DNA of 64,000 nt, taken from contig JADNRV010000233.1 in the NCBI GenBank assembly GCA_015499995.1, positions 1-64,000 of the forward strand. Reading direction: 5' to 3'. This document shows positions 1 to 64,000 of the stretch, piece by piece. This DNA is from Flammula alnicola (Eukaryota; Basidiomycota; Agaricomycetes; Agaricales; Strophariaceae). The notes below the pieces were generated by a model, which saw only the letters and a program-made list of their open reading frames with translations, did no database searches and was not told where the DNA came from. A program made the translations under genes and the position numbers. Position 1 is the first letter of the stretch; every line of letters begins with the position of its first letter.

Positions 1-590
1 TGCTTGCCGAAATGCAAACATTTTCGAATTTATCTAGGGATTGCCTCAGTACGTCGGTCGCCGTTTCATTGAAAGTATAGATCCTAAACCACTTTTTTCT
101 GCAGTGGCTTCGACACTGAAGTCGGTGGCAAGGGCTCGCAACTGTCTGGCGGACAAAAACGTGAGTTGCAGCTTATCATTTTCATCGAGGGTCTGTCTGA
201 TTGCGATGGTTCTTGCTAGAACGTATTGCCATTGCGCGTGCTTTGCTGCGGAACTCTAAGGTGCTGCTGCTAGACGAGATACATAATCTGAAGGCGACAG
301 GATAAGGTAGCTACTGACGGCTCTCATTCAGGCGACGTCTGCGTTGGATTCGAATTCTGAAAAGGTTGTGCAGCCGCGAAGGGCAGGACAACGATCGCTA
401 TTGCGCATCGATTGTCGACTAACCAGAATGCCGACTGAATGTATGTTGTGTTTCTTTTTTGCCAGCGTTTGCTGGGGCCTTTCTCTAACACGTTTGATGA
501 CGTCTGTTTCACAGCTACTTTATCAAGGATGGACGTGTCAGCGAGTCCGGCACCTACGATTAACTTTGTTAACACATCCAGGTGAACATG
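1..590 (+). pseudogene. ABC (MDR/ABCB-type) transporter, second nucleotide-binding domain fragment, copy A
   Basis: This is the C-terminal ATPase domain of a full-size ABCB drug/lipid exporter. The signature motif LSGGQK is at 142-159, just before an intron of about 63 nt. After it come the frame of RIAIARALLR, Walker B (VLLLDE, 261-278), and the H-loop region AIAHRLST (about 391-420). A second intron of about 95 nt follows, then YFIKDGRVSESGTYD (ending about 563). A TAG at 36-38 interrupts the frame right after NIFEF, and the D-loop region is shortened and shifted. The 5' part lies outside the window. Introns are retained, so the fragment was copied as DNA. The fuller copies are 18884-22139 and 44945-48200. 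Confidence 0.85.
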
Positions 591-959
591 TTGGCCGGCG
601 CACTTGTAAGAAAGCTTTTCGCAATACTACGAAAAACATTTCCACTCTAAGCAACACCATCGCAGGCCGGCATATCTGAACGTGCTCTCCATGTGCATCT
701 CAAGCCCGTATCAGGGATTTCGAAACCCCTTTTTTGGCCAGCAGTGCTTAACCGCTTTCTGCAGGGTATACGAATGGATCAGATCACTTTGTGCTTTGCA
801 ATTGTGCTTTGCTTTGCAATGCGAGTCCAACTTACCATCTCCAAAGGATGTATCAGCAGCTTGGCGGATGTCAAACTCAAGTTCGTCATGCGACTTTTTT
901 CTTCATGTTTGCTGACTTACTTGGCCTAAAACCCAGCTCAAAACTAGGATGTTCTCATG
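591..959. other. Unassigned spacer between ABC and POL1 fragments
   Basis: About 370 bp present in all four copies (18513-18883, 48200-48570, 63217-63587). Short open frames exist (for example MHLKPVSGISKPLFWPAV from 693), but I cannot assign them. The sequence may be decayed upstream POL1 exons or a further captured fragment. Confidence 0.5.
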
Positions 960-3875
960 CTAACATACTCAAATCCTCGCGAGCGATGCATGCTCCAAGA
1001 ATGGATCAACTATGCTGGTGGTTCTCTTTCATATATAATCGTCGGCCACGATTTCTTAGGCGTCTCGCTTGACGTCCTCCTCAACCGCATGCGAGATCTC
1101 AAAGCCGACCATTGGTCGCGATTAGGCCGGTTTAGGCGTTCTAAGTGGTCTCATATCGGAAAGCAAGGGTCCAAGGTCCAACCTGAAGTTTTTGGATGGT
1201 CGTTTGCTCTGTGACCTTGCCAGTGACGGGGCTAAGGTGCGCCACGATTACCGAAAATTAAAAGCAATGGTTAACCATATATACTCAGAGTATGATTTCC
1301 TCGACGACATGGTCGATGACTGAGATGTGCAAGACCCATGTGGATATAGAACGCGAAGATTACGATCCGGATGATACTGCAAGCAAGATGGAAGGCAGTG
1401 TGACGTCGCCGGAACCGATGCTCAAGTTCGTTCGACACTGCGAGCTCGATGACCACTTTCAGATGGCAATCGCGGCCAAGGTCCAGATTCCACCTCTGAC
1501 AAGATACTTACCAATCTTGCTGGTAACTCCTGGTAAGACATTCTCGACGATACTATTTTATTTTCGAAGCCTACGTTTTTTTCACAGAAATAAGACGCTG
1601 AATGGTGGTCGTTCCGAACGGAACAAATATATTCATCGCCTGATATACGTCTGCCCTGACAAAACATATGGAAAGAAGACATCCAAAGCAGAACCCCAAG
1701 AAGATGACGAGCAAGGAGGGAAGACCACGAAAGCGAAACGAGACAAATACAAGGTATTCGAACCGAAGCGAGGGTTATGAGACAAGTACATCCCAGTCAT
1801 GGACTTCAATTCGCTATATCCCAGCATCATTCAAGAATACAACATTGATTTCACCACTGTTGAACCAGTAGATGATGATGATGTAAGCATTGCCGTAGTT
1901 GATGCTGTGATCGTACTCATTCGTCAACAGAGTGGTAATGAGCGGATACCGGAACCACCCTCATCGGATATTGGCCAAGACACCCTTCCGCGCCTAATCG
2001 CAACACTCGTTAACCGCAGACGTGAGGTGAAAAAATTGATGAAAGACCGGACGTCTACTCAGGCACAGCTGCTGCAGGTGATTAACCATGGCACTTCCTG
2101 CGCCTTATTTTCCTGACGATAAATTTTTTTTGGCAGTATGACATCAAGCAACAAGCTCTGAAGCTTACTGCCGACAGTATGTATGGATGTCTTGGATTTA
2201 AATATTCAAGGTTCTATGCCAGACCGCTCGCCGCTCTTACGACCTACAAGGGACGAGAGATCTTGACACACACACCAGAGAACTGGCGGAAAGCCTGAAC
2301 CTTGACGTAAATTATCTTCTTCATCGTTTAACAACATTTCCTAATTTTGTCATCTCGTCCAGGTTGTGTATGGTGATACCAACTCCGGATTCGTGAATTC
2401 AAACGTGACAGACCTGGCTGAAGCACTGAAGATCTCAGCCACATTCAAGCAAGCCGTCAACGATCGATACAAGTTACTCGAAATTGATCTGGACGGCGTC
2501 TTCCAGCGACTTCTATTACTTCAGAAAAAGAAATCCGCCGCTATCAAAGTGGATGATGGGACGAGGACAAGCACGGAAATCAAAGGTCTGGACATGAAAC
2601 GGAGAGAATATTGCGCTTTCTATCGAAACAAGTTTCACAGTACGTCAATAGCAACACTCGTTTTCCTCACTTACTTAGCATTTCTTAGGTATGTTTTGAG
2701 CCAAATCTTGTCTGGAGAAGCGACGGAGAATGTTGTCGAAAACATTCATGAATATCTCTCAACAATTGGCAAGAACGGACGAAAGGGGTCAATCAAACTG
2801 GACGAGTTTGTTATCTTCAAAGTACGAAATATTTCTCCACAGTCGTTCGTGCTACTCCCAAGCGTCTTGCCAAAAATCCGGAAGACTACCCCGATGCGAA
2901 AAGCCAACCCCACGTTCAGGTAGCCCTACGTATGAAGCAGCGTGGTGGTTCGGCAAAGACTGGAGATGTCATTCCTTACATCTTTTGTCTCTCTGAAGGT
3001 CAAGAAAGAGCGAAATCAGCTCAGGCAGATCGGGCTAGACATCTTGATGAATTCCGCGAGGCGGGGTCAGCTCTTAAGATCGGTAAGCAAATCTCTCCAG
3101 TTATCTCTCTGCGTTTCTGACGATGCATCTAGATTATGAGCACTACCTCTTACATCAGGTCCTCCGCCCAATCGAGCGTCTTTGCGAACGTATTGAAGGA
3201 ACTGATAGAGCGCGATTGGCTGAGGGTCTTGGTGTGTTAATAGCTTCATCTCGAGAAGTATAACTATTCTAATGGTACATAGGCTTGGATCCAATGCGTT
3301 ATCGAACTTCTACTGGAGATGAACGAATGTTCTCTGGCCTTGATTCTCAAATTTCTGATGCCGAGAGGTTCCGTGACGCAGTTCCATTTTTCGTTCGACG
3401 CCGCCACTGTCAAGGTCGACTAAATTTCCTCCCTCTGGATCATCCGGAGGTATGATATCTCTCCATTTCCCTGATCATATCTTTAATTTCAGTTTTTCAG
3501 GCAAACCTTCTACCCTGCGTGCTCCAAAACCATAAGCGCAGGAAGCCTACAAACGCAACTAGAAGCCCAAATACGAGACTTCATTGCCAAATAATATGAA
3601 GGTTGGACCGTGTGTGACGACCCGACTTGCGACAATCGCACACGTATGATGGGCGTTTATGGCCGAAGATGCCTTCGATCAGGATGCAAAGGCAAAGTTA
3701 CATTTGAGGTAAACAACTTCTTCTTTGCACAGGATTGTGGTAGCTGACATCAAACTTGAATATTATCAGTATTCTGACACGCCGCTATATAACCAACTGC
3801 GATATTTCGTCTCCCTCTTTGATGTCCAAAAGGCCCTTGCTGCCTCACGACCTGAACGACACAGTACGTCGGTCA
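960..3875 (+). pseudogene. POL1: DNA polymerase alpha catalytic subunit, fragment, copy A
   Basis: Family-B polymerase that extends primase-made primers at replication origins and on the lagging strand. The family is identified by [14 protein letters not shown] (1802-1843), which is the alpha form of motif A and not the delta or epsilon form. The exonuclease-like region IVGHDFLG lies near 1041, LNGGRSERNKYI at 1600-1635, and [20 protein letters not shown] at about 2161-2220. Motif C is YGDTNS (from 2369), and the C-terminal zinc-finger region WTVCDDPTCDNRTR starts near 3603. Several short introns remain. It is clearly dead: TGA at 1778-1780 replaces the usual aromatic residue before DKYI, TAA at 3592-3594 lies before YEGW, and the second catalytic Asp of motif C is Asn (2381-2383). 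The N-terminal third is missing. The next fragment (cyclase) follows directly. Confidence 0.9.
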
Positions 3876-3889
3876 GGGTCAGGCTATTA

Positions 3890-5411
3890 TTATGCATCGC
3901 CTGCAAGTTATTTGCGATATCAAGGCCGAGGTGGGTTTGAATTCATGCTGTTCGTCTGTCTCTTCGTGCTTCATGTCGAAATATTTTTAGAGAACGAATG
4001 CTTGGTCAGAATGAGCGGCCAGCTGCTATTGTCAAGCTAAGGATGGAGCAGGCTGGTTACGTCCTCGAGAACGGCTTGTACTTGCTTGGTGCGGAAAGCC
4101 TAGGCAGCCTGCTTCAATTTGTCTTCAAGAGTCAACTACTAGCTGGGGTGAGCCGTGACATGGTGTCTTCTTTGATCTCGTGATAATATATATTTTTCTT
4201 TCAAAGGAGCAAATAGATTTCGATAACTACCACTTCGTCGACCTCTCTGGGGGGGGGGGTCTACGCACAATACCGCCCATAGTGCATCAGAATGCTGAAC
4301 ACATCATATCTCTCAAACTCTAAAGGAACCCTATGATCGAAATCCTCCTCGACTTCATCCAGTCTTGTATGACGCTGCGCGACCTCCGCTTAACGCACAG
4401 GTCGATGAAGAAAGTGCCGCAAAGCTTGCGGCACTCGACTTGACATCTAGTCCAACTCCATCAGAGATCCATATCCATGACCTTCTCACCATCCATACGC
4501 AGAGCAACCGACTGGAAAAACTACCATGGCATTTCGCCCGTCTACGCTCCCTCAATACCACCAATATCTCGAACAACAAGTTCCGCAAGTTCCGTATCAT
4601 CCTCACCAAGATCGAGACCCTTCGCGATTTGGATATCTCGTTCAACATGATCATGAAGCATGGAGTTGCTGGCGGACATTTGGAAGATGAAGTCGCTCGA
4701 GAGGCTGATTATTGTTGGAAATCAAGTCAGCGAGTTCCCGGACCAGGCGGCGGAACTGGTTAACCTTCGCGTGCTGGATACCAAGAGGAAGCAGATCTCG
4801 GACCTCACTCTAATATGTATACTGCCGCAGATCTACAGCCTGAGTGCGGATCATGACTGGGTACATGCGCTCGATTTAGTGCTTGGCCCTGATATGCACA
4901 CGTTGGTCGCCTCTCGCAACGATATCATCCAGCTTTCGCTCGTGTCGGGTCCAATGAGCAACCCTCCCTATTCCCTGTCTGAACTCGATCTTTTCTACGT
5001 GAAGCTCTCTTTTCTCGACAACCTCGTGTTTATTCAGCTTTTCTCACTTCGCAACCTCAAACTCGACCACAACTCGATCCGTTCGATACCCGACAGTCTG
5101 GGTGACCTTAAATGGCTAGCAACTTCAAGCCTCTCGTGAACAGATAACAAGCTCGACACCCTTCCGTCGACCATCGACAAGGTTCAGAAACTCGAGGTCT
5201 TGGATGCGCACAACAATAATTTCAATGAGCTGCTGAAAGACGCTATGGAATTGCGCGAGCCTAACGAAGATCAACGTTACCTCGAATTTCCTGAATACTT
5301 GGCATGACTCGCCAGCTGGTGTCATCGTTCAAGAAATGCCCACGGTTATCGACAGAAGCCTGGCAGCACCAGTTTCAATAGCCCGAAAACCATCGATGTC
5401 CTCGATCAGCT
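3890..5411 (+). pseudogene. CYR1: Adenylate cyclase, RA-linked and leucine-rich repeat fragment, copy A
   Basis: Fungal peripheral-membrane adenylate cyclases are large proteins with a Ras-association domain, leucine-rich repeats, a PP2C-like domain and a class III cyclase domain, and they make cAMP. Here ERMLGQNERPAAIVK (from about 3992) and GLYLLGAESLGSLLQFVFKS mark the segment before the repeats. LRR-type strings such as LRSLNTTNISNNKF, LRDLDISFNMI and LKLDHNSIRSIPDSLGDL run from 4365 to about 5330. A homopolymer of 11 G at 4249-4259 lies near the start. Frames shift at about 4650 and elsewhere. At 5411 the sequence leaves cyclase in mid-gene and enters glycyl-tRNA synthetase, so this copy has neither PP2C nor catalytic domain. 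Confidence 0.85.
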
Positions 5412-6995
5412 CGGCGCGAAACCTCCTCTCGTACATTCTCTCGGCCTACATCGTCGTCTCTCCTCCACCATGTCTTCCACCGCCAACAAAACAGTACACG
5501 CCTTCGATAAGGGCCGCCTCGAAGCCCTTCTTGACCGCAGGTTTTTCTACGCTCCGGCATTGGAGATCTATGGAGGTATGTTGGTCCCTGCAGCATCTGC
5601 ATCGGGGTAGTCTTGTGCTAATTGAAAAGTTTAAACATCTTAGATGTTGCCGGTCTATACAACTGCGGTCCCCAGGTTCATTTCTCCAGGCAAACATCAT
5701 CTCGGAATGGAGGAAACATTTTATCATCGAGCAGAATATGTTGGCGCTGGACACTACGATCACGACTCCTCCATCGGTCTTTGAGACTTCAGGTCACGTC
5801 GCGAGGTTCGCAGATTGGATGGTTAATGATTTGAAAACCGGCGATGTTCTACATGCCGATCACCTTGTCAAAAACGTATTGGAGGCTCGCCTGGCCGGTG
5901 ATAAGGAAGCTCGAGGCCTGGCTGCTGCCCCTGGGACGGACGACAAGAAAAGAAGAAAGCAGCCAAAGTCACTGCCGTTAAACTTGCGGATGAGGTCGTA
6001 ACAGAATGCGAGACTATCCTTGCTCAGGTGTGTTATATCCGTCCATCGCGTAATTGGACACGCGGCTCAATTCCCCTTCTCCCCTCTTTCTGTTATGATA
6101 GCTCGATAACACAATCTTCGGAAACCAGATACCGATAATGAAGTCGGCGAACCTCAATTGTTCAATCTCATGTTTGCAACCAGCACTGGCCCCACTGGCC
6201 AACATCCCGGGTAATCCATGGTCCTTCATATAACCCTCGCGTTCGGCAACTCAAACTGCGTAATTACAGGTTCCTTCCCCCTGAGACTGCACAGGGCCAT
6301 TTCCTAAACTTCTCCCGACTCCTCGAATTCAACGACGGACGTGTCCCCTTTGCCTCTGCTCAGATCGGTCGCTCTTTCCGCCATGAGGTCTCGCCACGGG
6401 CAGGGCTTTTCGATGTCCGCAAGTTTACCATAGGCGAGTTCGAGCATTTCGTGGACCCTTAAGCACGAACGTTTCTTCGAAGTCCACGACGTCAAGCGAA
6501 CCCTCCTATTCAAGAATTCCGCAAAAACGCGCCGGTGGAGCTGACTGTTGGCGACGCCGTGCGGAAGGGCATCATCGCGAATGAAACTCTTGTCTATTTC
6601 GTTCCCCGAATCTATCTATTCCTCCTCAAGATCGGAATCACCCCGCAACGACTTCATTTCAGACAACACATGCAGAACGAGAATGGCGCATTACGCCGCT
6701 GACTGCTGGGACGTCGAGATCCACAACTCCACCGGCTGGACCGAGTGCGTTGGTTGTGCTGATCGAGCAGCGTGCGATTTGAGCGTGCATTCGGCCAAGA
6801 CTGGCCCTCCGTTGGTCGTCCGTCAAGCTTTGAAAGAACCGATCGTCTCCTAGGAAGTGGAACAAGAAAGTACTCAGGAAGACATTCAAGCAGGCCACAG
6901 GCATTATCCCGACTCTGGAATCGATGGATCAGCAGGAGCTGACCAAACTGAAAGGTCAACTGAGTCAAAGGTGAGGAATTTAATTGATCTTGCAT
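5412..6995 (+). pseudogene. GRS1: Cytosolic/mitochondrial glycyl-tRNA synthetase, fragmentary
   Basis: Class II synthetase that charges tRNA-Gly. The likely start codon is at 5470 (MSSTANKTVHAFDKGRLEAL), and 5412-5469 may be its leader. Recognisable blocks in order are RRFFYAPALEIYGG (about 5540), DVAGLYNCGPQ (5643), NIISEWRKHFIIEQNMLALD (about 5694), HVARFADWMVNDLKTGDVL (about 5795), and motif-2 region [11 protein letters not shown] (about 6350). These are followed by HFVDP (about 6450), [13 protein letters not shown] (about 6682), and [13 protein letters not shown] to ALKEPIVS (6735-6850). The frame is broken many times and the end is lost near 6990. It is the only copy in the window. The other chains continue into cyclase at the same junction, so this is a partner switch. 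Confidence 0.88.
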
Positions 6996-7084
6996 CTGAT
7001 TGAATTTTCTGGCTTATCCATTGCCAGAACACAGTCTCAGTCGACATTATTTAATATCTAGTAAAAGAATAGGCATCTGCTATA

Positions 7085-7800
7085 TCAGTGGATAAGCCGC
7101 AATGTTTGTTTTTCAAGGTACATGTTTACTAGGAAGGATCTAAGAGGTGCTCCCTCCGCCTTCAACAAAAGCATGGTGTATGTGTTCAGGTTGTCCCAGG
7201 TTTTGCTCCATCCGTCTTTGTAAAACCACCAAAGTCCATCCGGATACCTCGCTCGCACACTCATAAAGATATATCTTCGCCCTTGCCTTCTCCATGTCCT
7301 CCTCACCTTCAATAATAACACTATCTCACGCCGTCGAAATCGCATGCGCCAGCCTGAACGGATATGTCACCACCCCGCTGGTCTCGTGCGTCTTCAGCGC
7401 GACTTTGACAACATCGGGGTAGGTTCCCAGAAGAAATGCGACCTGGGGTGCGTGCGGGTATTGAGCGAGGGTGTGCGTGGCAATTTGGGATGCGGGAGGC
7501 AGGGGCAGGAGGTGCGGGTTCTTGCGCCCGATAGAGGCGAGTCCGGCGTGGGCGTATTGGAGGTAGGGCCCGGTATCGCCTTCGAAGGACAACGTGCGGT
7601 CCCAGTTGAAGGTGTAGTCGTTGATTCTGGAGGAATCGCATACGTAGTTGGCACCAAAATCGGAGAAAGCGAGGAAAGGAGAAACAAACCGTTTAGCAGC
7701 CACATCTTGAATCTTAATGCCCGTAATCGCGATATCCAAACTCGTCGTCTCTGGATCCTCAACAGCCGCATATTTATCCTCATGGTCCGCCAGCAACTGA
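7085..7800 (-). pseudogene. Arginyl-tRNA synthetase, C-terminal fragment
   Basis: Class I synthetase for tRNA-Arg. The reading frame 7796-7326 (-) contains [70 protein letters not shown] and [18 protein letters not shown]. These are the distal catalytic and anticodon-binding region of eukaryotic ArgRS. About 40 residues between AAKR and INDYTF appear to be a retained intron or insertion. Downstream, 7345-7085 has decayed pieces of the same C-terminus. A plausible 3' splice site (TTTCAG) precedes LLADHEDK at about 7800; upstream exons are absent and a repeat end (7867) follows. It is the only captured synthetase or transporter-type fragment lying opposite to copy A. Confidence 0.85.
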
Positions 7801-7866
7801 AATTCTTAGACCCCATAGATTGGAGGACATCTGGGTCCTGGAAATTTCGCCAGTTTGCCCAGAAAG

Positions 7867-8114
7867 TTCCGTATTTCGAGAGTCCGCCCCTCCACACCGT
7901 CCGCCTGTCCACACGTCCCGAACAGGTGGCTGACAAATTTCAGTAAAGCCTGCGAAAATCACCTCTCGTGATCAACACGCACGCGTCCACGCTCGACGCG
8001 TCGAGCCGATCCTCACCCTGTACGTTGCAATAGTTCAAAAACTATCCCTCTATTCACCCCGCCTTTATCATAATATATCGGACAGTGTGGAGGGGCGAAT
8101 CTCGAATACCGGAA
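7867..8114. mobile_element. 248-bp MITE-like element carrying the terminal motif (T1)
   Basis: The ends are imperfect inverted repeats: TTCCGTATTTCGAGAGTCCG then CCCCTCCACACCGTCCG on the left (to 7903), and the reverse complement with a few changes on the right (8079-8114). The inner part has a potential hairpin around CCTGT..ACAGG (about 7904-7925). The same terminal motif bounds the large repeats at 24538-24554, 42530-42546 and 52565-52581. I found no clear target duplication. It could equally be a Helitron-type terminus. Confidence 0.55.
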
Positions 8115-8119
8115 ATTCC

Positions 8120-8890
8120 TCAAATCCTATACTTAATTCCTCTAATTCCCAGGCGCCGACGTTGGGATAATACACTGGAAACCCTCATTTCAGAAATTAA
8201 AGCTTTTTAGGTGACTCTCTGTTCCTACACATTTGGGCCAGTTGTCTTCTGTTGCAATAAGATACGATAAATCTTTCGAGACTCCAGTCTCTGAAATTCC
8301 CGGATACCTTTGAGGCTGTATGCCGAAGTGAGAAAATCCCCAAGGGCTCTTAAAATTTTGTTAAAAATTAAATCACTTTTATTATCGACCTTGTGAGATA
8401 AATTTTGAATTCCTCAAATGTTGCAACATATTCCCGAGAACTTTCACCCTTAATGAAATAAACCACGGGATAGACAATATCTTTGCGAATTTGAGTAACG
8501 GAATATAATTCCGCGGGGATGAGAATACATTCTTGGAAAAGCTTATATTTTATTGGTAAGGCAAAAGATAGTTTCCGCCCACTACAATTGACTTAGCTAA
8601 TTCCGCCACATATTCCGTCCATTCTCCGGATATAATATCTCCATTCAATTATCCCGAAAGATACTCCGACCGGATATTATGGAGGTACGCGGTGGTACGT
8701 GATCAGTGCGTGATGGTACGTGATGGAGGTACGCGGTACGCAATGAGGGTGAGTGGTACGCAATTTAATTAGAACGTATAAGCGGTCGAAGAATCTAGTT
8801 AGTAGCAATCGCCTCGCTGTAGATAGAATCTCGCTTAAAATTATATCCACATCTGTCCCAATGAATTGAATCACTTTCTACCAGTCATTT
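8120..8890. repeat. Interspersed repeat R1 (AT-rich, with GTACGTGATG minisatellite)
   Basis: Non-coding repeat with a recurrent 3' part: CTCCGACCGGATATTATGG then several units related to GGTACGTGATGAGGTACG (8676-8765). Homologous sequence occurs at 52801-53570 (same orientation), 24800-25400 (reverse) and, as the 3' part only, 27470-27720. The resemblance to a solo LTR is a guess; I found no reverse transcriptase or integrase. Confidence 0.6.
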
Positions 8891-9314
8891 TTTCTTACGT
8901 GTGGGTCGCGGTCTCACTCGTGCAGTGATTATCCTGACCATCCATCAGTCTTTGGGTTCCATTCCCTCCATTACTCAGCGCTTTATTCACCCTTTCGTGC
9001 ATCCTTCTATACATCGCACTATTTTTTCCCGTACCCTCAATTTTCCATCCCTCCATCCGTCGCTTTATCCGTCGTTAAATGTAACCATGGAATCTGACTT
9101 CCTATCGTTTGACCCCCCGTGTATCCATACATGCCTCTGCCAACGGATGGTTACGGTGAATAGTAACGGCTTGATCAAATTTCCGCCTATCCTACGGTAT
9201 TCATATTCGTATATCCTTCTTGCGTACGATTCTAGCCCAAGATTATTTTCTATTGTCCTACATGCGTGGTTCTAAACCTGTATCAAAGCTCTGGAAGTCA
9301 CGGAGAAATGCTAA
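8891..9314. other. Intergenic spacer downstream of the JmjC gene
   Basis: Pyrimidine-rich, with many CATCC/CCATC runs (8938-9075). Conserved at 53572-54003. No gene is recognised. Confidence 0.5.
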
Positions 9315-11600
9315 TTAAAATGTGCCAGAATATTCAGACAATATATTGGAAATGTCTATCTGGGGTCCACAGTCCAACCAGCTGTCGCCCTCGAAGATAT
9401 AGTCGTACTCATTCTCTATCAGCGTCGAGTTTCCATTTCCCGACTCACACTGAAGACCAAGGTCTTGTATTAATTTCTTTGCCAACAATTGTGCATGAGG
9501 AAATTCACGACCCCGGGGCAAGTTACCTTGGACAAGGTATGTGCGTGGGTGTTCAACCATCCTACATAGAGCGGTCAATGATTTTTGGCGGAGAACTAGA
9601 ATCAAGGATGGGTAAAAAATAGAAGGGGAAGTGGACATGACTCTCACCCCAAGCAGAATTTGTAGGTAAAGCGCACATCATCATGGAAAGCGTTAAAGGT
9701 GCACTTTCATGCACTTGATTGCTATGACGGCCTGCGGTATCGACATCCAACGCCCTCGAAATTTCTGTAAGGTGCATGGATCCATAGGTGTACAGGTGAC
9801 CCCCAATTGCTACTGTAGGCGTTGGGGTGTAAACCTCATGGGGCATCCCTGGAGGTTGCACGCTGCGGAACAAGTTTTTGTCACAGAAAGAACGAATTGG
9901 CAGAGGGAATACGTACATAATGTCGCCCGCCGATGCATGGATAACAATCCGCTGCGATTCCGACCCATAAAATCCCTCAGGTCCACAGTCCGTCTCCAGG
10001 TAGGGCGACATATCCTCCTGGTAGTCTTGACGAGTTTTGCAAGACATGAGGGAAAGCGGACGCAGGAAAACCCATAGTTTATCTCCGTCAAGGACTTGAA
10101 CCCAGCTTGAATACCCAGCGGCATCGTGGTGGGCATATGAATGAAATCCCGCATGGTGGAGAAGCACCCATGAACGTGAATTCTGAAAGTCAATGGGGAA
10201 GTTAATGCGGTCCGGAAACATTGAGTGGATTTTGGACCAGGCGGTATGTCCGTCGTCCAGAAGGCTGAAATCTGCGAGTTAGTATGTGACCGATGCCAGG
10301 AAGGAAGACAATCGCACTTCAAGAATGCCGGAATTTGGCTGTCTACTGATGGAAGATCCAGGACTGCCTGAATGCGGGTATTGTCTCTCATCGCGTCGCA
10401 GAAATCGTCGAGCATCATATGGGCGAAAGGTTCGACGTGGTTGACGACTCTTTGCTTGCAATCTGTCTTTCAATTAAGTTTCTTTCCATGGTATCAAAAG
10501 GGATATCTTAAAATACCTTGTGCCACGACAGGTATTTTCTGCTCAAAATATAAATCGCGATGTAGGCTTATGCTTGTGAGGGACACAGGCTTGTATGTGT
10601 GGTTGATTAGATGCACCGGCATGTTCTGAGCGAGGGCTTCTCTGATATCGTGAGCTAATGCAAGATCGTCAGAATAGTCATTGTAATCGAGTCGTTTGAT
10701 CCAATTGCAAGCCGCGGACGATCTTGCGCTATCAGCCAGATATCGTAGATGCGCCTCGTCCTACAGTAATGCATTCAGTAACATTCTATATTTATAAAAT
10801 GAATCTAACCTTCCAGAGAAGATTTTTGAGGGGATCAGAGGGGTCTGGGAGCCAGGGTAACTTAGTGCGAATACGGCCGCTGAGCCAGGTGACTAGGATC
10901 TTTATGGTTTGAAGCCACCAATGCCGTTTTCGACGGTTGGACTGAAAAACGAGTAAAAAGTACGTTTAGAAAAAATATTATGAGATTACGCACCATCGGA
11001 GACATTATTCGATCCAGCTGCTACAGACTGGAGAAATTCAGGAATTTCTTCGACAACGGGCAGTATAAGTTCTTCGAATGCCACATCTGCAAAGGCTGAG
11101 AAAAATATTGCTTCTTTTGACAAGATTGCGTACCACCATTCAATCCAGCGGCTACAGACTGGGAAAATGCGGGGATGTCTTTGAAATCTGGTGGAACAAG
11201 TTCCTTGAAAATATATTTGGCTGTTTTGTAATGATGTTTACTCACAAGGCGCTGCCGTATTAGATTCGAAGTCCTCACAGTCCATGTCTGGGAGGAATTC
11301 AGGAATATCTTTAATCACCACATCTGCAAAGGCTGAGCAACGCATGGATTTTGTTTACAAGATTGCGTACCATCCATAATATCATTCAATCCGGCGTCCA
11401 CAGGCTGGAGAAATTCAGGAATTTCTTGAAAAATTGGCGGAGCCGTGTTCGATTCAGAGTCCTCAGAGTCCATGGCTGGGAGGAATTCAGGAATATCTTC
11501 GAAATCTGGTAATACAAGTTCTTCGAGAAGATATTGGGCTTTTTTTGTCAAGTTGCTCACCATATGCTACCGGTTTCGATTTTTTGTCCTTAAACATCAT
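9315..11600 (-). pseudogene. JmjC-domain (Fe(II)/2-oxoglutarate) protein, damaged copy
   Basis: The C-terminal half encodes a JmjC/cupin fold. LLDDGHTAWSKIHSMFPDRI is followed by AGFHSYAHHDAAGYSSWVQV, with an HxD iron motif. DGDKLWVFLRPLS and, after an intron at GDI, QPPGMPHEVYTPTPTVA (distal His) come next. The gene ends with RMVEHPRTYLVQGNLPRG to the stop at 9315. Introns with good signals join in frame here (for example an ACTAAC branch site at about 10278). The N-terminal half consists of acidic repeats DIPEFLP/EIPEFLQ (11563-11020). Compared with 54004-56833, about 340 bp is missing at about 10890 (GATCCT joined to a truncated GGTCACCTGG region), which removes part of the linker and shifts the frame, so this copy is probably non-functional. 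It lies on the same strand as the chain in copy C, downstream of the cyclase. Confidence 0.75.
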
Positions 11601-12013
11601 ATCTATTTGTTATAGAGAACGTTTGGTGAGGTAAATTGGCTCCCATAGCAAATTCACGTACTGCGAAAGCCTGCTGGCATTGGATGCGGTGAAGTTACAA
11701 GTAAGTATTCAGGATGTGACAGTTATGGCGGTCGATGGATCTACAAACATTTGATCTGCGCAATCTTCCATTTTGCTTAGTCATAGAGTGTACTGTATTA
11801 TCTGAGCGTCCGGCGTGTATGACTCCCAAATGACTCCCGTTAGATTTCTGATTTAAGGACTCCTATTCTACGAAAAGAAACACGCCGCGAGCACAACGCA
11901 AGCGCCTCACTCGTTGGCTGTCCTTTTCCCTATCTGTATTTACGAGTCCGAATGTAATGAGATTCCGAGTTCTTATACTTAGTGGTCGACCCCTGCTAAT
12001 TTTAGCCCATGTA
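11601..12013. other. Upstream region of the JmjC gene
   Basis: Conserved with 56834-57170 up to about 11935, then divergent. No gene is seen. It would hold the promoter if the gene is expressed. Confidence 0.4.
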
Positions 12014-12658
12014 CAGTATTAGACGGGTACTTTGTACATGATGGGTCCTTTGTACAGTTGGGTTTTTCAGACCCAGTATGCATCTCTAAAATAATAATGA
12101 GCTTTCTACATATGATAACATCCTATAGGTATGGTAAACTGACGAAAAGATGGGTAGAAAGTGGGTTGGGCATTTTCGGTGCCTGGAATACCTAAATTGG
12201 ACAATTTCTCAGAAAATGTATTTTACCTCCTGAATAGTGACGACGAAAGAAATATGGATTTTTTTTACAGAATACATTGGAGCCATCCTGAATACACGCC
12301 ATGCACAAAAGGAATTGTAAATCGGATAAGAGCTCGATGAGCAATTAGCGAAAAACCTTTGGAAGAGGGGAAAAGGGAATGCCGCGATGTGATGGCATAC
12401 ACATGACGTTGACAACATGTGATCGGCATGTATTAAAATGCCGGTGTACAAAGTAATTAGAAATGGCCCAAAAACCAATTTTCAGCTTGCGTCGCGATTT
12501 CAGCAAGAACCGCCTCACCTCTCAACATTAGGTTTGGCATACGAAAATTAGACATGTATACCTATATTATTATATAAAAAGATTTGAAATTAATGGACAT
12601 CCTAGTAATGAAAAATTGGCTAACATTTTTTGATGTGCAAACTACCCGTCTAATACTG
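12014..12658. mobile_element. 645-bp non-autonomous TA-flanked element (Tc1/mariner-like MITE)
   Basis: Perfect 16-bp terminal inverted repeats, CAGTATTAGACGGGTA at 12014-12029 and its reverse complement at 12643-12658, flanked by TA at 12012-12013 and 12659-12660. No coding frame is convincing. TA target duplication with CAGT.. ends fits the Tc1/mariner superfamily. It is absent from the matching place in the second copy near 57172. Confidence 0.8.
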
Positions 12659-12699
12659 TAACGTTTATGCAGCCGGCAAATACCGATGTTTGTTTTAAT

Positions 12700-15582
12700 T
12701 ACCGGCAAAAACCCGGTCCGGCCTCGGTCTCGCACAGAGGCATACCGCTGTGGATACCCATTCGAACAGAGAGTCCCCGAGCGATGAGATGGCCATCAGA
12801 ATCGTATATCGGCTTTCCGTCTTCGCATTCAAGGATGATGACTCGTGGAGATGTTGGGCATGTGTGGTAAGACACCACCATACCGCGGCAAGGGTGGTCG
12901 GGAAAGAGCACATAAACGAGTCGCCTTCAGTTTTGACCTCGTATCCACCACAGAACAAGAGCGGCGACGAAGGAGGGTGTTGTGCAGGCGCATAGCAGTT
13001 GGCATGCCAGGGTTGGCCTCCAAAAGGCCAGTCGAGTTTCGAATATCCGTGAAAACGAGCGCGACATGGCCGGTAGGCGCAGGAATTTCATGGTCGAGCC
13101 ATTTAACATTACGATCACGCACTTCGTCCTTCCTCCTCGAACGATACTGCTGTGGCTCCACAATCGGATCGACTGTCGGCTGGCGAGATCGTGCGGACGA
13201 CGCGAAGAGGTCCGCGAGCCAAATAACCATGATCGTCGTGCTGCCATCTGCTCCATAACTTATGGCGAAGTCACGGAGTTTCTGGGCCGCGAGCATGGCG
13301 ACAGGGCTTTCGGCTCTCGTCACGGTGTGGGAAATGTCGACGACTGTGCGGTAAGGGACGAAATCCCAGACCCCACGATTGGCGATGATCACAAATTCGT
13401 CCATGTCCATCAAGTCGTAGATGAAATGTCCAGGCGAGCATTCATGGCAGGAAGAGATGGTAGTAACCGAACGTGCGCAAACCTCGACTTCGTCATTGAC
13501 AAGGCCAGGCGTCGTTGAAATCGATCGTTCGGCGGCGCGGATGTGAGCAGTCTCAAGATGATCATACAGGTCGTGCTTTCTGGAGATTTCGTAGCACACA
13601 CCCTGCCTCGACACAACGGCCATCGCATCGCCGACGTTCGCCGAGTATATCGTCCTATCGAAGAAATATAGCGACGCTCCTGATACGCCCGCGCGAGAAT
13701 ACTGCGTGTCCGAGATATTTTGCATGGTCAAACTCGCCATCCAACCCTTCCTGGCCTCCAACAGCGGCGTCTCGCAGAGGTCTTGATTGAGCTTGAGGAC
13801 GTCCAGCGGAGGGCCTTCGGGATACCTTCTCTCCTCAACTTCTACGGAATGCCTTCCTTCTGCTGCCTGTAGTTGATCACCGCGAGCTGCGTTCTGAAAA
13901 CATTGATGAAATTGTCGTACAGATACTTCGACAGCCGATTCGGGCTCGAGCCTGGCTTGACACCTCGCGGCGGGTGCGTGCGAACTGAACATCGCAAAGA
14001 TCGCCTCATCTTTGCGCGGCGCGCCCATGGAATTCATGCACGAGGTCGGGCATGTTCACGAGCTGATCGAGGACATCGATGGTTTTCGGGCTATTGCAAC
14101 TGGTGCTGCCAGGCTTCTGTCGATAACCGTGGGCATTTCTTGAACGATGACACCAGCTGGCGAGTCATGCCAAGTATTCAGGAAATTCGAGGTAACGTTG
14201 ATCTTCGTTAGGCTCGCGCAATTCCATAGCGTCTTTCAGCAGCTCATTGAAATTATTGTTGTGCGCATCCAAGACCTCGAGTTTCTGAACCTTGTCGATG
14301 GTCGACGGAAGGGTGTCGAGCTTGTTATCTGTTCACGAGAGGCTTGAAGTTGCTAGCCATTTAAGGTCACCCAGACTGTCGGGTATCGAACGGATCGAGT
14401 TGTGGTCGAGTTTGAGGTTGCGAAGTGAGAAAAGCTGAATAAACACGAGGTTGTCGAGAAAAGAGAGCTTCACGTAGAAAAGATCGAGTTCAGACAGGGA
14501 ATAGGGAGGGTTGCTCATTGGACCCGACACGAGCGAAAGCTGGATGATATCGTTGCGAGAGGCGACCAACGTGTGCATATCAGGGCCAAGCACTAAATCG
14601 AGCGCATGTACCCAGTCATGATCCGCACTCAGGCTGTAGATCTGCGGCAGTATACATATTAGAGTGAGGTCCGAGATCTGCTTCCTCTTGGTATCCAGCA
14701 CGCGAAGGTTAACCAGTTCCGCCGCCTGGTCCGGGAACTCGCTGACTTGATTTCCAACAATAATCAGCCTCTCGAGCGACTTCATCTTCCAAATGTCCGC
14801 CAGCAACTCCATGCTTCATGATCATGTTGAACGAGATATCCAAATCGCGAAGGGTCTCGATCTTGGTGAGGATGATACGGAACTTGCGGAACTTGTTGTT
14901 CGAGATATTGGTGGTATTGAGGGAGCGTAGACGGGCGAAATGCCATGGTAGTTTTTCCAGTCGGTTGCTCTGCGTATGGATGGTGAGAAGGTCATGGATA
15001 TGGATCTCTGATGGAGTTGGACTAGATGTCAAGTCGAGTGCCGCAAGCTTTGCGGCACTTTCTTCATCGACCTGTGCGTTAAGCGGAGGTCGCGCAGCGT
15101 CATACAAGACTGGATGAAGTCGAGGAGGATTTCGATCATAGGGTTCCTTTAGAGTTTGAGAGATATGATGTGTTCAGCATTCTGATGCACTATGGGCGGT
15201 ATTGTGCGTAGACCCCCCCCCCCCAGAGAGGTCGACGAAGTGGTAGTTATCGAAATCTATTTGCTCCTTTGAAAGAAAAATATATATTATCACGAGATCA
15301 AAGAAGACACCATGTCACGGCTCACCCCAGCTAGTAGTTGACTCTTGAAGACAAATTGAAGCAGGCTGCCTAGGCTTTCCGCACCAAGCAAGTACAAGCC
15401 GTTCTCGAGGACGTAACCAGCCTGCTCCATCCTTAGCTTGACAATAGCAGCTGGCCGCTCATTCTGACCAAGCATTCGTTCTCTAAAAATATTTCGACAT
15501 GAAGCACGAAGAGACAGACGAACAGCATGAATTCAAACCCACCTCGGCCTTGATATCGCAAATAACTTGCAGGCGATGCATA
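12700..15582 (-). pseudogene. CYR1: Adenylate cyclase (LRR, PP2C-like, start of catalytic domain), copy C
   Basis: The longest cyclase copy. The leucine-rich repeats (15107-14340) are followed by a PP2C-like region in an open frame from 14037 (AIFAMFSSHAP, DRTIYSANVGDAMAVVSRQG, DEFVIIANRGVWDFV). The class III cyclase core follows: GHVALVFTDIRNST carries the first metal Asp, and YEVKTEGDSFMCSFPTT the second. Frameshifts separate these from the next blocks (ILECEDGKPIYDSDGHLI, LSVRMGIHSGMPLCETEAG). The domain is cut at about 12712, before its end, so no active enzyme can be made. The second copy (57479-60286) is cut about 70 bp earlier in the gene. A tract of 12 C lies at 15213-15224. Confidence 0.9.
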
Positions 15583-18500
15583 ATAATAGCCTGACCCTGA
15601 CCGACGTACTGTGTCGTTCAGGTCGTGAGGCAGCAAGGGCCTTTTGGACATCAAAGAGGGAGACGAAATATCGCAGTTGGTTATATAGCGGCGTGTCAGA
15701 ATACTGATAATATTCAAGTTTGATGTCAGCTACCACAATCCTGTGCAAAGAAGAAGTTGTTTACCTCAAATGTAACTTTGCCTTTGCATCCTGATCGAAG
15801 GCATCTTCGGCCATAAACGCCCATCATACGTGTGCGATTGTCGCAAGTCGGGTCGTCACACACGGTCCAACCTTCATATTATTTGGCAATGAAGTCTCGT
15901 ATTTGGGCTTCTAGTTGCGTTTGTAGGCTTCCTGCGCTTATGGTTTTGGAGCACGCAGGGTAGAAGGTTTGCCTGAAAAACTGAAATTAAAGATATGATC
16001 AGGGAAATGGAGAGATATCATACCTCCGGATGATCCAGAGGGAGGAAATTTAGTCGACCTTGACAGTGGCGGCGTCGAACGAAAAATGGAACTGCGTCAC
16101 GGAACCTCTCGGCATCAGAAATTTGAGAATCAAGGCCAGAGAACATTCGTTCATCTCCAGTAGAAGTTCGATAACGCATTGGATCCAAGCCTATGTACCA
16201 TTAGAATAGTTATACTTCTCGAGATGAAGCTATTAACACACCAAGACCCTCAGCCAATCGCGCTCTATCAGTTCCTTCAATACGTTCGCAAAGACGCTCG
16301 ATTGGGCGGAGGACCTGATGTAAGAGGTAGTGCTCATAATCTAGATGCATCGTCAGAAACGCAGAGAGATAACTGGAGAGATTTGCTTACCGATCTTAAG
16401 AGCTGACCCCGCCTCGCGGAATTCATCAAGATGTCTAGCCCGATCTGCCTGAGCTGATTTCGCTCTTTCTTGACCTTCAGAGAGACAAAAGATGTAAGGA
16501 ATGACATCTCCAGTCTTTGCCGAACCACCACGCTGCTTCATACGTAGGGCTACCTGAACGTGGGGTTGGCTTTTCGCATCGGGGTAGTCTTCCGGATTTT
16601 TGGCAAGACGCTTGGGAGTAGCACGAACGACTGTGGAGAAATATTTCGTACTTTGAAGATAACAAACTCGTCCAGTTTGATTGACCCCTTTCGTCCGTTC
16701 TTGCCAATTGTTGAGAGATATTCATGAATGTTTTCGACAACATTCTCCGTCGCTTCTCCAGACAAGATTTGGCTCAAAACATACCTAAGAAATGCTAAGT
16801 AAGTGAGGAAAACGAGTGTTGCTATTGACGTACTGTGAAACTTGTTTCGATAGAAAGCGCAATATTCTCTCCGTTTCATGTCCAGACCTTTGATTTCCGT
16901 GCTTGTCCTCGTCCCATCATCCACTTTGATAGCGGCGGATTTCTTTTTCTGAAGTAATAGAAGTCGCTGGAAGACGCCGTCCAGATCAATTTCGAGTAAC
17001 TTGTATCGATCGTTGACGGCTTGCTTGAATGTGGCTGAGATCTTCAGTGCTTCAGCCAGGTCTGTCACGTTTGAATTCACGAATCCGGAGTTGGTATCAC
17101 CATACACAACCTGGACGAGATGACAAAATTAGGAAATGTTGTTAAACGATGAAGAAGATAATTTACGTCAAGGTTCAGGCTTTCCGCCAGTTCTCTGGTG
17201 TGTGTGTCAAGATCTCTCGTCCCTTGTAGGTCGTAAGAGCGGCGAGCGGTCTGGCATAGAACCTTGAATATTTAAATCCAAGACATCCATACATACTGTC
17301 GGCAGTAAGCTTCAGAGCTTGTTGCTTGATGTCATACTGCCAAAAAAATTTATCGTCAGGAAAATAAGGCGCAGGAAGTGCCATGGTTAATCACCTGCAG
17401 CAGCTGTGCCTGAGTAGACGTCCGGTCTTTCATCAATTTTTTCACCTCACGTCTGCGGTTAACGAGTGTTGCGATTAGGCGCGGAAGGGTGTCTTGGCCA
17501 ATATCCGATGAGGGTGGTTCCGGTATCCGCTCATTACCACTCTGTTGACGAATGAGTACGATCACAGCATCAACTACGGCAATGCTTACATCATCATCAT
17601 CTACTGGTTCAACAGTGGTGAAATCAATGTTGTATTCTTGAATGATGCTGGGATATAGCGAATTGAAGTCCATGACTGGGATGTACTTGTCTCATAACCC
17701 TCGCTTCGGTTCGAATACCTTGTATTTGTCTCGTTTCGCTTTCGTGGTCTTCCCTCCTTGCTCGTCATCTTCTTGGGGTTCTGCTTTGGATGTCTTCTTT
17801 CCATATGTTTTGTCAGGGCAGACGTATATCAGGCGATGAATATATTTGTTCCGTTCGGAACGACCACCATTCAGCGTCTTATTTCTGTGAAAAAAACGTA
17901 GGCTTCGAAAATAAAATAGTATCGTCGAGAATGTCTTACCAGGAGTTACCAGCAAGATTGGTAAGTATCTTGTCAGAGGTGGAATCTGGACCTTGGCCGC
18001 GATTGCCATCTGAAAGTGGTCATCGAGCTCGCAGTGTCGAACGAACTTGAGCATCGGTTCCGGCGACGTCACACTGCCTTCCATCTTGCTTGCAGTATCA
18101 TCCGGATCGTAATCTTCGCGTTCTATATCCACATGGGTCTTGCACATCTCAGTCATCGACCATGTCGTCGAGGAAATCATACTCTGAGTATATATGGTTA
18201 ACCATTGCTTTTAATTTTCGGTAATCGTGGCGCACCTTAGCCCCGTCACTGGCAAGGTCACAGAGCAAACGACCATCCAAAAACTTCAGGTTGGACCTTG
18301 GACCCTTGCTTTCCGATATGAGACCACTTAGAACGCCTAAACCGGCCTAATCGCGACCAATGGTCGGCTTTGAGATCTCGCATGCGGTTGAGGAGGACGT
18401 CAAGCGAGACGCCTAAGAAATCGTGGCCGACGATTATATATGAAAGAGAACCACCAGCATAGTTGATCCATTCTTGGAGCATGCATCGCTCGCGAGGATT

Positions 18501-19472
18501 TGAGTATGTTAGCATGAGAACATCCTAGTTTTGAGCTGGGTTTTAGGCCAAGTAAGTCAGCAAACATGAAGAAAAAAGTCGCATGACGAACTTGAGTTTG
18601 ACATCCGCCAAGCTGCTGATACATCCTTTGGAGATGGTAAGTTGGACTCGCATTGCAAAGCAAAGCACAATTGCAAAGCACAAAGTGATCTGATCCATTC
18701 GTATACCCTGCAGAAAGCGGTTAAGCACTGCTGGCCAAAAAAGGGGTTTCGAAATCCCTGATACGGGCTTGAGATGCACATGGAGAGCACGTTCAGATAT
18801 GCCGGCCTGCGATGGTGTTGCTTAGAGTGGAAATGTTTTTCGTAGTATTGCGAAAAGCTTTCTTACAAGTGCGCCGGCCAACATGTTCACCTGGATGTGT
18901 TAACAAAGTTAATCGTAGGTGCCGGACTCGCTGACACGTCCATCCTTGATAAAGTAGCTGTGAAACAGACGTCATCAAACGTGTTAGAGAAAGGCCCCAG
19001 CAAACGCTGGCAAAAAAAGAAACACAACATACATTCAGTCGGCATTCTGGTTAGTCGACAATCGATGCGCAATAGCGATCGTTGTCCTGCCCTTCGCGGC
19101 TGCACAACCTTTTCAGAATTCGAATCCAACGCAGACGTCGCCTGAATGAGAGCCGTCAGTAGCTACCTTATCCTGTCGCCTTCAGATTATGTATCTCGTC
19201 TAGCAGCAGCACCTTAGAGTTCCGCAGCAAAGCACGCGCAATGGCAATACGTTCTAGCAAGAACCATCGCAATCAGACAGACCCTCGATGAAATGATAAG
19301 CTGCAACTCACGTTTTTGTCCGCCAGACAGTTGCGAGCCCTTGCCACCGACTTCAGTGTCGAAGCCACTGCAGAAAAAAGTGGTTTAGGATCTATACTTT
19401 CAATGAAACGGCGACCGACGTACTGAGGCAATCCCTAGATAAATTCGAAAATGTTTGCATTTCGGCAAGCAT
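14061..19472. repeat. Inverted repeat 1, right arm (part of copy C)
   Basis: Partner of 1-5411 in reverse orientation. Its 3' half (15246-19472) is also the inner part of the second inverted repeat with 42526-51843, and its whole length belongs to the direct repeat with 52564-64000. This stretch is therefore present four times in the window, apart from the outer cyclase part that copy C' lacks. Confidence 0.93.
15598..18512 (-). pseudogene. POL1: DNA polymerase alpha catalytic subunit, fragment, copy C
   Basis: Same content and defects as 960-3875, in reverse: the TGA before DKYI is at 17692-17694 and the Asn in YGDTNS at 17090-17092. YGDTNSGFVNSNVTDLAEAL and KLLEIDLDGVFQRLLLLQKK read openly from 17107. 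Differences from copy A are mainly homopolymer indels and rare substitutions. Confidence 0.9.
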
Positions 19473-22139
19473 CTTCAATCTCCTCTAGCGTGACCTCGGA
19501 TTCTGGTTTGATCACGCCCAGAAAAATGTTGAATTGCACAGTGCCAGCATAAAGGGTTGGTTCCTGAGAATGTTTGCGGCATTCCCGTATATTAAGAGCG
19601 GTGATACGTTCGCCGTCCAGCTGGAAAGAGAGAAGGGGTTCAGTTTCCGCACCATACACGGCAATATGAATCACATACGTATATTATTTCTCCATGAAGG
19701 GGTTCATAGAACCGTTCGATCAATTGAATGCTGGCGGAAAAGAGGTGGTCAGCATCTGGCACCGCAACGACGGACATATGATACTCACGTTGTACTCTTG
19801 CCCAACCCACTGGCGCCAACCAAGGCGAACGGGATACCGGAAATGAATGTTCTCGAAACGGATACGAGCCCGGACAGTCTTTTCGGCCACCACTTTACCG
19901 TCGGTCGATTCGGCGTCAATCTCCGGTCGGGAATCAAGCAATTTGATGATATCTGAACCAGCACCCTTCGCTGATGAGATATCGGGCACGAAAGAGAACA
20001 CGTTGCCAGCCTGGATGGCACCGAAAATCTGGCTCTGGAAACAATAAACGTGAGGACATGAAATCCTATAAGAAGATGGAAGATGGATACCATGAGACCA
20101 ATGAAAAACTGGAAAGTGGAAGCCTCTTGACGCGAGACAAGCATGGCTCCGAACCAGAAAATGAGGGCGATGACGAAGAAGGTGAGCGGTTGCGAGAACG
20201 TGTAAAGCATGTTGCTCCAGATAGCGGTCCCCGTTCGACTTGCTCCTCAGACGAATCAGATACACTTCCGGCATCGCCTTCTCCGTGTGCGCTGTCTTTG
20301 CCTTCACACAGTTTCTGAGCATGGGCGAGTCGGGCATAGGCGCCATCACGCTGGAGGAGGTCGTTGTGACTCCCAGATTCGAGAACCTGACCTTCACCCA
20401 TGACGTAGATGACATCAATGACCTTGATGGTCGAGAGACGATGCACGATCATAATAGTGGTGCGGCCTAAAAATAGTCACCACTGGCAAAATAAAATAAA
20501 AACATAAAGATTTACCGGCAGCAGCTTTATCCAATGCATCCTTTACGATTCCTTCCGATTGCATGTCCAAAGCGCTTGTGGACTCGGATCGTAGAATCAT
20601 TCAACTAGAGAGACAATTGTAGACTTTCCAGAACCTGAAGTGCCGGCCAATGCAGCGGTCTTGCCAGCATGGAAAGTAATGTCGCGTCCTTTGACAACTT
20701 GGACAGTGGGCCGAGAAGGATAGCTGAATTTGACATCTTCCAGAGTGATTTCACCCTCAACGTTGTCAATCCTTCAGGATTAGCCGAGTCGATGTCGAGA
20801 ACGAGGACAATCCTGTCATAGAGCTTGGCGGCAGCACCACGACCGTGAGTGATTGCAGAATTGCCAAGAAAACGTTTATAACGGAACTAGGAGTTGCTAC
20901 ATACGAAAGGAGGCGAACCTGAGATCTCGTAAAGTCTAGAAAGGATGATATTGCTTACCGTGACCGCTGTTGAGGAGAGTGGTACAAAAGCTGAAAACTG
21001 TTGAGTCGTGTGAGATAAAGGTCGGATGCGTTAACAAGGAGGACAACCATACCAAGTCCATATGCGGACAAAGAAGGACATTGCCAAACCTCCGCCATGC
21101 CGGATGGCAGCCTTCATGTCCACTTCTTGAGATTTGTCGATGCTTTGATTATAGAGCTGGCTCAAAATCATCTGAATTCCGAAGGCCTGAGCAGTGCGAA
21201 TGGTTGAGATGACCTCCTCTGCCAGACTTACATCTTCGGCGACATATTTGAGAAACATTCTGAATGCCGTTAGCCCAATAACGCTGAGAACCCTGGAGAA
21301 CTACGCACTGCATATATGTTGAGATAAATTTGTTCATAATACCACCAGCAATGGCCATAACTGGGAGCATAGCGGACATTGCAAGCGCCAAGCGCCAAGA
21401 ACGTGCATATGGGAGAGCGAACCGGTGACAAAGGCACCAATAAAGTGGACTGCAAGGGCAACCTTTTCCGAAATTCCTCGTTGCACCAAATCTGCATGAT
21501 GCCAAGATGAGCCATCGTAAACAAGCGGGTCACTAGAATTCGGACGTACATGTATCTGTCTGTATACGCGTTCAAGCGACCTCTCCAGCGCCGACATTGT
21601 CGAAGAATGCAATATCCTGACGCAGAACGGCTTGAAGATAGCGTTCTCGAATGCGTTTCGCATCAACTTCACCAGGATACACCCAAATATACATGGTCGT
21701 GTATGTGCAAACGAACATTCCGACACCTATCAAAGGTTAACTTTAGAAACATTGATGGTCATGTGGTCGGACGTACCAATCCACACCAGGTAAGTTGCGC
21801 TCTTGCCAGCAGAATGTCGGAAATTCGCACCTGCCTCTGGTATTTCACTTGACGTAGCCGGGTTGGCGACAATCGACGAAGTCTTGCGTTAGGTGTGCAC
21901 GTGCATTTCGACGTCCAAAAAGAAGTGACATGAGAGGCTAATAGCGACCAAGGTAAGTGACTGTGAAATCAAAGAAAATCAAAAGTCCATACCTGCGCGG
22001 CTCCCGCTGCCGCTGCTGCTACCAGCCCAATGGAATCAATGAAGAGTTCGAATTTTGTGGAGTAGCTGTTGGGTCAGTCGCATCGAGATCTTGCTGCTTC
22101 AGCTTGAGATTAAGGATCTCTAGCGGGTCATGCGGCTGC
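18884..22139 (-). pseudogene. ABC (MDR/ABCB-type) transporter, near full-length but deleted, copy C
   Basis: Contains, in order, TMD1 (IGLVAAAAAGAAQ, YIWVYTGEVDAKRIRERYL, VLRQDIAFFDNVGAGEV, SEKVALAVHFIGAFVTGS) and NBD1 with Walker A GTSGSGKST. TMD2 pieces follow (YTFSQPLTFFVIALIFWFGA, QSQIFGAIQAGNVFSFVPDI), then NBD2 (FENIHFRYP, VGASGLGKSTT, LSGGQK). Between Walker A and the NBD1 D-loop (STSALDMQSEG) roughly 100 codons, including signature and Walker B, are missing. The start of TMD2 is also gone, and NBD2 lost a stretch just before Walker A. A full ABCB exporter is about 1300 residues. Introns remain. It is the mirror image of 44945-48200. Confidence 0.88.
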
Positions 22140-22143
22140 TGTC

Positions 22144-23134
22144 AGTAAATTTGTGGGACGTGGCGCGAGTCGTCGGCGCGTTTGGCTTCGAGGACGCGGA
22201 TTTTGGCTCGCAGTTCTTGGAGTTATGTGTCGTCGTGTGGGAGAGCTGGAGCGGAAACTGGGACTGGGGTAGGCTAAGATAGGTCACAGTCGGACGGCGT
22301 ATTCCGTCAATTTAAAAAAGGAGGAGAAGATAGACACGATGGAGGTCGAGGACTGTGTTGTTGGGTAGCAGACTGCAATGGTGGTTGACTCAGGGGAGAT
22401 GAAGTCCGTTTAACGCCAAAGGTATTTGAGGACATGGACTGCGACATGGACTGCATTTCGACGGGCGATGTTCTTCCATTGCGAATTATGGATGTTGGAG
22501 AGACAGGAGTGTCTTGCGAGGGAGATTGGCGGGCGACGAAGGATTTACGCGGTTGTAGTGAGGTTGAGGGTTTTGTAGGGGATGGAGGTCCACGAATAGA
22601 GACAGAACGCGCAAGGGATGGCGGGGAAATTGATGTAGTTGATGGCTTTGCGGGGCTTGCGGATCGTGTCGAGGCATTCGATACATTGGAAGACGATGGG
22701 CCTTTGATGGAATTGGCGCATGACAGTCCGCTCGTCCTGGGCGTGCCTTGGTGGCCACGGTCGAGAGATGACGTTGGCGGGCGAATGGAGACGGTCAGCA
22801 GCAGTGAGTAGCATTCGACAACCTCCTCGACAGTCTGTTCGGTTGGGTGCGTCTTCTTCAGATAGCGAGGACCTGCTGAACCGGCGGGGGCGACATCGTC
22901 AACGCAGGTGCTGAGGACGAGTATTGAAATGAGATGAGGCAGAGAGCGATGGCAAGCCATTTGATACCAGAGTTTCCTTTACAGGGCCGCTATTCCGATT
23001 CTGAGCTGGTGTTGCCAGATTCCAGTGGAGGAGCCATGGCTGGAGGAACGGGAAGGCGAGGAGATGGGGGCGTGAGGTATGAATTTCTCGTCGGTGATAC
23101 AGGTCTCTCAGTGACCTCCTCAGGCCGGTTACTG
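22144..23134 (-). pseudogene. Ser/Pro-rich linker plus coiled-coil start, dynactin p150/CLIP-like fragment, copy C
   Basis: The frame 22960-22307 (-) is rich in Ser, Pro and Thr (SASPAKPSTTSISPPSLARS, RGPPSPTKPSTSLQPRKS). About 120 bp further on lies LQELRAKIRVLEAKRADDSR, a coiled-coil start typical of fungal dynactin p150/CLIP microtubule-binding proteins. No CAP-Gly domain is present, so the identification rests on low-complexity and coil sequence only. Several stops interrupt it. It sits between the Helitron fragment and the ABC fragment, on the same strand. Confidence 0.45.
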
Positions 23135-23227
23135 GGAAGAAAACAACACACGGTGAACGTTGGGGTAAAAGGAGGGGAAGATGAACGAGGTGGTCAATGT
23201 AGACCCTTAAGCTTCAGCGCTCAGCGT

Positions 23228-24141
23228 TCATTCGTCACGGCGTGTTCTTGCTCGTTGTAGGGTGTTGAAAGCGAACCAAGGAAATCTTCGATGTTGGGCA
23301 AACCGTCCGCCTCGGAAGCACAGCAGATGTTGAAAGTATTGTCCAAGCTCGACCTTGCGTAATCGCGCTTGATGGAAATCCCCCAGTGCCCCGTTGGGAA
23401 ATAGAGTCGGAAATGCCATCGTCATGTAACCAGGAGTTGATTCTGAAAGAGGCTGTGAATCAAAGTGGGGTGCGCTGATCTACAGACGAATTGTTCATTT
23501 TTTATTGGTCACAAATTCACATTGCACTCACAATTATCTGCTCATAGGGCTTCCAGTGGCAACCGCCTTGCCTCAAAAGTTCAATTTCTGGATGCTCTTC
23601 CTTCCCGATATCGACAACGCCTCCGATAAATTGATCATCCTCGTTTTCACTTCAGCAGCGGCATCTGGTCCTGGCATCGCGGCACCCCCATCCTCACTAC
23701 TTTCACGGCAGTTGGGAACCTCATCGTCGGCCGCAGCACCCTCGTAATAATTCGTCAAGGTAGCAGCTTGTTCTTGAGCTAGTGTGGCAGCCGCCGTCCG
23801 CCCCTGATGACGTGTGAGGCATGCACGGCAGGTAGCTCGGATCTTTCCACCGTCGGCTTGACATTCCTCAATAGATAACTGATGCCTTCCAGTCTCACAC
23901 CGCACGCCTGAGGTCACGACAAAAACATGTCGATGCGATAGAGGTGGCAAAAAGAGAATAATTGGTCACGCATTTTGATTCGGCTTGCAATTGGGTACGT
24001 TTTTGGTGAGTGCGCGTCATGGCTTTTCCCGCCAATCTTTTCAAGTCTTGTAGAGTGCGCTGCTGTTGTCTCCCATTCTAAATCGTTTCTTCTTAATTTT
24101 ATTGCTGATCTTTCCGACTTTTGACAAGGGGTATATGACAC
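23228..24141 (-). pseudogene. Helitron Rep/helicase-like N-terminal fragment, copy C
   Basis: The block at 23425-23228 reads TMAFPTLFPNGALGDFHQAR, KVELGQYFQHLLCFRGGRFA and FPWFAFNTLQRARTRR. This is the opening of the Helitron helicase-like (PF14214-type) domain of rolling-circle transposases. Upstream, 23950-23573 encodes a Cys/His-containing segment (EECQADGGKIRATCRACLTR) also seen at the N-terminus of fungal Helitron proteins. The Rep nuclease motif and the PIF1 helicase are absent, so it is only a remnant. All downstream gene fragments lie on its strand. Confidence 0.78.
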
Positions 24142-24558
24142 GGTAAGGTTATCAGACAGAGGGACAATTTGTACAACCGAGGCGCGACGCGCGCTGGGTC
24201 CCCCAGAACTGCATTTCTAAATGTGCGAGCTCTCTACGGCTCAAACAGTACAAAAAACCACAATGGTATTCAGAATCCCCAAAAAATGTGATGATTGCGC
24301 CCTCAATAGTAATAATATACAGTAATGGCACCATTAAGATATAACGGCGAAAAACAGGGTACCAGTTGCAAGAACAAGGCCAGAGTGCTCTTCTTAGGAA
24401 GGACATTTGGCTTTGTTTGTCCGCCCTGCTCAGCCCTTAGAGAATGATTGCTCGCTTCACTCGCCATAAATCGCTTGGGCTTGGGAAGAGAGGTGTGACT
24501 GATGTAATAAGCGAGCAGTTCGGACAGTGTGAACACTCGGACGGTGTGGAGGGGTAGT
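24142..24558. repeat. Terminal segment of the large repeat with subterminal hairpin
   Basis: Non-coding edge of the arm. A short hairpin AGTGT-GA-ACACT lies at about 24525-24536, followed about 20 nt later by the conserved terminal motif (24538-24554) and TAGT, where homology to the other arm ends. A hairpin shortly before the terminus is reminiscent of Helitron 3' ends, although CTRR is not exact (GTAG). The mirror copy is 42526-42942. Confidence 0.55.
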
Positions 24559-24799
24559 AAACTCGAAATTAAGGACAACAAATGCACGAATACGTTCAGA
24601 GGAGCTCAGATATGAGGATCAACAAGGCGGAAATACCAGATTCAGGGTTCCCCGGAGGATGAGTCGCACTCGCATTGTCCCAGTGAGGCGGAATATTCGT
24701 TTCAGTCATTTTTTGTATAGGTGTAGGAGGTCCAAATATTAAATGAATTAAATCCACAGGTAACTCATCACATACCACGCACCTCATAGCGTACTAGGC

Positions 24800-25400
24800 C
24801 GAGGTCCGGGCTGTATATGAGGATGCGAGCATCTCTCGAGTATAAGTGTCGCACGGTGTCGCCTTCATATACGGTAATAGCGTACGATACACTTCATCGC
24901 ACCATCGCGTACCTCATCACGTACCATCACGCACCTCATCACGTACCACCATAATGTCCGGTCGGAGTATTCTTCGGGATAATTGAACGGAGATATGATG
25001 GCCAGAGAATGGGCGGAAAATATAGCGATGTATTCCTGAGAGCCTTGAGCATGATCCAACAGCAACAACTGTTTGCCTTACCAAGCAAACATATCATTTT
25101 TTCCAACACTATGTTCTAATCCCCAAGGAATTACATTCTGTAACCCAAATTCGCGAAGATATTCTCTATTCCGGGGTTTATTTCACTAAGGATAAAACGT
25201 TCTCGGGGATGTTTTGCGACATTTGGTAAATTCAAAATTCATCAACAAATTTGATTCAATTTTTAACGAAATTTCAAGACCGCTGAGGGATTTTCTCACA
25301 TTGGCATACGGGCTCAAAGGTATCCGGGAATTTCTGAGACTGCAGTTTCAAAAGGGTTTTCGTATATTTTACTATTGCAACACAAGAAATCCGGCCCAAA
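24800..25400 (-). repeat. Interspersed repeat R1, reverse copy
   Basis: Reverse-complement match to 8200-8770, including the CCGACCGGACATTATGG core (about 24953-24970) and tandem GTACGTGATGAGGT units (24880-24955). More diverged from 8120-8890 than 52801-53570 is. Confidence 0.6.
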
Positions 25401-27469
25401 TGTGGTCGGAGGAGGCAACGACTAGCCGAGTTAAGCAGGGCCGTACCAGACTTCTATGTGGCTGATGTCGGTATTTGAAAATCTTGAAACATGACCAAAT
25501 AGAAAATTTTGAACCTTTCTCTCTCACCTCATGGTCCCTACGCCATCTCGCCTCTGTTATCCATGGCCGCGGTATCATAAGGGTTAAGTTAGGTGTCATG
25601 CCTGAAAACCCGAGGTTGGACTGCGACACGGAGTATGCTGAGTTAAGGGCATTGGGCTACCTCAAATCCCAGCCGTGGTCGTCGGCCTGAATATCTTGAA
25701 ACAGCAGATAGATGATGCGCTAGGTAAGTATTTTATGAACACTGCACGCTCTCTCAACAATTAATTTCTGCTACTTTGAATAGCGCACAATCTCGATAAC
25801 CAGCACTGACGTACAGTCATGCAAGAGATGACCGGGAGCGGATACGATGATCGAGTTATGCGGGCCGTCATGCACATGGCACACCTCTACGTCGTCATAC
25901 CCAACGACTTACCTGCTCATACCGTTGCGCATATACCGCCATCCGACCTACCGGATTGCCCCGGGTTTTCTGCCAACAGGAGCAAGATATCGCGTCTGCA
26001 TGCTCCCGACCAACTCCGTCCCCTATTAGTATCATACGTGGCTGAAGGATGCGGATCGTTGGACGAAATTTGGACAGATTCGATTTAAACGACCGCATGA
26101 ATTTCCTTGGTGGGAACCAAATGGACCGCTCTTCCCTTCTTCTATTGTTCCGCGGTGGCACACTCGTCGTTACGGGCCCGGAGTACACACTCGAACTACG
26201 GTCGTGCTTCAGAACTTATTTGGGTTTTCGAGCACCCTCCAAAGTTCACGAGGGAGTCGGCCCTCGCGCGAATGGCGCCGAAAACATCAGGCACGTAACT
26301 TAGGATCGCAGCACCCTCTACGACCTTGCGCGATGACCTTCGGACCACTTCGAACCCTACACTCTCGTCGACTGTGAGGACGCACCTATTTAATGCCCTG
26401 TTACTCAGACTCCGCCCTGGCCTATCCTCCATCTGCAACCACAACACTCTGATCATTTGTTGGGCCGTCTTTGTATGACCATTCAGTGACAACGGCCGCG
26501 AGGGGAAGATGGCGTGCAATTCTAACACTCAACGCCTACATCGACTTCTCGACGTCGCTGTCTCTTCATCTACCTTCCTTTTTCGCTACCACCGCAGAGA
26601 CTAGACCGTCATCAATGTATAGGGAGGGTCAGCAACATATGAGAAGTTCAAAGTATGTGGCGACTTCTAGAAGGCTAGCCTTGCTCTATTCTGAGATGGG
26701 GGCGACTAGTTTACACCCGCATCGAAGCTTCAACTGCCATTTATCTCAGAATGTTCATATAGTCCTTTCGGGAATGCATTTCCATGCGATTTTCTGCGAT
26801 ACTACAGAACGGCCTTTAACACGTGAGTGAGCTTTTTCGAGGACACCGTACGCAGGGATGGAGAGGATTAACTGTGATGCATCGCAAGTAAAGCATACCG
26901 AGTCAATGTTCATGTTCTAAAACAAGGCGGAAATATCACTTGCACTGGATTACTGGAAATCTTCCGACATCAGGGAGGCAACTGAGAAGAGAGTGGGCTG
27001 ATATCGTCATCTTCCAAGTACATTTCATAATTCCCACCATTCCCGCCCTTCTCGCCTTATATCACGAGTTATGGGCTTGCTTTTAGTATGACCTTCTTCT
27101 GTTCCACTGTCTACAATTCCCATATTCAGGTAGGTCGCTCGGACAGTAACTACTGAGACGAATGTGAATTCCCTATTTTATTTCGTTGTGACGGCTATGC
27201 CGACACTTCCTGGGCTTGAGGTTGATTCCTCATCTTCGTCCGGAAATAGGTATACCTGCTTTATCGATGAAACGAATAGCCCCCTGATGGGCTGGTGGCG
27301 GAGGTGTATTTTGTCTCTTTCTACGCTTGGACCGAAGTATTTTGGCAATTCAATGCATACAATGGCCTCTATCATGATTGGAACTGTGGCCATCTTTTTA
27401 TTCTTTAAAAAATATTATTTTAATCGGCGGCTCGTCGCTCTCAATTTACTTAACTAATGCTGAAGGCTC
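25401..27469. other. Unassigned unique region
   Basis: About 2 kb flanked by R1 copies in opposite orientation. Open frames of up to about 120 codons occur (25819-26088, 26471-26830, 27164-27457), but none shows a motif I recognise. The stretch around 26060-26200 (KFGQIRFKRPHEFPWWEPNG in one frame) looks more protein-like than the rest and may be a decayed gene. Confidence 0.35.
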
Positions 27470-27720
27470 TCAGGAATATATCACGGAAGTTTGTATCCTG
27501 CTATATGTTCCACTCATTCTCTGGACATAATACCTCCCTTCAATTATGCTGAAAAATACTCCGACCGGACATTATGGAGGTACACGGCGGTACGTGATGA
27601 GGTGCTTGATGGTACGTGATGAGGTACGCCGTGGTACGTGATGATGTGCGTGGTGGTACGCTATTACCGTATGTGACGGCGAAGTCCTGCCATACTTATA
27701 CTCGACAAATGTATATCGGG
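27470..27720 (+). repeat. Interspersed repeat R1, partial forward copy
   Basis: Contains CTCCGACCGGACATTATGG (27557-27575) and several GGTACGTGATGAGGT-type units (27590-27660). It faces the reverse copy at 24800-25400. Confidence 0.6.
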
Positions 27721-27856
27721 CGAATTTCTATGTAGTATGAGTACATAGTATCAACCAATACAAGGATTTGACACGGTGAAACGTTGAAAAACAAATTTCC
27801 GCAGAAAGGTAGGCTTCCAATCTGTATTTAACATGCATCTCTATAACCAACTGTTT

Positions 27857-30800
27857 CTACTGGTCGAAATTATGTAAAATGTTGTTCAATAACCAAATGG
27901 CCAGCTCCACACCATTGCAGAATGAGTCCTCCTCCTCCTGCGTGTACCAAATCGCATACTCCGCGACATCCATATTTTCCTTTAGCTTGAATGCCGCCAC
28001 CGCCTTGTGCCACCACGGAGGCGTCTCCCGCACGAACCAAGCAATCAACACCACAAAGTCCGCAAAGTTGCATGCCGATCCTCCCGTACCTCGACGATGC
28101 GCCGTAGGGCAGAATTCATGTTCGATTGGTAGATGACAATAGAAGCAATACTTATTCTCTTCCGTGAAGTGGATAGTCTTCTTAAAAGTGATCCATGAAG
28201 AGACGTTTGGGATATAGTTCCTATTCTGGCAGGTCCTCCACAGGCGATCCGGGTGCGGAGCAGAGAGGCGCTTCTGGAAGCACCAGCAAATGACGCAACT
28301 TCCCTGGAGAAGACTCGTTTGTTCGTTCAACGACTTCAACTTTCCCAGCTTTTTTCCCTTCGCCGCAAGAAACCTGGTGGAGTCGACGAGAACATTAACC
28401 GACCGATCGGCAGAAGGAGGTGGCAGCCCGCCAGATTGAATGATTGGAGGGGTGTAATTGACGACAGAGCTTGGGGGGGAAATATTGCGTAACAGAGGTC
28501 CGATAGAATGCATATTCGGAGGAGTTCTGTTGAGGAGTGGGCCTTGAGAAGTTCTCAAATCTTTGTCGAGTACCAATGTAGATGATGGGGTCGTTATAGA
28601 TGAGTCAGAAAATTTATGGCCTCCATCACTTTTGGAAGACTGGGAAATTTGTCCACCACGGACCAGTTCGCGTATGGCCGAGACGACGTCGGAATTTATG
28701 TCGCAAACGTCACAACGGTGCGAATCATGAACATCTGCACAGGTGACATCGTTTCCATCCAGCATGCGTGAAAACCCCAATCGCCGACATTGGCGTTCGG
28801 AAACCCATCTTATGCCTTCTGCCTCGCATTTGAAGTCGAGTTCAAGGGAAGGGGGGGTTTTCTCTATTTTTCCACTGATTACGATAGCCCATGAAGGCCG
28901 TCCATCTCGACCTCCTCTGCCTGAACCCTGGTAAACGTTTATCAGGCCGTAGGGAATTCCGACAAATATAACCGCTCCGACATTGAGAACGTCTATTCCT
29001 TCTATGAGACCGGTAGTTGCAGCAATCCACCGAGGTTTATCTGTCCCCAGTTTCCAATTTTTTTCATGAGACGATCTCAGACGAGGTTCGAGACTTGAAT
29101 GGGAGATGCCGCAGCCAAAAATTTCGCCAATCTTCTCAACCGACGCTATGTCCTGGCAGAAGATGATTCCCTTCTGATCATGACACAGGAAATCCTTGTC
29201 CATCTTCTTCGCAATATCAATTGCAAGGTGGATCTGATTTTTCTGACCGGGGTCCACTACGTGGTAGCTGACCTGCACCTGAGTTGAAGGAGCTCGTATA
29301 ATTGGCGTGTCGCTGGGAAGGCCGTAAGCCTCCAATAATTTGGATTCCGTTCTCTTGACGAGCGTGGCAGTCAGAAGGATTGTCTGGCCTACTAACCCCA
29401 CCATACTCTTCAGATTGCGAAATTGAGGCCTGAAGGCGGCTTGGTGAATTCCATGGGCCTCATCAACGACCTTTCGTAGCGCGGTATTTTTATGGCTTTC
29501 CCATAAGCTACACATTGGGTCAATATTTATTTTTTCATGTAGAAATCGATGAATGGTATCTTACCTCCTGAAGGCCTGAGATCCAGCGGTCTCCATTGCA
29601 ACAAAGACGAGCCGTGTATCATCTGGGACATCCGGATCACCGGAGCACCAATGTACGGCTTTCAGACCAAGTCTCTGAGCCCTCTCCATATGATCGTCGA
29701 GAAGAGCCTTGTTGGGAACGACAATGTAGGACTGGTAGCCAACCTCGTGGAAAGCAGCTAGAGTAAATACGAGGCTTTTTCCACCGCCAGTGGGAAGAAC
29801 TGCCACAAAGCTTTGTTTATTGGCTATCGCCATTTGTACCGCTTGATACTGCTCCTCTGACTTGAATTTTGGGCACTCTATGGTGGGAAAATGGAGCTGC
29901 AGAAGTTGCAGAAGATTTTTCCGGTCAATGGTCCTGGTACGGACATTATGCATGCCTACTTGTAGCTTGTCACCGGACCCAGCGTTATTACGGAAAGCTC
30001 CAGAGATGGTTTTCTCTGAGGGTTCAGCGACGCGGTACAAGTCCTCGTAGGTGGGCTGGTTCTCATCTATCAAATCCCGATCGTCATTTGGAGGAAAATC
30101 AGTTGGCCTTGCGTTGGGCAGAGTCCAGGATTCTTTGTCCACTGTCGCGGATGCTATGCCTGGTTTGTAACGATGCGACAAGTTGCCGTCGACAACCAGC
30201 TCAGCCAGAGCCTCCTTCACTGCCTCTTTGATTCCCACTTTGCCATTTTGTATCTCATGAGTGAGCGTGGATACGACGTTCTGCATGAGCTCCTGAAAGT
30301 CAATTCTAGAGTTAGAGGCTGATGAATGGATGGATTCGGCATTGTTCGTGCCCAGGATTTGACAGGCTGAAAATTCCAGTTTCTCCCTGAGACGTTGCCT
30401 AGTCCGGAGAGGAAGAATAGGCGCAACTCCTGCGGGAAGACCGACTCCATGGACGCCTTGAAACTTCTCCGATGCCCGTCCATACCTAATGAGAAGCTCG
30501 CTGGACAGGCCTGGCAGACGTCCATATTCCGAGGCATACTTGAGGCGCGACATTCGTGCGGAGTGACCAGCCTGCGTTGCCAGTACATCGAGCTCCTCCT
30601 CATCCACCTCCATTTCTGATCCTAGGAATATGCGGGTAACCTCTACTGCTATCTGTCGATACACTTTCACTCCGGCCTTGACGTCCAGAGTGATCCCGCA
30701 GTAATTGCGGAGGAAGTCGGGTATCAAAGATCGCATGTGGTCTACGTCCATAGGCTTAAGGTGCTTGATCCAGAGGTACTCTCTGCAGCGATGGAAGGCC

Positions 30801-33800
30801 TCTTCTCCACGAAGATGAAAAGCGAGTTGAGCGTGAAGAGGTCGCAAAATCACAAGGAATGTAAGAAGCATCTCGTTGAGAAGGGAATAGCATTTGGCCG
30901 GCCGGAAATCTTCTCTTCCTTCAAGATTCTCGGTCTTTGAACGTCGGATAACGAGCCAAAGGATATGACCATCCATAAAGACGCTGCGAGGACGCGTTGA
31001 GTTACGAATTTTATGCTCCACAAACTCGGTGATTCGAGGAGTCTGTCCGGCTGTGAAAAACACAAGCAACGCCAGTTTTTCTCCTAAGGACTCCAATTTG
31101 TGGACAACCTCCCACATTCCCGCTGTATTTATCTCCCATTGACCACTAGGAGATATTGAGAGTAACTTGCAGTCCGGCTGTTCCATCATAGCCTTGAGAA
31201 GACATCCGTCGTATTTGACGACTTCGGGATGATTGAGCCAGCTGTACCCCCGCGTTTGATTTGTCCAGTCATCCGGGACCAAGTCGGGGATTTTGAGGCC
31301 AAAGTCCTGGTTGAGGCAAATTTCATGCATAGCCTCCTTTGCCTCCGCAGCAAGCTTGGCGAGGCCGGCCCTCCATAAAGCGACTTTGAGGGTGGTCTCC
31401 TTGTACGTGATTGTCATGCCATCCTCGCTGACACGTGTGTCTGGAGGCGACTTGCTGTTCAAGGCGATCCAGTTGGCGTATCTTGTATAATTTAAGCAGG
31501 AGTTGAATGTGGAGAGGACGCCAGGGTGTAGGTTCTGAATTGCCTCCTCTTCTACAGATCTGTGTGCGGATAATAGTTCAATGAAGCCTGACCACATACA
31601 AGTTGGAGTTGATCTTACTGGAGAATATCTATCTTAAGTCGTTGGGCTTTAAGTATTGCTTCGTGAAAAATGGTTCCGCGAATGAAGTATTTTAGCTGTG
31701 CAAGAAGCTGGGTTACCCTATTTGCGGGGCGAAATACAGCTTTATCCTCCAAGCAATATAGCGCTATCAAGCAGTCTATCACATTGGTGAATCTATCCGC
31801 ACCCTGAGTGTGCCTGCGATAGAATATCGGTTTCATGAGAGCATGAAGTGCCGGAACGCCGTCACTACTGCGATCTTTCAGAATATTATCGAGATCGGCT
31901 GCCGCCTTCTTGTCTTCAGGTGTGAGAGGAAGCGAGTATCCGGATGGGTGATCGCCCTTGTAGGTGTTCAACACCGCAAGGACTAGATGGACGAAGACCG
32001 TGGCGTACTTCTTCAAGGTCTCACCATCGACAGGCACCCAAAAATCCCCTTTGGGAGTAACCCTAGGCATATGCCATCGTCAGTTAAAGGGAAGGAGAGA
32101 TAGGGATTTATCCTACCTCGGACACTCCATTAGGAGCATTAGAAGCTCTATCCGGGCGGGACGTGCAATGTCGACGATATCCTTCAAGTATTGAAGAACA
32201 ATTGAGGTAAGCCTCTCCACCAATTCACTCCCTTCACGACCTAGCGGCAGTTCTATCACAGAGCGTAATGTACGAACAGCTTGGTTTGTACCAAGGTGCT
32301 GCTTAAGGTGTTCGCGCCATTGGAATGTGCGTACCATGGGTGGGTCCTCTTGCACAGTGAGGGGTGCGGTAACCATTCCATTGACGTCCGGTTTTGGTGC
32401 TAATTGCCTAAGATAGAAGGCGTATTTATCCCCAGGAGCAACATGAGAGAGTGATGGATAGACGCGGAAGTACTTGCCCTGACCCTTGAACACCCGCTGT
32501 GCGTGGCAAGGAGAAACGTCATTCCATTCAATCAAATTTCCATCGGCCTTGTGTTCGGTTATGTGCTTCTTCATAGTGCTCTCGCAGGCCGCGACATAGG
32601 AGCATGGACAATAGTAAGCTGCTATAATTGCGATGCCGTCGATGGGTCTGCAATCAGGATTCGGATTTCCTTTCACATCCTGAGGACTCCAAGCCAGATC
32701 CGTATTTAGAATGAAATCCTCTATCGCTCTGGATGCTGTATGAGTAGTGATGATACCGTGTTCCTTGGCATGGGAGACAAAATTTTTCTTGCCGCATACA
32801 GCCTCACATCTCGTGCAAGCCAGAACGCATGGCTTGTTTTCCGCTCCGTCTAAAGAAATAAGCCGGAGCCCTGCCTGGTGCAAGACTTTGGTCATGTCGT
32901 CGGCTATGAAAGGACTTTTGTCAACTTCTGCGGGGATATTACCGCCAGTAGATGGCGCCTTGGGTCCTCCAAAGGACGAGGAAGCCCCTTCGTTGCAGTC
33001 AGGTGGATCATTTTGTACAGGCCAGTCTGTAACTTGAAGTGACCTGTCAGATGAAGGCAATGCGATGTTGGGTTCATGGGTTTCTTCTGCGGCAGAGATA
33101 CCATCAATGTCCATAAAACCATCATAGGGTAAAACGTCGTTGGGAGATTCGCGACCGCTCGACTCCTTAGAAAGTAACCTTGCGGACGAAGGGAAGATGT
33201 GTGCGGAATGTGTGGATTCTTTGTTGCCAGGGATCTCATTAAGGTCAGGTGAGCTAAGCGTCTGCGTGAATTGAGGAAGAAGCGATGCGGGGGTCTGGCT
33301 GCATGATGCCTCAGGCAATGATGATCGTCTCTTTGGAGAGGGGCAAGGCTTCAGGTATGGTGAATTCCGGCTACGTATTTTCCTATCTGAGGGTCTGCGA
33401 CAGGGCACAGAAGATGAAGAGTGTCTTCCGGTTGAATTTACCAAATTATTGACCTGACTCTCATGAGAGAGGGCTACGCTTTGGCCAGTATTTTGACCTA
33501 GGTCGAAGTGGAACGATTCATCAGAAGTGAAAATGTCGGATTCCGTTGGTGTGGGAGTGAAAGGGACGGTGTATGACGAATTTGGGGTGGGGTATGGCAT
33601 TGCCTGGCGTCGTTGAAGACCCTGAGGTTTTTGGCGATTGGGACCACTGCTAGGCGAGAGGGGTCTTGATAACGGAAGACTGGGTTCTTCAAACCCTGGC
33701 GATGAAACAGGAGGACCGATGGAAGTTTCTTCATTCCTGAGGTGGGTACCCAATATATTATAGCTGAAGTGACATTTCCGTGCATGATTTGTGAGAGTTA

Positions 33801-34098
33801 GACCGTTTTTGCTCGTCCATGATACACATTGGCTGCATTGTAATAACCCATCATGGCGTCGATATGACGTTGCTAGAAGTTGATTCGTATCTTAATTGAC
33901 ACAATCCTAAGTTAATGTGCCCACATTACGGTGATGGTGGACTCACGCGCATTATAAATGTACCATTTCTCCGAATGCTCCTGGTTCTTATGAGCAGAGA
34001 GGTTAGCCGAGGAAGAGCTGCATATGTTGCATTTTGATCTGAACCAACAGTCAGATTTGCACAATACCTGTATAAATTTACAAGACTGACCGAACCAT
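27857..34098 (-). CDS. OrsD-type zinc finger / tyrosine recombinase-like / RecQ-type helicase fusion protein, 1987 aa
   Basis: Six exons (34098-34091, 34038-33947, 33890-32117, 32062-31619, 31559-29565, 29507-27857), with five GT..AG introns of 52-59 nt, give an uninterrupted 5964-nt frame. Residues 6-24 (CNICSSSSANLSAHKNQEH) and 52-73 (CSQC..H..C) are zinc fingers. About 90-360 is a Ser/Pro-rich linker. 392-411 (CTRC..H..H) and about 461-480 are OrsD (PF12013)-type fingers. 940-1115 resembles a tyrosine-recombinase core: TAGQTPRITEF (Arg948), a Lys in RRSKTEN (981), YRQIAVE (Arg1074), and GHSARMSRLKYA (His1105, Tyr1114). A RecQ-like helicase follows: VLPTGGGKSLVF (Walker A, Lys1367), VDEAHG (1453), LLTATL, and QGSGRGGRDGR (motif VI, 1631). 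The tail has Cys/His clusters (HRCDVC, CVICWC, YCFYCHLP). Nuclear DNA unwinding or telomere/transposon functions are inferred; telomere-linked helicases of fungi have a related helicase and tail. It is the only clearly intact large gene. Confidence 0.88.
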
Positions 34099-34146
34099 AA
34101 GGAATTAAGGTTAATAGTAGCGGAGAGGACTGCACGTCGTTTTTTA

Positions 34147-34566
34147 TTAGTGTTGCTCCTGACTATCTCGGGTAGTGGAACGCTGGAATGTCTGTGAGCA
34201 AAACGACACGTCTTGGAGCTCCTGTAGTGCGTGTATGTAGTGTGTGTACTTGTTTATGCCCAGCACAAGGCTTTCAACGGCCAGTCTTATTCCCATTCGT
34301 GCCTTAGGGATGTACAGACCTTCAAATGAAGGAGATATTTCCCTTAGAAGTAGAGATGAACTAAGTAGCTCCACACACTTTTCCTCCTGGGTACAAATAA
34401 ACGAAAAAAAAAACGGAAATCCATTAGCATCAGAAGATCGCATGTACAGCGCTCTAATGACCTGTATATTTTTGGACTCCGTGCGAGTGCAAAGAGCGTC
34501 TAAGTAGATATCAGCGGTGTGTAGGTATATGCTGTTGTGGAAACTATTCGATTGCAAAGGTACCAT
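34147..34566 (-). CDS. Hypothetical ORF upstream of the helicase gene
   Basis: A 139-codon open frame starting ATG at 34566, with no motif I recognise (MGIRLAVESLVLGINKYTHY, ALQELQDVSFCSQTFQ). It ends 49 bp before the start of the helicase gene on the same strand. It could be a small gene, a decayed exon or chance; codon use does not decide. Confidence 0.3.
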   Translation of the reverse strand: MVPLQSNSFHNSIYLHTADIYLDALCTRTESKNIQVIRALYMRSSDANGFPFFFSFICTQEEKCVELLSSSLLLREISPSFEGLYIPKARMGIRLAVESLVLGINKYTHYIHALQELQDVSFCSQTFQRSTTRDSQEQH

Positions 34567-35844
34567 GATATTTCTGAAACATGGGTATGTTTAAGCGGCC
34601 TTTTCGGAAGGCAGACGGCAAAAACTTGCATTTACGTGACCGGTAAGGAACCAACCGCGCATCTGGTTGCGCAATCTCCGTCCGGCGTCGGCATCCAATA
34701 GTTGTTGTAGTACAATACGGCTATAAGACATGTACATACCGGCTGCCTTGTAGTAGAAGCTCTGAATTCCTCTTCTGTTGGAAAGTGTGAAATATATATG
34801 TAGCCTTCTGTGAATCTCTATATTCTCTAAGCGGCCGGAGATACTTCATAACGTGGGGTGGGATAGTTAATTATAATTGCCGGAAACCCAGATCAGGGAA
34901 TAGAATTACCTAATCTGTAGGACTGTGAGAAGCTAGGCAGTCTGAATTACTTACACAATGTAATCAGCCAAAATCAATTTCATTTCGTTTCAAACAACTT
35001 GCCGCGCATTTGTCGTGTTTATGGTCCAGCTACTAGTCACCGCTGTGGCCATTACCTCGCCGGTGCATCGTGGATAAGGAGAGCAGGTAATTTTTCTGTC
35101 ACATTTTAAAGTCACGTACTCCGCCTGAAGTGAAGGTAAAATATTCTAACTACCTGCCGTCACATTTTGATCCACCGTCAAAATATTCCGGCTGCAACAG
35201 TGACTAGCGTAATACCTTGTGGCGTCCCTTAGTCATCTTTTCTCGAGACGGTGGGAACCTGAGACCCTTGTTGTGTGAAAGTTACTATGTAGTAGTATGT
35301 AAGATATGTAGATGAGACGACTCGGCTGTAAAGTCTTCATGCAGCCGTGAAATAACCTCACAAAGGATAGTCCAGGAGACCGTATTGAGTGACAGGTGGG
35401 GAAAAGAGAAAAGTAAAATAATTGCTGGAGGATAAAATCTATGAATCTTTATTTAGGCCGACGTTTTTCATGTAAACGCACTGTATGAAAAGGCAGGAGA
35501 ATGGAGAATGAAGACGGAAAAACATCACATGAGAACATGAAAGCATAGAACATTTAGGGCCTATTTGTGTCGCCCTTTTTCTGTGGCTTTTTTACTGACC
35601 CCGGCCAAATGACGGTTTGGATGGGGGTTTTGTCTGTGGAAACCAATTGACCAGGAAAATGAAGCTGGGCCCGGGGTAGCATTTGGTTGCAGCCAATTTC
35701 GGGTTTCTATGTCATTCATGCTGTAACTCGTCGTAACACTGCGTCTTTTCCCTCCCACAACATGTTAACCCACCACCGCCGCTCGTTTTTCCACACTCAT
35801 TTATAATTCCTATCTATTACTTCGTAAAATGTTTCTCTTAGTGT
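34567..35844. other. Region without recognised genes
   Basis: AT-rich sequence with no convincing reading frame or repeat structure. The frame at 35561-35758 (-) has no recognisable domain. Confidence 0.4.
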
Positions 35845-36186
35845 TTGATAATGATTCCTGAGAAGGACTTCGACACGCCCAAAATGAATAAACAACCTAA
35901 TGTAATCTGGCGAGATCCTGACGAAGAAATACTTGTCCGTGTCCTCGATGAACAGAAGGATACACGCAGAAACCCTTTAGGAGCAGGCTGGAGGCGGGCA
36001 GTATGCACTGTCGTCAAGGTGGCTATCCAAACAGAAGGCGTATTGGTGAATGATGACCCGAAAACTTGTTTTCGGGTCAAGATTGAAGTACGAAGGAAAT
36101 TGGCACTTATTCATGCCGTTGTCGCAATGAAAACAGCGCAGGGAAAGCAAAGGGCGTGCAAAACATTCAATTCGCGGTGTATCTAA
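35845..36186 (+). pseudogene. Myb/SANT-like DNA-binding domain fragment
   Basis: The 113-codon frame contains VIWRDPDEEILVRVLDEQKD, then GAGWRRAVCTVV, DDPKTCFRVKIEVRRKLALI and HAVVAMKTAQGK. The spacing of W..EE..L, the GxxW block, PKT..C..K and a final (S/A)G is like the Myb/SANT-like domain of proteins accompanying fungal and plant Harbinger-type transposons. The match is weak, the expected tryptophans of the second half are missing, and no transposase partner was found, so it is probably a relic. Confidence 0.4.
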
Positions 36187-36202
36187 TTTGAAATATAATC
36201 GA

Positions 36203-37344
36203 TCAACCAAACTGCCCGCCATACCGACTTCTGCGACGAGCGGTAACCAAGCCCCGAAATGGAATCTCGCTTTTCACAACCCCAGCTTTTGGAAACCTGA
36301 ACCAGGTAAAAAAAGCCGGAGAAAAAAAGTGGGACCCAAACGGGCCGTTATGGTTAAAACATCGGAATATTGCATGTAAAGCAGTATTTCCGGATCTCTG
36401 GACATCGTAAATTGAACAACGCGTCAGTATTTTTATACTCGGACAGCATGAAAAGAGGGAGAATTGGGACGAGATCTTTGACATACCTTCGTTAGGATCC
36501 GCTCCCACTTTGGTTCGAATTGTATATTCAGGTTCTCCAGTTTTACATGGGAACGTGTATTCAGATGTGCGCAACCTTGCATCATAGAAATATTGCGATC
36601 CATCTGGGTTTCTGAAGAACAAGGTGCCGTTGCTATGAGGCATAGGGATGAGCCACGAGAGGAGGAATGACAACAAAACATGGAGTAAAGAGTTGGTAAG
36701 ACGCACCAATTGTGGTAGTGGTAGACATCGCCATGTATCGTACCGACATGTTTGCACCAGTAGTTGCCCTATATGATGCGCTTGTCAGACTTTTTTGGAC
36801 ACTGGAAGGACATACTATGGCAAGCGCAACTAATGATTAAGAAGGAAATACGCACGTTGGCGTTTATTCCTCTTCCTATGCATTCGGGCCTCTCCCAAAA
36901 ACGGGGATCGGCAGGCACCATTCTAGCCCGCTGGTCCTCCTGGGCCGTGATAGAGGGGAGATTGAGAGTAATTTGCATTTTTCATGCGTAAGAGAGTGTT
37001 TACCAGAGGCAATGTGAAAGAAGAGAAGAAAGAAGAATGGGCAGACCGCTTGCGCTTAAAAAATGAATCCCTTTTCCCACGTCAACCTAAGAGCCGTTGG
37101 TGGGTACCTCATTATGACAAGAAATATATCCATACCCTTAATGTAAAAAAAGAGATATTATCCTGGAACGTAGCGTCTCGAAAAATTTTGCCGTTTCTAT
37201 CCGGATCTCAAGCAAAAAGTCAAAATATTTATGCAGTTCTGGATCAAACCTGTCAGCGGATTTTCGGGTGCTATCTTCCATCAGGCCTGATGCAACCAGA
37301 TGGATGGTAAAGCTTAAAGGCCCTTTCCTTACGATAAGGGGCAC
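36203..37344 (-). pseudogene. Fragments of an uncharacterised basidiomycete protein
   Basis: Pieces on the - strand that look coding: VRKGPLSFTIHLVASGLMED (about 37330), QEDQRARMVPADPRFWERPE (about 36940), and SNGTLFFRNPDGSQYFYDAR (about 36640). The last has the G-x-x-Y-F-Y-x-A-R-L feature of WW-like segments in agaricomycete-specific families. Splice signals between them are plausible but I could not build a full frame. Confidence 0.35.
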
Positions 37345-39680
37345 TATTGATTTCCTAGTATTTAAGTATTCGCTTTCAGGTTCCTTGATTCAATAACGTA
37401 CACACAACATAATGTGGACGGCAGACGAACTCCATTATACCAAGGCTGAAAAAGAGGTACATCCAAAGCGGCTCTCGGTACCGCCGCAGTTCTATGAAGC
37501 ATGTCGTTGGTTCAGCTGTCTAGAACTAGTCCGCGGACTAGACGCAGAAGGTACAAGCTCAAAAACTACAAAGAACGGCGCCCATTTCTGTTATTTTAAA
37601 CTGTTGATGAGGCCGAGGAGCACCCGTAGCATCCTTTACACGATCTCCAGTGAAATTAACTTCCCAAATCATGAAAATGCGGATATTGATGGACAGACTC
37701 CCAGGATATATATTTAATGGAAGTCATAAATGTCCACATGTTAAATTGTTAGAGATGCTATAGAACCAGGAAGATACGTCCGGGCTTGTCCATATGACTG
37801 ACCCATCGTGCGTGCCCAGGTTTGCGCCCGAGGTGACTTTCGCAGGATTTACTGACATTTTTCATCCACCGGTTGGGACTCTCGATCAGGAAGACAATAT
37901 ATCTATAGTATGTAAATCGTACTATCCCTTTCCAGGAGTTTGAAAATTTCAGGAGTTTGAAAATGTCGTTTTCCTCCCGCATTTTTGAAGCTACCTTCAC
38001 CACGACTTAAATACATATGTACATATACACTATCCCATCATGAATATCTAAAAAAATTTGAAGTTTGACGTTGCTGAGTCGCATAATTGAGAAAATGCGA
38101 TTTTGAATACGTTAAAGAGGTCAATGTATACGAATGTTGGCTCAGATCCAGCCCGATCCTGCACTTCATTTCCCTCGGGGTTTGGGCAAAACATTCTACT
38201 CACTGATGCGATGTGATATCCAAAACCCTACATTTTAAAGTGGACTCCTTCTTACAGGAGTTGAGAAATAGTGGTTTTTGCGATTTGAAGAGTGACACGC
38301 GGTGACGTTTTGCATGGGAATCAGGGCAAGCCGCGGTGAAAACCAGCAGGAATTTGATGTGACAATGTCGTGACATGACTTTCAATCTCCTGATATCTTC
38401 GACTTTTGAGCACCGGGAAGGTTCCGCTTTCATCTATAGCCAACTTTCTAAGGAATAGACTATCTAGTCGAATAGAATACAAAAAACCGCATATTCTGGC
38501 ACAGCTTGAGGGAGCGCAGGGTAAGTGGTTGTTGAGGAATATGCTTTCTGCAAAAAAGTTTCAAACTCCTGGAAAGGGATAGTAGGTCAAAATTATCCAG
38601 TCGCAGCTTATGATTTACAGCTTCGAGAAGGTAGAATAGAAAGTGGGTGCAAGTGACCCACTTAGGCAGCTCAAAGCTCAATTAGGAAGTTATTTAAAAG
38701 GTTTACAAGTCATACATAGTCTTTATCCCGGGTTACACTACACAACGTGCGAAGAATTTTGTGCATGCATGTCTAAATGATTTCAAGCGTCGGGAGCGAC
38801 CAAATGCCTTCAATCGACAGACATTGATGCAAGCCCTTTTGCAGAAAGCAATTAAGTACGCTTATTTCACTAAATTTACGCCCGGACCGCTCTAGCGGTA
38901 AATCGGGTGGAGACCCTGACACGAGAGTCCACGAAATTCGAAGGGAAACGCTGGAAGCGAAGAATTCACGCTGGAATGAGGTGCCGCAAAATGGTGGAGA
39001 CACTGTGACGCCGTTTTTCGATTTTTTGGCCTCAAAAAGCAGCCATTTTCGAGGTTTGAAGCTTGTGAGGCCCGTAAATTGCAGCATAAAAATTTATTAT
39101 TGTAAATACAACTACAGGAAACTCAAAGAATGCCTCTCGCACCCTTGTTACAGGATTTCGGCAGGATTTCGGCATCTGACAGCCATCCGTTGAAGAGCCG
39201 AAAAGGGTGGCACGGCCCAGGGACGTCTGGAGAACCGAAAATAAGCCAAACGGCGTCGCCGGCGTCGCAAACCAGCTCGGGTTCACTGTAAATTCTGTAA
39301 ATTGAGCTGATTTACGGTAAATTTCTCAGAATTAAGTACTTATGGCCACTTATGCGTACTATTGCCAAGTTGTAAGGGAATTTATGTAAGGGAATTTAGG
39401 GCTATTTGTGCTACATTGCATATTACAGCTACTATACATTTTATCTCTACACTTTATCCCTACACTACAACTGTCTAAGGAAAGGTTTGAGAATGTTTGA
39501 GGCCGGAGAGGCTGGAGGGGAGGAGATGTGAAGGACCCGAAGTGAAGGACCCGAAGGACAGGCTTTAGGCACCGTTGGAGAAGCTATTCTTTTGGATGCC
39601 GTCATCTCACATCCCATCAGTCCGTCAATCTGTCAGTCCCAAGCCAACAGTCGAAGGCGTCGAGAGGCTGCCCGCCGCTG
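37345..39680. other. Gene-poor, repeat-like region with a 25-bp inverted pair
   Basis: No gene is recognised. ACTATCCCTTTCCAGGAGTT plus TGAAA (37921-37945) is exactly inverted at 38559-38583, enclosing 613 bp. 38770-39090 has an open frame on the - strand of unlikely protein composition. 39285-39480 contains short direct repeats (GTAAGGGAATTTA). The frame 37412-37717 (+) has no known motif. Confidence 0.4.
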
Positions 39681-39688
39681 TGGAAGGG
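39681..39688. repeat. Target-site duplication, left (TGGAAGGG)
   Basis: Identical to 42199-42206 and directly abuts the palindromic element 39689-42198. One extra shared G (39680 / 42198) makes 8 or 9 bp possible. Confidence 0.85.
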
Positions 39689-42198
39689 CACCTGTAGTTA
39701 CCATCAGACCCCTCTAATTAGAGGAGGAGCCTTGGTGAGTTACCACCTCTAAGTAGAGGTCTTATATCGCTATAGTGCTTGTTCCTCTAAATGCTTCATT
39801 AGCTAGGGGAGCTTTGGTGTATTTTCCCCTCTCCTCACTGGTAACTGGGTGACGCTGCCGGCGCTCGGCAATACCTGCCCATCAACCGTGCCTTCGGCGG
39901 CATCACGTGTGCCCATCACTGTCCCGCCAAATGCGGACGCGGCTCCCACCCGTCGTCGGTGCGCGTGCGCGTGCGCGCTCGCTGTCCGCAAGGATGAGCA
40001 TCGTTATTCCACTGTTTCCCCTTCGTTTCCCTTGATTTATCTTTACTAGAGCAATATAATGAAGCTATATAGCAGTAATATAGAGTCAATAACATGTAGA
40101 TGGTCTCTGTAATAGCACAAATGCATGTATAGATATATATGATGATGACCACTACCATTATCTACTCATAGGGTGACTGCAAGACACCTGGGGAGGTCAG
40201 GATATTTATTATAATGGTGTCTGAGTAAGGGGGACATAGCTATAAGGTAGGGAGATGACCAGAACATATATATTCAAGGGGTGTAATATATATCACATTC
40301 CTATAATCATTGACACATTCCAGAGCCTCCTATACCTCTATTTGAAGTATGAACATGATATAGCATATATATGAGACATATATGAGTATCTAACATCGTT
40401 ATTTTTGGGGTATGAGGAGTACTACTGCCTGATACCTTCCCAAAGTATATATTTTACTGTAGGGGTACCAGGGCAATATAAGGGAATATTTTTGGATAAA
40501 CCAGTAGTGGTAGATGCATAGAATATCTCTATGCAATTATATTATGAGCGCCTTAAAGGGAGGATGAGATATGAAGGGGAGGAGGAGGAGGTGTATACAC
40601 TATCAGTCATCACACCATATCTCTATCATTTCTGATGATATATGGTATCTGAAAGGTGTTACATGTACTAGGACATACCCTAAGCTCGTTTCATATGTAC
40701 AAGATGTTTTATAGATGCTTGGGTGAAATGATATTAAGGTAGGGAGTAGGGGTGTCCAAAAAGTGCGAAATCTGTCTCCTGTGACATAAGTTTTCCAGTT
40801 AAAAATATTCTGAAGAGGTAGGTATATAGCTATGAGTAACCTCTATCGATTGCAACAGAATTTAGAGAAATCGAGTGGCTGTAGCACAAGAGATCAATTC
40901 AAAGGTCGAAATACAGTGAACAGAGATACATAGCCAAACTATGATCAAAACCGGTCACTTTGCATGTACCTCCCTATGTGGCCTTTCCCTATCTCCTGAG
41001 ACACATACTTGCTCAATTTCTGTAAATTCTGTTGCAATCGATAGAGGTTACTCATAGCTATATACCTACCTCTTCAGAATATTTTTAACTGGAAAACTTA
41101 TGTCACAGGAGACAGATTTCGCACTTTTTGGACACCCCTACTCCTTATCTTTATATCATTTCACCAAAGCATCTATAAAGCATCTGGTACATATGAGACG
41201 AGCTTAGGGTATGCCCTAGTACATGTAACACCTCTCAGATACCATATATCATCAGAAATGATAGAGATATGGTGTGATGACTGATAGTATATACACCTCC
41301 TCCTCCCCCCCTTCATATCTCATCCTCCCTTTAAGGCGCCCATAATATAAATGCATAGATATATTCTATGCATCTACCACTGCTGTTTTATCTAATAATA
41401 TTTGCTTATATTGACCTGGTACCTCTACAGTAAAATATATGCTTTGGGAGGGTATCAGGCAGTAGTACTCCTCATACCCCAAAAATAGCGATGTTAGATA
41501 CTCATATATGTCTCACATGTAGGCTACATTAGTCTCATGCTTCAAATAGAGGTATAGGAGCCTCTGGAATATGTCAATGATCATAGGAATGTGATGTATA
41601 TTACAGCCCTTGAATATATATGTTCTGGTCATATCTCTACCTCATAGCTATCTCCCCCTTGCTCAGACACTATAATAATAAATATCCTGACCCCTCCGGG
41701 TGTCTGGGAGTCACCCTATGAGTGGATAGTGGTGGTGGTCATCATCATATATATCTATACATGCATTTGTGCTATTACAGAGACCATCTACATGTTATTG
41801 ACTCTATATTACTGCTATATAGCTTCATTATATTGCTCTAGTAAAGATAAATCAAGGGAAACGAAGGGGAAACAGTGGAATAACGATGTTCATCCTTGCG
41901 GACAGCGAGCGCGCACGCGCACGCGCACCGACGACGGGTGGGAGCCGCGTCCGCATTTGGCGGGACAGTGATGGGCACACGTGATGCCGCCGAAGGCACG
42001 GTTGATGGGCAGGTATTGCCGAGCGCCGGCAGCGTCACCAAGTTACCAGTGAGGAGAGGGGAAAATACACCAAAGCTCCCCTAGCTAATGAAGCATTTAG
42101 AGGAACAAGCGCTATAGCGATATAAGACCTCTACTTAGAGGTGGTAACTCACCAAGGCTCCTCCTCTAATTAGAGGGGTCTGATGGTAACTACAGGTG
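39689..42198. mobile_element. 2.5-kb foldback (palindromic) transposon
   Basis: Two arms of about 1.18 kb (39689-40869 and 41018-42198) are near-perfect inverted repeats; paired positions add up to exactly 81887 at both the outer and inner ends. They surround a loop of about 150 bp. Termini are CACCTGTAGTTACCATCAG. An 8-bp duplication flanks the element. No transposase is encoded, and the mirror ORFs (39803-39991, 41896-42084) are by-products of symmetry. An 8-bp duplication would suit hAT- or P-like mobilisation, 9 bp a MULE. Each arm holds an alternating CG-rich tract (39959-39981 and its mirror). Confidence 0.9.
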
Positions 42199-42206
42199 TG
42201 GAAGGG
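42199..42206. repeat. Target-site duplication, right (TGGAAGGG)
   Basis: Partner of 39681-39688. Removing the element and one copy rejoins CTGCCCGCCGCTGTGGAAGG-type flanking sequence on the two sides. Confidence 0.85.
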
Positions 42207-42525
42207 AGGAAGGGCGCGCAGAGGCGCCTTGATTCGATCATATTATGTAAGCTAAATTCCCTTATCGGGCGGTAATTCATCGGCATAAGAGTAAACAGCA
42301 AGAAATACCGGCACCTGACAAGTCCCGAACCTAACTGTCAGATTTCAAGCTTCCCCCCTCTACACCGTCCACCTGTCCGCGCGTCTTAACAGGTGGCTTG
42401 AAATTTCAAGTAAAGCCTGCTGTGATAATCAAGCAATTCGCATAGTGGATTGGAGGATGTTCCGGTATTCGAGAACAACAGCCTGAGATCGATCGTCATC
42501 CGTTGTATATGGTCTGTCAGGAGAG
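42207..42525. other. Spacer with a degenerate terminal-motif copy
   Basis: 42355-42371 (CCCCTCTACACCGTCC) followed by a CCTGT..ACAGG hairpin segment and AAATTTCAAGTAAAGCCTGC matches the interior of the element at 7867. TTCCGGTATTCGAGA at 42460-42474 is the same subterminal motif. It reads as a diverged or rearranged copy next to the arm boundary at 42526. Confidence 0.5.
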
Positions 42526-42942
42526 ACTACCCCTCCACACCGTCCGAGTGTTCACACTGTCCGAACTGCTCGCTTATTACATCAGTCACACCTCTCTTCC
42601 CAAGCCCAAGCGATTTATGGCGAGTGAAGCGAGCAATCATTCTCTAAGGGCTGAGCAGGGCGGACAAACAAAGCCAAATGTCCTTCCTAAGAAGAGCACT
42701 CTGGCCTTGTTCTTGCAACTGGTACCCTGTTTTTCGCCGTTATATCTTAATGGTGCCATTACTGTATATTATTACTATTGAGGGCGCAATCATCACATTT
42801 TTTGGGGATTCTGAATACCATTGTGGTTTTTTGTACTGTTTGAGCCGTAGAGAGCTCGCACATTTAGAAATGCAGTTCTGGGGGACCCAGCGCGCGTCGC
42901 GCCTCGGTTGTACAAATTGTCCCTCTGTCTGATAACCTTACC
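42526..42942. repeat. Terminal segment of the large repeat, mirror copy
   Basis: Mirror image of 24142-24558. The terminal motif is at 42530-42546 and the hairpin GTGTTCACAC follows. No gene. Confidence 0.55.
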
Positions 42943-43857
42943 GTGTCATATACCCCTTGTCAAAAGTCGGAAAGATCAGCAATAAAATTAAGAAGAAACG
43001 ATTTAGAATGGGAGACAACAGCAGCGCACTCTACAAGACTTGAAAAGATTGGCGGGAAAAGCCATGACGCGCACTCACCAAAAACGTACCCAATTGCAAG
43101 CCGAATCAAAATGCGTGACCAATTATTCTCTTTTTGCCACCTCTATCGCATCGACATGTTTTTGTCGTGACCTCAGGCGTGCGGTGTGAGACTGGAAGGC
43201 ATCAGTTATCTATTGAGGAATGTCAAGCCGACGGTGGAAAGATCCGAGCTACCTGCCGTGCATGCCTCACACGTCATCAGGGGCGGACGGCGGCTGCCAC
43301 ACTAGCTCAAGAACAAGCTGCTACCTTGACGAATTATTACGAGGGTGCTGCGGCCGACGATGAGGTTCCCAACTGCCGTGAAAGTAGTGAGGATGGGGGT
43401 GCCGCGATGCCAGGACCAGATGCCGCTGCTGAAGTGAAAACGAGGATGATCAATTTATCGGAGGCGTTGTCGATATCGGGAAGGAAGAGCATCCAGAAAT
43501 TGAACTTTTGAGGCAAGGCGGTTGCCACTGGAAGCCCTATGAGCAGATAATTGTGAGTGCAATGTGAATTTGTGACCAATAAAAAATGAACAATTCGTCT
43601 GTAGATCAGCGCACCCCACTTTGATTCACAGCCTCTTTCAGAATCAACTCCTGGTTACATGACGATGGCATTTCCGACTCTATTTCCCAACGGGGCACTG
43701 GGGGATTTCCATCAAGCGCGATTACGCAAGGTCGAGCTTGGACAATACTTTCAACATCTGCTGTGCTTCCGAGGCGGACGGTTTGCCCAACATCGAAGAT
43801 TTCCTTGGTTCGCTTTCAACACCCTACAACGAGCAAGAACACGCCGTGACGAATGAA
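42943..43857 (+). pseudogene. Helitron Rep/helicase-like N-terminal fragment, copy C'
   Basis: Mirror copy of 23228-24141 with identical protein blocks; the Helitron helicase-like start TMAFPTLFPNGALGDFHQAR is at about 43662. It lies at the head of the same-strand chain of gene fragments. Confidence 0.78.
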
Positions 43858-43949
43858 CGCTGAGCGCTGAAGCTTAAGGGTCTACATTGACCACCTCGTT
43901 CATCTTCCCCTCCTTTTACCCCAACGTTCACCGTGTGTTGTTTTCTTCC

Positions 43950-44940
43950 CAGTAACCGGCCTGAGGAGGTCACTGAGAGACCTGTATCACCGACGAGAAA
44001 TTCATACCTCACGCCCCCATCTCCTCGCCTTCCCGTTCCTCCAGCCATGGCTCCTCCACTGGAATCTGGCAACACCAGCTCAGAATCGGAATAGCGGCCC
44101 TGTAAAGGAAACTCTGGTATCAAATGGCTTGCCATCGCTCTCTGCCTCATCTCATTTCAATACTCGTCCTCAGCACCTGCGTTGACGATGTCGCCCCCGC
44201 CGGTTCAGCAGGTCCTCGCTATCTGAAGAAGACGCACCCAACCGAACAGACTGTCGAGGAGGTTGTCGAATGCTACTCACTGCTGCTGACCGTCTCCATT
44301 CGCCCGCCAACGTCATCTCTCGACCGTGGCCACCAAGGCACGCCCAGGACGAGCGGACTGTCATGCGCCAATTCCATCAAAGGCCCATCGTCTTCCAATG
44401 TATCGAATGCCTCGACACGATCCGCAAGCCCCGCAAAGCCATCAACTACATCAATTTCCCCGCCATCCCTTGCGCGTTCTGTCTCTATTCGTGGACCTCC
44501 ATCCCCTACAAAACCCTCAACCTCACTACAACCGCGTAAATCCTTCGTCGCCCGCCAATCTCCCTCGCAAGACACTCCTGTCTCTCCAACATCCATAATT
44601 CGCAATGGAAGAACATCGCCCGTCGAAATGCAGTCCATGTCGCAGTCCATGTCCTCAAATACCTTTGGCGTTAAACGGACTTCATCTCCCCTGAGTCAAC
44701 CACCATTGCAGTCTGCTACCCAACAACACAGTCCTCGACCTCCATCGTGTCTATCTTCTCCTCCTTTTTTAAATTGACGGAATACGCCGTCCGACTGTGA
44801 CCTATCTTAGCCTACCCCAGTCCCAGTTTCCGCTCCAGCTCTCCCACACGACGACACATAACTCCAAGAACTGCGAGCCAAAATCCGCGTCCTCGAAGCC
44901 AAACGCGCCGACGACTCGCGCCACGTCCCACAAATTTACT
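43950..44940 (+). pseudogene. Dynactin p150/CLIP-like Ser/Pro-rich fragment, copy C'
   Basis: Mirror copy of 22144-23134. PEEVTERPVSPTRNSYLTPP-like sequence at about 43960-44030 extends the Ser/Pro-rich region upstream. LQELRAKIRVLEAKRADDSR is at about 44860-44920. The stop at about 44938 is followed directly by the ABC N-terminus. Confidence 0.45.
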
Positions 44941-44944
44941 GACA

Positions 44945-47900
44945 GCAGCCGCATGACCCGCTAGAGATCCTTAATCTCAAGCTGAAGCAGCAAGATCTCG
45001 ATGCGACTGACCCAACAGCTACTCCACAAAATTCGAACTCTTCATTGATTCCATTGGGCTGGTAGCAGCAGCGGCAGCGGGAGCCGCGCAGGTATGGACT
45101 TTTGATTTTCTTTGATTTCACAGTCACTTACCTTGGTCGCTATTAGCCTCTCATGTCACTTCTTTTTGGACGTCGAAATGCACGTGCACACCTAACGCAA
45201 GACTTCGTCGATTGTCGCCAACCCGGCTACGTCAAGTGAAATACCAGAGGCAGGTGCGAATTTCCGACATTCTGCTGGCAAGAGCGCAACTTACCTGGTG
45301 TGGATTGGTACGTCCGACCACATGACCATCAATGTTTCTAAAGTTAACCTTTGATAGGTGTCGGAATGTTCGTTTGCACATACACGACCATGTATATTTG
45401 GGTGTATCCTGGTGAAGTTGATGCGAAACGCATTCGAGAACGCTATCTTCAAGCCGTTCTGCGTCAGGATATTGCATTCTTCGACAATGTCGGCGCTGGA
45501 GAGGTCGCTTGAACGCGTATACAGACAGATACATGTACGTCCGAATTCTAGTGACCCACTTGTTTACGATGGCTCATCTTGGCATCATGCAGATTTGGTG
45601 CAACGAGGAATTTCGGAAAAGGTTGCCCTTGCAGTCCACTTTATTGGTGCCTTTGTCACCGGTTCGCTCTCCCATATGCACGTTCTTGGCGCTTGGCGCT
45701 TGCAATGTCCGCTATGCTCCCAGTTATGGCCATTGCTGGTGGTATTATGAACAAATTTATCTCAACATATATGCAGTGCGTAGTTCTCCAGGGTTCTCAG
45801 CGTTATTGGGCTAACGGCATTCAGAATGTTTCTCAAATATGTCGCCGAAGATGTAAGTCTGGCAGAGGAGGTCATCTCAACCATTCGCACTGCTCAGGCC
45901 TTCGGAATTCAGATGATTTTGAGCCAGCTCTATAATCAAAGCATCGACAAATCTCAAGAAGTGGACATGAAGGCTGCCATCCGGCATGGCGGAGGTTTGG
46001 CAATGTCCTTCTTTGTCCGCATATGGACTTGGTATGGTTGTCCTCCTTGTTAACGCATCCGACCTTTATCTCACACGACTCAACAGTTTTCAGCTTTTGT
46101 ACCACTCTCCTCAACAGCGGTCACGGTAAGCAATATCATCCTTTCTAGACTTTACGAGATCTCAGGTTCGCCTCCTTTCGTATGTAGCAACTCCTAGTTC
46201 CGTTATAAACGTTTTCTTGGCAATTCTGCAATCACTCACGGTCGTGGTGCTGCCGCCAAGCTCTATGACAGGATTGTCCTCGTTCTCGACATCGACTCGG
46301 CTAATCCTGAAGGATTGACAACGTTGAGGGTGAAATCACTCTGGAAGATGTCAAATTCAGCTATCCTTCTCGGCCCACTGTCCAAGTTGTCAAAGGACGC
46401 GACATTACTTTCCATGCTGGCAAGACCGCTGCATTGGCCGGCACTTCAGGTTCTGGAAAGTCTACAATTGTCTCTCTAGTTGAATGATTCTACGATCCGA
46501 GTCCACAAGCGCTTTGGACATGCAATCGGAAGGAATCGTAAAGGATGCATTGGATAAAGCTGCTGCCGGTAAATCTTTATGTTTTTATTTTATTTTGCCA
46601 GTGGTGACTATTTTTAGGCCGCACCACTATTATGATCGTGCATCGTCTCTCGACCATCAAGGTCATTGATGTCATCTACGTCATGGGTGAAGGTCAGGTT
46701 CTCGAATCTGGGAGTCACAACGACCTCCTCCAGCGTGATGGCGCCTATGCCCGACTCGCCCATGCTCAGAAACTGTGTGAAGGCAAAGACAGCGCACACG
46801 GAGAAGGCGATGCCGGAAGTGTATCTGATTCGTCTGAGGAGCAAGTCGAACGGGGACCGCTATCTGGAGCAACATGCTTTACACGTTCTCGCAACCGCTC
46901 ACCTTCTTCGTCATCGCCCTCATTTTCTGGTTCGGAGCCATGCTTGTCTCGCGTCAAGAGGCTTCCACTTTCCAGTTTTTCATTGGTCTCATGGTATCCA
47001 TCTTCCATCTTCTTATAGGATTTCATGTCCTCACGTTTATTGTTTCCAGAGCCAGATTTTCGGTGCCATCCAGGCTGGCAACGTGTTCTCTTTCGTGCCC
47101 GATATCTCATCAGCGAAGGGTGCTGGTTCAGATATCATCAAATTGCTTGATTCCCGACCGGAGATTGACGCCGAATCGACCGACGGTAAAGTGGTGGCCG
47201 AAAAGACTGTCCGGGCTCGTATCCGTTTCGAGAACATTCATTTCCGGTATCCCGTTCGCCTTGGTTGGCGCCAGTGGGTTGGGCAAGAGTACAACGTGAG
47301 TATCATATGTCCGTCGTTGCGGTGCCAGATGCTGACCACCTCTTTTCCGCCAGCATTCAATTGATCGAACGGTTCTATGAACCCCTTCATGGAGAAATAA
47401 TATACGTATGTGATTCATATTGCCGTGTATGGTGCGGAAACTGAACCCCTTCTCTCTTTCCAGCTGGACGGCGAACGTATCACCGCTCTTAATATACGGG
47501 AATGCCGCAAACATTCTCAGGAACCAACCCTTTATGCTGGCACTGTGCAATTCAACATTTTTCTGGGCGTGATCAAACCAGAATCCGAGGTCACGCTAGA
47601 GGAGATTGAAGATGCTTGCCGAAATGCAAACATTTTCGAATTTATCTAGGGATTGCCTCAGTACGTCGGTCGCCGTTTCATTGAAAGTATAGATCCTAAA
47701 CCACTTTTTTCTGCAGTGGCTTCGACACTGAAGTCGGTGGCAAGGGCTCGCAACTGTCTGGCGGACAAAAACGTGAGTTGCAGCTTATCATTTTCATCGA
47801 GGGTCTGTCTGATTGCGATGGTTCTTGCTAGAACGTATTGCCATTGCGCGTGCTTTGCTGCGGAACTCTAAGGTGCTGCTGCTAGACGAGATACATAATC

Positions 47901-48200
47901 TGAAGGCGACAGGATAAGGTAGCTACTGACGGCTCTCATTCAGGCGACGTCTGCGTTGGATTCGAATTCTGAAAAGGTTGTGCAGCCGCGAAGGGCAGGA
48001 CAACGATCGCTATTGCGCATCGATTGTCGACTAACCAGAATGCCGACTGAATGTATGTTGTGTTTCTTTTTTTGCCAGCGTTTGCTGGGGCCTTTCTCTA
48101 ACACGTTTGATGACGTCTGTTTCACAGCTACTTTATCAAGGATGGACGTGTCAGCGAGTCCGGCACCTACGATTAACTTTGTTAACACATCCAGGTGAAC
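44945..48200 (+). pseudogene. ABC (MDR/ABCB-type) transporter, near full-length but deleted, copy C'
   Basis: Mirror of 18884-22139. Anchors: NLKLKQQDLDATDPT (about 44970); TMD1 from about 45030; NBD1 Walker A GTSGSGKST at 46439-46465; HRLSTIKVIDVIYVMGEGQV (about 46640); NBD2 Walker A VGASGLGKSTT at about 47268-47298. Signature LSGGQK is at 47754-47771 and Walker B VLLLDE at 47873-47890. It shows the same internal deletions and stops as copy C, for example TAG at 47648-47650. Confidence 0.88.
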
Positions 48201-48569
48201 ATGTTGGCCGGCGCACTTGTAAGAAAGCTTTTCGCAATACTACGAAAAACATTTCCACTCTAAGCAACACCATCGCAGGCCGGCATATCTGAACGTGCTC
48301 TCCATGTGCATCTCAAGCCCGTATCAGGGATTTCGAAACCCCTTTTTTGGCCAGCAGTGCTTAACCGCTTTCTGCAGGGTATACGAATGGATCAGATCAC
48401 TTTGTGCTTTGCAATTGTGCTTTGCTTTGCAATGCGAGTCCAACTTACCATCTCCAAAGGATGTATCAGCAGCTTGGCGGATGTCAAACTCAAGTTCGTC
48501 ATGCGACTTTTTTCTTCATGTTTGCTGACTTACTTGGCCTAAAACCCAGCTCAAAACTAGGATGTTCTC

Positions 48570-51490
48570 ATGCTAACATACTCAAATCCTCGCGAGCGAT
48601 GCATGCTCCAAGAATGGATCAACTATGCTGGTGGTTCTCTTTCATATATAATCGTCGGCCACGATTTCTTAGGCGTCTCGCTTGACGTCCTCCTCAACCG
48701 CATGCGAGATCTCAAAGCCGACCATTGGTCGCGATTAGGCCGGTTTAGGCGTTCTAAGTGGTCTCATATCGGAAAGCAAGGGTCCAAGGTCCAACCTGAA
48801 GTTTTTGGATGGTCGTTTGCTCTGTGACCTTGCCAGTGACGGGGCTAAGGTGCGCCACGATTACCGAAAATTAAAAGCAATGGTTAACCATATATACTCA
48901 GAGTATGATTTCCTCGACGACATGGTCGATGACTGAGATGTGCAAGACCCATGTGGATATAGAACGCGAAGATTACGATCCGGATGATACTGCAAGCAAG
49001 ATGGAAGGCAGTGTGACGTCGCCGGAACCGATGCTCAAGTTCGTTCGACACTGCGAGCTCGATGACCACTTTCAGATGGCAATCGCGGCCAAGGTCCAGA
49101 TTCCACCTCTGACAAGATACTTACCAATCTTGCTGGTAACTCCTGGTAAGACATTCTCGACGATACTATTTTATTTTCGAAGCCTACGTTTTTTTCACAG
49201 AAATAAGACGCTGAATGGTGGTCGTTCCGAACGGAACAAATATATTCATCGCCTGATATACGTCTGCCCTGACAAAACATATGGAAAGACTGAGACATCC
49301 AAAGCAGAACCCCAAGAAGATGACGAGCAAGGAGGGAAGACCACGAAAGCGAAACGAGACAAATACAAGGTATTCGAACCGAAGCGAGGGTTATGAGACA
49401 AGTACATCCCAGTCATGGACTTCAATTCGCTATATCCCAGCATCATTCAAGAATACAACATTGATTTCACCACTGTTGAACCAGTAGATGATGATGATGT
49501 AAGCATTGCCGTAGTTGATGCTGTGATCGTACTCATTCGTCAACAGAGTGGTAATGAGCGGATACCGGAACCACCCTCATCGGATATTGGCCAAGACACC
49601 CTTCCGCGCCTAATCGCAACACTCGTTAACCGCAGACGTGAGGTGAAAAAATTGATGAAAGACCGGACGTCTACTCAGGCACAGCTGCTGCAGGTGATTA
49701 ACCATGGCACTTCCTGCGCCTTATTTTCCTGACGATAAATTTTTTTTGGCAGTATGACATCAAGCAACAAGCTCTGAAGCTTACTGCCGACAGTATGTAT
49801 GGATGTCTTGGATTTAAATATTCAAGGTTCTATGCCAGACCGCTCGCCGCTCTTACGACCTACAAGGGACGAGAGATCTTGACACACACACCAGAGAACT
49901 GGCGGAAAGCCTGAACCTTGACGTAAATTATCTTCTTCATCGTTTAACAACATTTCCTAATTTTGTCATCTCGTCCAGGTTGTGTATGGTGATACCAACT
50001 CCGGATTCGTGAATTCAAACGTGACAGACCTGGCTGAAGCACTGAAGATCTCAGCCACATTCAAGCAAGCCGTCAACGATCGATACAAGTTACTCGAAAT
50101 TGATCTGGACGGCGTCTTCCAGCGACTTCTATTACTTCAGAAAAAGAAATCCGCCGCTATCAAAGTGGATGATGGGACGAGGACAAGCACGGAAATCAAA
50201 GGTCTGGACATGAAACGGAGAGAATATTGCGCTTTCTATCGAAACAAGTTTCACAGTACGTCAATAGCAACACTCGTTTTCCTCACTTACTTAGCATTTC
50301 TTAGGTATGTTTTGAGCCAAATCTTGTCTGGAGAAGCGACGGAGAATGTTGTCGAAAACATTCATGAATATCTCTCAACAATTGGCAAGAACGGACGAAA
50401 GGGGTCAATCAAACTGGACGAGTTTGTTATCTTCAAAGTACGAAATATTTCTCCACAGTCGTTCGTGCTACTCCCAAGCGTCTTGCCAAAAATCCGGAAG
50501 ACTACCCCGATGCGAAAAGCCAACCCCACGTTCAGGTAGCCCTACGTATGAAGCAGCGTGGTGGTTCGGCAAAGACTGGAGATGTCATTCCTTACATCTT
50601 CTGTCTCTCTGAAGGTCAAGAAAGAGCGAAATCAGCTCAGGCAGATCGGGCTAGACATCTTGATGAATTCCGCGAGGCGGGGTCAGCTCTTAAGATCGGT
50701 AAGCAAATCTCTCCAGTTATCTCTCTGCGTTTCTGACGATGCATCTAGATTATGAGCACTACCTCTTACATCAGGTCCTCCGCCCAATCGAGCGTCTTTG
50801 CGAACGTATTGAAGGAACTGATAGAGCGCGATTGGCTGAGGGTCTTGGTGTGTTAATAGCTTCATCTCGAGAAGTATAACTATTCTAATGGTACATAGGC
50901 TTGGATCCAATGCGTTATCGAACTTCTACTGGAGATGAACGAATGTTCTCTGGCCTTGATTCTCAAATTTCTGATGCCGAGAGGTTCCGTGACGCAGTTC
51001 CATTTTTCGTTCGACGCCGCCACTGTCAAGGTCGACTAAATTTCCTCCCTCTGGATCATCCGGAGGTATGATATCTCTCCATTTCCCTGATCATATCTTT
51101 AATTTCAGTTTTTCAGGCAAACCTTCTACCCTGCGTGCTCCAAAACCATAAGCGCAGGAAGCCTACAAACGCAACTAGAAGCCCAAATACGAGACTTCAT
51201 TGCCAAATAATATGAAGGTTGGACCGTGTGTGACGACCCGACTTGCGACAATCGCACACGTATGATGGGCGTTTATGGCCGAAGATGCCTTCGATCAGGA
51301 TGCAAAGGCAAAGTTACATTTGAGGTAAACAACTTCTTCTTTGCACAGGATTGTGGTAGCTGACATCAAACTTGAATATTATCAGTATTCTGACACGCCG
51401 CTATATAACCAACTGCGATATTTCGTCTCCCTCTTTGATGTCCAAAAGGCCCTTGCTGCCTCACGACCTGAACGACACAGTACGTCGGTC
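48570..51490 (+). pseudogene. POL1: DNA polymerase alpha catalytic subunit, fragment, copy C'
   Basis: Same blocks and lesions as the other copies: TGA at 49394-49396, YGDTNS Asn at 49997-49999. Specific to this copy is a small in-frame insertion near 49289 (KTYGKTETSKAEP instead of KTYGKKTSKAEP). It shares a T-to-C change at 50601 with copy C'' but not with A or C. Confidence 0.9.
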
Positions 51491-51505
51491 AGGGTCAGGC
51501 TATTA

Positions 51506-51843
51506 TTATGCATCGCCTGCAAGTTATTTGCGATATCAAGGCCGAGGTGGGTTTGAATTCATGCTGTTCGTCTGTCTCTTCGTGCTTCATGTCGAAATAT
51601 TTTTAGAGAACGAATGCTTGGTCAGAATGAGCGGCCAGCTGCTATTGTCAAGCTAAGGATGGAGCAGGCTGGTTACGTCCTCGAGAACGGCTTGTACTTG
51701 CTTGGTGCGGAAAGCCTAGGCAGCCTGCTTCAATTTGTCTTCAAGAGTCAACTACTAGCTGGGGTGAGCCGTGACATGGTGTCTTCTTTGATCTCGTGAT
51801 AATATATATTTTTCTTTCAAAGGAGCAAATAGATTTCGATAAC
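51506..51843 (+). pseudogene. CYR1: Adenylate cyclase stub, copy C'
   Basis: Only the region before the leucine-rich repeats remains (ERMLGQNERPAAIVK, GLYLLGAESLGSLLQFVFKS). Homology ends after CGATAAC at 51843, 15 codons or so short of the poly-G tract that follows in the other copies. Confidence 0.8.
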
Positions 51844-52507
51844 ACCGCCGCCAATCCGCCAGCCTAACCTACATGAGGCTGACAAATAATAATATACCCA
51901 AAATGTCTGTCCCGTGATCAGCGCGCCTTGGGACGCGTCTCGCGCTGCCGCCCGCGCTTATATTATATTATATGCTGGGTCCCTCTGTATTCATTGAACA
52001 AGACCAATTTTATATCACCGGATCAGCCTTCACTCACAACGCCCTTGTCAGAAGTGGTGAATAGGTAGTTTTTCAAGGTTTAATCACATTTTCGTTAGGA
52101 AATGTCAAATCCCTGTTACTTTGTACCCTGTTTCCTTCTCGAGAACTTCCAAAGGTGGATCTCGCCTTGCGTAGAAATCTATACAACATTCATTTGTTAG
52201 CTCATTTTCCTTGAATTCCAGCAGTAACACGCTCTTTTACAAATGTTTACCTGTCACTTCCCAAAGCCAACCCAAAGCTGCAAGTTTTCTAGTATTTCTA
52301 TCAATACAAATTTGTATATTTACTGCTATGATATTAATATACACCGCGTCGACCATTGGCGGGGTCTGAGGGGCGATGCAGGGGATAAATTTCAATAATT
52401 ACAAGGCAGGGGAAGCGTACATGATGGTGGAAGTGCAGGCGACTGTGACTGATGAGATAAGCGGGCTAGGCGGACAGGCGGACAGGCGGATCGGCGGCAG
52501 TTCGGAC
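51844..52507. other. Unique spacer
   Basis: No gene recognised. GC-rich at 51925-51958 (GCGCGCC, GCCGCCCGCGC), then AT-rich. It contains tandem GGCGGACA units at 52470-52490 just before the terminal-motif repeats. Confidence 0.4.
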
Positions 52508-52800
52508 TCTCGAAATACGGAACGTCCTCGAGGGGCGGACTCTCGAAATATGGAACTTTCTGCGCCCCTCCACACCGTCCGCCTGTCCACACGTCCCGAA
52601 CAGGCGCCTGATAAATTTCAGTAAAGCCTGCGAAAATCACCTCTCGTGATCAACGCGCACCCCACACGCTCGACGCGTCGAGCCGATCCTCACCCTGTAC
52701 GTTGCAATAGTTCAAAAACTATCCCTCTATTCACCCCGCCTTTATCATAATATATCGGACAGTGTGGAGGGGCGGAATCTCGAATACCGGAACGTCCTCA
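52508..52800. mobile_element. Terminal-motif (T1) element, second copy
   Basis: TCTCGAAATACGGAAC occurs twice in direct order (52508, 52541), then the terminal motif (52565-52581). The inverted motif is at 52756-52772, followed by TCTCGAATACCGGAAC (52778). The interior matches 7904-8078. The left flank is rearranged relative to 7867. Confidence 0.5.
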
Positions 52801-53570
52801 AATCCTATACTTAATTCCTCTAATTCCCAGGCGCCGACGTTGGGATAATACACTGGAAACCCTCATTTCCACAGAAATTAAAGCTTTTTAGGTGACTCTC
52901 TGTTCCTACACATTTGGGCCAGTTGTCTTCTGTTGCAATAAGATACGATAAATCTTTCGAGACTCCAGTCTCTGAAATTCCCGGATACCTTTGAGGCTGT
53001 ATGCCGAAGTGAGAAAATCCCCAAGGGCTCTTAAAATTTGTTAAAAATTAAATCACTTTTATTATCGACCTTGTGAGACAAATTTTGAATTCCTCAAATG
53101 TTTGCAACATATTCCCGAGAACTTTTACCCTTAATGAAATAAACCACGGGATAGAGAATATCTTCGCGAATTTGAGTGACGGAATATAATTCCGCGGGGA
53201 TGAGAATACATTCTTGGAAAAGCTTATATTTTATTGGTCCGGCAAAAGATAGTTTCCGCCGACTACAATTGACTTAGCTAATTCCGCCACATTTTCCGTC
53301 CATTCTCCGGATATAATATCTCCATTCAATTATCCCGAAAGATACTCCGACCGGATATTATGGAGGTACGCGGTGGTACGTGATCAGTGTGTGATGGTAC
53401 GTGATGGAGGTACGCGGTACGCAATGAGGGTGAGTGGTACGCAATTTAATTAGAACGTATAAGCGGTCGGAGAGTCTAGTTAGTAGCAATCGCCTCGCTG
53501 TAGATAGAATCTCGTTTAAAATTATATCCACATCTGTCCCAATGAATTGAATCACTTTCTACCAGTCATT
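52801..53570. repeat. Interspersed repeat R1, copy in the right direct repeat
   Basis: Nearly identical to 8120-8890, with the same GGTACG minisatellite at 53357-53445. Confidence 0.6.
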
Positions 53571-54003
53571 TTTTCTTACGTGTGGGTCGCGGTCTCACTC
53601 GTGCAGTGATTATCCTGACCATCCATCAGTCTTTGGGTTCCATTCCCTCCATTACTCAGCGCTTTATTCACCCTTTCGTGCATCCTTCTATACATCGCAC
53701 TATTTTTTCCCGTACCCTCAATTTTCCATCCCTCCATCCGTCGCTTTATCCATCGTTAAATGTAACCATGGAATCTGACTTCCTATCGTTTGACCCCCCG
53801 TGTATCCATACATGCCTCTGCCGACGGATGGTTACGGTCAATAGTAACGGCTTGATCAAATTTCCGCATTTCCGCCTATCCTACGGTATTCATATTCGTA
53901 TATCCTTCTTGCGTACGATTCTAGCCCAACATTATTTTCTATTGTCTTACATGCGTGGTTCCAAACCTGTATCAAAGCTCTGGAAGTCACGGAGAAATTC
54001 TAA

Positions 54004-56833
54004 TTAAAATGTGCCACAATATTCAGACAAGATATTGGAAATGTCTATCTGGGGTCCGCAGTCCAACCAGCCGTCGCCCTCGAAGATATAGTCGTACTCA
54101 TTCTCTATCAGCGTCGAGTTTCCATTTCCCAACTCACACTGAAGACCAAAGTCTTGTATTAATTTCTTTGCCAACGATTTTGCATGAGGAAATTCACGAC
54201 CCCGGGGCAAGTTACCTTGGACAAGGTATGTGCGTGGGTGTTCAACCATCCTACATAGAGCGGTCAATGATTTTTGGCGGAGAACTAGATTCAAGGATGG
54301 GTAAACAATAGAAGGGGAAGTGGACATGACTCTCACCGCAAGCAGAATATGTAGGTAAAGCGCACATCATCATGGAAAGCGTTAAAGGTGCACTTGCATG
54401 CACTTGATTGCTATGATGGCCTGCGGTATCGACATCCAACGCCCTCGAAATTTCTGTAAGGTGCATGGATCCATAGGTGTACAGGTGACCCCCAATTGCT
54501 ACTGTAGGCGTTGGGGTGTAAACCTCATGGGGCATCCCTGGAGGTTGCACGCTGCGGAACAAGTTTTTGTCACAGAAAGAACGAATTGGAAGAGGTGATA
54601 CGTACATAATGTCGCCCGCCGATGCATGGATAACAATCCGCTCCGATTCCGACCCATAAAATCCCTCAGGTCCACAGTCCGTCTCCAGGTAGGGCGACAT
54701 AGCCTCCTGGTAGTCTTGACGAGTTTTGCAAGACATGAGGGAAAGCGGACGCAGGAAAACCCATAGTTTATCTCCGTCAAGGACTTGAACCCAGCTTGAA
54801 TACCCAGCGGCATCGTGGTGGGCATATGAATGAAATCCCGCATGGTGGAGAAGCACCCATGAACGTGAATTCTGAAAGTCAATGGGGAAGTTAACGCGGT
54901 CCGGAAACATTGAGCGGATTTTGGACCAGGCGGTATGCCCGTCGTCCAGAAGGCTGAAATCTGCGAGTTAGTATGTGACCGATGCCAGGAAGGAAGACAG
55001 TCGCACTTCAAGAATGCCGGAATTTGGCTGTCTACAGATGGAAGATCCAGGACTGCCTGAATGCGGGTATTGTCTCTCACCCCGTCGCAGAAATCGTTGA
55101 GCGTCATATGGGCGAAAGGTTCGACGTGGTTGACGACTCTATGCTTGCAATCTGTCTTTCAATTAAGTTTCTTTCCATGGTATCAAAAGGGATATCTTAA
55201 AATACCTTGTGCCACGACAGGGATTTTCTGCTCAAAATATAAATCGCGATGTAGACTTACGCTTGTGAGGGACACAGGCTTGTATTTGTGGTTGATTAGA
55301 TGCACCGGCATGTTCTGAGAGAGGGCTTCTCTGATATCGTGAGCTAATGCAAGATCGTCAGAATAGTCATTGTAATCGAGTCGTTTGATCCAATTGCAAG
55401 CCGCGGACGATCTTGCGCTATCAGCCAGATATCGTAGATGCGCCTCGTCCTACAGTAATGCATTCAGTAACATTCTATATTTATAAAATGAATCTAACCT
55501 TCCAGAGAAGATTTTTGAGGGGATCGGAGGGGTCTGGGAGCCAGGGTAACTTAGTGCGAATACGGCCGCTGAGCCAGGTGACCTCCGGCGCCTTCCCGAA
55601 AAAGGTGGGCCCACTAGACGCGGACAGATCGCATTGTGCTTGATCTCTTGACGCGTGAGTCTCGGAGACTAGCGTGGCTTGAATTTTATGCTCAAGCACC
55701 GACGCCCTCTCAGTTATTACCCGAACCTCTCGTAGATATATTTGCTGCCGTTTTGCTTCTAAACCGGCATATGAGGCAAGTATTAGAGCCTCTTCAGGAT
55801 ATGTGAGACTAGAAGAAATTCTTCCGAGGCTTCTATGTGCGTCAAGTGCCTCGGAGATTGTAGGCTGGATAATTTAAAGTTAATATGTGGCAATAACATA
55901 CTGAGGTAGTAGAGGTACCATGAAGGGGTGTACGTCGGATGAAGGATCTTCATGGCTTGAAGCGACCCATGCGGTTTTCGATGGTTGGACTGAAAAACAA
56001 GTAAAAAGTACGTTTAGAAAAAATATTATGAGATTACGCACCATCGGAGACATTATTCGATCCAGCTGCTACAGACTGGAGAAATTCAGGAATTTCTTCG
56101 ACAACGGGCAGTATAAGTTCTTCGAATGCCACATCTGCAAAGGCTGAGAAAAATATTGCTTCTTTTGACAAGATTGCGTACCACCATTCAATCCAGCGGC
56201 TACAGACTGCGAAAATGCGGGGATGTCTCTGAAATCTGGTGGAACAAGTTCCTTGAAAATATATTTGGCTGTTTTGTAATGATGTTTACTCACAAGGCGC
56301 TGCCGTATTAGATTCGGGGTCCTCACAGTTCATGGCTGGGGAAAGTGCAGGAACATCAAACACCACGTCTACAAATTCTGAGAAAAATATTGATTTTATT
56401 TATAGGAATGCGTACCATCCATAATATCATTCAATCCGGCGTCCACAAGCTGGAGAAATTCAGGAATTTCTTGAAAAATTGGCGGAGCCGCGTTCGATTC
56501 AGAGTCCTCAGAGTCCATGGCTGGGAGGAATTCAGGAATATCTTTAATCACCAAATCTGCAAAGGCTGAGCAACGCATGGATTTTGTTTACAAGATTGCG
56601 TACCATCCATAATATCATTCAATCCGGCGTCCACAGGCTGGAGAAATTCAGGAATTTCTTGAAAAATTGGCGGAGCCGTGTTCGATTCAGAGTCCTCAGA
56701 GTCCATGGCTGGGAGGAATTCAGGAATATCTTTGAAATCTGGTAACACAAGTTCTTCGAGAAGATATTGGGCTTTTTTTGTCAAGTTGCTCACCATATGC
56801 TACCGGTTTCGATTTTTTGTCCTTAAACATCAT
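54004..56833 (-). CDS. JmjC-domain (Fe(II)/2-oxoglutarate) protein, more complete copy
   Basis: JmjC proteins are Fe(II)/2-oxoglutarate oxygenases; many demethylate histones, but the substrate cannot be read here. The proposed start is ATG at 56833 (MMFKDKKSKPVAY). It is followed by several exon-sized acidic repeats, KDIPEFLPAMDSEDSESNTA / QEIPEFLQPVDAGLNDIMDG, separated by 40-47-nt introns. A linker TYPEEALILASYAGLEAKRQ leads to TWLSGRIRTKLPWLPDPSDP, LRYLADSARSSAACNWIKRL and HVEPFAHMTLNDF. The JmjC core follows, with HxD in AHHDAAGYSSW and the distal His in GMPHEVYTP. The stop is at 54004. Introns in the C-terminal half join in frame (for example GDI/VQPPGMPHEV). Two N-terminal junctions, near 56290 and 55890, require unusually short introns, so integrity there is uncertain. 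It has one more repeat unit than 9315-11600 and no linker deletion. Confidence 0.72.
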
Positions 56834-57478
56834 ATCTATTTGATATAGAGAACGTTTGGTGAGGTAAATTGCTCCCATAGCAAATTCACGTACTGCGAAA
56901 GCCTGCTGGAATTGGATGCGGTGAAGTTACAAGTAAGTATTCGGGATGTGACAGTTATGGCGGTCGATGGATCTACAACATTTGATCTCCGCAATCTTCC
57001 ATTTTGCTTAGTCATAGAGTGTACCGTATTATCTGAGCGTCCGGCGTGTATGACTCCCAAATGACTCCCGTTAGATTTCTGATTTAAGGACTCCTATTCT
57101 ACGAAAAGAAACCCGCCGCGAGCACAATGCAAGCGCCTCACTCGTTGGCTGTCTTTTTCCCTATCTGTATTTCAAATACTCACTGCATGCACTTGTAGGT
57201 GAGGGCCATCGCTCTGCGTAGCATGTACGAGTCCCGTTTCTAGTTTGGGAATCTTATTACACGTGAAAGCAATATTCCTGCCCCCGCCACTCATCGCCAA
57301 CCTTTGGCTGGCTCCTCGTGGCAGGGAGAATTTGAATTTACATTTTATTATTTACAAAACCAAATGTTCTCTACCAGAGCTTGCTGGAGAATGTAGCACA
57401 ATAGCGGCAATCAAAGAATACGATGTTATTGCAGAAATATACTTACGTATCCAAGAACTCAGGGCATTATTTAATCCC
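56834..57478. other. JmjC upstream region and unique insert
   Basis: 56834-57170 matches 11601-11935. 57172-57478 has no match in the window and no gene; its right edge is the cyclase breakpoint. The corresponding place in the other copy contains the 12014-12658 MITE and different flanks. Confidence 0.4.
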
Positions 57479-60286
57479 GGAGCGATGAGATGGCCATCAG
57501 AATCGTATATCGGCTTTCCGTCTTCGCATTCAAGGATGATGACTCGTGGAGATGTTGGGCATGTGTGGTAAGACACCACCATACCGCGGCAAGAGTGGTC
57601 GGGAAAGAGCACATGAACGAGTCGCCTTCAGTTTTGACCTCGTATCCACCACAGAACCAGAGCGGCGACGAAGGAGGGTGTTGTGCAGGCGCATAGCAGT
57701 TGGCATGCCAGGGTTGGCCTCCCAAAGGCCAGTCGAGTTTCGAATATCCGTGAAAACGAGCGCGACATGGCCGGTAGGCGCAGGAATTTCGTGGTCGAGC
57801 CATTTAACATTACGATCACGCACTTCGTCCTTCCTCCTCGAGCGATACTGCTGTGGCTCCACAATCTGATCGGATCGACTGTCGGCTGGCGAGATCGTGC
57901 GGACGACGCGAAGAGGTCCGCGACCCAAATAACCATGATCGTCGTGCTGCCATCTGCTCCATAACTTATGGCGAAGTCACGGACTTTCTGGGCCGCGAGC
58001 ATGGCGACAGGTCTTTCGGCTCTCGTCACGGTGTGGGAAATGTCGACGACTGTGCGGTAAGGGACGAAATCCCAGACCCCACGATTGGCGATGATCACAA
58101 ATTCGTCCATGTCCATCAAGTCATAGATGAAATGTTCGGGCGAGCATTCATGGCAGGAAGAGATGGTAGTAACCGAACGTGCGCAAACCTCGACTTCGTC
58201 ATTGACAAGGCCAGGCGTCGTTGAAATCGATCGTTCGGCGGCGCGGATGTGAGCAGTCTCAAGATGATCATACAGGTCGTGCTTTCTGGAGATTTCGTAG
58301 CACACACCCTGCCTCGACACAACGGCCATCGCATCGCCGACGTTCGCCGAGTATATCGTCCTATCGAAGAAATATAGCGACGCTCCTGATACGCCCGCGC
58401 GAGAATACTGCGTGTCCGAGATATTTTGCATGGTCAAACTCGCCATCCAACCCTTCCTGGCCTCCAACAGCGGCGTCTCGCAGAGGTCTTGATTGAGCTT
58501 GAGGACGTCCAGCGGAGGGCCTTCGGGATACCTTCTCTCCTCAACTTCTACGGAATGCCTTCCTTCTGCTGCCTGTAGTTGATCACCGCGAGCTGCGTTC
58601 TGAAAACATTGATGAAATTGTCGTACAGATACTTCGACAGCCGATTCGGGCTCGAGCCTGGCTTGACACCTCGCGGCGGGTGCGTGCGAACTGAACATCG
58701 CAAAGATCGCCTCATCTTTGCGCGGCGCGCCCATGGAATTCATGCACGAGGTCGGGCATGTTCACGAGCTGATCGAGGACATCGATGGTTTTCGGGCTAT
58801 TGCAACTGGTGCTGCCAGGCTTCTGTCGATAACCGTGGGCATTTCTTGAACGATGACACCAGCTGGCGGGTCATGCCAAGTATTCAGGAAATTCGAGGTA
58901 ACGTTGATCTTCGTTAGGCTCGCTCAATTCCATAGCGTCTTTCAGCAGCTCATTGAAATTATTGTTGTGCGCATCCAAGACCTCGAGTTTCTGAACCTTG
59001 TCGATGGTCGACGGAAGGGTGTCGAGCTTGTTATCTGTTCACGAGAGGCTTGAAGTTGCTAGCCATTTAAGGTCACCCAGACTGTCGGGTATCGAACGGA
59101 TCGAGTTGTGGTCGAGTTTGAGGTTGCGAAGTGAGAAAAGCTGAATAAACACGAGGTTGTCGAGAAAAGAGAGCTTCACGTAGAAAAGATCGAGTTCAGA
59201 CAGGGAATAGGGAGGGTTGCTCATTGGACCCGACACGAGCGAAAGCTGGATGATATCGCTGCGAGAGGCGACCAACGTGTGCATATCAGGGCCAAGCACT
59301 AAATCGAGCGCATGTACCCAGTCATGATCCGCACTCAGGCTGTAGATCTGCGGCAGCATACATATTAGAGTGAGGTCCGAGATCTGCTTCCTCTTGGTAT
59401 CCAGCACGCGAAGGTTAACCAGTTCCGCCGCCTGGTCCGGGAACTCGCTGACTTGATTTCCAACAATAATCAGCCTCTCGAGCGACTTCATCTTCCAAAT
59501 GTCCGCCAGCAACTCCATGCTCCATGATCATGTTGAACGAGATATCCAAATCGCGAAGGGTCTCGATCTTGGTGAGGATGATACGGAACTTGCGGAACTT
59601 GTTGTTCGAGATATTGGTGGTATTGAGGGAGCGTAGACGGGCGAAATGCCATGGTAGTTTTTCCAGTCGGTTGCTCTGCGTATGGATGGTGAGAAGGTCA
59701 TGGATATGGATCTCTGATGGAGTTGGACTAGATGTCAAGTCGAGTGCCGCAAGCTTTGCGGCACTTTCTTCATCGACCTGTGCGTTAAGCGGAGGTCGCG
59801 CAGCGTCATACAAGACTGGATGAAGTCGAGGAGGATTTCGATCATAGGGTTCCTTTAGAGTTTGAGAGATATGATGTGTTCAGCATTCTGATGCACTATG
59901 GGCGGTATTGTGCGTAGACCCCCCCCCAGAGAGGTCGACGAAGTGGTAGTTATCGAAATCTATTTGCTCCTTTGAAAGAAAAATATATATTATCACGAGA
60001 TCAAAGAAGACACCATGTCACGGCTCACCCCAGCTAGTAGTTGACTCTTGAAGACAAATTGAAGCAGGCTGCCTAGGCTTTCCGCACCAAGCAAGTACAA
60101 GCCGTTCTCGAGGACGTAACCAGCCTGCTCCATCCTTAGCTTGACAATAGCAGCTGGCCGCTCATTCTGACCAAGCATTCGTTCTCTAAAAATATTTCGA
60201 CATGAAGCACGAAGAGACAGACGAACAGCATGAATTCAAACCCACCTCGGCCTTGATATCGCAAATAACTTGCAGGCGATGCATAA
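57479..60286 (-). pseudogene. CYR1: Adenylate cyclase (LRR, PP2C-like, partial catalytic), copy C''
   Basis: Copy of 12700-15582. The catalytic part ends at 57479, within SDGHLIAPG, about 70 bp sooner than in copy C. The PP2C-like frame runs from 58743 and continues in a frame-shifted product to 57628. GHVALVFTDIRNSTGLWEAN keeps Trp where copy C has Leu. The C tract is 9 long here (59919-59927) instead of 12. Confidence 0.9.
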
Positions 60287-60300
60287 TAATAGCCTGACCC

Positions 60301-63216
60301 TGACCGACGTACTGTGTCGTTCAGGTCGTGAGGCAGCAAGGGCCTTTTGGACATCAAAGAGGGAGACGAAATATCGCAGTTGGTTATATAGCGGCGTGTC
60401 AGAATACTGATAATATTCAAGTTTGATGTCAGCTACCACAATCCTGTGCAAAGAAGAAGTTGTTTACCTCAAATGTAACTTTGCCTTTGCATCCTGATCG
60501 AAGGCATCTTCGGCCATAAACGCCCATCATACGTGTGCGATTGTCGCAAGTCGGGTCGTCACACACGGTCCAACCTTCATATTATTTGGCAATGAAGTCT
60601 CGTATTTGGGCTTCTAGTTGCGTTTGTAGGCTTCCTGCGCTTATGGTTTTGGAGCACGCAGGGTAGAAGGTTTGCCTGAAAAACTGAAATTAAAGATATG
60701 ATCAGGGAAATGGAGAGATATCATACCTCCGGATGATCCAGAGGGAGGAAATTTAGTCGACCTTGACAGTGGCGGCGTCGAACGAAAAATGGAACTGCGT
60801 CACGGAACCTCTCGGCATCAGAAATTTGAGAATCAAGGCCAGAGAACATTCGTTCATCTCCAGTAGAAGTTCGATAACGCATTGGATCCAAGCCTATGTA
60901 CCATTAGAATAGTTATACTTCTCGAGATGAAGCTATTAACACACCAAGACCCTCAGCCAATCGCGCTCTATCAGTTCCTTCAATACGTTCGCAAAGACGC
61001 TCGATTGGGCGGAGGACCTGATGTAAGAGGTAGTGCTCATAATCTAGATGCATCGTCAGAAACGCAGAGAGATAACTGGAGAGATTTGCTTACCGATCTT
61101 AAGAGCTGACCCCGCCTCGCGGAATTCATCAAGATGTCTAGCCCGATCTGCCTGAGCTGATTTCGCTCTTTCTTGACCTTCAGAGAGACAGAAGATGTAA
61201 GGAATGACATCTCCAGTCTTTGCCGAACCACCACGCTGCTTCATACGTAGGGCTACCTGAACGTGGGGTTGGCTTTTCGCATCGGGGTAGTCTTCCGGAT
61301 TTTTGGCAAGACGCTTGGGAGTAGCACGAACGACTGTGGAGAAATATTTCGTACTTTGAAGATAACAAACTCGTCCAGTTTGATTGACCCCTTTCGTCCG
61401 TTCTTGCCAATTGTTGAGAGATATTCATGAATGTTTTCGACAACATTCTCCGTCGCTTCTCCAGACAAGATTTGGCTCAAAACATACCTAAGAAATGCTA
61501 AGTAAGTGAGGAAAACGAGTGTTGCTATTGACGTACTGTGAAACTTGTTTCGATAGAAAGCGCAATATTCTCTCCGTTTCATGTCCAGACCTTTGATTTC
61601 CGTGCTTGTCCTCGTCCCATCATCCACTTTGATAGCGGCGGATTTCTTTTTCTGAAGTAATAGAAGTCGCTGGAAGACGCCGTCCAGATCAATTTCGAGT
61701 AACTTGTATCGATCGTTGACGGCTTGCTTGAATGTGGCTGAGATCTTCAGTGCTTCAGCCAGGTCTGTCACGTTTGAATTCACGAATCCGGAGTTGGTAT
61801 CACCATACACAACCTGGACGAGATGACAAAATTAGGAAATGTTGTTAAACGATGAAGAAGATAATTTACGTCAAGGTTCAGGCTTTCCGCCAGTTCTCTG
61901 GTGTGTGTGTCAAGATCTCTCGTCCCTTGTAGGTCGTAAGAGCGGCGAGCGGTCTGGCATAGAACCTTGAATATTTAAATCCAAGACATCCATACATACT
62001 GTCGGCAGTAAGCTTCAGAGCTTGTTGCTTGATGTCATACTGCCAAAAAAAAATTATCGTCAGGAAAATAAGGCGCAGGAAGTGCCATGGTTAATCACCT
62101 GCAGCAGCTGTGCCTGAGTAGACGTCCGGTCTTTCATCAATTTTTTCACCTCACGTCTGCGGTTAACGAGTGTTGCGATTAGGCGCGGAAGGGTGTCTTG
62201 GCCAATATCCGATGAGGGTGGTTCCGGTATCCGCTCATTACCACTCTGTTGACGAATGAGTACGATCACAGCATCAACTACGGCAATGCTTACATCATCA
62301 TCATCTACTGGTTCAACAGTGGTGAAATCAATGTTGTATTCTTGAATGATGCTGGGATATAGCGAATTGAAGTCCATGACTGGGATGTACTTGTCTCATA
62401 ACCCTCGCTTCGGTTCGAATACCTTGTATTTGTCTCGTTTCGCTTTCGTGGTCTTCCCTCCTTGCTCGTCATCTTCTTGGGGTTCTGCTTTGGATGTCTT
62501 CTTTCCATATGTTTTGTCAGGGCAGACGTATATCAGGCGATGAATATATTTGTTCCGTTCGGAACGACCACCATTCAGCGTCTTATTTCTGTGAAAAAAA
62601 CGTAGGCTTCGAAAATAAAATAGTATCGTCGAGAATGTCTTACCAGGAGTTACCAGCAAGATTGGTAAGTATCTTGTCAGAGGTGGAATCTGGACCTTGG
62701 CCGCGATTGCCATCTGAAAGTGGTCATCGAGCTCGCAGTGTCGAACGAACTTGAGCATCGGTTCCGGCGACGTCACACTGCCTTCCATCTTGCTTGCAGT
62801 ATCATCCGGATCGTAATCTTCGCGTTCTATATCCACATGGGTCTTGCACATCTCAGTCATCGACCATGTCGTCGAGGAAATCATACTCTGAGTATATATG
62901 GTTAACCATTGCTTTTAATTTTCGGTAATCGTGGCGCACCTTAGCCCCGTCACTGGCAAGGTCACAGAGCAAACGACCATCCAAAAACTTCAGGTTGGAC
63001 CTTGGACCCTTGCTTTCCGATATGAGACCACTTAGAACGCCTAAACCGGCCTAATCGCGACCAATGGTCGGCTTTGAGATCTCGCATGCGGTTGAGGAGG
63101 ACGTCAAGCGAGACGCCTAAGAAATCGTGGCCGACGATTATATATGAAAGAGAACCACCAGCATAGTTGATCCATTCTTGGAGCATGCATCGCTCGCGAG
63201 GATTTGAGTATGTTAG
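60301..63216 (-). pseudogene. POL1: DNA polymerase alpha catalytic subunit, fragment, copy C''
   Basis: Same fragment and shared lesions: TGA at 62396-62398, YGDTNS Asn at 61793-61795. The A/T homopolymer before the [10 protein letters not shown] exon (62044-62053) differs in length from the other copies. Confidence 0.9.
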
Positions 63217-63587
63217 CATGAGAACATCCTAGTTTTGAGCTGGGTTTTAGGCCAAGTAAGTCAGCAAACATGAAGAAAAAAGTCGCATGACGAACTTGAG
63301 TTTGACATCCGCCAAGCTGCTGATACATCCTTTGGAGATGGTAAGTTGGACTCGCATTGCAAAGCAAAGCACAATTGCAAAGCACAAAGTGATCTGATCC
63401 ATTCGTATACCCTGCAGAAAGCGGTTAAGCACTGCTGGCCAAAAAAGGGGTTTCGAAATCCCTGATACGGGCTTGAGATGCACATGGAGAGCACGTTCAG
63501 ATATGCCGGCCTGCGATGGTGTTGCTTAGAGTGGAAATGTTTTTCGTAGTATTGCGAAAAGCTTTCTTACAAGTGCGCCGGCCAACA

Positions 63588-64000
63588 TGTTCACCTGGAT
63601 GTGTTAACAAAGTTAATCGTAGGTGCCGGACTCGCTGACACGTCCATCCTTGATAAAGTAGCTGTGAAACAGACGTCATCAAACGTGTTAGAGAAAGGCC
63701 CCAGCAAACGCTGGCAAAAAAAGAAACACAACATACATTCAGTCGGCATTCTGGTTAGTCGACAATCGATGCGCAATAGCGATCGTTGTCCTGCCCTTCG
63801 CGGCTGCACAACCTTTTCAGAATTCGAATCCAACGCAGACGTCGCCTGAATGAGAGCCGTCAGTAGCTACCTTATCCTGTCGCCTTCAGATTATGTATCT
63901 CGTCTAGCAGCAGCACCTTAGAGTTCCGCAGCAAAGCACGCGCAATGGCAATACGTTCTAGCAAGAACCATCGCAATCAGACAGACCCTCGATGAAAATG
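63588..64000 (-). pseudogene. ABC transporter NBD2 fragment, copy C'' (cut by window end)
   Basis: Matches 18884-19296: the FIKDGRVSESGTYD end, the shifted D-loop and the Walker B region (about 63912-63930). The last bases lie in the intron after LSGGQK. The rest of the transporter is expected beyond the window. Confidence 0.85.

What the first reader, a model, noticed from the sequence alone, without database searches (positions are those of the whole stretch)
27857..34098. Intact 1987-codon gene fusing OrsD-type zinc fingers, a tyrosine-recombinase-like core and a RecQ-type helicase
Seen: six exons with canonical small introns join into a frame of exactly 5964 nt without a stop, amid heavily decayed surroundings. 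Between the fingers and the helicase, residues about 940-1115 show TAGQTPRITEF, SKTEN, YRQ and GHSARMSRLKYA. This is the order and spacing of the Arg, Lys, (His/Tyr)xxArg, GH and Tyr residues of tyrosine recombinases. Known: tyrosine recombinases mobilise Cryptons and the giant Starship elements of ascomycetes; RecQ-like TLH genes are associated with fungal chromosome ends. Inference: a one-protein recombinase-helicase could mobilise DNA or amplify subtelomeric segments, possibly the flanking chain.
Basis: partly seen in the sequence, partly recalled or inferred. Interest (0 to 1): 0.87.

Follow-up and report, generated by a model that had tools for sequence, protein, structure and literature searches.

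The report
Recombinase-helicase fusion gene near telomeres
A mushroom gene of a kind found at chromosome ends carries, between its DNA-binding fingers and its DNA-unwinding motor, a hidden cut-and-rejoin enzyme whose active site is kept almost unchanged in its relatives, so such end-of-chromosome genes may be able to rearrange DNA.

Summary
YR core and helicase start lie in one 690-codon frame, so the fusion needs no splicing. Pfam and PDB sequence searches miss the YR domain and Foldseek gives no significant match. But AlphaFold2 models of this family and of a distant paralogous family both rank YR/type-IB-topoisomerase folds first in a structural second look, and the Arg/Lys/Arg/His/Tyr set is kept in 36/36/35/36/36 of 36 aligned sequences and in 33 of 33 of the distant family. 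Four of seven close paralogues lie within 8 kb of telomere-capped contig ends; several copies are cut on the 3' side where telomere repeats begin. So this is a relative of telomere-linked RecQ helicases with an apparently catalytic YR. No discrete transposon was found, and the duplications around the window gene share no junction sequence, so amplification of that chain is not supported. Best reading: a strand-exchange enzyme acting at chromosome ends; the activity is inferred.

The parts
27857..34098 (-). whole gene model, 6 exons, 1990 aa: OrsD-type fingers + tyrosine-recombinase core + RecQ-type helicase + Cys-rich C-terminus
   Evidence: introns 3-5 supported by paralogues; introns 1-2 and start unsupported
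29561..31633 (-). 690-codon open frame containing exon 5 (31559..29565): YR core and start of helicase in one uninterrupted frame
32551..32832 (-). OrsD (PF12013) C2H2-type finger region
   Evidence: E 8.7e-9
30368..31444 (-). region with tyrosine-recombinase / type IB topoisomerase fold (residues 39-397 of the model)
   Evidence: AlphaFold2; structural second look
31034..31036 (-). predicted catalytic Arg I, R951 (TAGQTPR)
   Evidence: R in 36 of 36 aligned sequences (window + 35 homologues); codon
30935..30937 (-). predicted catalytic Lys of the beta hairpin, K984 (RRSK)
   Evidence: K in 36 of 36; the only invariant one of 21 Lys columns
30656..30658 (-). predicted catalytic Arg II, R1077 (VYRQ)
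   Evidence: R in 35 of 36, His in P0037
30563..30565 (-). predicted catalytic His, H1108 (GHS)
   Evidence: H in 36 of 36; the only invariant one of 13 His columns
30536..30538 (-). nucleophile candidate Tyr, Y1117 (LKYA)
   Evidence: Y in 36 of 36; the only invariant one of 12 Tyr columns
28901..29854 (-). RecQ-type helicase core (Walker A LPTGGGKS, DEAH, TAT, GIDV, QGSGRGGRDGR); intron 5 (29564-29508) lies inside
27860..28483 (-). Cys-rich C-terminal region, conserved in paralogues, no Pfam family

Best explanation
It is a relative of the telomere-linked RecQ helicases, from Agaricales, in which the stretch between the OrsD fingers and the helicase is a tyrosine recombinase with a complete active site. 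Shown: the fusion in one frame, the YR fold in two AlphaFold2 models, near-invariance of Arg/Lys/Arg/His/Tyr across two families that are only about a quarter identical, and the position of several paralogues at telomere-capped contig ends. Inferred: the zinc fingers hold the protein on subtelomeric DNA, Y1117 nicks one strand through a 3'-phosphotyrosine and passes it to a partner duplex, and the RecQ motor opens or migrates the junction. The net effect would be strand exchange between chromosome ends, spreading the gene and its neighbourhood from end to end (a Y'-like element with its own recombinase). Estimated steps: genuine YR fold about 0.95; catalytically active about 0.8; acting mainly at chromosome ends about 0.5.
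Confidence: 0.66

Rival explanations
1. Helicase-bearing Crypton-like transposon: the gene is the transposase of a mobile element that excises as a circle and inserts by its YR, with subtelomeres as preferred target.
For: YR with intact active site; multicopy family of several subtypes in one genome; C228 and C127 copies share 6.86 kb at 98.6% with both ends inside the fetched flanks.
Against: The ends of the four type-C blocks compared differ between copies: on the 5' side they lie in or beside minisatellites, on the 3' side C30, C412 and C228 end at telomere-like sequence. C39 and C151 share 12.9 kb up to the telomere at 96.7%, i.e. a whole end, not an element. No flanking short direct repeats were seen by eye; no DUF3435 or other YR profile match.
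Confidence: 0.18
2. The YR-fold domain works as a type IB-like topoisomerase (nick, swivel, reseal) coupled to the RecQ motor, by analogy with the BLM/Sgs1 - topoisomerase III pair or reverse gyrase (recalled), to process junctions at chromosome ends rather than to recombine specific sites.
Against: Recombinases take rows 1-9 and rows 1-22, where no topoisomerase is listed; the zinc fingers suggest a site preference (inference).
Confidence: 0.14
3. Host telomere-maintenance gene: a back-up for telomerase loss, as proposed in print for yeast Y' and Ustilago telomere-linked helicases, with the YR used in that role.
For: Several telomere-linked RecQ/OrsD genes are up in Ustilago telomerase-negative survivors, one in both strains and the others in one of two (PMC10532341, passages and section 3.5). 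Purifying selection: the window and the C28 and C678 copies differ at pN 0.35 against pS 0.76 and 0.80.
Against: Copies on C39, C151 and C412 carry stops, typical of selfish subtelomeric DNA; the Agaricus bisporus paper reports that such helicases are absent from var. bisporus without evident telomere abnormality (PMC7473861, passages).
Confidence: 0.15
4. YR relic: a recombinase fold kept only for DNA binding, as in domesticated DUF3504 proteins.
For: Domestication of Crypton recombinases into non-catalytic genes is described (PMC3212892, passages).
Against: DUF3504 genes lost the catalytic Tyr and second Arg, whereas here the five residues are the conserved ones.
Confidence: 0.05

Closest known systems
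Telomere-linked RecQ helicases of fungi: Ustilago UTASa/UTASb, Agaricus bisporus subtelomeric RecQ genes, Magnaporthe TLH1, Y' helicases
   Same: RecQ-type helicase core, chromosome-end location of paralogues, full and truncated copies; in Ustilago an OrsD and/or 'core' sequence (UTASb) lies near telomere repeats or 5' of the RecQ gene UTASa (PMC10532341 section 3.5)
   Different: No recombinase domain is named in the passages read; the A. [quoted passage not shown] None of these proteins was compared here; Magnaporthe TLH and Y' come from citations in passages and recall.
Xer / Cre / lambda-integrase tyrosine recombinases
   Same: Fold; Arg, Lys, Arg, His, Tyr in order; His to Tyr is 9 residues, as W315-Y324 in Cre (Cre numbers recalled)
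   Different: Undetectable by sequence; fused to fingers and a helicase; more residues between Arg II and His (31 here; 23 from Arg to Trp in Cre, recalled)
Crypton transposons
   Same: Eukaryotic YR in a multicopy family
   Different: The word helicase does not occur in the Crypton survey (PMC3212892); no element ends found here
Starship captains (DUF3435)
   Same: Fungal YR
   Different: No DUF3435 match in these proteins; the only DUF3435 match in this genome is elsewhere (C46) and below cut-off
Helicase-bearing DNA transposons (AcademH, KolobokH)
   Same: Mobile-element enzyme plus helicase (named in PMC10799480, passages)
   Different: Their transposase is a DDE enzyme (recalled), not a YR; their source paper was not held

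Membership tests
Tyrosine recombinase superfamily | Conserved catalytic Arg-Lys-Arg-His-Tyr in order | tested here: met
   36/36/35/36/36 of 36 aligned sequences; 33 of 33 in the distant family
Tyrosine recombinase superfamily | YR catalytic fold | tested here: met
   AlphaFold2 and VIA-align on two separate families; Foldseek alone not significant
Tyrosine recombinase superfamily | Recognition by sequence profiles | tested here: inconclusive
   No Pfam YR family in 7 of 7 members scanned, no PDB YR by profile; profile detection does not define the superfamily
Tyrosine recombinase superfamily | Covalent 3'-phosphotyrosine strand cleavage and exchange | not testable with these tools
   needs biochemistry
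RecQ helicase | SF2 motifs with DEAH and RecQ-type matches | tested here: met
   Pfam DEAD/Helicase_C; best PDB sequence matches are named DNA helicase Q1, Q5 and Bloom syndrome protein; motif positions
Telomere-linked helicase (TLH) | Location next to telomere repeats, transcribed towards the end | tested here: inconclusive
   Met for paralogues on C28, C30, C39, C151; not shown for the window copy, 28 kb from a contig end without repeats
Telomere-linked helicase (TLH) | OrsD region associated with the RecQ gene (Ustilago UTASb/UTASa) | tested here: met
   OrsD in the same protein; Ustilago layout from PMC10532341
Crypton | Discrete element ended by short direct repeats | tested here: inconclusive
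   Ends differ among the 4 type-C copies examined and fall at minisatellites or telomere-like junctions
Starship captain | DUF3435 recombinase | tested here: not met
   no PF11917 match in the protein or in 7 of 7 members scanned

The most novel reading that the evidence does not exclude
Telomere-linked RecQ helicases of Agaricales are not plain helicases but helicase-driven recombinases: a self-spreading chromosome-end system in which a YR cuts and joins subtelomeric or telomeric DNA, explaining how these genes move between ends. The unexplained 'core' next to OrsD in Ustilago telomere elements may be the same enzyme, which would make it basidiomycete-wide.
Probability: 0.35. Interest if true: 0.9.

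Novelty: new variant of a known kind. Interest (0 to 1): 0.76.

Why it matters
Subtelomeric RecQ genes have been noted in many fungi and their function is still open. A recombinase active site hidden between the fingers and the motor gives a concrete, testable activity. It would also be an unusual one-protein coupling of a tyrosine recombinase to a RecQ motor, and a candidate tool. The domain scan used here misses it, which may be why the A. bisporus study saw only a helicase core (inference).

Tried and rejected
Chance motif: rejected by conservation and fold. Exon-joining artefact: rejected, since YR core and helicase start share one open frame in the window and one protein in 27 of 71 homologues. 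Sequence detection of the YR by Pfam and PDB: negative. Foldseek against PDB: negative for both models. Link between the gene and the C150 duplications: boundaries at 15246/51843/59949, 24558/42526/69262, 5413/14059/58765 and 12774/57475 read by eye, no shared motif. Discrete element: block ends differ between copies. C8 carries a relic of the last 84 residues with about 2 kb of shared 3' flank, not an empty site. Telomere repeats in the window: none, and the loose pattern is no more frequent than in shuffles. DUF3435 as a bridge family: one sub-threshold match elsewhere. Literature: ten searches; none of the passages I read reports a YR in a RecQ or telomere-linked helicase. Most listed papers were seen as listing and abstract start only, and only the open-licence library was searched.

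Full report
What is there. The gene lies on the minus strand at 34098..27857. In the stretches scanned, sixteen GT-AG intron combinations keep the frame open from that ATG to the stop; two give 5964 nt, each with one weak donor. The most canonical set gives 5973 nt, 1990 aa. Introns 3, 4 and 5 fall at or near the same protein positions in paralogues C28 and C39 and in the annotated protein P0001; introns 1-2 and the start rest on sequence alone. The window is positions 1-64000 of a 73,889-base contig, C150, of a 74.4-Mb, 861-contig genome. F. alnicola proteins in the database lie on contigs of 160,002, 158,499, 57,494 and 336,422 bases, the lengths of C28, C30, C228 and C412 here, so the host is taken to be F. 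alnicola (Agaricales).

Domains. Pfam finds OrsD, DEAD and Helicase_C. The main helicase motifs are present, and the closest PDB sequences are named helicase Q1, Q5 and Bloom syndrome protein. The region in between has no Pfam match in any of 7 members scanned and no recombinase match by PDB profile.

Selection. Across the YR region the window and the C28 copy differ by 309 nonsynonymous and 198 synonymous changes with synonymous sites saturated (pS 0.755, pN 0.347); comparisons with C851 give dN/dS 0.33-0.40 where it can be computed; the near-identical C28 and C39 copies have 2 against 4 changes. This indicates purifying selection over the family; for the recent pair the numbers are too small to tell.

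Where the relatives live. The 100 of 108 places listed for (TTAGGG)4 fall on 14 contigs, each with an array at or within 60 bases of its right end; C30 and C151 also have internal arrays. Four of those 14 contigs (C28, C30, C39, C151) carry a family-A gene within 8 kb of the end, pointing to it. Of 16 loci with a YR core, 13 point to the nearer contig end, 3 away (both family-B copies, and C376 which lies mid-contig). Left out of the 16: the fragments on C56 and C201, the weak match on C12, the C8 relic and the cut second copy on C150. The copies are not independent: C28 and C30 are identical over the 7.5 kb compared, and C39 and C151 are 96.7% identical over 12.9 kb up to the telomere.

Telomere-capped breaks. 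In C28 and C30 the gene stops inside the helicase and runs into the terminal repeat. In C151 an internal array of six repeats sits at the same base, replacing 56 nt, and the gene then resumes. A C30 type-C copy stops inside the YR core at a TTAGGG unit followed by a sequence that on C151 follows (TTAGGG)3; C412 stops in the C-terminal linker and C228 just behind the gene, both running into TTAGGGTTA-containing sequence. The C127 copy shows no telomere sequence at the place where C228 turns into it. The simplest reading is chromosome breakage with telomere addition in genes that face the end; a contig ending inside an internal array cannot be excluded for C28/C30.

Mechanism. I commit to a YR that cuts and exchanges strands at chromosome ends with help of the RecQ motor and finger targeting. 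Fold and active site are shown; cleavage, site choice and biological role are inferred. Nothing found proves mobility: I saw no element ends, and the mosaic around the window gene shows no common junction.

Known background. Telomere-linked RecQ genes are known. The Ustilago paper describes UTASb, an OrsD and/or 'core' sequence near telomere repeats or 5' of UTASa, the RecQ gene (PMC10532341; passages and section 3.5 read). The Agaricus paper states that no other domain could be found (PMC7473861; passages read). The Crypton survey (PMC3212892; passages) does not contain the word helicase. A Tremella paper reports Starships in a basidiomycete (PMC13066641; passages). Passages of PMC4522978, PMC12857005 and PMC10799480 were also read. 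In ten searches of the open library I found no report of this fusion; subscription papers were not searched, and automated YR collections may already hold such proteins.

Noticed in passing
window 12774-29195 = contig C150 57475-73889; 15246-24558 inverted at 42526-51843; 1-5413 inverted at 19471-14059: Large direct and inverted duplications at 99.7-99.9% identity make up much of the contig; the gene's 3' part is included, and its second copy (72558-73888, with stops and frame breaks) runs into the contig end.
   Followed up: partly
G000:C151:66483-66518 and G000:C30:136796-136855: Internal (TTAGGG)n arrays; the C151 one interrupts a YR-helicase gene, the C30 one lies in other, coding-looking DNA.
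   Followed up: partly
L023:1298 and L048:4397: The same subtelomeric sequence (TAGTGGAGATCC...) starts directly after telomere units at two places, like a unit added at chromosome ends.
   Followed up: no
G000:C8:8122-10366: Relic sharing about 2 kb of the window gene's 3' flank and its last 84 codons (92%, one stop); it lacks window bases 27443-27735, most of which match a dispersed repeat.
   Followed up: partly
window 34942-35090: Pieces of this stretch recur in close pairs on opposite strands on several contigs, like a palindromic short transposon.
   Followed up: no
window 12829-14055 and 19720-20448: Open frames that look by eye like fragments of a cyclase/phosphatase gene and an ABC transporter; not searched.
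   Followed up: no
G000:C12:41801-42145: A further, more distant match (32% over 115 residues, E 3.2e-5) to the last part of the YR region of family B, in a 578-codon frame.
   Followed up: no
protein P0086: A 1613-aa protein with OrsD and helicase domains, no organism named; not matched by the YR profile, but the five active-site residues can be read by eye in order between the two domains.
   Followed up: partly
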